From positions 1-64,000 of the forward strand of contig NZ_FOFS01000010.1 of NCBI RefSeq assembly GCF_900111015.1: 64,000 bases of DNA, written 5' to 3'. A program made the position numbers and the translations under genes. The stretch is from Solimonas aquatica. GTDB taxonomy: Bacteria > Pseudomonadota > Gammaproteobacteria > Nevskiales > Nevskiaceae. Below, piece by piece: positions 1-64,000 of the stretch (position 1 is the first letter of the stretch; the number at the start of each line of letters is the position of its first letter). Below the pieces are notes generated by a model. That model had not been told where the DNA came from. It made no database searches and worked only from the letters and a program-made list of their open reading frames with translations.

Positions 1-40
1 CAAAAGAAAAACCCCGATGCATTTGGCATCGGGGTTTTTG
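1..40 (-). terminator. rrn operon intrinsic terminator
   Basis: A perfect 10-bp stem (11-20 with 26-35, 5-nt loop) lies just past the 3' end of the 5S gene. In the minus direction it is followed by a T-rich tail (TTTTTCTTTT). It is placed to end the rRNA transcript. The plus strand also has a short T run after the stem, so it may work in both directions. Confidence 0.9.
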
Positions 41-49
41 GTTTAAGAC

Positions 50-163
50 CCTGGCAGTGTCCTACTCTCACATGGCAGCTGCCACACTATCATCGGCGCT
101 GAGTCGTTTCACTTCCGTGTTCGGGATGGGAACGGGTGGTTCCAACTCGCTATGGCCGCCAGG
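50..163 (-). rRNA. rrf: 5S ribosomal RNA
   Basis: The reverse complement begins CCTGGCGGCCATAGCGAG and ends in the pairing ACTGCCAGG strand, as expected of a proteobacterial 5S rRNA of about 114 nt. It is the last gene of the rrn operon, about 120 nt after the 23S 3' end and just before the terminator. Ends are set by the terminal helix and may be off by a few bases. Confidence 0.95.
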
Positions 164-282
164 GAAACTGGCCGAGAAACTGACTTGCGGTCAATTTCTC
201 GAATTCGGTTTTGGTAGTTGAACACTGAAGCACATTTCTCAATGCCTTCAGTTCTTAACGGTAAAAATGCTTGAGCGTTATA

Positions 283-3147
<2,865 letters not shown>

Positions 3148-3279
3148 TCAAACATTCTTTCGAACGTCGAAGCCTAGATCTCACTCGACAATCTTCGCCG
3201 TTAAGCACCTATGGCATTGAGTTCAACTAGCTTTACGCTAATCAACTAATGACAACAGTGTTCAACTACTAAACCGTAT

Positions 3280-3292
3280 TGTTAAAGAACAG
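3280..3292 (-). promoter_or_regulatory. boxA antitermination element before 23S
   Basis: The minus strand reads TGTTCTTTAACAA, one base from the E. coli rrn boxA consensus (TGCTCTTTAACAA). It lies in the tRNA-23S spacer, where boxA elements recruit the NusB/NusE antitermination complex. Confidence 0.8.
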
Positions 3293-3346
3293 ATCTACTC
3301 ACGTAGATTCGGGAAAACATTCACAACAAATGCTTTCCGGAATCGG

Positions 3347-3422
3347 TGGTGGAGCCAGTCGGGATCGAACCGACGACCCTCTGCTTGCAAAGCAGATGCT
3401 CTCCCAGCTGAGCTATGGCCCC
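3347..3422 (-). tRNA. tRNA-Ala (TGC)
   Basis: A 76-nt cloverleaf on the minus strand begins GGGGCCATAGCTCAGC and ends in an encoded CCA. The anticodon loop CTTTGCAAG gives TGC. It is in the 16S-23S spacer next to tRNA-Ile, the common gammaproteobacterial arrangement. Confidence 0.97.
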
Positions 3423-3452
3423 GGATACCCGATTTGTGTGTATTCGCTAGGT

Positions 3453-3529
<77 letters not shown>

Positions 3530-3650
3530 CCAGGTCAAACCGTGCGATTTCAAACCTGTTTCGGGCAGAACCGCACGTGCTTCCGCGGCTCTCGATACTT
3601 AGTGCAAGTGACTTGTGTTGGATGCTCCCAAGGCGCTTTGAAGCGTACTT

Positions 3651-5181
<1,531 letters not shown>

Positions 5182-5348
5182 AAAGGTGTAAAGCTAGATC
5201 CAAATAACAGTCCCAGAACGTGGCTAAACGCTCCAGAACCATCGAAGAGTCATCTTCGATAAGCTCAATCAACTTTGGCTTACGTTGATACTCTCATGTT
5301 GCAATGGCTTCGCCATCACCATGGGAGCACCCACACAAATCACTTGCT

Positions 5349-5364
5349 TTGTTCTTAAAGATCA
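5349..5364 (-). promoter_or_regulatory. boxA-like element in the rrn leader
   Basis: The minus strand reads GATCTTTAAGAACAAA, a looser boxA match than the spacer copy at 3280-3292. It sits between the rrn promoter and 16S, the expected leader position for antitermination. Confidence 0.6.
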
Positions 5365-5415
5365 GGCCACTCAGCTTCGCGCTTTTCTTCAGCGCCGCCG
5401 TGCAGCGGGGGGCGA

Positions 5416-5470
5416 ATAATAGGGGATTTTCGAGGTGCTGCAACAGCTCTTTCGCAGCTTTTTTTCAAAG
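5416..5470 (-). promoter_or_regulatory. rrn operon promoter with UP element
   Basis: On the minus strand a -35 TTGCAG (5438-5443) and a -10 TATTAT (5416-5421) are separated by 16 bp. An A-rich UP-like tract (TTTGAAAAAAAGC, about 5456-5470) lies upstream. The -10 is followed by a very GC-rich discriminator (TCGCCCCCC), the type linked to ppGpp/DksA and growth-rate control of rRNA promoters. It would drive the whole rrn operon. Confidence 0.7.
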
Positions 5471-5601
5471 CGATGAAAGGAAACGATTTTTTGTTTTCAG
5501 CCTGTGCATGGCGCCGTGATGTCTGCGCTGGAAACGATTAATTTCTAACCATTTTCTGGCGATTTCATCGCCAGCTTGCGCAGCTCGTCTTGTGGCCGAA
5601 G

Positions 5602-6993
5602 CTATTTCAGCGCCGGCTCGGCCTTGTTCACCAGCTGCTCGACGCGGTGATGCGGGAAGCTGCAGCGGAAAGTGGAGCCCACCCCCAGCTCGCTCTCGAT
5701 GCTCAACTCGGCATCAAAACCCTCCAGCGCGTGCTTGACGATGGACAGGCCCAGACCAGTGCCGCCGGATGCCCGCGAGCGGCCGACATCGACGCGATAG
5801 AAGCGCTCGGTGAGTCGCGGGATATCTTCCTGGGCAATGCCGATGCCGGTATCGGCCACGGCGAAACGGGCGCCTTCCACGCTGCGCTCCCAGCTGACGC
5901 GGATCACGCCGCCCGCCGGGGTGTAACGCACGGCATTGGTGAGCAGATTGATGATGATGCTGTGCAGCTCGTTTTCGCCGCCCTTGAGCAACAGGTTGTC
6001 ATCGATGCGAGCCTCGAAGCGGTGCTGCGCCTTGGATACGGCCTTGGCTTCTTCGATGGCCCGACGGATCAGCGCCGGCACCTGCAGGCGTTCGTCATTG
6101 CGGGTGCGGTCCGATTCCAGCCGCGCCAGCTTGAGCATGTCGTTGACCAGGGCCTCCATGCGCAGCGCCTGCGCGCGCATCTCGGCCACCGGCGTGCGCC
6201 AGGCATTGAGCGGACCGCTGCCCTGCGCGTCCATCTCCATCAGGTCCAGATAGCCGCGCAGCACCGTCAGCGGCGTGCGCAGTTCATGCGAGGCATTGGC
6301 AACGAAATCGCGACGCGCCGCCTCCAGCTGCCGGCGCTCGGAGACATCGCGCACGATCAGCAGCTTCTGCTCATTGCCGTAGGGAATGATGCGCAGCGAC
6401 AGCAGCCGGTTGCGATTGGCTGGCGAAGGGGCCTCGGTCTCGCGCTCGAAATCGCCCTGCTCGAAGAAGTCCGTGAAGCTGGGATGACGGATCAAGTTGG
6501 GAATGCGGATGCCCAGATCTTGCGGCGAGCGCAGGCCCAGCAGCTTCTGCGCAGCGGCGTTGAACCAGGAAATCTCGCCGCGCTCGCCGAGCACCACCGC
6601 ACCGTCGGGCAGCGCTGCCGTGGAGGCCTGAAACTCGGCGAGCATCAGGCTGAGCTTGCGCTTGCGCTTGCGATTCTTGCGCTGCATCTCCAGCAGCAGA
6701 TCGAAGGCCTCGCCCCACAGGCCCGCCGAATCCGGCAGGGGATGCCGCTTGGGCCTGTGCAGCCAGGCGCGCAGCCGCACCAGCTGCCGCAGCTGCGCCA
6801 GGCCATGCGCACTCAGCGCCAGCGCCGCGCCAAATGCCGGGTGATGCACGATGGCGCCCAGCGCCGCACCGCTGCCGGCGGTCAAGGCCATGCGCGCTGC
6901 GCCGCGCCAGAACGTCGTGCGCGAGGGAAAGTCCTCGGGCAAAGCCTCGGCCGGCGACTCGGGCGACGGAATGTCTTGCTGTGGTGCCTGCAT
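5602..6993 (-). CDS. phoR: Phosphate-regulon sensor kinase PhoR
   Basis: Membrane histidine kinase that phosphorylates PhoB when phosphate is scarce and dephosphorylates it otherwise. The 463-aa protein has an N-terminal hydrophobic stretch (about residues 35-70), a PAS region (about 110-170), an H-box HELRTPL with the phospho-acceptor at His236, an N-box (LLTNAVRYTPAGG), and G boxes DTGIGI and GGTGLGLS. This order and the family length (E. coli 431 aa) fit PhoR. It starts 32 bp after the phoB stop, so the two form one operon. The N-terminus has a longer Pro/Ser-rich cytoplasmic tail than usual before the first membrane segment. Confidence 0.93.
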   Translation of the reverse strand: MQAPQQDIPSPESPAEALPEDFPSRTTFWRGAARMALTAGSGAALGAIVHHPAFGAALALSAHGLAQLRQLVRLRAWLHRPKRHPLPDSAGLWGEAFDLLLEMQRKNRKRKRKLSLMLAEFQASTAALPDGAVVLGERGEISWFNAAAQKLLGLRSPQDLGIRIPNLIRHPSFTDFFEQGDFERETEAPSPANRNRLLSLRIIPYGNEQKLLIVRDVSERRQLEAARRDFVANASHELRTPLTVLRGYLDLMEMDAQGSGPLNAWRTPVAEMRAQALRMEALVNDMLKLARLESDRTRNDERLQVPALIRRAIEEAKAVSKAQHRFEARIDDNLLLKGGENELHSIIINLLTNAVRYTPAGGVIRVSWERSVEGARFAVADTGIGIAQEDIPRLTERFYRVDVGRSRASGGTGLGLSIVKHALEGFDAELSIESELGVGSTFRCSFPHHRVEQLVNKAEPALK

Positions 6994-7025
6994 GCGCGGG
7001 GGCCGGATGCGCGGCGGTGCCGGTC

Positions 7026-7718
7026 TTACACTTTCTCGGAGAAGCGATAGCCGGAACCGCGCACGGTTTGGATCATGCCATCATAACCGAAGGGCTCCAG
7101 AGCCTTGCGTAGACGCCGGATGTGCACGTCCACGGTGCGCTCCTCGACGTAGACGTTCTGTCCCCAGACGCGGTCCAGCACCTGCTCGCGGGTGTAGACG
7201 CGCTCAGGATGGCTGACGAAGAAATGCAGCAGGCGGTATTCCGTGGGCCCCAGTCGCACCGGCTCGCCCTTGGCGGTGACGCGCTGGCTGGCGGCATCCA
7301 CTTCCAGGCCGTTGACCGCCATGCGTTCTTCCTCACCGCCGGGCATCGCGCGACGCAGCACCGCCTGGATGCGCGCAATCAGCTCGGGATAGGAGAAGGG
7401 CTTGGAGACGTAGTCGTCGCAGCCGGTGTTGAGGCCGCGCACCTTGTCTTCTTCCTCGACGCGCGCGGTGACCATGATCACGGGAATATCGCGGGTCTGC
7501 GCCTGGCTTTTGAACTCGCGGGTCAGCTCGATGCCGGACACACCGGGCATCATCCAGTCCATCAGAATCAGGTCTGGGCGCTCGTCGGCGACGCGCAGGC
7601 GCGCCTCCTGTGCATTGCCCGCCTCGGCGACGCGATATTCGGCGCGCGTGAGAGCGAAGCGCAGCATCTCGCGAATCGGTGCCTCGTCATCGACGATCAG
7701 CACCAGTTTGCCTTGCAT
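7026..7718 (-). CDS. phoB: Phosphate-regulon response regulator PhoB
   Basis: Transcription activator of the Pho regulon. The receiver domain (residues 1-120) has the acidic pair D10-D11 and phospho-acceptor Asp54 in LMDWMMPG. The C-terminal OmpR-type winged helix carries the RTVDVHIRRLRKAL recognition region. The open frame runs upstream to 7790, but the start at 7718 (MQGKLV) gives 230 aa and puts Asp54 at the E. coli position. GGGA sits 8 nt upstream of it. The alternative ATG at 7724 adds two residues. The longer starts are excluded because the Pho-box promoter at 7747-7780 lies inside that extension. Confidence 0.95.
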   Translation of the reverse strand: MQGKLVLIVDDEAPIREMLRFALTRAEYRVAEAGNAQEARLRVADERPDLILMDWMMPGVSGIELTREFKSQAQTRDIPVIMVTARVEEEDKVRGLNTGCDDYVSKPFSYPELIARIQAVLRRAMPGGEEERMAVNGLEVDAASQRVTAKGEPVRLGPTEYRLLHFFVSHPERVYTREQVLDRVWGQNVYVEERTVDVHIRRLRKALEPFGYDGMIQTVRGSGYRFSEKV

Positions 7719-7746
7719 AGCCATGGTCCCATTAAAGTCCAGGACC

Positions 7747-7780
7747 AGTCTATGAACAAGAGGTGACAGTTCCATGACGA
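7747..7780 (-). promoter_or_regulatory. Pho-box promoter of phoBR
   Basis: On the minus strand two 7-mers, TCGTCAT and CTGTCAC, are separated by 4 bp (GGAA), at 7763-7780. This is the 7+4+7 layout of the PhoB box (consensus CTGTCAT-N4-CTGTCAC). Exactly 10 bp downstream is a -10-like TAGACT (7747-7752). That is the standard geometry of a PhoB-activated promoter, where the box replaces the -35. It implies autoregulation of phoBR. Confidence 0.8.
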
Positions 7781-7806
7781 AGCGGCGCAAGGCCGCTGCG
7801 TCATGG

Positions 7807-7824
7807 CTGTCATCTCACTGTCAT
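7807..7824 (+). promoter_or_regulatory. Second Pho box, opposite orientation
   Basis: The plus strand reads CTGTCAT-CTCA-CTGTCAT, two identical consensus half-sites with the correct 4-bp gap. It lies 26 bp from the phoB promoter box but points the other way, and overlaps the ahpF stop codon. No convincing -10 follows at 10 bp on the plus strand, so it may be an extra PhoB-loading site rather than a promoter. Confidence 0.7.
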
Positions 7825-9398
7825 GCGGCCTTGGCCACCGCCGGCGCCGAGCTGCGGATCAGATGATCGAAGGCCGACAGCGCCGCCTTGGAGCCCTCGC
7901 CCATCGCAATCACGATCTGCTTGTAGGGCACCGTGGTGCAGTCACCGGCGGCAAACACCCCGGGCAGCGAGGTGGCGCCACGCGCGTCGATCTCGATCTC
8001 GCCACGCGGCGAGAGCTTGATGGTGTCCTTCAGCCACTCGGTGTTGGGCAGCAGGCCGATCTGCACGAAGATGCCTTCCAGCGTCAGGTGCCGGATCTCG
8101 CCGCTGACGCGCTCCTTGTACTTCAGGCCGTTGACCTTCTGCCCGTCGCCGGTGACCTCGGTGGTCTGCGCCGAGACGATGATCTCGACATTGGGCAGGC
8201 TGCGCAGCTTGTTCTGCAGCACCGCGTCGGCGCGCAGCTGTGCATCGAACTCGATCAGCGTGACATGGCTGACGATGCCGGCCAGGTCGATGGCCGCTTC
8301 CACACCGGAATTGCCGCCACCGATCACCGCCACGCGCTTGCCCTTGAACAGCGGGCCGTCGCAGTGCGGGCAGTAGGCGACGCCGCGCGTGCGGTACTGC
8401 TCCTCGCCCGGCACATTCATCTGCCGCCAGCGCGCGCCGGTGGCCAGCACCACGCTTTTGGCCTTGAGCGTGCCGCCGCTTTCGAACTGCACCTCCAGCG
8501 TGCCATCCGCCGCCGCCTGCAGCTTCTGCGCGCGCTGGCGGTTCATGATGTCCACCTCATAGTGGCGCACATGCTGTTCCAGCGCGGCGGCCAGCTTAGG
8601 CCCCTCGGTCTCCTGCACCGAGATGAAGTTCTCGATGCCCATGGTGTCCAGCACCTGACCGCCGAAGCGCTCGGCGGCGACACCGGTGCGGATACCCTTG
8701 CGTGCGGCATAGATCGCCGCCGCCGCGCCGGCCGGGCCGCCGCCCACCACCAGCACATCGAAAATGTCCTTGGCCTTCATCTTCTCGGCATCACGCGCCG
8801 AGGCGCCGGTGTCGAGCTTGGCGAGGATTTCCTCCACGCCCATGCGGCCGGCGCCGAACGGCTCGCCGTTCAGGAAAATCTGCGGCACCGAAAGAATTTG
8901 CAGGCGCTCCACTTCTTCCTGGAACAGCGCGCCATCGACCATGGTGTGGGAAATCTTCGGATTCACCACCGCCATCAGGTTCAGGGCCTGCACGACTTCC
9001 GGGCAGTTCTGGCAGCTCAGGGAGATGTAGGTCTCGAACCGGTACTCGCCATCGAGCGCGCGGATCTGTTCCAGCACCGCCTCTTCCACCTTGGGCGGAT
9101 AGCCGCCGACCTGCAGCAGCGCCAGCACCAGGGAGGTGAATTCATGGCCCATGGGAATGCCGGCGAAACGCAGCTGGATGGCCTGCCCCGGGCTGCTCAG
9201 CGCGAACGAGGGCTTGCGCGCCGGGCTGCTGTCGTCCTGGCTGAGGCTCAGCAAGGGCGAGAGCGTGACGATGTCCTGCAGCAGCGCCAGCATCTCGCGC
9301 GAGGCTTCGCTGTCGTCGGCACTGGCGACGATGGCCACCGGGCGCGTCAGGCGCTCCAGATAGGCTTGCAGCTGTTGCTTGAGATTGTCTTCCAGCAT
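7821..9398 (-). CDS. ahpF: Alkyl hydroperoxide reductase subunit F
   Basis: FAD flavoenzyme that passes electrons from NADH to AhpC. The 525-aa length matches the family. The N-terminal double thioredoxin fold carries CQNC in the Trx-like redox site. It is followed by an FAD-binding GGGPAG loop, the CPHC redox pair of the thioredoxin-reductase-like module, an NAD(P)-binding VIGGGNSG loop, and GVFAAGDCT near the end. It lies 126 bp downstream of ahpC with a strong hairpin between, the usual ahpCF order. Its stop codon overlaps the plus-strand Pho box. Confidence 0.96.
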
Positions 9399-9489
9399 GG
9401 CGGTACTCCGTGAGCTCCAATTAAGGACAGCAGTCTCCCCTGCCCGCCCAAGCCTAAGCTGCGGGATTGCGGCGGGAGTCGAGGGGAGC

Positions 9490-9514
9490 GGCGGGCCGGC
9501 AGCGCCGGCCCGCC
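9490..9514 (-). other. ahpC-ahpF intercistronic hairpin
   Basis: A perfect 11-bp GC stem (9490-9500 with 9504-9514, 3-nt loop) lies between ahpC and ahpF. No U-run follows on the minus strand, so it is more likely an RNA stabiliser or partial attenuator giving more ahpC than ahpF than a full terminator. Confidence 0.6.
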
Positions 9515-9524
9515 GAACGTCGGT

Positions 9525-10088
9525 TTAGATCTTGCCGACGAGATCGAGCGAGGGCGCGATGGTCTTGGCGCCTTCCTTCCACTTGGCCGGGCAGACCTGG
9601 CCGGGGTTGGCGGCGGTGTACTGGGCAGCCTTGAGCTTGCGCAGGGTTTCCGACACGTCGCGGGCGATCTCGTTGGAGTGGATCTCCAGGGTCTTGATCA
9701 CGCCTTCCGGATTGATGATGAAGGTGCCGCGCAGGGCCAGGCCTTCCTCGTCGATATGCACATCGAAGGCGCGGGTCAGCTGGTGCGTGGGATCGCCCAC
9801 CAGCGGGAACTTGGCCTTGCCCACCGCCGGCGAGGTCTCGTGCCAGACCTTGTGCGAGAAATGCGTGTCGGTGGTGACGATGTACACCTCGGCGCCGGCC
9901 TTCTGGAACTCGGCGTAGTTGTTGGCAGCGTCCTCGACTTCCGTCGGGCAGTTGAAGGTGAAGGCGGCCGGCATGAAGATCACCACCGACCACTTGCCCT
10001 TCATGGTCTCGTTGCTGACTTCCACGAACTTGCCGTTGTGGAAGGCATTGGCTTTGAACTCTTTGATTTTGGTATTGATCAAGGACAT
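9525..10088 (-). CDS. ahpC: Peroxiredoxin AhpC
   Basis: Typical 2-Cys peroxiredoxin that reduces H2O2 and organic peroxides in the cytosol with AhpF as reductant. The 187-aa length is the family norm. Peroxidatic Cys47 is in FTFNCPTE and resolving Cys166 in GQVCPAKW. The start at 10088 has an AGAGGT Shine-Dalgarno. It is first gene of ahpCF, divergent from trxB, so two thiol-redox units share the 250-bp intergenic region. Confidence 0.97.
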   Translation of the reverse strand: MSLINTKIKEFKANAFHNGKFVEVSNETMKGKWSVVIFMPAAFTFNCPTEVEDAANNYAEFQKAGAEVYIVTTDTHFSHKVWHETSPAVGKAKFPLVGDPTHQLTRAFDVHIDEEGLALRGTFIINPEGVIKTLEIHSNEIARDVSETLRKLKAAQYTAANPGQVCPAKWKEGAKTIAPSLDLVGKI

Positions 10089-10131
10089 GTCAGACCTCTT
10101 GTGTTGAAATGGGTGTGTGGAAAGCGGGGCT

Positions 10132-10197
10132 AGATTAGCCAGCCGGAGGCGATACAGGAAGTTGATTTATCTGATCATCGCCATTGGCCCGGGCTAT
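10132..10197 (-). promoter_or_regulatory. Candidate ahpC promoter with OxyR-like site
   Basis: On the minus strand a weak -35 TTCCTG (10155-10160) and a -10 TAATCT (10132-10137) are 17 bp apart. Directly upstream (10161-10197) four tetrads ATAG, CAAT, ATCA and CAAC occur at exact 7-bp intervals. Compared with the OxyR pattern ATAG-N7-CTAT-N7-ATAG-N7-CTAT, 11 of 16 positions match. A weak -35 abutting such a site suits an OxyR-activated gene, but the match is degenerate. Confidence 0.35.
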
Positions 10198-10334
10198 GAT
10201 AGCGCCGCCTCGCGTACCACCGATGACGGCGCAGGCCTTGTGCCTGCAGCCATTGATTGGCAGCGCGGCGAACCCATTCTAAAGCGCCGGGTCTTAAGCT
10301 GCCGCAAGCCCGCCCCACCCCAGAATACTTTTAG

Positions 10335-11288
<954 letters not shown>

Positions 11289-11314
11289 AGTCTCGCGCGA
11301 CGCTGCGCCTGAGC

Positions 11315-11320
11315 CATAAT
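11315..11320 (+). promoter_or_regulatory. -10-like hexamer abutting a start codon
   Basis: CATAAT lies six bases before the ATG at 11327, which would put transcription start on the A of the start codon. I see no good -35. It is one of three similar arrangements in the window (also 33494 and 48854). Confidence 0.3.
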
Positions 11321-11326
11321 CGCAGC

Positions 11327-12010
11327 ATGCAAGAAGCCAGCGACGAGTCTGCGGCGCCCGAAAACGCCGAAGCCAGCAGCGCGGTGCCGGAAACCCCGGC
11401 ACCGCGCATGAAGCTCTACACCAGCCCCACCTCGCCCTACGCGCGGCGAGTCCGCGTCGTTGCCGAAGAGCTGGGCCTGAGCGCGCAGATCGACGAGATC
11501 GATCTGGACCCGTATCAGGCGCCGCCGGAATTTCTCGCCTTCAATCCGCTGTCCAAGGTGCCGACGCTGATCACCGAGAACGGCGAAGCCCTGCCCGATT
11601 CCAATCTGATCATCGGTTATCTGTTCACGCGCGGGCATGGCCTGGCCCCGCTGCCGCGCGGCGCGCGGCGCTGGCGTGCCCTGCGCCGCCAGTATCTGGC
11701 CGAGGGCGTCATGGACGCAGCCGTGGCCTCGCGCAATGAAAAGCGCCGGCCCGAGGGCATCATCTATCAGGTGTTTCTCGACCGGCAGGCTGCCGCGATC
11801 CGCCGCGCGCTGGACCAGCTCAATGCCGAAACCGGCGAGCTGCGCGAGGGCACGCCGACCACGGTGGAAATCACCATCGCCTGCGCCCTGGCCTATGTCG
11901 ATCTGCGCCTGCCGTATCTGGAATGGCGCAAGGAGCGTGTGGCGCTGACCGCCTGGTACGAGCAGATCGCACAGCGCCCGTCCATGCTCAAGACCGCGTT
12001 CCCGGCGTAG
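11327..12010 (+). CDS. Glutathione S-transferase family protein
   Basis: A thioredoxin-fold N-terminus (MKLYTSPTSPYARRVR, with a Ser-Pro-Tyr active-site-like turn and FNPLSKVPTLI giving the cis-Pro) is followed by an all-helical C-terminal domain. This is a cytosolic GST-like protein, substrate unknown. The start at 11327 gives 227 aa with a 27-residue acidic, disordered leader; the ATG at 11408 would give a 200-aa protein of usual GST length. Neither has a Shine-Dalgarno. The 11327 choice rests on the -10-like CATAAT just before it. It is followed after 6 bp by the NlpC/P60 gene. Confidence 0.75.
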   Translation: MQEASDESAAPENAEASSAVPETPAPRMKLYTSPTSPYARRVRVVAEELGLSAQIDEIDLDPYQAPPEFLAFNPLSKVPTLITENGEALPDSNLIIGYLFTRGHGLAPLPRGARRWRALRRQYLAEGVMDAAVASRNEKRRPEGIIYQVFLDRQAAAIRRALDQLNAETGELREGTPTTVEITIACALAYVDLRLPYLEWRKERVALTAWYEQIAQRPSMLKTAFPA

Positions 12011-12016
12011 CGCTGT

Positions 12017-12475
12017 ATGCGGCGCTGGCTGCGTCCTGCCTTGCTGCTTGTGCTCGCGCTGCTCGGCGCCTGCGGCAGCCTCCCCGCCGATCCGCAAAAC
12101 GAAGCCACGCGCCGCAGCCTGGTGCTGGAAGCCCTCGGCCAGGTCGGACGTCCGTATCGCTACGGCGGCGCCACACCCGAAGGCTTCGATTGCAGCGGTC
12201 TGGTGCAGTACGTCTACGCGCAATCGGGTCTCTCGCTGCCGCGCACCACACGCGAACAGCACGCTTACGGCCGTGCCATCAAGCTGGAAGACGCCGAACC
12301 CGGTGATCTGCTGTTCTACAGCTTCAGCGGTCGCGGCATCGATCATGTCGCCATGTATCTGGGTGATCAGCAGGCCGTGCACGCACCTGCCAACGGCCGC
12401 AGCGTGATCGTCGCCAGCGTGCAGCTACGCTACTGGCAGGAACACTTCGTCGATGCAGTGCGGGTTCTGCGCTGA
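12017..12475 (+). CDS. NlpC/P60 family lipoprotein (putative murein endopeptidase)
   Basis: The 152-aa protein begins with a lipoprotein signal peptide (lipobox LLGAC, lipidated Cys about residue 19). The NlpC/P60 peptidase domain has nucleophile Cys in FDCSGLVQY, His in DHVAMYLG and a further His in AVHAPANG. Family members cleave peptide bonds in peptidoglycan stems; this would be anchored in the outer membrane like Spr/MepS and NlpC. It is 6 bp after the GST-like gene and convergent with the purine operon end, 17 bp away. Confidence 0.88.
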   Translation: MRRWLRPALLLVLALLGACGSLPADPQNEATRRSLVLEALGQVGRPYRYGGATPEGFDCSGLVQYVYAQSGLSLPRTTREQHAYGRAIKLEDAEPGDLLFYSFSGRGIDHVAMYLGDQQAVHAPANGRSVIVASVQLRYWQEHFVDAVRVLR

Positions 12476-12492
12476 GCGGCCGCAGCCCGGCC

Positions 12493-13749
12493 TCAGACCG
12501 CAGCGCCCAGCAGTTCCGCCAGCGCCGCCGCCACGGTGATGGTCGCGCCACGCAGATCGGAGAGACGCAGATGTTCGTCGGCGGCATGGCCGCAGGCCTC
12601 ACCGAGCGTGCGCGGACCGGCGCCATAGAGCACGATGGGAATGCCGGCCGCCGCGTAATGCCGCGCGTCGGTGTAGAGCGGCACGCCGTGCTCGGCAATC
12701 GCAAGGCCGAACACCGCTTCGCCATGACGCTGCAGCGCGCTCACCAGTTTCTCCGCACCCGGCAGCTTCACCAGCGGCAGGGCCAGCAGAATGCGCCGCT
12801 GCTCGACCACGATGCCCGGCAGTGTCGCCGCCACCGCATCAATCAGCGCGCGCAGCTCGGCTTCGGCGGCGTCCACGGACTCTTCGGGAATCATGCGCCG
12901 GTCGATGCGGAAGCTGACCTTGTCCGGCACCACATTGGTGTTGATGCCGCCTGCGATGAGTCCGATGTTGAGCGTGGGATGCTGGATGCCCGGCGTGCTG
13001 GACCGCCGGCGCTTGAGCGCCTCGCGCGAGTCGTAGAGCGCCTGCAGGATCTGGGTCGCCGCCGCCAGGGCATCGACGCCGGACTCCGGCATCGCCGCAT
13101 GGCCCTGACGGCCACGCACCGTCACTTCCAGATGCAGGCAGCCGTTGTGCGCGGTGGTCACCGCGTAGGAAAAGCCGGCGGCAATTGCGTAATCGGGCTT
13201 GCTTAGATTCTGCTCCAGCAGCCAGCGTGGACCGATGTCACCGCCGGCTTCTTCGTCATAGGTCAGATGCAGCTCGATGCTGCCCTTGAGCGCCACGCCC
13301 TTGGCGGCCAGATGCTCCAGCGCACGCAGCGCCCAGGTATAGCTGGCGAAGTCGGACTTGCTCACCGCCACGCCGCGCCCGTACATGGCCGGGCCATGAC
13401 CCGGTTCCTCGACGATCTCGCCGCCATAGGGCGGCTGCGTCCAGCCCAGACCCGGCGGCACCACATCGCCATGGGCATTGAGGGCGATGGTCGGGCCCGC
13501 ACCGAAACGTCGCCGCACGATCAGATTGTGCGCGCTGATCATGCCTGCGGCGTGCACGGTCTGATCCGGCACCACATGATCCTCCACCGTATAGCCCAGT
13601 TGCTCCAGCAGCTGCCGCGCACGCGCGGCATGCGCGGCGCAGTCGCCGGGCGGATTGTCGCTGGGCACTTTCACCAGCTCGGCGAGAAACGCGCACTCCG
13701 CGGAAAACTCGGCGTCGACGAAGGCGCTGATCTGGGGCAGCAGGCTCAT
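12493..13749 (-). CDS. M20-family metal-dependent amidohydrolase/deacylase
   Basis: A 418-aa ArgE/DapE-type di-zinc hydrolase. Metal-site motifs include LNAHGDVVPPG and YDEEAGGDIGP, and a central dimerisation domain is evident (residues about 190-300). It is the last gene of the purine operon, with an ATGA overlap to uraD-allC (start 13749, upstream stop at 13746). The context suggests action on a ureido or acylamino product after allantoate, for example ureidoglycolate or an N-carbamoyl compound. The sequence alone does not name the substrate, and family members are promiscuous in annotation. Confidence 0.8.
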   Translation of the reverse strand: MSLLPQISAFVDAEFSAECAFLAELVKVPSDNPPGDCAAHAARARQLLEQLGYTVEDHVVPDQTVHAAGMISAHNLIVRRRFGAGPTIALNAHGDVVPPGLGWTQPPYGGEIVEEPGHGPAMYGRGVAVSKSDFASYTWALRALEHLAAKGVALKGSIELHLTYDEEAGGDIGPRWLLEQNLSKPDYAIAAGFSYAVTTAHNGCLHLEVTVRGRQGHAAMPESGVDALAAATQILQALYDSREALKRRRSSTPGIQHPTLNIGLIAGGINTNVVPDKVSFRIDRRMIPEESVDAAEAELRALIDAVAATLPGIVVEQRRILLALPLVKLPGAEKLVSALQRHGEAVFGLAIAEHGVPLYTDARHYAAAGIPIVLYGAGPRTLGEACGHAADEHLRLSDLRGATITVAAALAELLGAAV

Positions 13750-15479
13750 GCGGAAAAGCTCACTAGGAATTCATGGAAGGCACGCGCCGCCAGTTCGGCA
13801 TCGGCGGCGCTCAAGGTCTCGTCCGGATGATGGCTGATACCGCCCCGCCCGCAGCGCACGAACAGCATGCCGATTCCGGTGATCTCGGCCATCTTCATCG
13901 CATCATGGCCGGCGCCGCTGGGCAGATGGCGCGGCGCGGCCTCGCCGGTGACGCGCGTGATGGCCTGTGCCCATTGCGCCTGCAGGCGCGGCGTGCAGGG
14001 CGCGGCACTGGCCTGCATCACCTCGGTCAGCTCCAGCTGCAGACCGCGACGCTGCGCGATATTGCGCGCCTGATGCAGCACATCGGCCACCGCCGCCTTG
14101 CGCAGCGCGTCCTCGCCGGCACGAATGTCCAGCGAGAACTCGCAGCGGCCGGGAATGACATTGATCGCCCCGTTCGGCACCTGCAGACGGCCGACGGTGC
14201 CCACCAGTCCGGCGATCCCGCTGCAGCGCTGCTCCACGTACAGCAGCAGCTCGGCAGCCGCAGCCGCCGCATCCTGGCGCAGGTCCATGGGCACGGTGCC
14301 GGCATGACCGGCGAGGCCGATGAAGGCACCGCTGAAGCGCTGGCTGCCGGCAATCGCGGTCACCACACCCAGCGCGCGGTTTTCCCGCAGCAGCACCGGG
14401 CCCTGCTCGATGTGCAGCTCGACATAACCCAGCAGCTTCGCCGGATCCAGCGCCAGCGCCGCGATGGCCTCGGGGTCCAGGCCCGCTGCCAGCATGGCTT
14501 CGCGCAGGCTCAGCCCGCCGCTGTCGCGCGCCTGCAGCCAGCGGGCATCGAAGCTGCCGGTGAGCGCCGCGCTGCCCAGGAAGGTGGACTTGAAGCGCAC
14601 GCCTTCTTCGTCGGCGAAGGCGATGATCTGCAGATCGAAAGGCAGCTGGCGCTGCTGCTGGCGCAGCTCCAGGGCCACCAGAATCGGCAGCACGATGCCC
14701 AGGCGACCGTCGTAGCGGCCGGCATCGATCACTGTGTCGTAATGCGAGCCGCACAGGAGCGTGCGTGCATCGCCGCGGCCGCAGCGCAGCCGGCCGACGA
14801 CATTGCCGACCGCGTCCTCCTGCGCCTCCAGGCCGGCCGCCAGCATCCAGTCGCGGATCAGCGCTGCCGCCTGCCGATGCGCGGGTGTCAGATACGCGCA
14901 GCTCAGGCTGCCCGGCGTGTCCGTATAGCGCGCCAGCTGTTCGAGCATATCGATGCTCTCGGCGCCGGCCGGCGCGCTCACGCTCTCGTACAGGCGAAAA
15001 CGCGCGATGCGCGCGATCTGCGCCAGCGCGGTCTGGCGCTCGGTGTCCACGTCGTGCTGCAGGCGCTGTTCGAAGGCCGCGAGAATGCTGGCGCGATTGT
15101 GGCCGCGCACCGCCAGCACGAAGGGAAAACCGAAGCGCGCGTTGTAGGCGGCATTGAGCGCGGTGAGCTTTTCGAATTCTTCCGGGCTGCATTGCGACAG
15201 ACCCGCGCCGGCCTGTTCGCGCGTGGACTCGGCGGTGAGCTCGCCGCGCACCGCTGCCTTGCCGGCCAGTTCCGGATGCGCACGGATCAGCGCCAGCTGC
15301 GCCTCGGCGCCGGCGGCGTCCACCGCCGCGCACATGGCTTCGTGCAGATAGGCCCGCGAGGAGAACGGCCGCTGCGCCGCCACGCGCTGCGCCACCCAGG
15401 GCGAGTGCTCGAAGATGCCGGAGAGCGCGGCCACGAACGCGGCCTCGCTCAGGGCATTGAGCGCCGCGAGGCTGATCAT
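13746..15479 (-). CDS. allC: UraD-AllC fusion: OHCU decarboxylase / allantoate amidohydrolase
   Basis: Two catalytic domains share one 577-aa chain. Residues about 1-165 are a UraD domain (HPELAGK and RFGFPFVLAVRGH), which decarboxylates OHCU to S-allantoin. Residues about 170-577 are an M20-type allantoate amidohydrolase/ureidase, with LLCGSHYDTV, FADEEGVRF, HIEQGPVL and GAGHDAM metal- and substrate-site motifs; it hydrolyses allantoate to ureidoglycine, CO2 and ammonia. The allantoinase step that joins the two reactions is the upstream gene puuE (ATGA overlap). No internal stop or frameshift is seen, so this is a true fusion. Confidence 0.93.
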   Translation of the reverse strand: MISLAALNALSEAAFVAALSGIFEHSPWVAQRVAAQRPFSSRAYLHEAMCAAVDAAGAEAQLALIRAHPELAGKAAVRGELTAESTREQAGAGLSQCSPEEFEKLTALNAAYNARFGFPFVLAVRGHNRASILAAFEQRLQHDVDTERQTALAQIARIARFRLYESVSAPAGAESIDMLEQLARYTDTPGSLSCAYLTPAHRQAAALIRDWMLAAGLEAQEDAVGNVVGRLRCGRGDARTLLCGSHYDTVIDAGRYDGRLGIVLPILVALELRQQQRQLPFDLQIIAFADEEGVRFKSTFLGSAALTGSFDARWLQARDSGGLSLREAMLAAGLDPEAIAALALDPAKLLGYVELHIEQGPVLLRENRALGVVTAIAGSQRFSGAFIGLAGHAGTVPMDLRQDAAAAAAELLLYVEQRCSGIAGLVGTVGRLQVPNGAINVIPGRCEFSLDIRAGEDALRKAAVADVLHQARNIAQRRGLQLELTEVMQASAAPCTPRLQAQWAQAITRVTGEAAPRHLPSGAGHDAMKMAEITGIGMLFVRCGRGGISHHPDETLSAADAELAARAFHEFLVSFSA

Positions 15480-16432
15480 GCGGCACTCCCGAATGGATGC
15501 ACGGCCTGCCAGTGCCGCGCAATGTCGATGCGCCGCGCCACCCAGACATCGCTGTGCTCCAGCACGTAATCCAGGAAGCGTTCCAGCGAGGCGATGCGCG
15601 CCGGCCGGCCGATCAGACGCGGATGCAGGCCGATGGACAGCATCTTCGGCGCATTCAGCCCCGTGGGATCGCCCTCGCGATACAAGGTATCGAAGGCATC
15701 GCGCAGATAGTGGAAGAACTGCGTGCCGCTGTTGAAACCCTGCACGGCTGCAAAGCGCATATCGTTGGTGTCGAGCGTGTACGGCACCACCAGATGCGGC
15801 AGGGTCTGCGTGCCGCCCTCGCGCGGCACCGTCACCTGCGTCCAGTAGGGCAGATCATCGGCATAGGAATCGGCGTCGTAGACAAAGCCGCCGTGCTCCA
15901 CCACCAGGCGCCGCGTATTGGGACTGTCGCGACCGGTGTACCAGCCCAGCGGCGCCTCGCCGCAAAGCTCACGCAGGATGGTCACCGCCTCGGCCATGTG
16001 CGCGCGCTCGGTGGCCTCGTCCAGCAGCTGGTAGCTGATCCAGCGCAGGCCGTGGCAGGCGATCTCGTAACCCAGCTCGCGATACGCGGCCAGGGCTTCC
16101 GGATGACGCTGCAAGGCCATGGCCACACCGAACACGGTCAGCGGCAGCTTGCGCGATTCAAAGGCGCGCAGCACGCGCCAGAGGCCGGCGCGCGAGCCGT
16201 ATTCGAACAGCGACTCCATGCTCATGTGGCGCATGGGAAAAGCCTGCGCGCCGATGATCTCGGAGAGAAAGGTTTCCGAGCTCGCATCGCCGTGCAGCAC
16301 GCAGTTCTCGGCGCCCTCTTCGTGATTGAGCACGAACTGCAGGGCGATGCGCGCGTTCTTGGGCCAGCGCGGATGCGGCGGCCGGCGCGCGTAGCCAACG
16401 AGGTCTCGGGGGTAGTTCGGATCAGGCGACAT
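15476..16432 (-). CDS. puuE: Allantoinase PuuE (polysaccharide-deacetylase fold)
   Basis: Hydrolyses allantoin to allantoate. It belongs to the metal-independent PuuE group rather than the dinuclear AllB group: YPRDLVGYGRRPP-like N-terminus (here YPRDLVGYARRPP), NHEEGAENC, the ACHGLRW motif and GWYTGRDSPNTR. The ORF is open to 16465, but the start at 16432 (MSPDPNYPRD) matches the family. It gives 318 aa and overlaps the gntR stop by 11 nt, suggesting translational coupling. It precedes the UraD-AllC fusion. Confidence 0.93.
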   Translation of the reverse strand: MSPDPNYPRDLVGYARRPPHPRWPKNARIALQFVLNHEEGAENCVLHGDASSETFLSEIIGAQAFPMRHMSMESLFEYGSRAGLWRVLRAFESRKLPLTVFGVAMALQRHPEALAAYRELGYEIACHGLRWISYQLLDEATERAHMAEAVTILRELCGEAPLGWYTGRDSPNTRRLVVEHGGFVYDADSYADDLPYWTQVTVPREGGTQTLPHLVVPYTLDTNDMRFAAVQGFNSGTQFFHYLRDAFDTLYREGDPTGLNAPKMLSIGLHPRLIGRPARIASLERFLDYVLEHSDVWVARRIDIARHWQAVHPFGSAA

Positions 16433-17159
16433 CGGCAAACACCGATTTGAGATCGACACCTTCATCGTGGTGTTCGACCAGATTCAGACCTTCCAGCACA
16501 TGACGCAGATGCTCCTGCATCAGCGTCACCGCATTGGGATCGCCGCGCTCCAGCGCCGCGCACAGCGCCTGGTGCTCGTCCGGCGGACAGGGCGCGGCGC
16601 CGGGACGGTCGTAGACGGCGATGATCAGCGAGGAGCGCGAGACCAGCTCGCGCAGCAGGCTGGTGAGCGTGTGATTGCCGGCCAGCTCGGCAATCACCAG
16701 ATGAAACTCGCCGGAGAGCTTGAGCATGGTGCGGCGGTCGGCCTCGCGCCAGGCCTGCTTCTCCTGCATCAGATGCTCACGCAAGCGCCGCAGATCGGCG
16801 CGCGTGGCGCGCTTCAGGCACTGCGTGACGATACCGGCCTCCAGGATGCAGCGTGCCTCGAAGATGTCGCGCGCCTCCTGCACCGTGGGCTCGGCCACCA
16901 TCGCGCCACGATTGGGCATCAGCGTCACCACGCCCTCGTGCGCGAGGCGTTGCAAGACCTGGCGGATGCGCGTGCGGCCGATGCCGAAGATCTCGCAGAG
17001 CTTGTCCTCCACCAGGCGCGTACCCGGCGGCAGGGAGTGCTCCATGATCGCGCTCCAGATGCGCTCGTAGGCGCGCTCGGTATCGCGCAAGCCGCGCGGC
17101 GTTTTGGCGGCGGTCTTGCGGCTGTTGCGACGAAGCGGCATGGCGCTGAGCTTGGACAT
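16422..17159 (-). CDS. GntR-family (FCD) transcriptional regulator
   Basis: A 245-aa regulator with an N-terminal winged helix (about residues 28-95; LVEDKLCEIFGIGRTRIRQVLQRL is the helix-turn-helix, shown here by its GIGRTRIRQVL core) and an all-helical FCD effector domain. Such proteins usually repress and release DNA on binding a small acid or metabolite. Being inside the purine operon, between guaD and puuE, it is the likely local regulator. The TATGCAA palindromes at 28602-28812 are candidate operators. The ligand cannot be read from sequence; an intermediate such as allantoin or xanthine is inference. Confidence 0.88.
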   Translation of the reverse strand: MSKLSAMPLRRNSRKTAAKTPRGLRDTERAYERIWSAIMEHSLPPGTRLVEDKLCEIFGIGRTRIRQVLQRLAHEGVVTLMPNRGAMVAEPTVQEARDIFEARCILEAGIVTQCLKRATRADLRRLREHLMQEKQAWREADRRTMLKLSGEFHLVIAELAGNHTLTSLLRELVSRSSLIIAVYDRPGAAPCPPDEHQALCAALERGDPNAVTLMQEHLRHVLEGLNLVEHHDEGVDLKSVFADVA

Positions 17160-17171
17160 GGGCCCGCCAGT

Positions 17172-18497
17172 CTAGGCAAGCGCCGGCGCGGCGCAACCGC
17201 CGGCACGCCGCCCTTGCACATAGCTGTGGCGCACGGCGCGATCCGGCGACAGCGTCATCCAGACCAGCAGGCGCTCGGCCAGCGTCTGGCAACGCGACAG
17301 GCGCCGCGCCAGCAGCGGCGTGGCGGCCTCATCCAGCACGATGAAATCCGCTTCGCTGCCCGCTGCCAGCGTGCCGATCCGATGATCCAGGCCCAGCATG
17401 CGTGCCGCACCCAGCGTGGCCAGATAGAACGCGCGCAGCGCCGGCAGGCGCTGGCCTTTCATCTGCGCCACCTTGTAAGCCTCGCCGAGCGTGCGCAGCA
17501 TGGAGAAACTGCTGCCGCCGCCGACATCCGTGGCCGGCGCATAGCGCATGCCGGCGGCATCGCTGGCGTCCAGATCGAACAGGCCGCTGCCCAGATACAG
17601 GTTCGAAGTCGGCGAGAACGCCGCACCCGCGCCGCTGGCCGCCATGCGCTGGCGGTCGGCGGTGTCCAGGTGTATGCAGTGCGCGTATATGGCGCGTTCG
17701 CGCAGCAGGCCGTTGCGCTCGTAGACGTCAAGATAACTGCGCGCCTCGGGAAACAGCTCACGCACCCAGGCGATCTCCTTCGCATTCTCGGCCAGATGGC
17801 TGTGCACGAACACATCGGGATATTCGCGCGCCAGACGTCCGGCGCTGGCCAGCTGTTCGGGTGTGGAGGTCGGCGCGAAGCGCACGGTGATGGCGTAGCT
17901 CTGTCGCTGGCGGCCATGCCAGGCCTCGATCAGCTCGCGGGTGTCGCGCTCGCCCTCCTCGGCCGTGTCGCGCAGGTCTGCCGGGCAGTTGCGGTCCATC
18001 AGGCATTTGCCGGCAATCATGCGCAGGCCGCGCGCGGCGCTGGCGGCGAAGAACTGCTCGGCGGAAACGCGATGCACCGTGCCCAGCACCAGGGCCGTGG
18101 TGCTGCCATTGCGCAGCAGCTCGTCGAGAAAGAACTCGCTCACCTCGCGCGCCTGCGCGGCATCGGCAAAGCGCCGCTCCTCGGGAAAGGTGTAGCGATT
18201 CAGCCAGTCCAGCAGGTCCTGCCCGCCGGAGCCGATCATATCGGTCTGCGGATAGTGGATATGGGGATCGATGAAGCCGGGCAGCAGCAGGGCCTGGCGA
18301 TGTTCGATCAGCGGCACGCCGGCAGCTTCGCCACGCAGCAGCGCCTCCGCCGGTCCCGCTGCCACCACGCGACCATCCGCCACCAGCAGCAGGCCGTCGG
18401 GCCAGTACTCGTAGCCGTGATCCTCCCGCGTACCGGGATCGGCGTGGAAGCGCAGCAGCGCGCCGCGATGCGCGCAGGCTTCAGCGGCGAGCGCCAT
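17172..18497 (-). CDS. guaD: Guanine deaminase
   Basis: Zinc amidohydrolase converting guanine to xanthine, the substrate of the XDH encoded upstream. The 441-aa length is typical. Motifs: PGFIDPHIHYPQ (metal His pair), FVHSHLAEN, the EISW-like metal His region YAHCIHL and the ATDVGGGSSFSM catalytic Asp region. It overlaps the puuD stop by 17 nt and lies 12 bp before gntR. Confidence 0.95.
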   Translation of the reverse strand: MALAAEACAHRGALLRFHADPGTREDHGYEYWPDGLLLVADGRVVAAGPAEALLRGEAAGVPLIEHRQALLLPGFIDPHIHYPQTDMIGSGGQDLLDWLNRYTFPEERRFADAAQAREVSEFFLDELLRNGSTTALVLGTVHRVSAEQFFAASAARGLRMIAGKCLMDRNCPADLRDTAEEGERDTRELIEAWHGRQRQSYAITVRFAPTSTPEQLASAGRLAREYPDVFVHSHLAENAKEIAWVRELFPEARSYLDVYERNGLLRERAIYAHCIHLDTADRQRMAASGAGAAFSPTSNLYLGSGLFDLDASDAAGMRYAPATDVGGGSSFSMLRTLGEAYKVAQMKGQRLPALRAFYLATLGAARMLGLDHRIGTLAAGSEADFIVLDEAATPLLARRLSRCQTLAERLLVWMTLSPDRAVRHSYVQGRRAGGCAAPALA

Positions 18498-19692
18498 GTT
18501 CGATCCAGGCCAGCACCGCAGCGCGTTCGTCCTCGGTCATGGCGGTGAGATTACCGATCGGCATGGCCTTGGACGCAAGCTGCTGCTGGATGGCGGTGGT
18601 ATGCGTGAGGATGTGCTCGGCACTGTCCAGCACCACGCCCTTGGGCGGCGCCGCAAAGCCCAGCAGCGTGGGATGCTCGGCATGACAGCCCGCGCAGCGC
18701 GCCTGGATGATGCCCTGCACCGCCGCGAACTCCTCGGCCGCAGGCTTGGCTGCCGTGCTGCCCGCCACCGGCGCCGGACGCAGCAGCAGCGCCACCAGCA
18801 GGAGCAGCAGCACGCCCGCCGCCACGGTCCACGGCGGCGTCCGGCCACCGCGCTCATGCGCCTTGTGCCGTGCCACGAACCAGGCGCGGATCAGCGCGCC
18901 GGCCAGGGTCAGGGCGATCAGCACCGCCCAGTTGTACTTCGCGCCATAGCTCATCGCGTAGTGATTGCTGATCATCACCAGCAGCACCGGCAGCGTGAAA
19001 TAGGTGTTGTGCACCGAGCGCTGCTTGCCGCGCAGGCCGTGAATCGGATCGGGCTCGCGGCCCTCGCGCTTGGCGCGCACCAGCTCGCGCTGCCCTGGAA
19101 TGATCACGAAGAAGACATTGGCCACCATGATGGTGCCCAGCATCGCGCCGAACTGGAGGTAGGCGCCGCGCCCGCTGAACAGATGGCAGAGCGCATAGGC
19201 CGCCGCACTCAGCAGCAGCGCCAGCAGCGCGCCCAGCACGCGCTCATGACGGCCCAGCGGCGAGCGGCACAGCGCGTCGTAGATCAGCCAGCCGCCCAGC
19301 AGAAAGCCCAGGCCGATGCCGATGGCCGCCGGCTTGCTCAACGCCAGCACCGCCGGATCGATCAGATACACCTCGGCCTGCGCGTAATAGAGCAGGCCCA
19401 GCAGGAAGAAGCCGGACAGCCAGGTGGTGTAGGCCTCCCAGTAGAACCAGTGCAGATGTTCCGGCAGCTGCGCCGGCGCCACCTTGTACTTCTGCGCGTT
19501 GTAGAAGCCGCCGCCATGCACCGCCCAGAGTTCGCCACCGACGCCGGCCTCGCGCAGCTCGGAACGCCTGGGCGCGAGCAGATGATTGTCCAGCCAGACG
19601 AAGTAGAAGGAGGCGCCGATCCAGGCGATGCCGGTGATCAGGTGCAGCCAGCGACCGAGCAGGCTCAGCCAGTCGAGCGTGTAAGCGAGCAT
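18481..19692 (-). CDS. puuD: Membrane cytochrome-c urate oxidase PuuD
   Basis: Integral-membrane urate hydroxylase yielding 5-hydroxyisourate and passing electrons to the respiratory chain, so no H2O2 is made. The 403-aa protein has about eight membrane helices (RWLHLITGIAWIGASFYFVWL is helix 1) and a C-terminal monohaem cytochrome c domain with CAGCH. Its place between nucleoside permeases and guaD, with uraH and uraD in the same operon, supports the urate step. No soluble uricase is present. Start has a GAGG upstream. Confidence 0.92.
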   Translation of the reverse strand: MLAYTLDWLSLLGRWLHLITGIAWIGASFYFVWLDNHLLAPRRSELREAGVGGELWAVHGGGFYNAQKYKVAPAQLPEHLHWFYWEAYTTWLSGFFLLGLLYYAQAEVYLIDPAVLALSKPAAIGIGLGFLLGGWLIYDALCRSPLGRHERVLGALLALLLSAAAYALCHLFSGRGAYLQFGAMLGTIMVANVFFVIIPGQRELVRAKREGREPDPIHGLRGKQRSVHNTYFTLPVLLVMISNHYAMSYGAKYNWAVLIALTLAGALIRAWFVARHKAHERGGRTPPWTVAAGVLLLLLVALLLRPAPVAGSTAAKPAAEEFAAVQGIIQARCAGCHAEHPTLLGFAAPPKGVVLDSAEHILTHTTAIQQQLASKAMPIGNLTAMTEDERAAVLAWIEHGARR

Positions 19693-19699
19693 GCCGGCC

Positions 19700-20626
19700 T
19701 CAGGCGTCGGGGTGGAAGCTCTTGCCCAGCGAGGCCGGCTGGTTGAGCAGGATGGTTTTCGGATCGCGGCAGATCAGCACCAGCACCACGATGGTCGCGG
19801 CATACGGCAGCATGGAGAGAAACTCCGAGGGCACGTCGATGCCGAAGCCCTGCGCATAGAGCTGCATCACCGTCACGCCGCCGAACAGATACGCCCCCAG
19901 CATCACGCGCAGCGGTTTCCAGGTGCCGAACACCACCAGGGCCAGGGCGATCCAGCCGCGCCCCGAACTCATGCCTTCCACCCACATCGGCGTCAGCGCC
20001 GTGGACAGGTAGGCGCCGGCGACGCCGGCCATGGCACCGCCGAACATCACCGCCAGGTAACGGATGGCAATCACCGGCTCGCCGATGGCATGCGCCACGC
20101 TGGGCGATTCGCCCGTGGCGCGCATGCGCAGGCCGGCATGCGTGCGATACAGAAACCAGGACACGGCGGCGAACAAGCCCAGCGACAGGTACACCAGCGC
20201 GTCGTAGCTGAACAGCAGCGGCCCGATCACCGGCAGATCGGACAGCCCCGGAACATCGAGCTTGGGCACGCGCTCGATGGGCATGCCGGCGTAGCCGCGT
20301 CCGACGAAGGCCGACAGGCCGATGCCGAACAGGGTCAGGGCCAGACCGGTGGCCACCTGATTGGTCTGCAGGCTCAGGGTGAGAAAGGCAAACAGCAGGG
20401 ACACCGCCGTGGCGGCGGCCATCGCGGCGGCGAAACCCAGAAGCAGCGAGCCGGTCTTGATGCCGACCACGAAGGCGCTGACCGCGCCGATCAGCATCAT
20501 GCCCTCCACGCCCAGATTGAGTACGCCGGCGCGCTCGGTGACCAGTTCGCCCAGCGCCGCATAGATCAGCGGCGTGGCGGCAATGACGGTGCTGACCAGA
20601 ATCGGAATCAGATGTGCGAGATCCAT
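19700..20626 (-). CDS. Nucleoside-type ABC transporter permease (second)
   Basis: A 308-aa inner-membrane permease of the BPD_transp_2/RbsC-like group, with about eight hydrophobic segments and the conserved GxLNLGVEGMM motif (here GVLNLGVEGMML) and VFGTWKPLRVMLGAYLF. It is paired with the permease just upstream (12-bp gap) and the ATPase, as in guanosine/nucleoside BMP-dependent importers. The periplasmic binding protein is encoded on the divergent operon at 29890. Confidence 0.9.
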   Translation of the reverse strand: MDLAHLIPILVSTVIAATPLIYAALGELVTERAGVLNLGVEGMMLIGAVSAFVVGIKTGSLLLGFAAAMAAATAVSLLFAFLTLSLQTNQVATGLALTLFGIGLSAFVGRGYAGMPIERVPKLDVPGLSDLPVIGPLLFSYDALVYLSLGLFAAVSWFLYRTHAGLRMRATGESPSVAHAIGEPVIAIRYLAVMFGGAMAGVAGAYLSTALTPMWVEGMSSGRGWIALALVVFGTWKPLRVMLGAYLFGGVTVMQLYAQGFGIDVPSEFLSMLPYAATIVVLVLICRDPKTILLNQPASLGKSFHPDA

Positions 20627-20638
20627 GGGCTTGGTCTT

Positions 20639-21754
20639 TTAGTTGGCAAGCACGGCCGGCGCGGCGTGAACCACGCGCCGCAGACGGAAGGTGATGAACA
20701 GATCCGCGGCCAGCAGGTAGAACAGCAGCGTGCCCTGGAACAGGCCGGTGATCGAAGACGGCAGCTGCAGCGAGAGCTGTGCGTTCTCGCCGCCCAGGTA
20801 CAGCAGCGACATCAGCAGTGCCGAGAGCACGATGCCGATGGGATGCAGGCGCCCGACGAAGGCGACGATGATCGCGGCAAAGCCATAGCCCGGCGAGATC
20901 ACCGGCTGCAGCTGGCCGATGGGACCTGCGACTTCCGCCAGCCCCGCCAGCCCGGCTGCGCCGCCACCGATCATCAGCGCCAGCCAGATGTTGCGCTTCT
21001 CGCTGAAGCCCGCGTAGGCCGCAGCGGCCGGTGCCAGACCCGCGACCAGCATGCGGTAGCCCGCGAAGCTGCGGCTGGAGAAGAACCAGGACAGCAGCGC
21101 CAGGACGAGGGCAATCAGATACGCCAGGTTCACGCGTGCGCCTTCGATCAGCAGCGGCAGTGTGGCGTTCTCGGCAAAGGCCTTGGACTGCGGAAAGTTG
21201 TAGCCATGCGGATCGCGCCAGGGCCCGTGCACCAGATAGCCAAGCAGCAGCTGCGCGATGTAGACCAGCATCAGGCTGACCAGAATCTCGTTGGTGTGAA
21301 AGCGCGTGCGCAGAAAAGCCGGAATCGAAGCCCAGAGCATGCCGCCCAGCGCACCGGCGATCAGCATCACCGGCAACGCGAAATGTCCCAGAGAATCGCC
21401 CAGGAACAGCGCCACGCCGCCGCCGGTGATGGCGCCGATGGTGAGCTGGCCTTCGGCTCCGATGTTCCAGACATTGGACTTGAAGCCCAGGGCCAGACCC
21501 AGCGCGCAGAGCGTGAGCGGCGTGGCTTTCAGCAGCAGCTCACCGATGCCGTAGCTGGAGGACACCGGCTCGATGAAGAACACCTTGAACGCTTCCGCCG
21601 GGCTCTTGCCCAGCAGGGTGAACACGATCAGGCCGGTGATCAGCATCGCCAGCGCCGCAATCAGCGGCGAGGCCAGACGCATGGCCGAAGACGGCGCCGG
21701 CCGCTTCTCCAGACGAAAGGGCCAGAGCGCGCCGAGGCGATTTTCAGACGACAT
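20639..21754 (-). CDS. Nucleoside-type ABC transporter permease (first)
   Basis: A 371-aa inner-membrane permease with about nine hydrophobic segments and the GAEGQLTIGAI motif of BMP-system permeases. The ORF is open to 21781, but the start at 21754 (MSSENRLG) overlaps the ATPase stop by 11 nt, the same coupling geometry as gntR-puuE. It forms the heterodimeric channel with the next permease. Substrate is likely purine nucleosides or bases, from context. Confidence 0.9.
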   Translation of the reverse strand: MSSENRLGALWPFRLEKRPAPSSAMRLASPLIAALAMLITGLIVFTLLGKSPAEAFKVFFIEPVSSSYGIGELLLKATPLTLCALGLALGFKSNVWNIGAEGQLTIGAITGGGVALFLGDSLGHFALPVMLIAGALGGMLWASIPAFLRTRFHTNEILVSLMLVYIAQLLLGYLVHGPWRDPHGYNFPQSKAFAENATLPLLIEGARVNLAYLIALVLALLSWFFSSRSFAGYRMLVAGLAPAAAAYAGFSEKRNIWLALMIGGGAAGLAGLAEVAGPIGQLQPVISPGYGFAAIIVAFVGRLHPIGIVLSALLMSLLYLGGENAQLSLQLPSSITGLFQGTLLFYLLAADLFITFRLRRVVHAAPAVLAN

Positions 21755-23300
21755 CGGCGGCCTCCGCAGTCTTGGCTTCACCGCCGGCCATCAGCACGCC
21801 GATCTTTTCGATGGACAGCTCGGAGGACGGCAGCGGCTGGGTCAGCCGGCCTTGCGCAATCACGGCTATGCGGTCGCAGATCATGAACAGCTCATCCAGT
21901 TCTTCGGAAATCACCAGCAGGGCCACACCGCGATCGCGCAGATCGATCAGGGCCTGGCGGATCAGCAGCGAGGCGCCGACGTCCACACCCCAGGTCGGCT
22001 GCGCCACCACCATCACCTTGGGCGTCAGCCGCGTCTCGCGACCGACGATGAATTTCTGCAGATTGCCGCCCGACAGCGAACTCGCCGCCGCCAGCTCGCC
22101 GCCGCACTTGACCTTGAACTGCGCGATGGTCTCCTTGGCAAACTCGCGCGCCGCGCGGTTCTGCACCAGGCCGAAGCGCACCATGCCCGCGCCGGCCCCG
22201 GTGAGCAGGGCGTTGTGCGCCAGATGCATGGGCGGCACCGCGCCACGCCCCAGGCGTTCCTCGGGCACGAAGGTCAGGCCCAGCTTGCGGCGCAGGGCCG
22301 GATTCCTGAGTCCGGCCGGCTGGCCGCAGATGCGCACCATGCCGCTGTGCGGACACAGCGTCTCACCGGAGAGCGCGGACAGCAGCTCCTTCTGGCCATT
22401 GCCGGAGACGCCGGCGATGCCGACGATCTCGCCTTCGCGCACGCGCAGATTGATGTCCTTGAGCACGGTGCCGAAGGGATCGCGGCTGGGCAGCGTCAGA
22501 TTGGTCAGCTCCAGCTGGATGTCGCCGGGCTCGCGGGGCTTGAGCTGGCATTCCTTCAGCTCGCTGCCCACCATCAGCCGCGCCAGGCTTTCATTGCTCT
22601 CCTGCGCCGGGATGGCCTTGCCGCTGAGCTTGCCGCCGCGCAGCACCGTGGCGGTGTCGCAGAGCTCGCGGATCTCATCGAGCTTGTGGCTGATGTAGAG
22701 AATGCTCACGCCCTCGCTGGCCAGCCGGCGCAGGGTTTCGAACAGCTTGCGCACCGCCTGCGGGGTGAGCACCGACGTGGGCTCGTCCATGATCAGCAGA
22801 CGCGGCGACTGCAGCAGGCAGCGCACAATCTCCACACGCTGGCGCTCGCCCACCGACATGCTGTGCGTGAGGCGGTTGGGGTCCACCGGCAGTCCGTACT
22901 TCTCCGAGACCTCGCGGATGCGCGGCGCCAGATCCGCAGGCTTGACCTTCTCGTCCATGGCCAGGGCGATGTTCTCGGCCACGGTCAGGGTTTCGAACAG
23001 GGAGAAATGCTGGAACACCATGCCGATGCCCAGGCGCCGCGCCTCGGCCGGGCTGGCGATGCTCACGATCCTGCCTTCCCACTCGATGCTGCCCTCGTCC
23101 GGGCGCGTCACGCCGTAGACGATTTTCATCAGCGTGCTCTTGCCGGCACCGTTCTCGCCGAGCAGGGCGTGAATCTCGCCAACCTTTACCGTGAGATCGA
23201 CGCGATCATTGGCGACCACGGTGGGATAGCGCTTGCTGATGCCGCGCAGCTGCAGGCGCGGTGGCATTTCGTTCACGGCAGGCGCTGGGTCTGCGGACAT
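21744..23300 (-). CDS. Nucleoside-type ABC transporter ATPase (duplicated domains)
   Basis: A 518-aa protein with two ATPase halves. The first has Walker A GENGAGKST (residues 48-56), signature SVGERQR and Walker B LLIMDEPTS. The second is degenerate (GVSGNGQKELL, signature LSGGNLQK, VVAQPTWGVD), normal for BMP and sugar importer families. The frame is open to 23579, but the start at 23300 has AAGGAT about 9 nt upstream and overlaps the xdhC stop by 28 nt. It energises uptake by the two downstream permeases. Confidence 0.92.
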   Translation of the reverse strand: MSADPAPAVNEMPPRLQLRGISKRYPTVVANDRVDLTVKVGEIHALLGENGAGKSTLMKIVYGVTRPDEGSIEWEGRIVSIASPAEARRLGIGMVFQHFSLFETLTVAENIALAMDEKVKPADLAPRIREVSEKYGLPVDPNRLTHSMSVGERQRVEIVRCLLQSPRLLIMDEPTSVLTPQAVRKLFETLRRLASEGVSILYISHKLDEIRELCDTATVLRGGKLSGKAIPAQESNESLARLMVGSELKECQLKPREPGDIQLELTNLTLPSRDPFGTVLKDINLRVREGEIVGIAGVSGNGQKELLSALSGETLCPHSGMVRICGQPAGLRNPALRRKLGLTFVPEERLGRGAVPPMHLAHNALLTGAGAGMVRFGLVQNRAAREFAKETIAQFKVKCGGELAAASSLSGGNLQKFIVGRETRLTPKVMVVAQPTWGVDVGASLLIRQALIDLRDRGVALLVISEELDELFMICDRIAVIAQGRLTQPLPSSELSIEKIGVLMAGGEAKTAEAADVV

Positions 23301-24343
23301 GCGGCACATCCTTGCGGGGTACAGGTTTCGATGGGTTTGTCGTGCCGGGACAGCGCAGCCTCGCTGTCCAGCTGCAGCAGCTGCGCGGCGATGGCCACGG
23401 CAATGGCCTGCGGCAGCTTGGCGGCGATGCCGTCCACGCCGACCGGACAGCGCAGGCGCGCGATCTGCTCGGTGCTGAAGCCCTCCTCGCGCAGTCGCGA
23501 GCGAAAGCGCGCGGCCTTGCTCTGCGAACCGATCAGCCCGGCGAAGGCGAAATCGCCCCGCTGCAACAGCGCGCGGCACAGCGCGTAATCCAGGGCATGG
23601 TCATGCGTCATGATCAGATGCAGGGCAGCGGCCGGCGCCTGGCGCAGGGCCTCCACCGGCAGCTGTGTGTGCAGGGTCTGCACGTTGTCGGGCAGATCGG
23701 CGGGCAGGAATTCGGCGCGCGAGTCCAGCCACTGCACGGCAAACGGCAGACCGCTGAGCACGCGCACCAGGGCCTGGCCAACGTGCCCGGCACCGTAGAG
23801 ATACAGCGGCGGATCGGCGGGCGCGCAGCGCTCGAACAGCACACAGCTCTCGGCGCCACGGCGCAGCTGCACACGCGGCCCCTGTGCGGGCGGCGCGATC
23901 TGCACCTGCCGCAGCAGGCGGCCGTCGGCCCGCAGCTCGCACTGCCATTGCCCCTGACGCTGCAGCGCTTCCAGCGTGGGCCGGTCCTGCGGCTCGAAGC
24001 GTTCCAGCCACAGCTCCACCACGCCACCGCAGCACTGCCCCATCTCACGGCCCAGCACCAGCTGCAGACGCTGTGCGCGCACGTCGCCGCCGAGCAACAG
24101 GCGCGCCGCCTGCAGCGCATGCCATTCCAGATAGCCGCCGCCGATGGTGCCCAGCTGCCGCTCGCCGGCCAGCAGCAGGCAGGCGCCGGCTTCACGCGGA
24201 CCCGAACCGCGCAGCCCCGCGACCAGCACGCGGATCACGGATTTCTCCTCGCGCAGCAGACGCAGCGCGGCGCCGGGCCAGTGCCGCAGCGGCTCCAGCC
24301 AGCGTCCGGCCGGCGTGTGCACGGCATCGGCGAGCGCGCTCAT
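23273..24343 (-). CDS. xdhC: XdhC molybdenum-cofactor insertion/maturation factor
   Basis: XdhC binds molybdenum cofactor, has it sulfurated and delivers it to XdhB. The 356-aa protein has the N-terminal XdhC/CoxI domain (TIGGGYLEWHA and GQCCGG) and a C-terminal Rossmann domain (YLYGAGHVGQALV, GLIGSQSK). The ORF is open far upstream inside xdhB, but the ATG at 24343 overlaps the xdhB stop as ATGA. The C-terminal tail is Cys-rich (CTPQGCAACPQ), which is unusual but of unknown meaning. Confidence 0.92.
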   Translation of the reverse strand: MSALADAVHTPAGRWLEPLRHWPGAALRLLREEKSVIRVLVAGLRGSGPREAGACLLLAGERQLGTIGGGYLEWHALQAARLLLGGDVRAQRLQLVLGREMGQCCGGVVELWLERFEPQDRPTLEALQRQGQWQCELRADGRLLRQVQIAPPAQGPRVQLRRGAESCVLFERCAPADPPLYLYGAGHVGQALVRVLSGLPFAVQWLDSRAEFLPADLPDNVQTLHTQLPVEALRQAPAAALHLIMTHDHALDYALCRALLQRGDFAFAGLIGSQSKAARFRSRLREEGFSTEQIARLRCPVGVDGIAAKLPQAIAVAIAAQLLQLDSEAALSRHDKPIETCTPQGCAACPQTQRLP

Positions 24344-26658
24344 GCCAGCGGCTCCAGTCCACCGATGGCGCGCAGAATCGCCTCGGCCGTGGCCGGCGCC
24401 TGCAAATGGGAAAGACCGTCGCCGCCCCGTGCCGCCGCGCAGGCATCCCGCGCCGCGTGAAACACCGCCATGCCCAGCATCAGCGGCGGCTCGCCCACAG
24501 CCTTGGAGCGGTAGATGGTGTCCTCGCGATTGGGCTCGTCCTGCAGCAGGCTCACCCTGAAACGCGCCGGCCAGTCGCGCGCGGTGGGAATCTTGTAGGT
24601 CGAAGGCGCATGGGTCTTCAGCTCGCCCCGCGCGTTCCACCACAGCTCCTCGCAGGTGAGCCAGCCCGCGCCCTGCAGGAAGCCGCCTTCGATCTGGCCG
24701 ATGTCCAGCACCGGATTCAGGCTCTTGCCGACATCGTGAAGAATGTCCACGGCCAGAATCTGCAGCTCGCCGCTGAGCGTGTCGATGGCCACTTCCGCCA
24801 CGGCCGCGCCGTAGGCGAAGTAATAGAAAGGCCGGCCGGTGAGCGTGGCCTTGTCCCAGTGAATCTTGGGCGTGCGGTAGAAGCCGGTGGCGGACAGCGA
24901 GATGCGCGCGTGGTAAGCCGCGCGCACCAGTTCGGCGAAGCTGATGCCGCGCTCGCCCAGCTGCACCTGGCCATCGGCAAAGCGGATCTGCTCGGGCGCC
25001 AGCTGATACTGCGCGCAAGCGAAGTCGATCAGGCGCTGGCGGATGGTCTGCGCCGCCGCCTGCGCGGCCTTGCCATTGAGATCCGAACCCGAGGACGCGG
25101 CCGTGGCCGAGGTGTTGGGCACCTTGCTGGTGTCGGTGGCGCTGACGCGGATCGCCGCACGCGGCAGGCCCAGCTCGGTGGCCACCACCTGCAACACCTT
25201 GGTGTAGAGGCCCTGCCCCATCTCCGTGCCGCCGTGATTGAGCAGCACCGTGCCGTCGTTGTAGACCTGCAGCAGGGCACCGGCCTGATTGTAGATGGTG
25301 GCGTTGAAAGAGATGCCGAACTTCACCGGCGTCAGCGCGATGCCCTTCTTGATCACCGGACTCTGCGCATTGAAGGCGGCAATCGCCGCGCGGCGTGCAC
25401 GGTAATCGCTGCTGGCCTCCAGCTGGTCGCTGATGGTGTGCAGCACATTGTCTTCGACCACTTGCCCGTAGGGCGTGACATCACGCTCGCCGATGCCGTA
25501 GTAGTTCACGCGCCGCACGTCGAGCGGATCGGCTTTCAGCGTGCGCGCGATGTCATCGACGATACCCTCGATCACCATCATGCCCTGCGGACCGCCGAAG
25601 CCGCGAAACGCGGTGTTGGACACCGTGTGCGTCTTGCAGCGATGCGAGACCAGCTCGACATGCTCCAGAAAATAGGCATTGTCGATATGGCAGATGGCGC
25701 GATCGTTCACCGGCCCGGACAGGTCCGCCGAGTAACCGCAGCGCGAGGCCAGCATCAGGCGCAGCGCCAGGATGCGGCCCTGCGCATCGAAGCCCACTTC
25801 ATAGTCGGCGAGAAAATCGTGGCGCTTGCCGGTCATCACCATGTCGGCATCGCGATCCAGGCGCAGCTTCACCGCGCGACCGGTCTTGCGCGCCAGGATC
25901 GCCGCGGCGGCGGCAATCAGTGCCGGCTGGCTTTCCTTGCCGCCGAAGCCGCCGCCCATGCGCCGGCACTGCACGGTGACATCGTGCGCGTGCAGGGCCA
26001 TGGCATGCGCCACCATGTGCTGCACCTCGGTGGGATGCTGCGTGGAGCTGTGGATGAGCAGGGCGCCGTCTTCCTGCGGGATCGCGACGGCGATCTGTCC
26101 TTCCAGATAGAAATGGTCCTGCCCGCCCATCACCACCGTGCCGCTCAGGCGTTGCGGTGCGCTGGCCAAGACCGCCTGCGGCTCACCCCGCTGCAGCCGC
26201 TGGCTCGGAATCACATAGCTCTCGGCGGCCAGGGCGCTGCGGATATCCAGCAGCGCCGGCAGTTCCTCGTAATCGATCTTCGCCAGCGCGACGGCGCGGC
26301 GCGCGGCGCCATAAGACATCGCGGCCACCGCAAACAAGGGCTGGCCGTGATACTCGACCTGCTGCCCGGCGAAGATCGGATCGTCATGGACGATGCCGCC
26401 GTAATTGTTCTCGCCCGGCACATCGGCCGCCGTCACCACCGCGACCACGCCCGGCGCGGCGCGCACGGCGGAAAGATCCAGGGACTTGATACGACCGTGG
26501 GCAATGCGCGAAAGCCCGAAGGCGGCGTGCAGGCTGCCGGCCGGCAGCGGGATGTCATCGGCGTAAGCCGCGCGGCCGCTGACATGCAGATGCGCGCTCT
26601 CATGGCGCAGTGATTCACCGGCCTGGGCGCTGCGGCTGGGAGCGGCGGAACCGGCCAT
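24340..26658 (-). CDS. xdhB: Xanthine dehydrogenase, molybdopterin-binding subunit
   Basis: Catalytic large subunit that hydroxylates hypoxanthine and xanthine to urate at the molybdenum centre. The 772-aa length is standard for bacterial XdhB. Motifs include FYLEGQIA, RRMGGGFGGKE, FRGFGGPQGM, GGTEMGQGL and the C-terminal GVGEPP-like KAVGEPPLMLG carrying the catalytic Glu. Its ATG directly follows the xdhA TGA. It forms an alpha2beta2 enzyme with XdhA. Confidence 0.96.
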   Translation of the reverse strand: MAGSAAPSRSAQAGESLRHESAHLHVSGRAAYADDIPLPAGSLHAAFGLSRIAHGRIKSLDLSAVRAAPGVVAVVTAADVPGENNYGGIVHDDPIFAGQQVEYHGQPLFAVAAMSYGAARRAVALAKIDYEELPALLDIRSALAAESYVIPSQRLQRGEPQAVLASAPQRLSGTVVMGGQDHFYLEGQIAVAIPQEDGALLIHSSTQHPTEVQHMVAHAMALHAHDVTVQCRRMGGGFGGKESQPALIAAAAAILARKTGRAVKLRLDRDADMVMTGKRHDFLADYEVGFDAQGRILALRLMLASRCGYSADLSGPVNDRAICHIDNAYFLEHVELVSHRCKTHTVSNTAFRGFGGPQGMMVIEGIVDDIARTLKADPLDVRRVNYYGIGERDVTPYGQVVEDNVLHTISDQLEASSDYRARRAAIAAFNAQSPVIKKGIALTPVKFGISFNATIYNQAGALLQVYNDGTVLLNHGGTEMGQGLYTKVLQVVATELGLPRAAIRVSATDTSKVPNTSATAASSGSDLNGKAAQAAAQTIRQRLIDFACAQYQLAPEQIRFADGQVQLGERGISFAELVRAAYHARISLSATGFYRTPKIHWDKATLTGRPFYYFAYGAAVAEVAIDTLSGELQILAVDILHDVGKSLNPVLDIGQIEGGFLQGAGWLTCEELWWNARGELKTHAPSTYKIPTARDWPARFRVSLLQDEPNREDTIYRSKAVGEPPLMLGMAVFHAARDACAAARGGDGLSHLQAPATAEAILRAIGGLEPLA

Positions 26659-28119
26659 TCAGTTCTCCAGCGCCGTGACGCGCAGCGCCGGCGCATCGGG
26701 CAGGCTGTGCAGATAGAAACGGCGCAGCAGATTCTGCGCGCCGCGCAGGCGATACGCGGCGCTGGCGCGCATATCGCTCAAGGGTTTGAAGTCCTGCGCC
26801 AGCGCCTGCATCGCCTGCGCCAGCGTCGCTTCATTCCAGGGCTGGCCCCGCAGCGCGGCTTCGGTCTGTCTGGCGCGCGCCGGAATCGCCGCCATGCCGC
26901 CGTAGGCGATGCGCGCCTCGCGCACCAGGCCGTTCTCCAGCTGCAAGGCGAAAGCCGCACAGACCGCCGAGATGTCCTGATCAAAACGCTTGGACAGCTT
27001 GTAGCAGGCAAAGGCCGCCGGCGCCTGCAGCGGCACCCGCACATAGGCGAGAAACTCGCCGCGCTGCAGATCCTTCTTCTGGTAATCCAGATAAAAATCT
27101 TCCAGCGCCAGCTCGCGCTGCTGCTCGCCGCATTGCAGGACGATGCGCGCGCCCAGGGCCATCAAGGGCGGCATGGCATCGCCGATGGGCGAACCATTGG
27201 CGAGATTGCCGCCCAGCGTGCCGGAGTTGCGCACCGGCGGTGAGGCGAAGCGCTGCGCCAGTTCGGTGAGCGCCGGATGTGCCGCCACGATGGCGGCCCA
27301 GGCATCACTCAGGGATACCGCCGCGCCGATGCGCAGAAACCCGGCGTCTTGCTCGATCTGCTGCAGCTCGGCGACCTCGCCCAGATAGATCAGCGCCGGC
27401 AGCGTGCGCAGCAGCTTGGTGACCCACAGCCCGATATCGGTGCCGCCGGCCAGGAGCAGGGCCTCGGGCGCTTCCAGGCGTGCCTGCGCCAGTTCCTTGA
27501 GATTGCGCGGCGCGATGAAGCCCGGCAGGCGCAGCGCTTGTTCGCGCTGCAGCGCTTCCAGATCGGCCAGACGCTGCGGGTTCTGCAGTTCCGCGCGCGA
27601 CCAGTGCGTCGGCGCTGCGTATTCGTGCATGCGGCAACCGGCTTCGATGATGGGCCGGTAACCCGTGCAGCGACAGAGATTGCCGGACAAGGCATCGACC
27701 ACTGCTGCGCGATCCGCCGAGGCCTGCTGCAGGTACTGCGCGAACAGGCTCATGACAAAGCCCGGCGTGCAGAAGCCGCATTGCGAACCGTGGCAATCGA
27801 CCATCGCCTGCTGCACCGGATGCAGGCTGCCATCGGGCGCCTGCAGGCTTTCCACTGTCACCAGCTCCTTGCCGTCGATGGTGGGCAGAAAGCGGATGCA
27901 GGAATTGATGGCGCGATAGCGCAGCGTGCCGCCGCAGCGCTCGCCCAGCACCACGGTGCAGGCGCCGCAATCGCCTTCGGCGCAGCCTTCCTTGCTGCCC
28001 GTGCGCTGCGCGTGCTCGCGCAGATATTCGAGCAGCGTGGTGGTCGCCGGCAGCCCGTGCACTTCCTGCAGCTGCCCGTCGAGCAGGAAGCGGATGCTGT
28101 CCTCTGGAGGGCTCGCCAT
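26659..28119 (-). CDS. xdhA: Xanthine dehydrogenase, FeS/FAD subunit
   Basis: Electron-transfer subunit of XDH. The 486-aa protein has a plant-type 2Fe-2S site (Cys46, Cys51, Cys54, Cys73), a second 2Fe-2S site (CGFCTPG ... CRCTGYRPI) and an FAD domain of the CO-dehydrogenase type (LLAGGTDIGLWV and LGGNLANGSPIGD). NAD+ is the usual acceptor. It lies 2 bp after uraH and directly abuts xdhB. Confidence 0.96.
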   Translation of the reverse strand: MASPPEDSIRFLLDGQLQEVHGLPATTTLLEYLREHAQRTGSKEGCAEGDCGACTVVLGERCGGTLRYRAINSCIRFLPTIDGKELVTVESLQAPDGSLHPVQQAMVDCHGSQCGFCTPGFVMSLFAQYLQQASADRAAVVDALSGNLCRCTGYRPIIEAGCRMHEYAAPTHWSRAELQNPQRLADLEALQREQALRLPGFIAPRNLKELAQARLEAPEALLLAGGTDIGLWVTKLLRTLPALIYLGEVAELQQIEQDAGFLRIGAAVSLSDAWAAIVAAHPALTELAQRFASPPVRNSGTLGGNLANGSPIGDAMPPLMALGARIVLQCGEQQRELALEDFYLDYQKKDLQRGEFLAYVRVPLQAPAAFACYKLSKRFDQDISAVCAAFALQLENGLVREARIAYGGMAAIPARARQTEAALRGQPWNEATLAQAMQALAQDFKPLSDMRASAAYRLRGAQNLLRRFYLHSLPDAPALRVTALEN

Positions 28120-28121
28120 CT

Positions 28122-28472
28122 TCAGCTGCCGCGATAAGTGGAATAAGCCCAGGGCGAAACCAGCAAGGGCACGTGGTAGTGGCCATCCGGATCGGCAACG
28201 CCGAAGTGCAGGCTCACTGCATCCAGAAAAGCGGGCTCGGGCAGCTGCATGCCCCTCTGCCGGAAATATTCGGCGACCTGAAACACCAGGATGTAGCGGC
28301 CTGCCAGCAGTGCCTCGCCTTCGAGCAGCGGACGGTCACAGCGACCGTCGGCATTGGTGCGCGTCTCCAGCAACAGCTCGCCGCCGCCCTCATTGCGATA
28401 CAGCGCCACGCGCATGCCGGCGGCGGGACGGCCGGTGACGGTATCGAGTACGTGCGTACTGAGTCTGCCCAT
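28122..28472 (-). CDS. uraH: 5-hydroxyisourate hydrolase
   Basis: A transthyretin-like enzyme that opens HIU to OHCU. The start at 28472 gives 116 aa with the N-terminal [14 protein letters not shown] and the C-terminal YSTYRGS signature, both typical. The longer open frame upstream runs through the control region and is rejected. It is the first gene of the 16-kb minus-strand operon, about 54 nt after the predicted sigma-54 start point. Confidence 0.95.
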
Positions 28473-28537
28473 GCTTCGCGCGATCCCCGTTTTGCTTGGC
28501 TGGCGACGGCTGCTGCCGCGCCGATACGGTCTGTCGA

Positions 28538-28553
28538 GCAATACATATGCCAG
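28538..28553 (-). promoter_or_regulatory. Sigma-54 (-24/-12) promoter for the uraH-xdh operon
   Basis: The minus strand reads CTGGCATATGTATTGC, matching the RpoN consensus YTGGCACG-N4-TTGC with the required GG-N10-GC spacing. Transcription would start near 28526, giving a leader of about 54 nt before uraH. Sigma-54 control fits use of purines as nitrogen source; the enhancer-binding activator is not in the window. Confidence 0.7.
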
Positions 28554-28601
28554 CGCCGGTACCGTGCAGTGCCCTCGCATCTTGCGCGTCCGACGGCACC
28601 C

Positions 28602-28617
28602 GGATTGTATGCAATCC
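28602..28617. promoter_or_regulatory. Palindromic operator candidate O1
   Basis: GGATTG-TATG-CAATCC: perfect 6-bp arms around a TATG centre. It is centred about 84 bp upstream of the predicted minus-strand start point. It contains the TTGTATGCAA core shared with O2 and O3. It could bind the operon's GntR protein or a sigma-54 activator. Confidence 0.55.
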
Positions 28618-28624
28618 ATTTTTT

Positions 28625-28635
28625 ATTGCACACAA
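28625..28635 (-). promoter_or_regulatory. Operator candidate O2
   Basis: The minus strand reads TTGTGTGCAAT, matching 10 of 11 bases of the O1 core (TTGTATGCAAT). It lies 7 bp from O1, suggesting paired binding. Confidence 0.4.
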
Positions 28636-28788
28636 AAAGAGCGCCGCTTTGCCGCCCCGGCAGAGCGCGGCTCGCAACGGGGCAGCACCGCCTTGGCACG
28701 CCTCAGAATCGCGCACGCACCGACGCAACAAGGCATGAGGCGGCAGGGCGATGCCCCGCGCCGGCGCGCAGCCGGCAGCGCTTTTCAT

Positions 28789-28812
28789 CTTGCATACATG
28801 ATCTTATGCAAG
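28789..28812. promoter_or_regulatory. Palindromic operator candidate O3
   Basis: CTTGCATA and TATGCAAG form a perfect 8-bp inverted repeat with an 8-bp gap. Each arm carries the TATGCAA half-site. It ends 12 bp before the plus-strand sigma-54 element, close enough to affect that promoter directly. Confidence 0.55.
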
Positions 28813-28824
28813 GCCAAAAACCAA

Positions 28825-28839
28825 TGGCATGGGACTTGC
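28825..28839 (+). promoter_or_regulatory. Sigma-54 (-24/-12) promoter for the Tsx-BMP operon
   Basis: TGGCATGGGACTTGC has the RpoN GG-N10-GC spacing and differs from TGGCACG-N4-TTGC at one position. The start would be near 28851, leaving a leader of about 135 nt before the Tsx-like gene. It shares TGGCAT-N5-TTGC with the divergent promoter at 28538. Confidence 0.7.
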
Positions 28840-28985
28840 GGCCGCAACGATTGTGTACCGGATCAAAAGCGGACGGGAGCGGTTTGGGGATTGGAAGACC
28901 GACTCCGGACACCAGCAGGTGCCGCTGTCTGCGCGATGACCGGCTTCTGGGGATTTTTTGCCAAGCAATAGGGAGCACATCAGGA

Positions 28986-29813
28986 ATGAAAGCACTGAAA
29001 AAACTGGGCGCAGGCCTCGCCGCGCTGATGGCCATGAGCGCGGGCAATGCGCACGCGGGTCTGGCGCAGTGGTCGAGCAACAACATCGAATATCTCTACG
29101 GCACGCACTACAACCAGATCGGTGCTGACGGACACGACACTCGCAGCATCGTCACCATCGAACACGTCGATGCCTGGAAGTATGGCGACAACTTCTTCTT
29201 CGTCGACATCACCAATGCCGACCGCCAGGGCAAGCTGGGCAGCAACGGCTCGGGCGGCGAGTTCGCCACCTACTACGGCGAACTCTCGCCGCGCCTGTCC
29301 TTCGGCAAGATCACCGGCAAGGATCTGTCCTTCGGCATCTTCAAGGACTTCCTGTTCACCGCCACGCTGGAAATGCCGACCGCCACCGTGGTGCAGCTCG
29401 GCGGCGCCACCAACAACCTCCTCCTGCAGAACGAGCAGACCTATCTCTACGGCCTGGCCACCGATCTGAAGCTGCCGGGCTTTGCCTATTTCCAGGTCAA
29501 TCTCTATCGCCGCGACAACCAGTCTTCCGCGGTCGGTGCGGGCGGCCAGCTGACCCTGGTCTGGGGCGCGCCGTTTAGCATCGGTCCAGCAAAGATGATG
29601 TTCGAAGGCTTCTTCGACTACGCCTTCAGCGAAAGCGGCTTGCACGACAACATCATCACCGCGCCGCGCCTGCTGGTGGATGCCGGCGATTTCTTCGGCG
29701 CGCCGGGCACGGTGCAGGTCGGCTGCGAGTGGCAGATCTGGCGCAATCAGTTCGGCATCAAGGATGAGAACGAGAGCGTGCCGCAGGCGATGGTCAAGGT
29801 GATTTTCAACTAA
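28986..29813 (+). CDS. Tsx-like nucleoside channel, outer membrane
   Basis: A 275-aa protein with a signal peptide (about 1-24, ending NAHA) and alternating aromatic beta strands of a Tsx/OmpK-type beta barrel, ending in a C-terminal VKVIFN with final aromatic-Asn typical of outer-membrane insertion. Family members pass nucleosides across the outer membrane. The start at 28986 follows GGGAG at about 12 nt; the open frame to 28173 crosses the control region and is rejected. First gene of the plus-strand operon. Confidence 0.87.
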   Translation: MKALKKLGAGLAALMAMSAGNAHAGLAQWSSNNIEYLYGTHYNQIGADGHDTRSIVTIEHVDAWKYGDNFFFVDITNADRQGKLGSNGSGGEFATYYGELSPRLSFGKITGKDLSFGIFKDFLFTATLEMPTATVVQLGGATNNLLLQNEQTYLYGLATDLKLPGFAYFQVNLYRRDNQSSAVGAGGQLTLVWGAPFSIGPAKMMFEGFFDYAFSESGLHDNIITAPRLLVDAGDFFGAPGTVQVGCEWQIWRNQFGIKDENESVPQAMVKVIFN

Positions 29814-29819
29814 GCGGGC

Positions 29820-29852
29820 GAACGCCGGCGGGCGTCCTGCCCGCCGGCGTTC
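29820..29852 (+). other. Intercistronic 14-bp hairpin
   Basis: A perfect 14-bp stem (29820-29833 with 29839-29852, 5-nt loop) lies between the Tsx-like and BMP genes. No U-run follows. It could protect the upstream mRNA from 3' decay or set a Tsx:BMP ratio. Confidence 0.65.
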
Positions 29853-29889
29853 TGCCGTGTGCGTGAAACAAAGTTCTGGAGACACATCG

Positions 29890-32027
<2,138 letters not shown>

Positions 32028-32037
32028 GCGCCCTCAC

Positions 32038-32430
32038 ATGTCACCGGGCCTCAGCGTCAATCTGTTCTGCCAGGATCTGGACCGCGTCTTTGATTTCTAT
32101 CGCCAGCTGTTCGAGCTGGAAGAAGCCGTGGAGCACCGCTCGCCGATCTACCGCGCGCTGCGCATCGCCGGCAGCGACATCGGCTTTCATGCCCCGGCAG
32201 CGGTGGCGCTGCTCAACGCCGGCGCGCTGCGCGCACAGCGCCCCAGCGTCGCGCACTACCCGACCTTCCATGTCGACCGCCAGACCGAGGTCGATGCGCT
32301 CTGCGCACGCGCCTTGCAGCTCGGCGCCAGCCTGCTCAAGGCGCCGTATCTCACCTACTACCGCGCCTGGCAGGCGGTGCTGCAGGACCCGGAAGGCAAT
32401 TTCTTCCGCATCAATCACTATCTGAGTTGA
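32038..32430 (+). CDS. VOC-family (glyoxalase-like) protein
   Basis: A 130-aa single-module VOC fold: N-terminal LFCQDLDRVFDFYRQLF, central FHVD and C-terminal VLQDPEGNFFRINHY, with the candidate metal Glu in DPEGN and His in FHVD. Members include glyoxalases, dioxygenases, epimerases and resistance proteins, so no function is assigned. It is 10 bp after the adenine deaminase and 9 bp before the dioxygenase gene, so it is almost surely part of the purine operon. Confidence 0.8.
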   Translation: MSPGLSVNLFCQDLDRVFDFYRQLFELEEAVEHRSPIYRALRIAGSDIGFHAPAAVALLNAGALRAQRPSVAHYPTFHVDRQTEVDALCARALQLGASLLKAPYLTYYRAWQAVLQDPEGNFFRINHYLS

Positions 32431-32439
32431 AGCCTTCCC

Positions 32440-33483
32440 ATGGCCAGCGAGCTGCAGGTTCCGATCATCGACATTTCCGGCTTCGCCCACGGCGGGCAGG
32501 CGCAGCGCGCGGCGATTGCCGCCAGCGTCGGCGCCGCCGCGCGCGAAATCGGCTTCATGCAGATTTGCGGCCATGGCGTGCCGGACGCCGCCATCGAAGG
32601 CCTGAAAGCCGCCATCGATGGCTTCTTCGGCCTGCCCCTCGAAGACAAGCTGCGCTGCCGGCCGCCGAGCACCGAGATCAATCGCGGCTACACCGGCCTG
32701 CGCAGCGAGCGGCTCAGCTACAGCCTGGGCGTGGCCTCGCCGGCGGATCTGTTCGAGGCCTTCAACATCGGCAGCACCGTTTCGCAGCATCCCGGGGTGG
32801 CGCTGCCCGCCGAACACTTTCCGGAAAATCTCTGGCCGCAGCAGCCTGCTGCATTTCGCGCGCAGATCGAAACCTGGTTTGCCGAGGCCGGCGCCCTGGC
32901 GCGACGCATGACGCGCATCTTCGCGCTGGCCCTGAATCTGCCCGACGATTATTTCGTGCCCTTCCAGAACCGCTCCATCGACACCCTGCGTCTCAACAAC
33001 TACCAGCTGCCGCCCGGCGACACGCGCGTGGAGCCCGGGCAGATGGGCATGGGCGGCCATACCGATTACGGCATCGTCACGGTGCTCTGGGCCGACGCAG
33101 TCAGTCCGGGCCTGCAGATCATGGACGGCGATGGCGACTGGCATGACATCGTGCCCGCGCCCGGGGCGATGCTGATCAATCTCGGCGACATGCTGGCGCG
33201 CTGGAGCAATGATCGCTGGCGCTCGACCCTGCACCGCGTGCTGCCGCCGGTGAACGGCCAGGGGCGTCTGATCCGGCGCCGTTCGGCGGCCTATTTTCAC
33301 GATGGCAATCACGATGCCCTGGTCAGCTGCCTGCCCGGCTGCGCGGATGCCGATCATCCACCGCTGTATCCGCCGGTGACGGTGGGCGAGCACCTGAGCT
33401 TCAAGCTGCGCGGCTCGCGCGGCCTGGAACTCAACCCGCATTCCGAGCGCGAGGCGGCGCGCCTGCTGAGCGGCAGCGAGTAG
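32440..33483 (+). CDS. Isopenicillin-N-synthase-like 2OG-Fe(II) dioxygenase
   Basis: A 347-aa non-haem iron oxygenase. The N-terminal DIOX_N region is VPIIDISGFAHGG and GFMQICGHGVP. The iron triad is His207 and Asp209 (HTDYG) with His265 (LHRV). The Arg280-x-Ser282 pair would bind the 2-oxoglutarate carboxylate. Thymine-7-hydroxylase is in this superfamily, so a nucleobase substrate is plausible. Its position between adenine and 8-oxoguanine deaminase genes points to an oxidised or methylated purine. Substrate is unknown. Confidence 0.85.
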   Translation: MASELQVPIIDISGFAHGGQAQRAAIAASVGAAAREIGFMQICGHGVPDAAIEGLKAAIDGFFGLPLEDKLRCRPPSTEINRGYTGLRSERLSYSLGVASPADLFEAFNIGSTVSQHPGVALPAEHFPENLWPQQPAAFRAQIETWFAEAGALARRMTRIFALALNLPDDYFVPFQNRSIDTLRLNNYQLPPGDTRVEPGQMGMGGHTDYGIVTVLWADAVSPGLQIMDGDGDWHDIVPAPGAMLINLGDMLARWSNDRWRSTLHRVLPPVNGQGRLIRRRSAAYFHDGNHDALVSCLPGCADADHPPLYPPVTVGEHLSFKLRGSRGLELNPHSEREAARLLSGSE

Positions 33484-33493
33484 CCGCCGCCGG

Positions 33494-33499
33494 CATACT
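33494..33499 (+). promoter_or_regulatory. -10-like hexamer abutting a start codon
   Basis: CATACT is six bases before the ATG at 33506, so an internal transcript would start on the start codon. No Shine-Dalgarno precedes this gene. Candidate only. Confidence 0.25.
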
Positions 33500-33505
33500 G
33501 CGCGC

Positions 33506-34930
33506 ATGAACACCGACAACGAGCAGATCCTGCTGCTGCACGGCGCCGCAGTGGTGGCCACCATGGACGCGCAGCGCCGCGAAATCGCCGGCGGCAGCGT
33601 GGCCGTGCAAGGCCGGCAGATCGCCTGCGTGGGCAGCGCCGCCGAGGTGCAGGCCTGGCTCGACGCCGAGCCCACGCGCCGCGTGCAGCGGCGCATCGAT
33701 CTGACTGGCTGCGTGCTGCTGCCCGGCCTGATCAACGGCCATCATCATCTCTACCAGACGCTGACGCGCGGCATCGGCACCGCGCGCGGCCTGGCGCTGT
33801 TCGACTGGCTCAAGACCCTGTATCCGATCTGGGGCCAGATGCACGGCGAGGCGGTGTATGTCAGCGCCAAGCTGGGCCTGGCGGAACTGCTGCTCAGCGG
33901 CGCCACCACGGTGGCCGATCATCTCTACATGTATCCCAATGGCGCGCGCATCGATGATGAGATCGCCGCCGCACGCGAACTGGGTCTGCGCTTTCATCCC
34001 ACGCGCGGCTCGATGAGCGTGGGCATCAGCCAGGGCGGTCTGCCGCCGGATCATCTGGTGGAAGACGAGGACGCGATTCTCCGGGACTGCCTGCGCGTGA
34101 TCGGACAGTTTCATGATGCGCAGGACTATTCGATGCTGCGCATCGGTCTGGCGCCCTGCTCGCCGTTCAGCGTCAGCGGCGAGCTGATGCGCCAGTCCGC
34201 GCGCATGGCGCGCGCGCATGCGCGCGTGGGCCTGCACACGCATCTGGCGGAAACCATCGATGAGGACCGCTACTGCCTGGAGAAATTCGGCATGCGGCCG
34301 CTCGACTACGCCGAATCGGTGGAGTGGCTGGGCCCGGACGTGTGGTTCGCGCACATGGTGCATCCCTCGGGCGCCGAGATCGGCAAGCTCGCGCACAGCT
34401 GCAGCGGTGTCTGCCACTGCGCCAGCAGCAACATGATTCTGGCCTCGGGCATCGCGCCGGTGCGCGCGATGGTGGACGCCGGTGTGCGCCTGGGCCTGGG
34501 CGTGGACGGCTCGGCCAGCAATGACGGCAATCACATGCTGGGCGAGGCGCGTCAGGCCATGCTGCTGCAACGCGTGGGCTGGCCGGGTTTCGAATCGCGC
34601 GCCGACCGCATGTCGGCACGCGAGGCCCTGGAACTCGCCACACTCGGCGGCGCGCGCATGCTGGCGCGGCAGGACATCGGGCATCTGGCGCCGGGCATGG
34701 CGGCGGATCTGGTGGCCTTTCCCATCGACGGCATCGAGCACGCCGGCGCGCAGAGCGATCCGCTGGCCGCCCTGCTCTGCTGCGCGCCGGTGCGCGTGCG
34801 CTACTCCGTGATCAATGGTCGCGTGGTGGTGGACGAGGGCCGCATTCCGGGCCTGGATCTGCCGGCCCTGGTGCGGCAGCACAATGCGCAGGCGCAAGGC
34901 CTGCTGCAGCGCGCGGGGCTGGCACGCTAG
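33506..34930 (+). CDS. 8-oxoguanine deaminase-like amidohydrolase
   Basis: A 474-aa metal-dependent deaminase of the AtzB/TrzN-8-oxoguanine deaminase group. It has LPGLINGHHHLYQTLTR (metal HxH), GLHTHLAET, WFAHMVHP and GVDGSASNDG (metal Asp). The family turns 8-oxoguanine into urate, which would enter the pathway directly at PuuD. Closely related proteins deaminate other aminated heterocycles. It ends the plus-strand purine operon, 22 bp after the dioxygenase. Confidence 0.85.
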   Translation: MNTDNEQILLLHGAAVVATMDAQRREIAGGSVAVQGRQIACVGSAAEVQAWLDAEPTRRVQRRIDLTGCVLLPGLINGHHHLYQTLTRGIGTARGLALFDWLKTLYPIWGQMHGEAVYVSAKLGLAELLLSGATTVADHLYMYPNGARIDDEIAAARELGLRFHPTRGSMSVGISQGGLPPDHLVEDEDAILRDCLRVIGQFHDAQDYSMLRIGLAPCSPFSVSGELMRQSARMARAHARVGLHTHLAETIDEDRYCLEKFGMRPLDYAESVEWLGPDVWFAHMVHPSGAEIGKLAHSCSGVCHCASSNMILASGIAPVRAMVDAGVRLGLGVDGSASNDGNHMLGEARQAMLLQRVGWPGFESRADRMSAREALELATLGGARMLARQDIGHLAPGMAADLVAFPIDGIEHAGAQSDPLAALLCCAPVRVRYSVINGRVVVDEGRIPGLDLPALVRQHNAQAQGLLQRAGLAR

Positions 34931-34956
34931 ACGGGAAAATCCGGCGACAAGGCGGC

Positions 34957-35805
34957 ATGTTTAGAATGGCGCCCCGAACTGCCCAGCCCCGCGCCGCGAT
35001 GAACCAGAACCTGGCCGCCACCTCTTTTGCCGAGCCCACGCAACAGCGCTGGCTGTTATGGCTGGCGGCGCTGTTGCTGCTGGCGCAGGGCCTGCTGGTT
35101 TACAGCAGTGGCTGGCACGGCGGCTTCAGCACCATCAACGACGCCGGCCGCCTGCTCAGCGACCGCCTCGCCGAAAGCCTCACGCAGCTGGGCGACAGCC
35201 TGCTGGCCCTGAGCCTGTTCCTGTTTCTGGCCAAGCGTCATCCGGCGCTGCTCTGGCAGGCGCTGCTGGCGGCCCTGATCGCCACCCTGCTCTCGCACGG
35301 CATCAAGTCGCTGGCGGCGCAGCCGCGGCCGGCGGCGCTGCTGGAACTGGACAGCTTCCGCCAGCTCGGCCCCGTGCTCCGGCGCGGCAGCTATCCCTCC
35401 GGCCACACCGTCACCGCCTTCGTCTCCGCCGCCTGCGTCGCCTGTTATCTCACCGCCCTCTGGCAGCGCGCGCTGCTGCTGATCGCGGCACTGGCCGTGG
35501 GTTTCAGCCGCGTCGCGGTCGGCGCGCACTGGCCCGTCGATGTCTGCGCCGGCGCAGCCTGCGGCCTGTTCTCGGCGTATCTGGGCCTTCTGCTGGCACG
35601 GCGCTGGCCGCTGGGCCTGCGCCCGCGTGTGCATCAGACCGTGGTGCTGATTCTGGCCGGCTGCACGCTCGCGCAGCTGTTCATGAAGCCGGAATATCCG
35701 CTGGCGCGGCCGCTGATCGTCTCGATCTCGCTGCTGGCCCTGGCCGTCGCCGCCCGCGATTACCTGCTGCCGAGGCTCAGCTCGCGGACGCTGGCGGACA
35801 GCTGA
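34957..35805 (+). CDS. PAP2-family membrane phosphatase
   Basis: An integral-membrane type-2 phosphatidic-acid-phosphatase-like protein with about six hydrophobic segments. The three PAP2 motifs are KSLAAQPRP, SYPSGHT and SRVAVGAHWPVD, with the catalytic His pair. Substrate may be undecaprenyl or lipid phosphates. The start at 34957 has AAGGCGG upstream (282 aa); the in-frame ATG at 34999 (268 aa) lacks one, though a TAGAAT -10-like element at 34962 would favour it. The 3' end overlaps pqiC tail to tail by 29 bp. Confidence 0.85.
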   Translation: MFRMAPRTAQPRAAMNQNLAATSFAEPTQQRWLLWLAALLLLAQGLLVYSSGWHGGFSTINDAGRLLSDRLAESLTQLGDSLLALSLFLFLAKRHPALLWQALLAALIATLLSHGIKSLAAQPRPAALLELDSFRQLGPVLRRGSYPSGHTVTAFVSAACVACYLTALWQRALLLIAALAVGFSRVAVGAHWPVDVCAGAACGLFSAYLGLLLARRWPLGLRPRVHQTVVLILAGCTLAQLFMKPEYPLARPLIVSISLLALAVAARDYLLPRLSSRTLADS

Positions 35806-36394
35806 GGGTGCCGCCGGCCTGTGCAGCGCTGATCAGCGTGGCGATCTGATCGCCGACACGATCCAGCGCCTGCTGGATGCCGACCACCAGATTCTCGTAG
35901 CCGCCGGTCACCGCCAGGCTGACCGCGCTGGCGCAGGTCCAGCGCTGACGCGGGGCGCTGGCCGCGCTCACCTCCAGCACGCTCCAGCCGGCATCCAGGC
36001 TCACGCCGCGCGCCAGCTGCGCATCCAGGCGCTGCACATCGAGCAGCACGCGATACACGCGGGTATCCGGCGGCGGTGAAAGCTGCGAGACCTCGGCGAC
36101 ACCCAGTTTCTGCTTGAGCCGCGCCACCAGCGCGCCCCGCACTTCCTCGCCCAGCGGCGCGATCCAGCGCCGTGTCTCCACCAGCGCCACCTCGCCCTCG
36201 CCCTGACGCACCACCAGCTCCGGCTGATCCAGCTGCGCCGGGATGCGCACCGGCTGCACGTCCAGCACATAGGCCTGCGTGCGCGGTGCCAGCGCCTGCG
36301 CCTGCGGGCGCAGCAGCGTGTAGAAATGCGTGGGATCGGCGGCGCAGGCGCAGAGCAGCGTGGCCACGCAGAGCAGACTGCCGATACGGATCAT
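35777..36394 (-). CDS. pqiC: PqiC-family lipoprotein
   Basis: A 205-aa lipoprotein (lipobox LLCAC, lipid Cys about residue 17) of the ABC-transport-auxiliary/DUF330 family. In E. coli PqiC is an outer-membrane lipoprotein that receives the PqiB needle. The family FYTLL motif follows the signal. ATGA overlap with pqiB. The 3' end overlaps the PAP2 gene on the other strand. Confidence 0.88.
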   Translation of the reverse strand: MIRIGSLLCVATLLCACAADPTHFYTLLRPQAQALAPRTQAYVLDVQPVRIPAQLDQPELVVRQGEGEVALVETRRWIAPLGEEVRGALVARLKQKLGVAEVSQLSPPPDTRVYRVLLDVQRLDAQLARGVSLDAGWSVLEVSAASAPRQRWTCASAVSLAVTGGYENLVVGIQQALDRVGDQIATLISAAQAGGTLSCPPASAS

Positions 36395-38022
36395 GGCGCG
36401 GGCTCCGTCTTGCCGTTCTCGGCGGGTTCCTTGTTGTCCGGTTTGCCGAACACCAGGGATTCGGGGTGACGCTTGAGATACTCGGCCAGCTCACGCATGG
36501 CGCGCGCCATCTGCTCCACCGCCGCGAGCATCGCCTGGGTATTGCGCTGCAGCGGCGATTCGCCGGCGGCGAAATTCTGGTTGAGATTGTCCACCGCCGC
36601 ATGCGCGCTGCGCAGGGCGGCCTGCGCCTCGGGCGCCAGCTGCGTGTCGAGCTGGCTCAGCAGATGCTCGCTGCTGGCGAGGCTGGCGTTGAGATGCGCG
36701 CCGATCTCGTCGAAGGGCACCTTGTTCAGGCGCGCCACGATATCGGCGATCTGTTGCTGGATCTGATCGAAATTGCCCGGCACCGTGGGAATCTCCAGCG
36801 GCCGGGCCGCCGCGCTGGCCAGCGTCACGGGGCGCGCGCCGCGCACAAAATCCAGGGACACGAACAGCTGCCCGGTGAGCAGATTGCCCGGCTGCAGCTG
36901 CGCGCGCAGGCCGCGTTCCACCAGCTTGCGCAGATAGGCCGCGCCGTCCGCAGTGCCCTGCTGCCGGTACAGCTCACCCAGGCGCTGCGGATACAGACGC
37001 GCATCCACCACCGCCAGCAGCGAGCGGTCCTTGGCGTTCTGCTCCAGCGCCAGCGCCGTGACCTTGCCCAGCGTCACGCCGCCGAAATCCACCGTCGCGC
37101 CCAGGTTCAGGCCGCGCATCGAACGCGCAAAGCGCATGCGCACATCCACCGGCGGACCATCCGGCGGCGCCAGGGCGGCGACGCGGGTGTCGAACAGCGC
37201 GAAATGGTATTTCTCGCTGGCGGCGGCGGCCGGCGCGTCATGCGGCGGCGCTTCGAAGGCGATGCCGCCAACCAGCACCGTGGCCAGAGCCTCGGTGTCG
37301 ATCTTCACGCCGTCGGCCCCCACCGCCACGTCCACGCCGCTGGCGTTCCAGAAGCGCGTGTCGACGGTGACGAAGCGGTCGAAGGGCGCGTCGACGAAGA
37401 CCTCCAGCGTCACCCCGCGACCGTCGTCGCGCAGCTGATGCGCCACCACGCGCCCCACCAGCTTGCGCCGGAAATACAGCGGCGAACCGATGTCCAGCGA
37501 GCCCAGGTCCTCGGCGTCGAGCACATAGCGCCGGCCCTTCTGATCGCTGGTCACCGCCGGCGGCACTTCCAGGCCGTGAAACTCGCGGCGCTCCTCGTGC
37601 GAGCGACCGACGTCCACGCCGATGTAGGCGCCGGAGAGCAGCGTGTTCAGACCCGAGACACCGCCCAGACCCACGCGCGGCCGCACCACCCAGAAACGGC
37701 TGTCCTCGACCGCGAGGCTGGCGGCGTCATGACTGAGCTCCACCGCCACCAGCACCTGCTGATGATCTTCGCTGAGCTGGATGCGGCGCACCTTGCCCAC
37801 CACCACGTCCTTGTAGCGCAACTCGGTCTTGCCGGCCTCCAGACCTTCGGCGCTGTCGAAGCGGATCACGATCTCGGGGCCGGCGGCCAGCCAGGCACGC
37901 ACCAGCAGCACGACGCCTGCCAGCGTCGCCACCAGCGGCACCAGCCACACCAGCGACAGGCTCCAGCGACGTGTGCGCTCCACGCCCGGCAGCGGCAGCG
38001 GCGCCTGCGGCTCCTCGCTCAT
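36391..38022 (-). CDS. pqiB: PqiB, MCE-domain intermembrane transport protein
   Basis: A 543-aa protein with one N-terminal membrane helix (about 22-45) and three MCE domains (about 45-150, 160-270, 280-400), ending in a long helical needle region with coiled-coil character. It forms a periplasm-spanning tunnel for lipids between the membranes. The frame is open to 38556, but the ATG at 38022 overlaps the upstream pqiA stop as ATGA. Confidence 0.92.
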   Translation of the reverse strand: MSEEPQAPLPLPGVERTRRWSLSLVWLVPLVATLAGVVLLVRAWLAAGPEIVIRFDSAEGLEAGKTELRYKDVVVGKVRRIQLSEDHQQVLVAVELSHDAASLAVEDSRFWVVRPRVGLGGVSGLNTLLSGAYIGVDVGRSHEERREFHGLEVPPAVTSDQKGRRYVLDAEDLGSLDIGSPLYFRRKLVGRVVAHQLRDDGRGVTLEVFVDAPFDRFVTVDTRFWNASGVDVAVGADGVKIDTEALATVLVGGIAFEAPPHDAPAAAASEKYHFALFDTRVAALAPPDGPPVDVRMRFARSMRGLNLGATVDFGGVTLGKVTALALEQNAKDRSLLAVVDARLYPQRLGELYRQQGTADGAAYLRKLVERGLRAQLQPGNLLTGQLFVSLDFVRGARPVTLASAAARPLEIPTVPGNFDQIQQQIADIVARLNKVPFDEIGAHLNASLASSEHLLSQLDTQLAPEAQAALRSAHAAVDNLNQNFAAGESPLQRNTQAMLAAVEQMARAMRELAEYLKRHPESLVFGKPDNKEPAENGKTEPAP

Positions 38023-38660
38023 GCACGGCTCCCGGTTTGCGGTTCGTCCCAGATCAGGCGCGGATCGAAACTCATGGATGCGAGCATGGTCAGCACCACC
38101 ACCGAGGCAAAGGCGATGGCACCCGGACCGGCGCGCACCTGCGCCACCGAATTGAAGTTGACCAGCGCCACCAGCAGCGCCACCACGAAGATATCGAGCA
38201 TCGACCACTGGCCGATGAATTCGATGAGGCGGTACAGGCGCGCGCGTTCGCGGCGGCGCCAGCGGGAATGCGCGCCGGCGCTGAGCAGCAGCGTAGCCAG
38301 CGCAGCGATCTTCAGCAGCGGCACCACGATGCTGGCCACGAACACGATCAGCGCCAGATCCCAGGCGCCGCTGCGCCACAGCGTCAGCACACCGCTGAGG
38401 ATGGTGTCGTTCTCGCTGTAGAGCAGCGTGGAGGTCTGCATGATCGGCAGCAGATTGGCGGGGATGTACAGCACCGCAGCCGCAATCAGCAGCGCCCAGC
38501 TGCGCGACAGGCTGGCCGGCTTGCGCCGGTGCAGCGGCGCATGACAGCGGGGGCAATGCGGTGCCGCAGTCGCCGGCAGCGCGCGGCAGACCAGACCGCA
38601 GGCCAGGCAGCTGAGCAGGCCCAGGTCGGCGGCGCGCGGCAGCCCGGCGGCGCTACTCAT
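38019..38660 (-). CDS. pqiA: PqiA C-terminal-half protein
   Basis: A 213-aa inner-membrane protein with a zinc-ribbon-like N-terminus (CLACG ... CPRCHAPL) and four membrane helices, ending FDPRLIWD. It matches the second half of the 417-aa E. coli PqiA, which here is split into two genes. It overlaps the first-half gene by 8 nt and pqiB by 4 nt. Confidence 0.88.
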   Translation of the reverse strand: MSSAAGLPRAADLGLLSCLACGLVCRALPATAAPHCPRCHAPLHRRKPASLSRSWALLIAAAVLYIPANLLPIMQTSTLLYSENDTILSGVLTLWRSGAWDLALIVFVASIVVPLLKIAALATLLLSAGAHSRWRRRERARLYRLIEFIGQWSMLDIFVVALLVALVNFNSVAQVRAGPGAIAFASVVVLTMLASMSFDPRLIWDEPQTGSRA

Positions 38661-39246
38661 CCAGACACTCCCAGAGCCGGTGCAGATCGAAACTGTTGAG
38701 CGCGGTCAGCAGCAGGGTCAGGGCGGCAAAGCCATACAGGCCCGGACGCGGCTGCACGGCGGCCAGCGCGCCCATCTTCACCACCGCTACCAGAGCCCCG
38801 AGCAGGAACACTTCCACCATGCTCCAGGGCCGCAGGAAGCGCAGGCTGTGCAGCGCATCGACCAGCAGGCTGCGGCGCAGGCCGCCGCGCCGCAGGGCCA
38901 GCAGCACCGCGCCCAGCAGCAGGATCTGCAGCAGTGGAAAGAAGAATGCGGTGAGCGCCACCAGCACCGCCACCGGTCCCACCTCGCTGTCCCAGGCAGC
39001 GTGGATGGCGCCCCAGAGCGTGCTCTGGCTGCTGCTGCCCTGCAGATCCAGACTGACGATGGGAAAGACATTGGCGATCAGGAACACCACGGCCGCCGCC
39101 AGGGTCAGCGCCAGCAGGGCGGGCGGCGCAAGATCGGCGCGATACAGCGGTGCGGCGCAGCGCAGGCAGCGCGCGCGCTGGCCGGGCTGCAGCGGTGCAC
39201 GCTGGTACACGGTGTCGCAGTGTTCGCAGACGATCAGCGTCGGCAT
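38653..39246 (-). CDS. pqiA: PqiA N-terminal-half protein
   Basis: A 197-aa inner-membrane protein with N-terminal CEHCDTVY and CLRCAAPL zinc-ribbon motifs and four membrane helices, ending FDLHRLWE. It corresponds to the first half of E. coli PqiA. It starts the pqiA-pqiA-pqiB-pqiC operon with a GGGAG Shine-Dalgarno. Its start codon is only 13 bp from the MITE-like element. Confidence 0.88.
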   Translation of the reverse strand: MPTLIVCEHCDTVYQRAPLQPGQRARCLRCAAPLYRADLAPPALLALTLAAAVVFLIANVFPIVSLDLQGSSSQSTLWGAIHAAWDSEVGPVAVLVALTAFFFPLLQILLLGAVLLALRRGGLRRSLLVDALHSLRFLRPWSMVEVFLLGALVAVVKMGALAAVQPRPGLYGFAALTLLLTALNSFDLHRLWECLDE

Positions 39247-39259
39247 TGGCGCTCCCGGG

Positions 39260-39546
39260 CCTAGGGCCTGTTAACGCTGTGGCAATGGCTGCGACGGAGG
39301 TTGTTTTGCCGCAGGGCAAGGCGACAGACGCGCCGCTTGGTGATTCCAGGCCAGCGGCTGCCAACGCCGCCCTGCGGCCCCAGTAGTCCACGTGGGGCCC
39401 CGTCCCATCCGGCTTGCGCCGGAAATGGCGCGCAGCGGCCTTGCGGGACTTGGCCTTGGAACCACCAAGGCCTGCGTCCCGCGCCTTGCCAGGCGCCATT
39501 TCCGGCAGCAACGCAGCGATTGTCCATAGCGTTAACAGGCCCTAGG
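39260..39546. mobile_element. MITE-like element, 287 bp, perfect 19-bp terminal inverted repeats
   Basis: Terminal repeats at 39260-39278 (starting CCTAGGGCCTGTTAACGCT) and 39528-39546 are exact inverse copies. If the palindromic CTAG is a target duplication, the repeats proper are GGCCTGTTAACGCT. Inside, homology between the two ends continues imperfectly (for example GGCAAGGCG and CTTGGTG-TTCCA blocks), so much of the element folds on itself. It has no transposase, so it would be moved in trans. It sits between the globin gene and pqiA. Confidence 0.8.
39419..39507. repeat. Nested hairpin inside the MITE-like element
   Basis: Concentric inverted repeats: GGAAATGGCGC pairs with GCGCCATTTCC, GCGGGAC (39443-39449) pairs with GTCCCGC (39476-39482), and GGCCTTGG (39452-39459) pairs with CCAAGGCC (39465-39472) around a 5-nt loop. 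As RNA this would be a long stable stem. Confidence 0.75.
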
Positions 39547-39937
39547 AGGCTTGCGTGGCGCGGTTGCGCATCCAGTCCGCCAGCGGCGCCAGCGCCGCCA
39601 GCAAGGTCTGGCACCAGGCCGGCGGCAGCCCGCTCTGCGCGCAGGCCTGCTGCATGCAGGCCAGCCACTGATCGCGTTCGCGCGCGCCGATGGCAAACGG
39701 CAGGTGCCGCGCCCGCAGGCGCGGATGCCCGAAGCGATCGGTGTAATGCGACGCCCCTCCGGTCCAGCCGCAGAGATACCAGAACAGCTTGTCGCGGGCG
39801 CCATCCAGGCGCGGCGGATGCTGCGCGCGCAGCGCCGCGTACGCCGGCTCGCTGTCCATCAGATCGTAGAAGCGGTCCACCAGGGCGCGCAGTGCCGCCT
39901 CGCCCCCGGGGAGGTTCTGATAAAGACCTTCATTCAT
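39542..39937 (-). CDS. Group II truncated haemoglobin
   Basis: A 131-aa 2-on-2 globin (TrHb2/GlbO type). Visible family features are LYQNLPGGEAALRALVDRFYDLM (helices A-B with Tyr), the proximal His in RARHLPFAIG, and Trp in RDQWL (G8). It binds O2 or NO; roles in NO or peroxide detoxification are typical. The start at 39937 overlaps the tlpA-like stop as ATGA. Its TAG stop (39542-39544) lies inside the right terminal repeat of the MITE. Confidence 0.9.
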   Translation of the reverse strand: MNEGLYQNLPGGEAALRALVDRFYDLMDSEPAYAALRAQHPPRLDGARDKLFWYLCGWTGGASHYTDRFGHPRLRARHLPFAIGARERDQWLACMQQACAQSGLPPAWCQTLLAALAPLADWMRNRATQAS

Positions 39938-40479
39938 GGCGGGATCATCGCATGCGCGGCTTCCGATGCGCTGAGCAGCGCCGCGATTTCCTCCAGCAGC
40001 TGGCCGCTGAGCAGCTGCGGGTCGTAACCCTCGTGACTGAAGGCCAGACGCCCCTGCGCGTCGATCACGAAGAGGCGCGGAATCGCGCTGACCCCATACT
40101 GCGCCCCGGCCTGGCCGTCGGCATCGCTGGCCAGCGTGATCGCCAGCGGTCCGAGCCGCTCGGCCAGGCGCCGGAACGCACGCCGGCTTTCCCGCCAGTT
40201 CACGCCGACGATGCACAGCCGCCCGGAGCCCACGCGCGCCTGCAGATTTTCCAGCACCTTCATCTCCTCCAGGCAGGGTGCGCACCAGGAGGCCCAGAAG
40301 CTCAGCACCACCACGCGGCCGCGCAGGCTCTCCAGGCGCAGCGGCTGGCCGGCGAGATCCAGACCCAGCGCCGGGGGCGCCGCCGTGCCCACGGCCGGCG
40401 AGGCCGCGGACGCCGGCGGCCCGAACAGCATCGCCAGCAGGCCGAGGCCCGCAAAAAATTTGGTTACAAGCTTATGCAT
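39934..40479 (-). CDS. TlpA/ResA-like periplasmic thiol-disulfide protein
   Basis: A 181-aa protein with a signal peptide (about 1-25) and a thioredoxin fold of the AhpC-TSA/TlpA group. Redox pair in FWASWCAPCLEEM and a cis-Pro in AIPRLFVID. It would act in the periplasm, perhaps in cytochrome c maturation or peroxide stress. It is coupled to the truncated globin gene by an ATGA overlap and divergent from cysH. Confidence 0.85.
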   Translation of the reverse strand: MHKLVTKFFAGLGLLAMLFGPPASAASPAVGTAAPPALGLDLAGQPLRLESLRGRVVVLSFWASWCAPCLEEMKVLENLQARVGSGRLCIVGVNWRESRRAFRRLAERLGPLAITLASDADGQAGAQYGVSAIPRLFVIDAQGRLAFSHEGYDPQLLSGQLLEEIAALLSASEAAHAMIPP

Positions 40480-40556
40480 TTTTGTAATTTGAAAATCGGA
40501 AAGCAGTCCTTACCGTAAACTGTGACCCCTGCCGAGCCAGGCTTCTGGAATTGTCC

Positions 40557-41273
40557 GTGTCTAACCTAGCTGAAAATCTCGAACCGCCATCCGCCGGCAA
40601 CACCGCCGGACTGAGCGCTGCGGAACTGGCGGAGCTCAACCGCCGCTACGCGCCACTGGACTTCGAAACCCGCCTGCGCCAGTTCTACCAGGAATTCCCG
40701 GTGGACAAGGTGCTGGTCACCTCATCCTTCGCCGCGACCTCCGCCTACTTCCTGCACCTGATCTCGCGCATCGAGCCGCGCCAGAAGTTTGCCTTCATCG
40801 ACACCGGCTACCACTTTCCGGAAACCCTGGCCTATCGCGACTACCTGATCGGCCTCTACCAGCTCGATGTGTTCAGCGTGCGCGCCGAAGACTGGCGGCA
40901 TCAGTTCACGCAGACCGACAAGACTTACGAGAAGAACCCCGACTTCTGCTGCTCGATCAACAAGGTCGAGCCGCTGGACGCGATCAAGCCCAATTATCAG
41001 GTGTGGATGTCCAGCCTGATGCGCTGGGACACCGAGCATCGCGCGCAGCTCGAGGTCTTCGAAGAGCGCGGCGGCATCGTCAAGTTCAATCCCATGATCG
41101 ATGTCACCCGCGAGCAGCGCGACGCCTACATCCGCGAGCACGACCTTCCCTTCCATCCGCTGGTGGCGCAGGGCTATCAGTCGATCGGCTGCACCCACTG
41201 CACCGTGCCCGGCGAAGGTCGCAGCGGCCGCTGGGTGGGCAAGCCCAAGACCGAATGCGGATTGCACCGCTGA
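40557..41273 (+). CDS. cysH: Iron-sulfur APS/PAPS reductase
   Basis: Reduces (phospho)adenylyl sulfate to sulfite in sulfate assimilation. The 238-aa protein carries Cys131-Cys132 (NPDFCCSIN) and Cys212-x2-Cys215 (GCTHC), the 4Fe-4S cluster motif of the APS-reductase group, and the catalytic ECGLH at the C-terminus. The GTG at 40557 is preferred, with GGA about 8 nt upstream. An in-frame TTG at 40551 is too close to it. Confidence 0.93.
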   Translation: MSNLAENLEPPSAGNTAGLSAAELAELNRRYAPLDFETRLRQFYQEFPVDKVLVTSSFAATSAYFLHLISRIEPRQKFAFIDTGYHFPETLAYRDYLIGLYQLDVFSVRAEDWRHQFTQTDKTYEKNPDFCCSINKVEPLDAIKPNYQVWMSSLMRWDTEHRAQLEVFEERGGIVKFNPMIDVTREQRDAYIREHDLPFHPLVAQGYQSIGCTHCTVPGEGRSGRWVGKPKTECGLHR

Positions 41274-41296
41274 AGCGTTTGAACGCCGCATAAAGC

Positions 41297-41326
41297 AAGG
41301 CCCGCCATCGGCGGGCCTTGTCGTTT
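41297..41326 (+). terminator. cysH terminator
   Basis: A perfect 10-bp stem AAGGCCCGCC/GGCGGGCCTT (41297-41306 with 41310-41319) with a 3-nt loop and a short T-rich tail (GTCGTTT). It ends cysH and lies between convergent cysH and the BON gene. Confidence 0.8.
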
Positions 41327-41335
41327 GCATGCCGC

Positions 41336-41674
41336 TCACTGCGCGGCAGTCTTCAGACGCATGTCGTTCTTCACGTCCTTCACGCCTTTGACATGGCGCG
41401 TCACGTCCACGGCCTGATCCATCTGTGCCGAAGACATCACGAAGCCCGAGAGCTGCACGGTACCGTTCTGCGTCTCGACGCCGATGTCGGTGGACTTCAG
41501 ACCCTTTTCCGCCAGCAGCGCAGTCTTGACCTTGGTGGTGAGCGCCGCGTCGCTCAAGTACTGGCCGGTCTGGGAAGTGGTGCTGTTGTCCTGGGCCTGT
41601 GCCAGCCCGGGCAGACCGCCGGCAAGCAGACTCAGACTCATCATTCCGGCAAGCAGCAGCTTGTGCTTGTTCAT
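41336..41674 (-). CDS. BON-domain periplasmic protein (OsmY-like)
   Basis: A 112-aa exported protein: signal peptide (about 1-28, ending AQA) and one BON domain (about 42-108, with NGTVQLSGFV and KGVKDVKNDM). E. coli OsmY has two BON domains; BON modules are thought to bind phospholipid. It has an AAGGAG Shine-Dalgarno and a strong hairpin in its 5' leader. Confidence 0.88.
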   Translation of the reverse strand: MNKHKLLLAGMMSLSLLAGGLPGLAQAQDNSTTSQTGQYLSDAALTTKVKTALLAEKGLKSTDIGVETQNGTVQLSGFVMSSAQMDQAVDVTRHVKGVKDVKNDMRLKTAAQ

Positions 41675-41721
41675 GGGGTAGCTCCTTCATCGCGATTGGC
41701 GAAGGCCGACGGCTGCCGGCC

Positions 41722-41755
41722 ACCCGGTTCTGAAAGGCATCCTTCAGAACCGGGT
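41722..41755 (-). promoter_or_regulatory. Perfect 13-bp hairpin in the BON-gene leader
   Basis: ACCCGGTTCTGAA and its exact inverse (41722-41734, 41743-41755) surround an 8-nt loop, 48 bp upstream of the BON start. A third ACCCGGTT copy occurs at about 41770. It could be a leader attenuator or thermolabile structure, or a DNA palindrome bound by a regulator. Confidence 0.6.
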
Positions 41756-41819
41756 CCAGCCTGCGGGCTACCCGGTTAACTCTCTCTGAACCGCGCGAGC
41801 TTACCGATTCACCGTCGGT

Positions 41820-42923
41820 TCACGGCGCCGACAGCAGACGCTCACGCTTGGCCGCCACCGCCGCCATCAGCTTGTCGTCGGCATCGACGAACAACTTGAG
41901 TCCGTCCACCACCAGCTGCTCGCAGATCGTCTCCAGCGACACCGACAGGCCGGACAAGGCATCGAGCGTGGCCTGCGCCTCGCCCAGTGCGTGTTCGAGC
42001 ATGGAGCGCGCCTCGCCGTGATCGCGAAACGCATCCAGCGTCGCCGGCGGCACGGTGTTCACCGTCTCCGGGCCGATCAGCTCTTCCACATACAGCGTGT
42101 CGCGATACTGCGGATTCTTGGTGCCGGTGCTGGCCCAGAGCAGACGCTGCGGACGCGCGCGATGCTGCTGTGCCAGCTCACGCCAGCGCGGCGCGCTGAA
42201 AATCTGCTTGTAATCCTGATAGGCCAGACGCGCATTGGCGATGGCCACCTTGCCCTGCAGCTGGGGTGCGCGCGAGCCCAGCTGCGCATCCACGGCGCTG
42301 TCGATGCGGCTGACGAAGAAGCTGGCGACGCTGGCCAGCTGTCCGGCATCACCGCCGCGCGCCACATACTGCGCCACGCCATCGATATAGGCCTCGGCCA
42401 CCGCGCGATACGCCGCGCGCGAGAACAGCAGCGTGACATTGACCTTGATGCCCTCGCCGATCAGGGTGCGCAGCGCCGCAACGCCAGCCGGCGTGCCCGG
42501 CACCTTGATCATCAGATTGTCGCGCGCCACCGCCTTGTGCAGGCGCCGCGCCTGCTCGATGCTGGCCTGCGCGTCGTGCGCCAGATGCGGCGAGACCTCC
42601 AGGCTCACATAACCGTCGGCACCGGCGCTGCGCTCGTAGACCTTGCGCAGATCATCCGCCGCCAGGCGGATGTCCTCGATGGCCAGCTGCTCGAACAGCG
42701 CCTGCGGTTCACGCAGGCCCTGCGCCAGCAGCGCCTTGAGGCTGGCGTCGTAATCGCTGCCGCTACCGACGGCCTTTTCAAAAATCGCCGGATTGGAGGT
42801 CAGGCCGCAGATCGCATCCTCTTCGATCAAGCGCCGCAGTCCACCAGAGAGCATCAGCTGACGATGGATGTAGTCCAGCCAGATCGACTGGCCCAGGGCG
42901 TGGACGGCTTGCAGGCGGTTCAT
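41820..42923 (-). CDS. tal: Transaldolase
   Basis: Pentose-phosphate enzyme exchanging a dihydroxyacetone unit between sugar phosphates. The 367-aa protein is of the long bacterial type (TAL group with N-terminal extension). It has GLTSNPAIF, KVPGTPAG, NVTLLFS and the Schiff-base Lys in LLWASTGTKNP. The start at 42923 (MNRLQAVHALGQSIW) fits the family; the longer frame to 42980 does not. Monocistronic by appearance. Confidence 0.94.
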   Translation of the reverse strand: MNRLQAVHALGQSIWLDYIHRQLMLSGGLRRLIEEDAICGLTSNPAIFEKAVGSGSDYDASLKALLAQGLREPQALFEQLAIEDIRLAADDLRKVYERSAGADGYVSLEVSPHLAHDAQASIEQARRLHKAVARDNLMIKVPGTPAGVAALRTLIGEGIKVNVTLLFSRAAYRAVAEAYIDGVAQYVARGGDAGQLASVASFFVSRIDSAVDAQLGSRAPQLQGKVAIANARLAYQDYKQIFSAPRWRELAQQHRARPQRLLWASTGTKNPQYRDTLYVEELIGPETVNTVPPATLDAFRDHGEARSMLEHALGEAQATLDALSGLSVSLETICEQLVVDGLKLFVDADDKLMAAVAAKRERLLSAP

Positions 42924-43001
42924 GAGCGATTTCTGCCTTGGCGTGTAGCGAGCGTGCATTATCCACGCATGGCATGACAATGCGAATGTCGCGCGTGGTG
43001 T

Positions 43002-44813
43002 TCAGGCCACCAGCTGCAGACTCGCCAGCCGCGCATAAAGACCGCCGCTGCGGGCCAGCTCCGCCGGCGTGCCGATTTCCACCAGCCGGCCCTGCTCCAG
43101 CACCGCGATGCGGTCGGCGCGCTGCACGGTGGCGAGCCGGTGTGCGATCACCAGCGTGGTGCGGCCACGCATCGCCGCTTCCAGACCGCGCTGCACCAGG
43201 GCCTCGCTCTCGGCGTCCAGGGCGCTGGTGGCCTCGTCGAGCAGCAGCAGCGGCGGGTTCTTCAGAATCGCGCGGGCGATGGCGATGCGCTGCCGCTGGC
43301 CGCCGGACAGGCGCACGCCGCGCTCGCCCAGGAAGGTGTCATAGCCCTGCGGCAGACGCTGGATGAATTCATCGGCCAGCGCGGTGCGCGCCGCCGCCAG
43401 CACCTGCGCCTCGCTGGCATCCGGCCGGCCGTAACGGATGTTGTCGCGGGCATCGGCGGAAAACACCACGGCTTCCTGCGGCACGATGCCGATGCGCGCG
43501 CGCAGCGCGCGCGGATCCAGCTCGCGGATGTCCGTGCCATCAAACAGGATGCGGCCGCCGCTGACATCGTAGAAGCGCTGCAGCAGCTGGAACACCGTGG
43601 TCTTGCCGGCGCCGCTGGGCCCGACCAGGGCCAGGGTCTCGCCGTCCTGGACTTCCAGATCCAGGCCATCGAGCGCCGGCGTCTGCGGTCGCGAAGGGTA
43701 GTTGAAACGCACGGTTTCGAAGCGCACCCGGGCACGCGCATCCGCCGGCAGGGTTTTCGGCTGCGGCGGCGCCTGGATGCCGGGCACCGCGCTCACCAGT
43801 TCCATCAGGCGTTCGGTGGCACCGGCAGCGCGCATCACATCGCCCCAGACCTCGGAGAGCACACCGACGCCGCCGGCGGTGATGCCGGCGTACATGACGA
43901 AGGAGGTCAAGGCGCCGCTGCTCATGTCACCGGCGATCACCGCCTGCGCCCCCAGCCACAGCACGAAGACGATGGCGCCGAACACACCCGCGATCATGCC
44001 GGCCTGCAGCAGCGCGCGCACCCGCGTGCGGCGCACCGCCACCACGAAGCTGTTCTGCACCGCCGCACCGAAGCGCTGTGCTTCGTAAGCCTCGTTGGTG
44101 AAGGCCTGCACCGTGGGAATGGCATTGAGCACCTCGCCGGCCACCGCCGCGCTGTCGGCGATACGGTCCTGCGATTCACGCGAGAGCTTGCGCATGCGCC
44201 GGCCGGCAATGATCAGCGGCACCACCACCGCCAGCAGCAGGGCCAGGGTGATGGCAAACAGCTTGGCGCTGGTCACCGCCAGCATGATCAGGCCACCGAG
44301 AAACTGGAAGCTGCTGCGCAGGCCCATGGACAGCGAGGAGCCGACCACGGTCTGCACCAGGGTGGTGTCGCCGGTCAGGCGCGACAGCACCTCGCCGCTG
44401 CGCGTGGTTTCGAAATACTGCGGCGACTGCCGCAGCATGCTCTGGTAAACCGCGTTGCGCAGATCGGCGGTGACGCGCTCGCCGATCCAGGTCACCAGAT
44501 AAAAGCGTCCCGCCGAGGCCACCGCCCAGATCACGGCGATGCCCAGCAGACCAAAAAAGTAGCGGTGCACCGAAGCGCCGCCGACGAAGCCGTGATCGAT
44601 CAGCTGGCGGAAGGCCAGCGGCACCGCCAGAAAGGCCAGCGAAGCCAGACACAGCAGCAGCAGCGCCATCAGCAGGCGGCCACGATACGGGCGCAGGTAG
44701 GGCAGCAACTGGCCCAGCACGCCGAGGCGACGACGTGCAGCGCGCTCGCTGAGTGCGTTCACCGCCTCGGCGGCGACTTCCGGCAAATCCTCCTGGCGCT
44801 GGTCCTGCGACAC
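43002..44813 (-). CDS. ABC exporter, fused membrane and ATPase domains
   Basis: A 603-aa half-transporter. Six membrane helices (about 45-340) precede the ATPase: Walker A GPSGAGKTT, signature LSGGQRQR, Walker B LLLLDEATS and switch IAHR. It resembles MsbA/multidrug-type exporters, substrate unknown. No ATG fits; the GTG at 44813 with AGGAG 9 nt upstream is the likely start. The much longer open frame to 46121 lies antisense to the NUDIX-MBL gene and is rejected. Confidence 0.9.
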   Translation of the reverse strand: MSQDQRQEDLPEVAAEAVNALSERAARRRLGVLGQLLPYLRPYRGRLLMALLLLCLASLAFLAVPLAFRQLIDHGFVGGASVHRYFFGLLGIAVIWAVASAGRFYLVTWIGERVTADLRNAVYQSMLRQSPQYFETTRSGEVLSRLTGDTTLVQTVVGSSLSMGLRSSFQFLGGLIMLAVTSAKLFAITLALLLAVVVPLIIAGRRMRKLSRESQDRIADSAAVAGEVLNAIPTVQAFTNEAYEAQRFGAAVQNSFVVAVRRTRVRALLQAGMIAGVFGAIVFVLWLGAQAVIAGDMSSGALTSFVMYAGITAGGVGVLSEVWGDVMRAAGATERLMELVSAVPGIQAPPQPKTLPADARARVRFETVRFNYPSRPQTPALDGLDLEVQDGETLALVGPSGAGKTTVFQLLQRFYDVSGGRILFDGTDIRELDPRALRARIGIVPQEAVVFSADARDNIRYGRPDASEAQVLAAARTALADEFIQRLPQGYDTFLGERGVRLSGGQRQRIAIARAILKNPPLLLLDEATSALDAESEALVQRGLEAAMRGRTTLVIAHRLATVQRADRIAVLEQGRLVEIGTPAELARSGGLYARLASLQLVA

Positions 44814-44879
44814 GTCGGGTCTCTCCTCACGATGCGGGGCGCCATGGTGGCGAGCCGTGGCCGGCGCGTCAAAGCCGCG

Positions 44880-44909
44880 TTGCCGCAGCCCAGTGGCTGC
44901 CACGATAAT
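44880..44909 (+). promoter_or_regulatory. Sigma-70-like promoter for the NUDIX-MBL gene
   Basis: TTGCCG (44880-44885) and GATAAT (44904-44909) are 18 bp apart. The start near 44916 leaves a leader of about 30 nt with GAGAG before the ATG at 44946. Confidence 0.5.
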
Positions 44910-44945
44910 CGTCACCTTAAGCCGGGCCAGTCCCCTGAGAGTGCG

Positions 44946-46295
44946 ATGAGCAAGATTGTCGATGCCGTGACCGTGGTGATGATCTGTCGCGGCCGTCTGC
45001 TGATGGTGCTGCGGCAGGGCTTCCTGGCCGCGTTTCCCGGTTACCAGGCCTTCCCCGGCGGCAAGGTCGATGCCGAGGACAGCGAGGGCGCGACGCCGCC
45101 CGCGCACTGGGGCGCGCACGAGCCGCGCCTGCTGCGCGCCCTGATCCGCGAGCTGCGCGAGGAGCTGGACCTCGACCTGCTGGCCCTGGCTGCCAAGACC
45201 CATATCCGCGCGCTGGGCGTGGCGCTGACGCCGCCGCATCAGCCGCGCCGCTTCAACACCTATTTCTTCCAGGTGGAACTGGACGAAGAACCGGCGCTGA
45301 AGGTCGATGCCCACGAGCTGCAGGCGGCGGTCTGGCGCACGCCGCAGCAATGGCTGGAACTGCGCGAACGCGGCGAGGCGTTGCTGGCGGTGCCCACCAT
45401 CGCGGTGGTCCAGGCCCTGGCGCAGAACCTGAAGCCGGAGAATGTGCCGGGCCTGGACTTCCGTGATCGCCCGCCGCAGGAACTGCCGATGCTCGACAAC
45501 GTGCCGGGCCTGCGCATCATGCCGGTACGCTCCAACACCCTGCCGCCGGCCGAGCACACCAACTGCTTTCTGCTGGGCGATGCGCAGTCGCACCGCGTGC
45601 TGGTCGATCCCTCGCCCGGCGATGCGGCGGAGTTCGAAAAGCTCTGCGCGATGGTCGAGCGTCACGGCATCCACGAAGTCTTTCTCACCCACCATCATCC
45701 CGATCATCACGAACGCAGCGCCGATCTGGCGCGCCGCTTCGCGGTGCCCATCGGCATGTCGGAAGACACCCAGCAGCGCATCCAGGCGCGCTGCGGGCAA
45801 GATTACTTCGCGAACCTGGCTGTGCATCACTACCGCGAAGGCGATGTGCTGTGCCGCTGGCGCGGCGAGGCGGTGCGGGTGCTGGCGGTGCCCGGTCACG
45901 ACGAAGGCCAGCTGGCACTGATGCCCGACAACCGCGCCTGGTGCATCGTCGGCGATCTGATCCAGGGCATCGGCACCGTGGTGATCAGCAAGCCGGAAGG
46001 CGACATGGCCAAGTACTACGCCTCGCTGCAGCGCCTGATCGATCTGGACCCGAAAATCATCGTGCCCTCGCACGGCATCGCCATGGGCAGCACCTATCGG
46101 TTGCGCGACACCCTGCATCACCGTCAGCTGCGCGAGCAGCAGGTGCTGTCACTGTGGAACGCAGGCCACGAGATCGACGCCATGCTGCCGCTGATCTACA
46201 AGGACGTGGACCCGCGTCTGCTGCCGCTGGCGCGGCGCAATATCGAAAGTCATCTGCACAAGCTGCGCGAGGAAGGCGTGCTGGCACGCAGCTGA
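44946..46295 (+). CDS. NUDIX hydrolase - metallo-beta-lactamase fusion
   Basis: A 449-aa protein. Residues about 1-160 are a NUDIX domain: GGKVDAED then, after an insert of about 20 residues, RALIRELREELDL, completing the Nudix box. Residues about 190-380 are an MBL-fold domain (LTHHHPDHHE, PGHDEGQL, VGDLI, PSHG), and the last 60 resemble the winged helix of LACTB2-type enzymes. Possible roles are nucleotide or CoA-ester hydrolysis linked to an RNase/hydrolase; the pairing itself does not prove either. The start at 44946 has a promoter and GAGAG upstream. Confidence 0.88.
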   Translation: MSKIVDAVTVVMICRGRLLMVLRQGFLAAFPGYQAFPGGKVDAEDSEGATPPAHWGAHEPRLLRALIRELREELDLDLLALAAKTHIRALGVALTPPHQPRRFNTYFFQVELDEEPALKVDAHELQAAVWRTPQQWLELRERGEALLAVPTIAVVQALAQNLKPENVPGLDFRDRPPQELPMLDNVPGLRIMPVRSNTLPPAEHTNCFLLGDAQSHRVLVDPSPGDAAEFEKLCAMVERHGIHEVFLTHHHPDHHERSADLARRFAVPIGMSEDTQQRIQARCGQDYFANLAVHHYREGDVLCRWRGEAVRVLAVPGHDEGQLALMPDNRAWCIVGDLIQGIGTVVISKPEGDMAKYYASLQRLIDLDPKIIVPSHGIAMGSTYRLRDTLHHRQLREQQVLSLWNAGHEIDAMLPLIYKDVDPRLLPLARRNIESHLHKLREEGVLARS

Positions 46296-46303
46296 CGCGG
46301 CGC

Positions 46304-47014
46304 TCAAGGCCGCAGCGACATCATCAGCTGCTGCTTGCCCTTGTAGAGATGCTCGACGCGCACCACCGCGTAATGACGGGAGGGCGCGATCCAGTAACGC
46401 TGGATCTTCTTGGGATTGTCGACGCGCTCGACGCGGATGCTGTCGAAGCTGCCGGCCTCGGTCTGCACCTTCTCGCGCGCCTTGATCGCGTAGCGATAAG
46501 TCTTGGGCTGGCCGGTTTCCAGCACCGTGAATTCCTGCTCGGCACCGATCTCTCCGGCGTGCTGCATGGCCCAGATGCGGATCGCCTCGCGCACCACGAA
46601 GCGGTCGTAGACCGGCGGCGTTACCGACAGCTCGGTGACGGTGCCGCCCTGCAGGCGCTTGATGCGGCGACCGTCCTCGGAGAAGTCCAGCGTGAAATTG
46701 TCCTTGGAGTTGCCGCTGACCGTGTACTCGAAGTGCTGCGGCACGATCGCGCCGTCCTTCACGCAGAAGCGGCTGGCCTCGCGCGGCTCGCCATAGCTCC
46801 AGCGCACCAGCGCAATCGGCGTGGTCTGCGAGACGTAATCGAAGCAGTCAGCGCCGCGCGGCTTGAGGCTGATGCTGCCCTCGCCCAGCGCGATGCCACC
46901 CCAGGCCACGCTGTAGCGTTCCTGATGCGGCGTCCAGTCCTGCTCCGGCGCCGCCGCCTGCGCCGCGCCGATGCCGAGCAGCAGCAGGGCCAGCAGCTTG
47001 GACATGCACTTCAT
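46304..47014 (-). CDS. DUF3108-family exported protein
   Basis: A 236-aa protein with a signal peptide (about 1-20, ending AQA) and a DUF3108-like beta-rich body (EYTVSGNSKDNFTLDF, YWIAPSRHYAVVRVEHL). Function is not known. It is coupled to purN by an ATGA overlap, downstream of purM and purN, but the link is probably positional only. Confidence 0.82.
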   Translation of the reverse strand: MKCMSKLLALLLLGIGAAQAAAPEQDWTPHQERYSVAWGGIALGEGSISLKPRGADCFDYVSQTTPIALVRWSYGEPREASRFCVKDGAIVPQHFEYTVSGNSKDNFTLDFSEDGRRIKRLQGGTVTELSVTPPVYDRFVVREAIRIWAMQHAGEIGAEQEFTVLETGQPKTYRYAIKAREKVQTEAGSFDSIRVERVDNPKKIQRYWIAPSRHYAVVRVEHLYKGKQQLMMSLRP

Positions 47015-47676
47015 CGGAACTCCGTCTCCAGATCGGTCAGGCTCAGCGGCTCGCCGAGCATCTTGCCACGCAGGCTGACGCGCCCGTCGTCAGCCATCGT
47101 CAGCTCGCCGCGCGCCATCCAGGCCACCGCCTGCGGATAGATCTTCAGCTCCACTTCCTGCATCACGCGCTCGGCGAGCGCTTCGGCATCATCTTCGATC
47201 CGGCGCTTGAATTGCCCCTGAATGATGCGCGGCCCGCCGTCGAGTTCCTCGGTCACAAAATGCACGGTGGCACCGTGCTCGGTCTCGCCGGCATCGATCA
47301 CCGCCTGATGCGTGTTCAGGCCGGGATGACGCGGCAGCAGCGAGGGATGGATGTTGAGCAGGCGGCCCGCATAGGCGCGGATGAAGGCCGGCGTGAGAAT
47401 GCGCATGAAGCCGGCCAGCACCACGAAGTCCGGGCGCGCCTCGGCCAGCACCCGCAGCATCGCGGCATCGAAGTCTTCGCGGCTGGCGTAATCGCGATGC
47501 GCCAGCGTGGCCGTGGCGATGCCGGCCTGCTGCGCACGCAGCAGGCCGCGCGCCTGGGCGCGGTTGCTCAGTACCAGTACGATCTCACCGTCGATGCGCT
47601 GAGCCGCACAGGCCTCGATCAGCGCCTGCAGATTGCGTCCTTCACCGGAAATCAGGACCGCGATACGTGCGCTCAT
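47011..47676 (-). CDS. purN: Phosphoribosylglycinamide formyltransferase
   Basis: Third step of IMP synthesis: transfers formyl from 10-formyl-THF to GAR. The 221-aa protein has VLISGEGRNLQALI (phosphate loop), the catalytic Asn/His/Asp in LLNIHPSLLP and GATVHFVTEELDGG. It lies 25 bp after purM and overlaps the DUF3108 gene by 4 nt. Confidence 0.95.
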   Translation of the reverse strand: MSARIAVLISGEGRNLQALIEACAAQRIDGEIVLVLSNRAQARGLLRAQQAGIATATLAHRDYASREDFDAAMLRVLAEARPDFVVLAGFMRILTPAFIRAYAGRLLNIHPSLLPRHPGLNTHQAVIDAGETEHGATVHFVTEELDGGPRIIQGQFKRRIEDDAEALAERVMQEVELKIYPQAVAWMARGELTMADDGRVSLRGKMLGEPLSLTDLETEFR

Positions 47677-47701
47677 GCGCGCATCGCTGTGAGCAGAGGC
47701 C

Positions 47702-48733
47702 TCACGCGTAGCGCACCTCGTGCTTGCTCTTCACCACCTCGCCCAGCAGCCAGGGCTTGAGCCGGCTCTTGCGCAGGCTGGCCAGGGCTTCATTGGCCCT
47801 GGCACGCGGCAGCACCAGCACGAAGCCGACGCCGCAGTTGAACACCCGCCACATCTCTTCCTGTTCGACGCCGCCCTGCTCCTGCAGCCAGTCGAAGATC
47901 GCCGGGCGCGTCCAGCTCTGCGTGTCCACCACCGCACCGATGCCCTTGGGGAAGCAGCGCGGCAGATTGCCGGTGATGCCGCCGCCGGTGATATGCGCCA
48001 TGCCGCGCACGGGAATGCCCTGCTCCAGCAGCTTGAGCACCGGCTTCACATAGATTTCGGTGGGCGCGAGCAGCGCATCGGCGAGCTTGCCGGCACCGAA
48101 GGAGGCATTGAGATCGGCGCCGCTGACTTCGATGATCTTGCGGATCAGCGAGTAGCCATTGGAATGCGGGCCGGAGGACGGCAGTGCGATCATCACATCG
48201 CCGGCCTTGATCTTGCTGCCGTCGATGAGCTTGGACTGCTCGGCCACCGCCACGCAGAAACCGGCCAGATCGAAATCGCCCGGCGCATACATGCCCGGCA
48301 TCTCGGCGGTCTCGCCGCCCACCAGCGCGCAGCCGGCCAGCTTGCAGCCCTGCGCGATGCCCTTGATCACCTGCGCCGCGACCTTCTGCTCCAGCTTGCC
48401 GGTGGCGTAGTAGTCGAGGAAGAACAGCGGCTCGGCGCCGGAGACCAGCACATCGTTGACGCACATCGCAACCAGATCCTGCCCCAGACCCAGCACGCGA
48501 CCGGTGTCGATGCCCAGGCGCAGCTTGGTGCCCACGCCATCGGTGCCCGAAACCAGCACCGGCTTCTTGTACTTCTTGGGCAGGCTCACCAGCGCGCCGA
48601 AGCCGCCGACGCCGGCCAGCACCTCGGGGCGGCGCGTGGACTTGACGATCTTCTTGATGTCGTCGACCAGCTCATCGCCAGCGTCGATATCGACGCCGGC
48701 ATCGCGATAGCTCAGGCCGGTGGTTTTTTTCAT
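47702..48733 (-). CDS. purM: Phosphoribosylformylglycinamidine cyclo-ligase (AIR synthase)
   Basis: ATP-dependent ring closure of FGAM to AIR in purine synthesis. The 343-aa length is standard. Motifs include [52 protein letters not shown] and [10 protein letters not shown]. It precedes purN in an operon. No PUR-box repressor site was evident to me upstream. Confidence 0.97.
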
Positions 48734-48853
48734 GAGGCGGATGCTCGAAATTTCGTGAGACGGCAGAAAAACAGGCGGCCCGCCGAGGTGGCGGGCCCTG
48801 GATGCAGCCGCATCTGGCGGCAGCGCTGCCTGTTATTTTAGCCCGGCCGCCCG

Positions 48854-48859
48854 GATAAT
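48854..48859 (+). promoter_or_regulatory. -10-like hexamer abutting the DUF2066 start
   Basis: GATAAT is seven bases before the ATG at 48867, so transcription would begin at or just before the start codon. Only a poor -35 (CTGTTA, 48830-48835) is present. There is no Shine-Dalgarno. Confidence 0.35.
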
Positions 48860-48866
48860 TCGGCCC

Positions 48867-49478
48867 ATGCACGATCTTCTCCGCTCCCTGACCCTGGTTC
48901 TGGCCCTGCTCGTCCCCGGCATCTGCCTCGCGCAGACCGGCGGCGACGCCTACGAGGGCCGCGTCGATGTTGCGGACCAGAGCCCGGCCGCGCGCGATCC
49001 GGCGCTGCGCGAGGCCCTGGCCCAGGTGCTGGCACGCGTCAGCGGCCCCAGCGCCGCCGCCGGCGCACCACAGATTCTGGCGCGCAGCAGCAGCCTGCTC
49101 TCCCGCTACGGATACGAGCGCAATGCCAGCGGCGGTCTGCAGCTGGTGGCGGTGTTCGACCGCAGCGCGGTGGATGCCCAGCTGCGCGGCGCCGGCCTGC
49201 CGGTCTGGGGTTATGCGCAGGCGGCCGCCGAACAGCTGCCGGTTGCGCTGCGCGGCGTGCAGAACACCGCCGATTACGTGCGCGCCGTGAACGCCCTGCG
49301 CGCGCTGCCCGGTCTGCGCAGCCTGAGCGTGCAGAGCGCCGCCGCCGACCATCTGCAGCTGCTGCTCAGCATCGAAGGCGGTGCCGCGCGCATCGCCAGC
49401 GCGCTGGCCGGCAACCGCGATCTGGCGCTCGAAGGCACGGCGAGCGCAGCGGGTCTTGCGCTGCTGCTGCGCCACTAA
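48867..49478 (+). CDS. DUF2066-family exported protein
   Basis: A 203-aa protein with a signal peptide (about 1-22, ending CLAQ) and a DUF2066-like body (YEGRVDVADQSPAARDPALREAL; YGYERN). The function is unknown. It is divergent from purM and 13 bp before an AI-2E family gene and then hda, an order I recall from other gammaproteobacteria. Confidence 0.8.
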   Translation: MHDLLRSLTLVLALLVPGICLAQTGGDAYEGRVDVADQSPAARDPALREALAQVLARVSGPSAAAGAPQILARSSSLLSRYGYERNASGGLQLVAVFDRSAVDAQLRGAGLPVWGYAQAAAEQLPVALRGVQNTADYVRAVNALRALPGLRSLSVQSAAADHLQLLLSIEGGAARIASALAGNRDLALEGTASAAGLALLLRH

Positions 49479-49491
49479 AAGACGGCGCCCC

Positions 49492-50571
49492 ATGCCGACC
49501 CACAATCCGCGCTGGTGGCCCTGGGCCCTGGGCGCTGCCGCGGCGCTGCTGCTGATCTGGTCGCTGACGCCGATCCTCGCGCCCTTCGCGGTCGGCGCGG
49601 CCCTGGCCTATATCGGCGATCCGCTCGCGGATCGGCTGGAGCGTCTGCGCCTGTCGCGCGGCGCGGCCGTAGGCCTGGTGTTCCTGTTCTTCAGTATCGT
49701 CGCGGTGCTGCTGGGCCTGTGGCTGGTGCCGCTGCTGTTCGAACAGACCGTAGCCCTGATCCGCAATCTGCCGGACTGGATCAACTGGATCCTCGACGTG
49801 GGCCTGCCCAAGCTGGGTCTGCCGCCCTACACCGGCGCGCGCCTGGACGCCGGCGCCCTGCAGCAGCTGCTCAGCGAGCACTGGTCGGAAGCCGGTGGCA
49901 TCGCCAAGACCCTGTGGCTGCGCGTCAGCGAATCGGGCAAGGCGGTGCTCGAGGCGGTGGCCAATCTGCTGCTGATTCCCATCGTCAGCTTCTATCTGAT
50001 GCGCGACTGGGATCGCCTGGTGGCGGCGATCCGCGAGCTGATTCCGCCCCGCCATCTGCCCAAGGTGCGCGAGCTTGCGCGGGAGTCCGACGCGGTGCTC
50101 GGCTCCTTCATCCGGGGCCAGCTCACGGTGATGGCGGCGCTGGCCACGGTCTATGGCCTGGGCCTGACCCTGATCGGCCTGAAGCTGGGCCTGATCATCG
50201 GCGTGATTGCCGGCCTGCTCGGCTTCGTGCCCTATCTGGGCTTCGTGGTCGGCATCGGCTCGGCGATGATCGCGATGCTGGTGCAGACCCATGAGCTGCT
50301 GCCCCTGGTCTGGGTGGCGGTGGTGTTCGGCATCGGCCAGTTTCTGGAAAGCTGGTTTCTCACGCCCATCCTGGTCGGCGACAAGATCGGCCTGCATCCG
50401 GTGACCGTGATCTTTGCGCTGCTGGCCGGCGGCCAGCTGTTCGGTTTCACCGGCATTCTCATCGCCCTGCCGGCCTCGGCGGTGCTGGCGGTGCTGGTGC
50501 GTCATGCCCGCGCGCAGTGGCTGCGCAGCCCGCTTTATCACGGGCCGCAGGAGCCGCCGGAGGCGCCATGA
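49492..50571 (+). CDS. AI-2E family / PerM-like membrane protein
   Basis: A 359-aa integral-membrane protein with about eight hydrophobic segments, including LLLIPIVSFYLMRDW, GQLTVMAALATVYGLGLTLI, and the conserved GxVPYLG-like LLGFVPYLGFVVG. The family includes the AI-2 exporter TqsA and PerM, but this name covers varied transport functions. The start at 49492 follows the DUF2066 stop by 13 bp; an ATGA overlap links it to hda. Confidence 0.87.
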   Translation: MPTHNPRWWPWALGAAAALLLIWSLTPILAPFAVGAALAYIGDPLADRLERLRLSRGAAVGLVFLFFSIVAVLLGLWLVPLLFEQTVALIRNLPDWINWILDVGLPKLGLPPYTGARLDAGALQQLLSEHWSEAGGIAKTLWLRVSESGKAVLEAVANLLLIPIVSFYLMRDWDRLVAAIRELIPPRHLPKVRELARESDAVLGSFIRGQLTVMAALATVYGLGLTLIGLKLGLIIGVIAGLLGFVPYLGFVVGIGSAMIAMLVQTHELLPLVWVAVVFGIGQFLESWFLTPILVGDKIGLHPVTVIFALLAGGQLFGFTGILIALPASAVLAVLVRHARAQWLRSPLYHGPQEPPEAP

Positions 50572-51174
50572 AAGGTCAGCAGCTGGCGCTGGCCGTGCAG
50601 CTGCGCGAGGCGGCCAGCTTCGCCAGCTACTGGGCCGGCCGCAATGCCGCCACGGTGGCGACCCTGCGCGCGCTGGATCGCGATGGTCTGCTCTATGGTC
50701 CCGCCGGCAGCGGCCGCACGCATCTGCTGCAGGCCCTGTGCCGCGAGCGCGGCGGCGCCTATCTGCCGCTGCGCGAATGCCGCGACTATGGCCCCGAGGT
50801 ACTGGACGGTTTCGACGCGGCGCCGCTGCTGTGCCTGGACGATCTCGATGCGGTGCTGGACGACAGCGCCTGGGCGCTGAGCCTGCTGCGCCTGCTCGAC
50901 CGCCGCCGCGCGGCCGGCCTGCAGACCGTCGTCAGCAGCGAGCACCCGCCCGAGGCCCTGGCCACCCTGCCCGATCTGCGCACGCGTCTGGCCGCCGGCG
51001 TGCTGCTGGGCTTGTGCGCACTCAGCGACGAGGAATGCGCGCAGCTGCTGCAGGAACGCGCCCAGGCGCGCGGCCTGGAACTGAAGGACGAGGTGGTGCG
51101 CTGGCTGCAGCGCACCCAGGCGCGCAGCCCCGGCGCGCTGCTGGAAGCGCTGGAGCGTCTGGACCGCGCCTCGC

Positions 51175-52259
<1,085 letters not shown>

Positions 52260-52276
52260 CTACCGACCCTCGTTCC

Positions 52277-52882
52277 ATGGCCTTGTTTGCCCGTTATCGT
52301 ATCGGCATGTCCCGCGTGCTGGTGTTGCTGCTGATTGTCGTCCTGCTCTTCAACGGCAGCTACTGGGACCAGAACAACTGGATCGTGGGTGACATCGCCG
52401 CCGTGATCGGCCTGACCCTGATCAGCATCGCCAGCGTCGGCCGCCTCTGGTGCAATCTCTACATCGTCGGCTACAAGAACCGCGAGCTGCTCAGCACCGG
52501 TCCGTATTCGATGTCGCGCAATCCGCTGTACTTCTTCAGCGCGGTGGGCGCGGTGGGCATTGGCCTGGTCAGTGAAAGCCTGCTGCTGACGGGCCTGATC
52601 GCAACGCTGTTCGCCATCGTCTATCCGCGTGTGATCCGCGCCGAGGAGACGCATCTGCGCAAGGTGCACGGCGCCAGCTTCGACGCCTATGCGGCGCGTG
52701 TGCCGCGCTTCTGGCCGCGCTGGTCGGCGCTGCAGGAGCCGGAGCAGTGGACGGTCTATCCGCGCGAATTCCGCAACCACCTCTCCGATGTGCTGTGGTT
52801 CGTCTGGGCCGCCGCCATGCTGCTCTTGATCGGCTCCCTGCACGCACGCGGCATCCTGCCGGTGCTGTGGTGGATGCCATAA
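52277..52882 (+). CDS. ICMT/PEMT-like membrane methyltransferase
   Basis: A 201-aa membrane protein with about five hydrophobic segments. The C-terminal half carries the SAM-binding pattern of isoprenylcysteine carboxyl methyltransferase-like proteins: TGPYSMSRNPLYF, then EE in RAEETHLRKVHG and FDAYAARVPRFWP. Bacterial members have varied or unknown lipid or small-molecule substrates. Single gene, followed by a nested inverted repeat. Confidence 0.82.
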   Translation: MALFARYRIGMSRVLVLLLIVVLLFNGSYWDQNNWIVGDIAAVIGLTLISIASVGRLWCNLYIVGYKNRELLSTGPYSMSRNPLYFFSAVGAVGIGLVSESLLLTGLIATLFAIVYPRVIRAEETHLRKVHGASFDAYAARVPRFWPRWSALQEPEQWTVYPREFRNHLSDVLWFVWAAAMLLLIGSLHARGILPVLWWMP

Positions 52883-52925
52883 CAAGAGCCCTCGAAAGCT
52901 CAAGAAGCTCACCAAGCCGCCAAGA

Positions 52926-52970
52926 ACGCAAAGGCGCTAAAAGCCGTCAGGCTTTTTTGCGCCTTTGCGT
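52926..52970. repeat. Nested inverted repeat of a dispersed type
   Basis: ACGCAAAGGCGC (52926-52937) and its exact inverse (52959-52970) enclose a second stem AAAAGCC/GGCTTTT (52940-52946, 52951-52957). It ends with a T run and lies between convergent genes, so it may serve as a two-way terminator. The CGCCAAGAACGCAAAGGCGC text just before it resembles intergenic repeats I recall from several bacterial genomes. Confidence 0.65.
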
Positions 52971-52996
52971 GATTCCTTTCGCCGCCCGTCCCTGAT

Positions 52997-54709
52997 TCAG
53001 GCCAGCTTCGCCAGCACTGCCGCGGTGCTGGCGTCGATCAGCTCGGCCTTCTCGGCGCGACGCGCCTTGTACTCGAACTGGCCCGTGGCCAGGCTCTTGT
53101 CGCCGATCACGATGCGATGCGGAATGCCGATCAGGTCCGCGTCCGCGAACATCGAGCCCGGGCGGTTGCCGCGATCATCGATCACCACGTCCACACCAGC
53201 GGCCTGCAGCTCGCGATAGAGCGTATCCGCCGCACTCTTCACCGCCGCCGACTTGTCGCTGCCGATCGGGCAGATGATCAGGCGGAACGGGGCGATGGCA
53301 TCCGGCCAGATCATGCCGCCGGCATCGTGTGACTGCTCGATCACCGCTGCCACCAGACGCGAAACGCCGATGCCGTAGCAACCCATCTGCGGGGTCACCG
53401 CCTGCCCGCCTTCGTTGAGCACGGTGAGCTTCATCGCCGCGCTGTACTTGGTGCCCAGCTGGAAGATGTGGCCGCCTTCGATGCCACGGTAGTAGCGGAT
53501 GGTGCCGACACCGTCCGGGCTCGGATCACCCTCGGCGATCACGCGCAGATCGGCGGTCTGCGGCTCGGCGCAGTCGCGGCCCCAGTTGGCGCCCGTCAGA
53601 TGATGGTCGTTGTCGTTGGCGCCGCAGACGAAGTCGGCCACTTCCGCGGCGGCGTAGTCGGCAATCAGCGGCACCGGGCAACCGACCGGGCCCAGATACC
53701 CGACCTCGCAGCCGAACACGCGCTGCACGTCCTGCGGATCGGCCAGGGTCATGGGGCTGGCGATCAGCGGATGCTTGGCGGCCTTGATCTCGTTGAGCTG
53801 ATGATCGCCGCGCAAGGCGATGGCGACCAGGCCCGAGGCGCTGGCGCCTTCGGCGGCCTTCACCACCAGCAGCTTGACCTTGCCGGTGAGCGGCACGTTC
53901 AGGAACTTCGAGACCTGCTCGCAGGTTTTCTGACCCGGCGTGGCGACCTTGCTCAGCGCCGCCGTGGCCGCTGCGCGCGGCTTGCCGGAAGGCCGGGTTT
54001 CTGCCGCCTCGACATTGGCTGCATACGTGCCGTTCTCGGCCACCGCCAGCAGATCTTCACCGGAGCCGGCGAGGATGTGGAATTCCTCGCTCATCGCGCC
54101 GCCGATGTTGCCGGAGTCGGCTTTCACCGCACGGAAATCCGCGCCCAGGCGCGTGAAGATGCGGATGTAGGCCTGCCGCATGTTCTGGTATTCGCGGCCC
54201 AGGTCCTCGGCGTCCATGTGGAAGGAATAGGCATCCTTCATCAGGAACTCGCGCGCGCGCATCACGCCGAAGCGCGGCCGGCGTTCGTCACGGAACTTGG
54301 TCTGGATCTGGTAGTAGTTCACCGGCAGCTGGCGATAGCTGCGGAAGTCCTGCTTGACGTGATGGGTGATCACTTCCTCATGCGTCGGCCCCAGGCAGAA
54401 ATCATTCTGGTGGCGGTCCTTGAAGCGCAGCATCTCGGCGCCCATCACCTCCCAGCGACCCGAGTCCTGCCAGAGCTCGGCCGGCTGCACCACCGGCATC
54501 GACAGCTCCAGCGCACCGGCGCGGTTCATCTCTTCGCGGACGATGGCTTCGATCTTGCGGAGCGTGCGCAGGCCGATGGGCAGCCAGGTGTAGAGGCCGC
54601 TGCCCAGGCTGCGGATGAAACCGGCGCGCAGCATCAGCTGATGGCTGATGACCTGGGCGTCGGCGGGGGTTTCTTTGCTGGTGGCCAGCGGGAACTGCGA
54701 TAGGCGCAT
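52997..54709 (-). CDS. proS: Prolyl-tRNA synthetase
   Basis: Class II aminoacyl-tRNA synthetase, bacterial type with the inserted editing domain (about residues 220-400; NDNDHHLTGANWGRD). The 570-aa length is standard. Motif 2 is FRDERRPRFGVMRAREF; motif 3 is CYGIGVSRLVAAVIEQ. The start at 54709 (MRLSQFPLATSKETPADA) is the family N-terminus; the open frame upstream is antisense to dksA and rejected. Confidence 0.96.
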   Translation of the reverse strand: MRLSQFPLATSKETPADAQVISHQLMLRAGFIRSLGSGLYTWLPIGLRTLRKIEAIVREEMNRAGALELSMPVVQPAELWQDSGRWEVMGAEMLRFKDRHQNDFCLGPTHEEVITHHVKQDFRSYRQLPVNYYQIQTKFRDERRPRFGVMRAREFLMKDAYSFHMDAEDLGREYQNMRQAYIRIFTRLGADFRAVKADSGNIGGAMSEEFHILAGSGEDLLAVAENGTYAANVEAAETRPSGKPRAAATAALSKVATPGQKTCEQVSKFLNVPLTGKVKLLVVKAAEGASASGLVAIALRGDHQLNEIKAAKHPLIASPMTLADPQDVQRVFGCEVGYLGPVGCPVPLIADYAAAEVADFVCGANDNDHHLTGANWGRDCAEPQTADLRVIAEGDPSPDGVGTIRYYRGIEGGHIFQLGTKYSAAMKLTVLNEGGQAVTPQMGCYGIGVSRLVAAVIEQSHDAGGMIWPDAIAPFRLIICPIGSDKSAAVKSAADTLYRELQAAGVDVVIDDRGNRPGSMFADADLIGIPHRIVIGDKSLATGQFEYKARRAEKAELIDASTAAVLAKLA

Positions 54710-54928
54710 GGCGGGAAAAAGTCGGCTGAAAAGAAGCTGCGCAGGAGCGCGCGAGCCGGGCATTGTAACGGGCAAGCAAGGCCTGGTGCGCCGGCATCGC
54801 GCAGGATTTTGCGGCTCGTCGGCTGCATCCTGACGGACCGCCGCTGCTGCATTGACCCCACCCCGGCGCCAGTGTATAACGCCCGCCTTTGCGTAAACTC
54901 GTTCACTTTTTTTCGCGGGGCGGAATTG

Positions 54929-55645
54929 ATGAAAGCCCAGAAAAAATCTGCGAAAGGCGCCGGAAAACCGGCTAGCTCCACTCGTCCCGCAGCGCCCAAG
55001 AAAAGCGCCGCCAGCTCGTCGTCGAAAAGCAAGGCTGCCGTGAAGCCCGCCGCCAAGGCGGCTCCCGCCAGCAAGGCCCACCCGGCCCCACCCACTCCCG
55101 TTCCCGGAAAATCCAAAGTGCAAGATCAGAGCACGTCGAAAGCCAAAACCCCCGTGAAAGCTTCGGCAGCCAAGGCCGCCGCGCCTGCCAAGACCAGCAC
55201 CCCGGCCCGTGCCGCACGCGCCCTCGCCCCCGGCAGCCTGCCGACCGAGGACGAGCTGCGCGCCATGTCCGATGATGAATACATGAATGAGGTGCAGCTG
55301 GAGTTCTTCCGCACCCGCCTCGCGCAGATGCGCCAGGAAGTGCTGCAACGCGAAATGGATGTGAAGGAGCGCCTGCACGAGCGCGAGATGTTCGCCGACC
55401 CCGCCGACCGCGCCACCGCCGAGGAAGAGCACTGGCTGGACCTGCGCCTGCGCGAGCGTGAATCGCTGCTGCTGAAGAAGATCGACGACGCCCTGCGCCG
55501 CATCGAAGCCAAGGAATACGGCTACTGCGAGAAGACCGGTGACCCCATCGGCATCCCGCGTCTGCTGGCGCGCCCCACCGCCACCGTCTGTGTGGACATC
55601 AAGGGTCAGGACGAGCGCGTGGAAGCACAGTTCCGCGACCGCTGA
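54929..55645 (+). CDS. dksA: DksA-family RNA polymerase factor with long basic N-terminus
   Basis: Secondary-channel factor acting with ppGpp on rRNA and amino-acid promoters. The C-terminal 140 residues match DksA: coiled coil with the DPADRA tip (the key Asp pair) and a zinc-finger-like globule. Two of the four zinc Cys are replaced: Cys200 and Cys221 remain, while the partner positions are Thr203 and Ile224. The first 100 residues are a Lys/Ala/Ser/Pro-rich extension absent from E. coli DksA (151 aa). The start at 54929 has GGGGCGGAAT upstream. A strong terminator follows. Confidence 0.93.
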   Translation: MKAQKKSAKGAGKPASSTRPAAPKKSAASSSSKSKAAVKPAAKAAPASKAHPAPPTPVPGKSKVQDQSTSKAKTPVKASAAKAAAPAKTSTPARAARALAPGSLPTEDELRAMSDDEYMNEVQLEFFRTRLAQMRQEVLQREMDVKERLHEREMFADPADRATAEEEHWLDLRLRERESLLLKKIDDALRRIEAKEYGYCEKTGDPIGIPRLLARPTATVCVDIKGQDERVEAQFRDR

Positions 55646-55659
55646 ACATCGTCCCCATC

Positions 55660-55690
55660 AAAAAAGCCCGCAGCGATGCGGGCTTTTTTT
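55660..55690. terminator. Bidirectional terminator after dksA
   Basis: An 8-bp stem AGCCCGCA/TGCGGGCT (55665-55672, 55677-55684) with a 4-nt loop is flanked by A and T runs on both sides. It can end dksA (plus) and the tRNA-Leu transcript (minus). Confidence 0.9.
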
Positions 55691-55697
55691 GTGGCTG

Positions 55698-55782
55698 TGG
55701 TGCGACCGGCCGGAATCGAACCGGCACGCCCGAAGGCGGGGGATTTTAAGTCCCCTGCGTCTACCGATTCCGCCACGGTCGC
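55698..55782 (-). tRNA. tRNA-Leu (TAA)
   Basis: An 85-nt cloverleaf with a long variable arm starts GCGACCGTGGCGGAATCG and ends in encoded CCA. The anticodon loop CTTAAAA gives TAA. It corresponds to E. coli leuZ of the glyW-cysT-leuZ cluster. It begins 12 bp after the stop of the cyclase-ATPase gene. Confidence 0.96.
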
Positions 55783-55794
55783 GCGGCGCGCATG

Positions 55795-58700
55795 CTAACC
55801 CATCCCGCCCGGCACCGCGCCAGCGGCCAGCGCCTGCGCGTGCGCCCGCGCACCCACGCGCTGAAAGGCCTGCCGGGCGAGCTGCCGCTGCCCCTCGGCC
55901 TCGGATGCCGTCTCGTGCCAGCGTGCCTGCGCCAGATGCAGCCAGGGGCGCAGGCCTTCAGCGCCCAGTTCATCGATGAGTTGCGCCAGCCGCAGCAGAC
56001 CGCTGCGCGCCTGCCCGGCGTCGAGCAGCGGCTGCGCCAGCAACGCGATCCAGGCGCGGACCTCCCAGAGCCTTGAACCGGAGGCCAGTGCACTGAGCAC
56101 CGCTGCCTGCGCGGTATGCAGACCCTGCTCGTGCTGGCCGCAGCCGCGATAGGCCTCGGCCAGCACCGCGAGAAAATTGGCCTCGAACTGATGCGCCAAG
56201 GCGCCGCGCGCCACCAGCGGCTGCGCCTGCAGCAGCAAGGGCAAGGCCTCCGGGTGGCGCCCGTTCAGGCAATACGCCAGACCCAGCGCACGCAGCGAGA
56301 CCGCGCGGAAGAAGGCGCTGCCGAAGCGCTCGGAGCGCGTCACGGCGGCACGGCCGTGCAGCAGCGCATCCTGGTACTCGCCGCTGTACCAGGCGTAGTC
56401 CACCAGATTGGCGTGCATCCAGCTGGCCGCCATGTCATGGCGCTGCGCCACCGCCAGCGCGGCGCGCATGTCCGCCACGCCCTCGTCGAGCTGGCCCAGC
56501 ACCCCCAGCAGCAGGCCGCGCAGACCGCGTGAGATGAAGTTGCCGGCGCCGATCTCACGCTCGCGCCAGCTGCTGCCGCCGGCAGCGTCGATGCGCGTCA
56601 GACCCTCGCAGAGCTCGCCGGTGGTGATGAAGCTCAGCAGATAGATCAGGCGGAAACGATCCACCAGTTCGACCGCGCCGATCTGCCGGGCCTCGTCCAG
56701 CGAGCGCGCGCACCAGCGCGCCGCCGCGCCGGCCTGGCCGCGCAGCATCAGCACCGTGGCATAGCTCATGTCCAGCTCGGCGCGGCCGGCTGCATCCTGC
56801 GCGGCCAGCGCCTGCGCTTCGGCGTGCAGGCGGTCGATGCCTTCGGCCGGCATCGGCACGAACTGCGCCATGCGCAGCAGCGCGGAGCGGGCGCGCAGGG
56901 CCGCGGCACGCAGGTCTGCGGTCTGCGGCGCCGACTCCAGGCAGCGCAAGGCCTCGCGCAGATGCCGCACCGCCGCCGGCGAGTCGGCCGCGCCCAGCCA
57001 GCGCGCCGCCTGCACATGCCAGAGGCCGGCACGCGCCAGATCGCCGGCGCAGCCGTAGTGATGGGCAATGCGCACCGCGCTTTCGTCCGGCGGCTGGTCC
57101 AGCGGACAGCGCGCCTCCAGCAGCTGTGCGAGCCGCGCATGCAGCTCGCGGCGCTGCACTTCCAGCTGTGCACCGTAGGCCAGCTCCTGAATCAGCGGGT
57201 GCACGAACTGCCAGCATTCCTGCGTCTCGTCCAGCTGCGCCGCCATGCCGCGCTGCTCCAGCTCGCGCAGCTGCTGCAGGCAGGTATCGGCGCGCTGCGC
57301 GCTCAGTGCCGCCAGCAGGCCGAGGCTGAAGCGCTGTCCGATCACCGCCGCGCAGTGCAAGGCGGTCTTGAGCAGGGCCGGCAACCGGTCGATGCGCGCC
57401 GTCAGCAGGGCGTGCACGCTGTCGGCGATCGGCCAGGTTTCAAAAGGCTGGCTCAGCCGGTAGGCGCCGCGCACGCCCTGCAGCTGTCCGCCGTCGGCCA
57501 GGGCCTGCACGGCTTCTTCGACGAAATAGGGATTGCCGCCCGCGCGCCGCAGCAGCTCCGGCCGCAGTGCGTCAAGACTCTCATGGCTGCCGAGCCAGGC
57601 CTCGGCCAGATGCTGCAAGGCCTGCGGCGCCAGGGCGCTGAGCGGCAGCGGCTGTGCGGCCAGCGCGGCGGCATCGTATTCCGGGCGATGGTTGAGCAGC
57701 AGCAGGGTCGGCTGCGTGCGCACGGCGCGCGCCAGCTGCGCCAGGAAATCCAGGGTCTGGGGGTCGGCGAAGTGCAGATCCTCCACCAGCAGCAGCTGCG
57801 GCCGGCCGCCGCGCGCCATGTAATCGGCCAGATAAGCCAGCACCACATCGCGCTCGGCGCCGCCCGGATCGGGACCACGGCTTTCGCCGACGCCGAGCAG
57901 ATCGAGAATCTGCGGCAGGATCGGCGCGCTGTCCGGATCCTCCAGCAGGAAGCTGCCGGCCACCAGGCGGCGCAGCTCGGCAGCCGCCAGATCGTCAGAC
58001 AGCTTCAGCCGCGAGCGCAGCAGGTGCTGCACCGGCAGCAGCGGCAGGGCCTGACCATAGGGGACGCCGCTGGCACGATGGACGATGAAGCCCTCACGCT
58101 CGCAGGCGATCGCGAATTCATGGCTCAGGCGGCTCTTGCCGATGCCCGCCTCGCCCACCAGCGACAGCACAGCGCCCCGGCCCTGACGCGCCTGCGCCAG
58201 CGCCGCCATCAGCTGGCGCAACTCGTTTTCGCGACCGACGAAGGGTGATGCCCCGCGGCTGAGGCTGCGCTCCAGCCGCGTGCGGCGCGGATCGGCCGCT
58301 TCCACCTCGTAGACCTGCACCGGCGCATCGCTGCCCGCCACGTTCATCGCGCCCAGATCGCGCAGCCGGCAGTAGCCGCTCACCAGGGTCGCGGTATGAC
58401 GCGTGGCATAGATGCGGCCGGGTTCGCAGATCTGCTCCATGCGCGCGGCGAGATTCACCGTCAGCCCCTGCGCGGTGTAATCCATGCGCAGATCGTCACC
58501 GATGCGGCCGACGATCACCTCGCCGGTGTTCAGACCGATGCGCATCGACAGATTGAGGCCGGTCTGCAGGCGCAGCGCGTCGGCGAAGGCACGCACCTCG
58601 CGCTGCGCTTCCAGCGCCGCCAGACAGGCGCGCTGGGCGTGGTCCTCCAGCGCCAGCGGTGCGCCGAACAAGGCCATGATGCCGTCGCCGGTGTATTGAT

Positions 58701-59022
58701 TGACCGTGCCCTCGAAACGGTGCACGGCGGCCGACAGCAGGCCGAAGTAGCGATCCAGGATGCCGTGCCAGGCTTCCGCGCCGGCCTGCTGCGCCAGCCG
58801 CGTCGAGCCCTTGATGTCGGCGAACAGCACGGTGACGCGCTTGCGCTCGCCCTGCATGGCGGCGCGCGACTGCAGCACGCGTTCGATCAGATGGCGGGGT
58901 GTATAGGCATGCGGGCTCGCGGCGCCGGCGCCCTCGGCCTGCAGACGGCTGCCGCATTGATTGCAGAAGCGCGCCTGTGCGGGATTGTCGGCCTGGCATT
59001 GCGGACAAGCATTCATGGCCAT
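55795..59022 (-). CDS. Class III nucleotidyl cyclase - AAA ATPase - TPR regulator
   Basis: A 1,075-aa protein: an N-terminal zinc ribbon (CPQC ... CNQC, residues 5-25), a class III cyclase domain (about 60-230; FADIKGST and TGDGIMALF carry the two metal Asp; NLAARM carries the transition-state Asn and Arg), an AAA-type ATPase (about 285-640; GEAGIGKSR), then a long helical TPR-like region (about 650-1,050). The position of the purine-specifying Lys is Gln (VNQYTGDG). The start is 59022 or 59016; longer frames enter the tRNA-Cys gene. It lies inside the conserved tRNA cluster. Confidence 0.88.
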   Translation of the reverse strand: MAMNACPQCQADNPAQARFCNQCGSRLQAEGAGAASPHAYTPRHLIERVLQSRAAMQGERKRVTVLFADIKGSTRLAQQAGAEAWHGILDRYFGLLSAAVHRFEGTVNQYTGDGIMALFGAPLALEDHAQRACLAALEAQREVRAFADALRLQTGLNLSMRIGLNTGEVIVGRIGDDLRMDYTAQGLTVNLAARMEQICEPGRIYATRHTATLVSGYCRLRDLGAMNVAGSDAPVQVYEVEAADPRRTRLERSLSRGASPFVGRENELRQLMAALAQARQGRGAVLSLVGEAGIGKSRLSHEFAIACEREGFIVHRASGVPYGQALPLLPVQHLLRSRLKLSDDLAAAELRRLVAGSFLLEDPDSAPILPQILDLLGVGESRGPDPGGAERDVVLAYLADYMARGGRPQLLLVEDLHFADPQTLDFLAQLARAVRTQPTLLLLNHRPEYDAAALAAQPLPLSALAPQALQHLAEAWLGSHESLDALRPELLRRAGGNPYFVEEAVQALADGGQLQGVRGAYRLSQPFETWPIADSVHALLTARIDRLPALLKTALHCAAVIGQRFSLGLLAALSAQRADTCLQQLRELEQRGMAAQLDETQECWQFVHPLIQELAYGAQLEVQRRELHARLAQLLEARCPLDQPPDESAVRIAHHYGCAGDLARAGLWHVQAARWLGAADSPAAVRHLREALRCLESAPQTADLRAAALRARSALLRMAQFVPMPAEGIDRLHAEAQALAAQDAAGRAELDMSYATVLMLRGQAGAAARWCARSLDEARQIGAVELVDRFRLIYLLSFITTGELCEGLTRIDAAGGSSWREREIGAGNFISRGLRGLLLGVLGQLDEGVADMRAALAVAQRHDMAASWMHANLVDYAWYSGEYQDALLHGRAAVTRSERFGSAFFRAVSLRALGLAYCLNGRHPEALPLLLQAQPLVARGALAHQFEANFLAVLAEAYRGCGQHEQGLHTAQAAVLSALASGSRLWEVRAWIALLAQPLLDAGQARSGLLRLAQLIDELGAEGLRPWLHLAQARWHETASEAEGQRQLARQAFQRVGARAHAQALAAGAVPGGMG

Positions 59023-59047
59023 CACCCGCCGGTATGTCTTGGGGAAA

Positions 59048-59121
59048 TGGAGGCTAGGGTCGGAATTGAACCGGCGTACGCGGATTTGCAGTCCGCTGCA
59101 TGACCACTCTGCCACCTAGCC
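59048..59121 (-). tRNA. tRNA-Cys (GCA)
   Basis: A 74-nt cloverleaf starts GGCTAGGTGGCAGAGTGG and ends TCCA. The anticodon loop CTGCAAA gives GCA. It matches E. coli cysT in position after tRNA-Gly. The cyclase gene begins 25 bp after it. Confidence 0.96.
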
Positions 59122-59171
59122 GTGTTGCCTGCTGTAGCGCGGCCGCGCGAGTGTAGCAGCGGCCTCAGACT

Positions 59172-59201
59172 AAAAAACCCCGTGCGGCAGACGACGGGGT
59201 T
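59172..59201 (-). terminator. Terminator between tRNA-Gly and tRNA-Cys
   Basis: An 8-bp stem AACCCCGT/ACGGGGTT (59176-59183, 59194-59201), 10-nt loop, with TTTTTTA following on the minus strand. It would end transcripts from pgsA and tRNA-Gly. A weak -10-like TACACT (59150-59155) follows and may start a separate tRNA-Cys transcript. Confidence 0.75.
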
Positions 59202-59212
59202 TGAAGTGAAAC

Positions 59213-59288
59213 TGGAGCGGGAAACGAGGCTCGAACTCGCGACCTCAACCTTGGCAAGGTTGCGCTCTACCAACTGAGCTATTCCCGC
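59213..59288 (-). tRNA. tRNA-Gly (GCC)
   Basis: A 76-nt cloverleaf starts GCGGGAATAGCTCAGTTGG and ends TCCA. The anticodon loop TTGCCAA gives GCC. It lies 52 bp after pgsA, the same order as E. coli pgsA-glyW. Confidence 0.96.
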
Positions 59289-59340
59289 GTGAGGAGGCGC
59301 ATTGTACTGGCGCAGCGCGACGAGTCAAGCATTTTTCGCA

Positions 59341-59922
59341 TCAAACTTCGGAGGACTCGCGCATCATCGGCCAAGCCGCGCGCAGATAGATCACCATGCT
59401 CCAGATGGTGAGCGCGGCGGCGACGAACAACAGCCAGTAGCCGAGGTCGTACCAGGGCACGCCGAAGGTGGGGATCTGCCAGATCATCATGCCGATGGCG
59501 GTCATCTGGAAGGCGGTCTTCCACTTGCCCACCCAGCTCACCGCGACACTGGTGCGTGCGCCGAGTTCGGCCATCCATTCACGCAGCGCCGAGATGGTGA
59601 TCTCGCGGCCGATGATCACCGACACCAGCACGCCGAGCAGACTGGTCGGCGTGTCGGTGAGGAAGGCATCGCGCAGCAGCATCACCAGACATACCGCCAC
59701 CAGCAGCTTGTCGGCCACCGGATCGAGAAAGGCGCCGAACTTGGTGGTCTGCTTCCAGCGTCGCGCCAGATAGCCGTCCAGCCAGTCGGTGATGCAGGCG
59801 GCGGCGTAGAGGATGGTGGCGGCCTGACGCGCATAAGGCCAGTCCACGTAAAACAGCGCCAGCACCACCGGGATGACGGCGACGCGGCCGAAGGTCAGCA
59901 GCAGCGGAAGATTCAGGCGCAA
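59341..59922 (-). CDS. pgsA: Phosphatidylglycerophosphate synthase
   Basis: Inner-membrane enzyme joining CDP-diacylglycerol and glycerol-3-phosphate, the committed step to phosphatidylglycerol and cardiolipin. The 193-aa protein shows the full CDP-alcohol phosphotransferase signature at Asp46, Asp49-Gly50, Ala53-Arg54, Gly63, Asp67 and Asp71. About five hydrophobic segments. It is 78 bp after uvrC and upstream of tRNA-Gly. Confidence 0.95.
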   Translation of the reverse strand: MRLNLPLLLTFGRVAVIPVVLALFYVDWPYARQAATILYAAACITDWLDGYLARRWKQTTKFGAFLDPVADKLLVAVCLVMLLRDAFLTDTPTSLLGVLVSVIIGREITISALREWMAELGARTSVAVSWVGKWKTAFQMTAIGMMIWQIPTFGVPWYDLGYWLLFVAAALTIWSMVIYLRAAWPMMRESSEV

Positions 59923-60000
59923 GGCTTCGAATGCATATCGGTTCGGCGTGTGGGTGCATGGTAGCCGCTTTTGATGACGGCAGCCGTATCGGTGAAGCCT

Positions 60001-61836
60001 TCAGTGGAAATGCGCGTAAATGCGTTCCGCCAGGGTGCGCGACACGCCTTCGACGCGGGCCAGGTCGTCGATGTTGGCGCGCTTGATCTGGGTGAGTCCG
60101 CCGAAGGTCTTGAGCAGGGCGCGACGCCGTGCCGGCCCCAGGCCTTCGATCAATTCCAGACCCGAGCTGACCCGCGCCTTGTCGCGGCGGCCGCGATGGC
60201 CGGTGATGGCGAAGCGATGCGCCTCGTCGCGGATGCGCTGGATCAGATGCAGGGCCGGCGAATCCGCGGGCAGACGCAGGGCCTGTTCGCGCTCGGGCAG
60301 AATCAGTTCTTCCAGACCGGGCCGCCGCGTCGGCCCCTTGGCGATGGCCACCACGCGCAGGCCTTCCAGCTCCAGCTCGTCCAGGGCCGCCAGTGCGGCA
60401 TTGAGCTGGCCGGCGCCACCGTCGATGAACAGCACATCGGGACGACCGATCTCGCCGCTCTTGACCCGCGCAAAGCGCCGCTTCACCGCCTGATGGATCG
60501 CCGCGTAGTCATCGCCCGGGGTGATCTCCTCGCCGCCCTTGGCGCCGGAAAGCTCGATGTTGAACTTGCGGTACGCGCTCTTCAGCGGCCCTTGCTCGTT
60601 GAACACCACGCAGGAGGCCACCGGCTTTTCGCCTTGCGTGTGGGAGATATCAAAGCATTCCAGGCGCCGGGGCGGCGCCTCCAGATCCAGCGCTTCCTGC
60701 AGCTCCAGCAGCCGGCTGTCCATGCTCGCCGCCTCCTGCAGATGCGCCGACAGTGCCTGCGCGGCGGTGGCGACGGCCATGTCCAGCAGACGGCGCTTGA
60801 GGCCGCGCTGCGGCAGGCTGATGACGACCCGGCGTCCGGCGTGCTGGCTCAGGGCCTCCTCCAGCATTGCGGTCTGTTCCGGCGGGTGACTGACCAGGAT
60901 TTCCGGCGGCGGCGGCTGTTCCAGATAGTGCTGGCTGATGAAGCTCTCCAGCAGCTCCTCGGGCTCGGTGCCGGTCTGGTGCTTGGGGAAATGGCTGCGA
61001 TGGCCCAGGTTGGCGCCGCCGCGCACGCTCATCACCAGCACGCAGCTGCTGGAGGCATGCGGCGCCACCACCAGCACGTCGAGGTCCTCGGCGCCGCCGG
61101 CCATGGCGCGGCTCTCGCGCACGCGGTTGAGCGCGGCGATCTGGTCGCGCACCCGCGCCGCGCGCTCGAAGTCCAGGGCTTCGGCGGCGGTCTCCATTTC
61201 ACGGCGCAGCTCATCGCCCAGGGCATCGGCCTTGCCTTCCAGCAGGCGCGCGGCCTTGTCGAGCTCACGGGCGTAATCGGCCTCGCTGATCAGGTCCACG
61301 CAAGGCGCGCTGCAGCGCTTGATCTGGTGCTGCAGACAGGGCCGCGTGCGATGCGCGAAGAAATTGTCACGACAGGGCCGCAGCAGGAACAGCTTCTGCA
61401 GCGTGGTCAGGGTCTCGCGCACCGCCGAAGCGGAAGGAAACGGCCCGAAGTAGCGATCCGCGCCGCTGCGTGCGCCGCGGTAGAAGGCGATGCGCGGATA
61501 ACGATGCGTGGTGAAACGCAGATACGGATAGCTCTTGTCGTCGCGGTACATGACGTTGTACCGCGGCCGATACTCCTTGATGAGATTGGCCTCCAGCAGC
61601 AGGGCCTCATCTTCGGTGCGCGTGATGGTGACTTCGATGCGCCGGATCTGCGCGACCATCGCCTCGATGCGCGGATTGCCGCTGGCGCGCAGGAAATAAC
61701 TGCCGACGCGCTTCTTGAGATTGCCTGCCTTGCCGACGTACAGCAGCTCGTCGGCTGCGCCATACATGCGATACACGCCGGGCTGCGTGCCCAGCTGCTG
61801 CAGAAAACTGCGGTGATCGAAATTCTCGCCGGACAT
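60001..61836 (-). CDS. uvrC: UvrABC excinuclease subunit C
   Basis: Makes both incisions in nucleotide excision repair. The 611-aa protein has the GIY-YIG nuclease (GVYRMYGAADELLYVGKAG as GVY-YVG), a UVR motif (LRREMETAAEALDFERAARVRD, UvrB contact, core MEXAAEXLDFERAA), an RNase-H-like 3' to 5' domain (FDISHTQGEKPVASCVVF) and C-terminal helix-hairpin-helix repeats (IEGLGPARRRALLKTFGG). It lies 14 bp after uvrY as in E. coli. Confidence 0.96.
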   Translation of the reverse strand: MSGENFDHRSFLQQLGTQPGVYRMYGAADELLYVGKAGNLKKRVGSYFLRASGNPRIEAMVAQIRRIEVTITRTEDEALLLEANLIKEYRPRYNVMYRDDKSYPYLRFTTHRYPRIAFYRGARSGADRYFGPFPSASAVRETLTTLQKLFLLRPCRDNFFAHRTRPCLQHQIKRCSAPCVDLISEADYARELDKAARLLEGKADALGDELRREMETAAEALDFERAARVRDQIAALNRVRESRAMAGGAEDLDVLVVAPHASSSCVLVMSVRGGANLGHRSHFPKHQTGTEPEELLESFISQHYLEQPPPPEILVSHPPEQTAMLEEALSQHAGRRVVISLPQRGLKRRLLDMAVATAAQALSAHLQEAASMDSRLLELQEALDLEAPPRRLECFDISHTQGEKPVASCVVFNEQGPLKSAYRKFNIELSGAKGGEEITPGDDYAAIHQAVKRRFARVKSGEIGRPDVLFIDGGAGQLNAALAALDELELEGLRVVAIAKGPTRRPGLEELILPEREQALRLPADSPALHLIQRIRDEAHRFAITGHRGRRDKARVSSGLELIEGLGPARRRALLKTFGGLTQIKRANIDDLARVEGVSRTLAERIYAHFH

Positions 61837-61850
61837 CCGCGAGACGGATA

Positions 61851-62501
61851 TCAGTTATCCGCCTTGTCCTCCAGCAGACCGTAGCGCATGGCCATGCGCG
61901 TCAGCTCCACATCGTTGGAGACGTTGAGCTTCTCGAACAGACGGTAGCGATAGGTGCTGACGGTCTTGGGCGACAGATGCAGGCGGTCGGAGATGTCCTG
62001 CGTGGAATAGCCCTTGGTGACCATCAGCATCACCTGCGTCTCGCGCTGCGAGAGCTGGTCGAAGGGCGAGGCGCCGCCCGGTCCCTTGACCAGGCTGGCG
62101 GCGAGATTGCCGGCGACATCGGCCGCCACGTAGTGACCGCCGCCCTGCACGCGACGGATCGCCGCCACCACTTCATCGGCCGCCGAATCCTTGCTGATGT
62201 AACCCGCCGCGCCGGCGGCGAGCATGCGGCTGGGATAGGGTTCTTCCAGATGCATGGAAACCACGATCACCTTGATCGCGGGATTGCGCTGGATCATGCG
62301 GCGCGTGGCTTCCAGGCCGCCGATGCCGGGCATGTTGATGTCCATCAGCACCACGTCCGGCGTCTGCGTGCGCACCAGATCCAGCGCTTCCTCGCCGCTG
62401 CTGGCCTCGGCGATCACTTCCATGTCGCTGGCCTCCTGCAGCACGCGACGCAGGCCGGCGCGAACCAGGCGGTGATCATCCACGAGCATGATGCGAATCA
62501 T
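61851..62501 (-). CDS. uvrY: Response regulator UvrY/GacA
   Basis: NarL/FixJ-type regulator. The receiver has Asp8-Asp9 and phospho-acceptor Asp54 (VLMDINMPG); the C-terminal LuxR-type HTH is LSQRETQVMLMVTKGYSTQDISDRL. The 216-aa length and the uvrC linkage identify the BarA/UvrY (GacS/GacA) partner that activates CsrB/RsmZ-type small RNAs. Confidence 0.95.
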   Translation of the reverse strand: MIRIMLVDDHRLVRAGLRRVLQEASDMEVIAEASSGEEALDLVRTQTPDVVLMDINMPGIGGLEATRRMIQRNPAIKVIVVSMHLEEPYPSRMLAAGAAGYISKDSAADEVVAAIRRVQGGGHYVAADVAGNLAASLVKGPGGASPFDQLSQRETQVMLMVTKGYSTQDISDRLHLSPKTVSTYRYRLFEKLNVSNDVELTRMAMRYGLLEDKADN

Positions 62502-62547
62502 TTCTTGTCCTTATCGAAATCTTTTTGTCCGTGAGTCCGGTTCTGGC

Positions 62548-63312
62548 TCAACGCACCGGCAGATACAGGCGCATCACGCCGTCCGGGCCCAGCTCGCTCC
62601 AGTCCGCGCCATTATGCTGCAGACCCGCCACATTCTTGTATGCCTGCAGCAGGGCCAGCGCCGCGCCCTCGCCCTCGTCGCGCGCCAGACCGATACGCAG
62701 CGCGTAGCCCTGATAGCCGGCGCTGTTGTCAGCCGGCGCCTGCACCAGCGCGACGCGCTCGCCGAATTCGTTTTTCGGCAGTCCCGCGACAAAGGTCTGC
62801 AGGGCTTTCAGGCCCTTCTCGTAATCCGGACCCACCCAGTCTTCCAGCTTCAGGCCGAAGTAGCGACCGAGCAGATTGCCATGGAACTGCGACTCGTAAA
62901 TCCAGGTGACGCGGGTATGCGCGCCTTCGGCGGCGAGCTGCAGCGTGGAATAGTTTTCGCTGTCGAAACCGGAGAACACCAGGCGCATGCGCACCTTCTC
63001 GTTGATGGCGTCCTCGACGATCTCCTGACTGCCGCTGCCGACGTTCTTCTGCGCGCTGTGCCAGGACAGTCTGGCGCCCACGCCCATCGGCGGACCTTCG
63101 TACTGGTACTCGGTCTTGGGGTCCAGGCCCGCCCAGGGCGACCAGCGGTTGAACTGACGGAAGCCATCGAGCACCGCATAGACGGTGGCCGGCGGCGCCT
63201 CGACCACGATGCTGCGCTCCAGGCGGCGGCTGTCCGGCAGCAGCAGCCCGACCGCCAGCAGCAGCACCGCAACAGCGAGAAACACCAGCAGCAGAATCTT
63301 CAGCGCTCTCAC
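62548..63312 (-). CDS. SRPBCC-family membrane-anchored protein
   Basis: A 254-aa protein with one N-terminal membrane helix (about 5-26) and a START/Bet v1-like (polyketide cyclase) domain (about 33-175; FNRWSPWAGLDPKTEYQYEG). The last 75 residues (LGPDGVMRLYLPVR) resemble a GyrI-like effector-binding fold. Ligand and role unknown. It precedes uvrY by 46 bp on the same strand. Confidence 0.78.
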   Translation of the reverse strand: MRALKILLLVFLAVAVLLLAVGLLLPDSRRLERSIVVEAPPATVYAVLDGFRQFNRWSPWAGLDPKTEYQYEGPPMGVGARLSWHSAQKNVGSGSQEIVEDAINEKVRMRLVFSGFDSENYSTLQLAAEGAHTRVTWIYESQFHGNLLGRYFGLKLEDWVGPDYEKGLKALQTFVAGLPKNEFGERVALVQAPADNSAGYQGYALRIGLARDEGEGAALALLQAYKNVAGLQHNGADWSELGPDGVMRLYLPVR

Positions 63313-63396
63313 CGCTTCCTCCGTGTTTTTTTCCTGATCCGCGATGCTACACCGCAGGCGCGGCCCTGTGCGGACTGTACGGCCCGAGGCAAAGAA

Positions 63397-63421
63397 AAAG
63401 GGCCGCGAAGCGGCCCTTTTT
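63397..63421 (-). terminator. aceA terminator
   Basis: A 10-bp stem AAAGGGCCGC/GCGGCCCTTT (63397-63406, 63410-63419) with a 3-nt loop lies 20 bp after the aceA stop. On the minus strand it is followed by TTCTTT. Confidence 0.88.
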
Positions 63422-63440
63422 CACAGCATCACAGCAGTTC

Positions 63441-64000
63441 TTAGTGGAACTGCTCTTCTTCCGTCGAGCCGGTGAGGGCCTTGACCGAGGAGCTGCCACC
63501 CTGAATCACGGTGGTGACGTCGTCGAAGTAACCGGCGCCCACTTCCTGCTGGTGGCTGACGAAGGTGTAGCCCTTCTCGCGCGCCGCGAATTCCGGCTCC
63601 TGCACCTGGTTGACGTAGTGCTTCATGCCTTCGCCGCGCGCATAGGCATGCGCGAACTGGAAGGTGTTGTACCAGTTGATGTGGATGCCGGCCAGAGTGA
63701 TGAACTGGTACTTGTAGCCCAGCGCCGAGAGATCGTCCTGGAACTTGGCGATCTGCGCGTCGTTGAGGTTCTTCTTCCAGTTGAAGGACGGCGAGCAGTT
63801 GTACGAGAGCAGCTTGCCCGGGCAGGCCTTGAGCACGGCCTGCGCGAACTCGCGGGCGAAGCCGATGTCCGGCACGCCGGTCTCGCACCACACCAGATCG
63901 GCGTAGGGCGCGTAGGCGACGCCGCGGCTGATGGCCTGCTCCAGACCGTTCTTGACGCGGTAGAAGCCTTCCTGGGTGCGCTCACCGGTGAGGAAGGGCT
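63441..64000 (-). CDS. aceA: Isocitrate lyase, C-terminal part (cut by window edge)
   Basis: Glyoxylate-shunt enzyme splitting isocitrate into glyoxylate and succinate. The visible 186 codons include [26 protein letters not shown] and [29 protein letters not shown], here recognised by the [10 protein letters not shown] and HINWYNTF cores. The 5' part with the KKCGH active site is beyond position 64000. The frame stays open to the edge. An internal ATG at 63893 is not the start. Confidence 0.93.

Follow-up and report, generated by a model that had tools for sequence, protein, structure and literature searches.

Divergent sigma-54 promoters very probably drive two purine operons, with a local GntR protein as their probable gate

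Two operons for purine uptake and breakdown face away from a 513-bp gap in the window, by which we mean the whole 64,000-nucleotide stretch of DNA analysed here, and the import and breakdown genes are very probably driven by divergent sigma-54 switches in that gap. In our best model, to which we give a probability of about 0.8, the two promoters would depend on an unlinked activator, most likely NtrC, and would be gated by a local GntR protein. An earlier note on this DNA had proposed sigma-54 promoters and an activator encoded outside the window; both points stand, while a GntR/FCD regulator encoded in one of the operons and its probable operators had gone unmentioned. This local regulator, with its probable operators near the promoters, is our main addition. 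At the level of sequence, the model draws on the boxes and their conservation, the contents of the operons, the GntR gene, and the operator motif and its recurrence.

The gap runs from 28473 to 28985, between the start of hiuH at 28472 and that of a tsx-like gene at 28986, which confirms the 513 bp given in the earlier note. As also claimed there, both strands carry a box with GG-N10-GC spacing, seen in the sequence itself and in a pattern scan:

28538 to 28552, minus strand: sigma-54 -24/-12 element TGGCATATGTATTGC, exact consensus, ahead of the hiuH-xdh-nup-uricase operon; predicted start near 28526
28825 to 28839, plus strand: sigma-54 -24/-12 element TGGCATGGGACTTGC, exact consensus, ahead of the tsx-BMP-ada operon; predicted start near 28851

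The plus coordinates had been given correctly, and the minus element had been drawn one base too far, to 28553 instead of 28552; both starts are predictions derived from the positions of the boxes. These are the only two exact matches to TGGCAY-N5-TTGC in the 64 kb window, and they are oriented outward. Across the genome the exact pattern occurs 36 times, against five for a reversed-pattern control; by hand arithmetic, the expectation for 513 bp is about 0.004 matches if the full genome density applies and 0.0006 if the control density does. These counts, and the persistence of the pair in relatives, bear out the view that it is unlikely to be a chance arrangement. With up to one mismatch the window holds 14 matches where 13.9 are expected, a chance count, so only the exact consensus is informative. 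A sigma-70 scan of 28200-29200 returned no promoter-like site, a null that carries little weight because just 0.2 would be expected there by chance.

By their gene families, the two operons together are a set for purine uptake and breakdown. The minus operon, in gene order from the gap, comprises:

28122 to 28472, minus strand: hiuH, hydroxyisourate hydrolase, first gene (TIGR02962, above cut-off)
24340 to 28119, minus strand: xdhA, then xdhB, xanthine dehydrogenase subunits (TIGR02963 and TIGR02965, above cut-off)
23273 to 24343, minus strand: xdhC (Pfam)
21744 to 23579, minus strand: open frame of the ABC ATPase of a BMP-type importer, start probably near 23300 (Pfam)
20639 to 21781 and 19700 to 20626, minus strand: two permeases of the BMP-type importer (Pfam)
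18481 to 19692, minus strand: urate oxidase N-terminal family (Pfam/NCBIfam)
17172 to 18497, minus strand: guanine deaminase (Pfam/NCBIfam)
16422 to 17159, minus strand: gntR, GntR/FCD transcriptional regulator (Pfam GntR 51.4 bits, FCD 78.8 bits)
15476 to 16465, minus strand: puuE, allantoinase PuuE (Pfam/NCBIfam)
13746 to 15479, minus strand: OHCU decarboxylase/M20 fusion (Pfam/NCBIfam)
12493 to 13749, minus strand: M20 amidohydrolase (Pfam/NCBIfam)

The plus operon occupies 28986 to 34930 (Pfam/NCBIfam throughout):

from 28986, plus strand: tsx-like channel
from 29857, plus strand: BMP binding protein
from 31014, plus strand: adenosine deaminase
from 32038, plus strand: glyoxalase-like protein
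from 32440, plus strand: 2OG-Fe(II) oxygenase-like protein
from 33506, plus strand: 8-oxoguanine deaminase

By their coordinates, neighbours in the minus operon overlap or lie no more than 12 bp apart, and the intergenic gaps of the plus operon measure 9-43 bp; each set is presumably a single transcript.

The arrangement recurs in relatives. As a probe the tsx-like protein matched few genomes: among 61 relatives only its own, and in the class 16 of 369 with its own counted. Relatives were therefore sought with the BMP and GntR proteins. With the window's GntR protein, clusters were fetched from 13 of the 15 other matching genomes (all except G054 and G055). Six of these 13 clusters span the gap upstream of the purine operon (L210, L212, L214-L217, with L216 and L217 near-duplicates), and all six carry the exact divergent pair; the sequences of L211 and L213 end short of the gap. 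The pair is also present, at the xdhA or nupA gap, in the GntR clusters L193 and L188, whose genomes were chosen since their BMP loci, at a different place from the pair gap, already had a box. In total, eight of eight GntR-containing clusters that span the gap have the exact pair upstream of the purine operon, and all 16 exact boxes of these loci fall in the divergent gap, with none in the companion stretch L187. On the plus side, L212 and L214-L217 have a BMP protein, while L193 has a TonB-dependent receptor and L188 a receptor-plug-domain protein; in both of these an outer-membrane gene of another type thus takes the place of the tsx-like channel behind a promoter of the same kind. A tsx-like query found no match on that side in any of the eight, L210 included. 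Since this gene differs among relatives, the pair has been kept while one flanking gene changes. Five clusters from one other family (L218-L222), with GntR proteins 39-44% identical, lack the divergent pair, and L222 has one box.

Searching with the BMP protein yielded 80 loci with 24 exact boxes. Ten of these boxes do not precede purine starts and were discounted (L049 at 4075, L058, L063, two in L069, L089, L098, L106, L109 and L124; those of L049 at 4075 and L058 fall within gene matches). The remaining 14 lie upstream of purine or importer genes in 12 loci (L045-L055 and L065), which are those with 66-84% BMP identity. The betaproteobacterial locus L048 has an exact divergent pair, L049 has two outward-pointing boxes in separate gaps, and in L045-L047, L050-L055 and L065 the exact box is confined to one side. 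These loci include both gamma- and betaproteobacteria and share kinship, so they do not count as independent events. We consider it very likely that the two divergent promoters are real and conserved, and the earlier claim that each stands at the head of a purine operon is supported by boxes, gene families and relatives alike.

The GntR gene is linked to the purine operon in relatives as it is in the window. Orthologs 80-81% identical to the window protein occur in the genomes of L045 and L046, on contigs equal in length to those of the two loci, and matches of 43-50% identity lie inside the BMP loci L047, L048, L050-L054 and L065. Three candidate operators for this protein, which would bind the motif ATTGYATRCAAT, lie in the gap:

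28604 to 28615, no strand assigned: probable operator O1, ATTGTATGCAAT, centred near -83 from the predicted minus start
28625 to 28636, no strand assigned: probable weaker operator O2, ATTGCACACAAA, two mismatches, centred near -104 and 21 bp from O1
28789 to 28812, no strand assigned: candidate operator O3, inverted repeat CTTGCATA-N8-TATGCAAG, just upstream of the plus -24 box

The O3 repeat includes TTGCATACAT (28790-28799), one mismatch from TTGYATRCAA. In the 4.43 Mb genome O1 is the only exact copy of ATTGYATRCAAT, with three other places within one mismatch. With one mismatch allowed, TTGYATRCAA has three matches in the 64 kb window, and all of them fall in this gap (28605, 28626 and 28790); the total is at chance (3.8 expected), and it is the clustering that counts. 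An untargeted scan that covered every 5-mer dyad with a gap of 0-10, run on 8 family regions and on 18 regions from a set of 22, ranked TTGTA-TACAA first, with z of 8.6 and 11.5 against a largest z of 5.1 and 4.9 in 120 shuffles. Two other dyads exceeded the largest shuffle, GAGTG-N4-CACTC in the family set (z 5.7) and ATCCT-N5-AGGAT in the wider set (z 5.8), and neither is a plain shift of the operator.

The position of the motif is also regular. Measured from the predicted minus start, it is centred between -76 and -83 in eight of ten paired regions, and in the window, L215, L216 and L217 it has a partner site another 21-22 bp away from that start. Within the hiuH match, L215-L217 contain a further, exact copy of the wider operator pattern. 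Downstream of the box, operator scores of at least 7/10 occur at +9 to +14 of the predicted start for 10 of 32 purine boxes. Of the own genome's 34 other exact boxes, the 28 with a locus were compared in this way, and among them downstream scores of at least 8 occur only at L136 (+10) and L130 (-4). The window's own downstream sites are weak, at 7/10 for the plus box (+5) and 4/10 for the minus box. A clear operator is absent from L046, L047, L055 and the minus box of L049; L188 has two-mismatch sites only, and L222 has none. Four of the five clusters without the pair (L218-L221) hold six operator-like sites, of which one is exact and the other five differ at one base, where 0.8 are expected (0 of 40 shuffles); in these clusters a site precedes the urate oxidase match by about 120 bp (L218, L219) or 230-240 bp (L220, L221).

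The genome has three matches to RpoN, the sigma factor (C13:198007, C6:221105 and C28:416021), and two of these have an activator-domain match at a distance of about 2 kb or less. All 26 activator-domain matches of the genome fall outside the window, in agreement with the earlier view that the enhancer-binding activator is absent from it. NtrC is encoded at C8:134876 (L004; 717.7 bits to TIGR01818) and NifA at C13:127587 (L002; 691.3 bits). In loci L027-L124 and L210-L222, a search with 17 of the 21 own-genome activator proteins (all except L013, L016, L017 and L020) found no activator gene beside the cluster. Midway between the promoters lies a weak NtrC-like candidate, GCACCGCCTTGGCAC (28685 to 28699, plus strand), with three mismatches to GCACCA-N3-TGGTGC; since the window holds 103 such matches at up to three mismatches where 60 are expected, it is not significant. 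The best NtrC-like match in the gap is equalled in 35 of 100 shuffles; degenerate sites may be present there. Taken jointly, the 22 regions are mildly enriched in NtrC-like dyads (z 3.4, reached in 0 of 60 shuffles), and L214 holds the one perfect site; z is 3.1 for the N7 variant, 2.1 for N3, -1.0 for N6, 2.3 for the NifA pattern, and 0.4, 0.4 and -1.3 for three control patterns. In the Duganella loci L052-L054, a GCACC-N7-GGTGC-like dyad (9/10), two bases longer than an NtrC site, lies 40-60 bp upstream of the box. As NtrC-like sites in the gap do not rise above chance, we call the link between purine use and nitrogen limitation plausible or, at most, likely, and the most likely activator, NtrC encoded outside the window, is our inference.

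A simpler account would leave the two promoters to an unlinked activator such as NtrC, responding to nitrogen limitation, with no local regulator at all. The boxes are real and conserved under this account too, and it has parallels elsewhere: in the parts of PMC5491218 that we drew on, transcriptomics places xdhAB and a urate oxidase cluster of B. cenocepacia among the targets shared by sigma-54 and NtrC, and in those of PMC8443478 an ntrC mutant of P. stutzeri is impaired on uric acid. We nevertheless think it unlikely, given the GntR gene within the operon and the strong enrichment of the operator, and NtrC-like sites in the window are not above chance. A second alternative keeps the ATTGYATRCAAT elements at -83 and -104 and reads them as enhancer sites of an unlinked, purine-specific enhancer-binding protein rather than as GntR operators. 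Their position and 21-22 bp pairing do resemble enhancer sites, no NtrC-like site stands out in the window, and among the 21 activator-domain matches above 200 bits the only assignments made were NtrC, NifA and NorR. Against it, operator-like sites remain in GntR clusters that lack the divergent sigma-54 pair, the sites of L212 lie downstream of both predicted starts, and the dyad is similar to TGTA-N2-TACA, the operator bound by the GntR protein HutC (in the parts of PMC12977541 drawn on), all of which make this reading quite unlikely. That NifA, present on the same contig C13 at the position given above, is the activator is highly improbable, with no TGT-N10-ACA element anywhere in the 64 kb window where 5.2 would be expected.

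We therefore return to the reading with both an unlinked activator and a local GntR protein. We propose that the gap is a control region common to both operons, with two divergent sigma-54 promoters and local GntR/FCD operators. Sigma-54 RNA polymerase would sit idle at the -24/-12 boxes until a need for nitrogen is signalled by an AAA+ enhancer-binding protein whose gene lies elsewhere, most likely NtrC. The GntR protein, itself a product of the minus operon, would bind the ATTGYATRCAAT sites near the boxes and probably block transcription, until a purine breakdown product released it; expression would then require nitrogen shortage and purine substrate together. A GntR protein that represses, with a purine breakdown product as its ligand, is what we infer from this arrangement. 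A counterpoint is that O1 and O2 do not cover the start but lie at -83 and -104, in a zone that would be expected to hold activator sites too.

The combination has a known counterpart in histidine use, and by analogy this purine control region may work like that of Pseudomonas hutU. According to the parts of PMC12977541 and PMC8871633 consulted here, hutU has a sigma-54 promoter activated by NtrC or CbrB and a repressor of the GntR family, HutC, whose footprint is centred on TGTA-N2-TACA and overlaps the sigma-54 site. Both systems would join a nitrogen-yielding catabolic operon, a sigma-54 promoter, a local GntR-family regulator and a dyad near the promoter. They differ in that the regulator here is of the FCD type and not HutC, that the gap here is common to two divergent sigma-54 promoters, that no enhancer site is recognisable in the window, and that the best operator lies near -83 whereas the HutC footprint falls on the sigma-54 site. 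The likeness to B. cenocepacia is one of content, in that sigma-54 and NtrC control its genes for xanthine dehydrogenase and urate oxidase; to go by the same parts of PMC5491218, xdhAB and urate oxidase lie there at separate loci by their locus tags, the ntrC mutant grows better on uric acid, and neither a divergent pair nor a GntR site is described for these genes. The hpx genes of Klebsiella pneumoniae are similar in that hypoxanthine serves as a nitrogen source, to judge by the title of the report. A literature search, mostly outside subscription journals, returned no description of this divergent pair, and the parts of PMC5748707 seen hold nothing relevant to it. Our comparison suggests that the sigma-54 and GntR logic of histidine use is found again in the purine use of gamma- and betaproteobacteria. 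It also provides a testable and well-supported control region for a purine-use cluster, with conserved sigma-54 promoters, a local regulator and a specific operator, and a clean case for studying how an enhancer-zone regulator affects sigma-54 promoters.

A bolder version of this idea, tentative and rather doubtful in our view, is that the region represents a conserved and widespread module, in which both sigma-54 promoters are gated by a GntR/FCD protein that sits in the enhancer zone, on two sites 21-22 bp apart near -82 and -104, and acts on the activator or the DNA loop and not on the polymerase. If so, one small gap would serve as an AND-gate that lets purine use along the whole pathway proceed only when nitrogen is needed and purine is supplied.

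Some further features of the window and genome are recorded here. An RNA leader or riboswitch was considered and rejected: 28400-29100 has two Rfam matches at E<=5, both far below gathering scores, and at gathering score the window has only rRNA and tRNA, including a ribosomal RNA operon (5S, LSU, SSU and tRNAs) at 49 to 5181 on the minus strand. The predicted leader of the tsx operon contains CCGGAYCAAAAGCGGACGG (28858-28876), which has no Rfam match at gathering score and is shared with L049 (6946-6964), despite tsx-like proteins that are just 34% identical. Elsewhere in the genome, L136 (C11:125371-125385) has an exact sigma-54 box at a second BMP-family gene (145.9 bits), a TTGAATACAA dyad near +10 from the predicted start and an adjoining FCD regulator match, so the same layout is repeated. 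Another exact divergent sigma-54 pair (L140 and L141, C13:110062-110272) lies before a NifH-family gene (439.3 bits), on one contig with NifA, and the host is possibly a nitrogen fixer.
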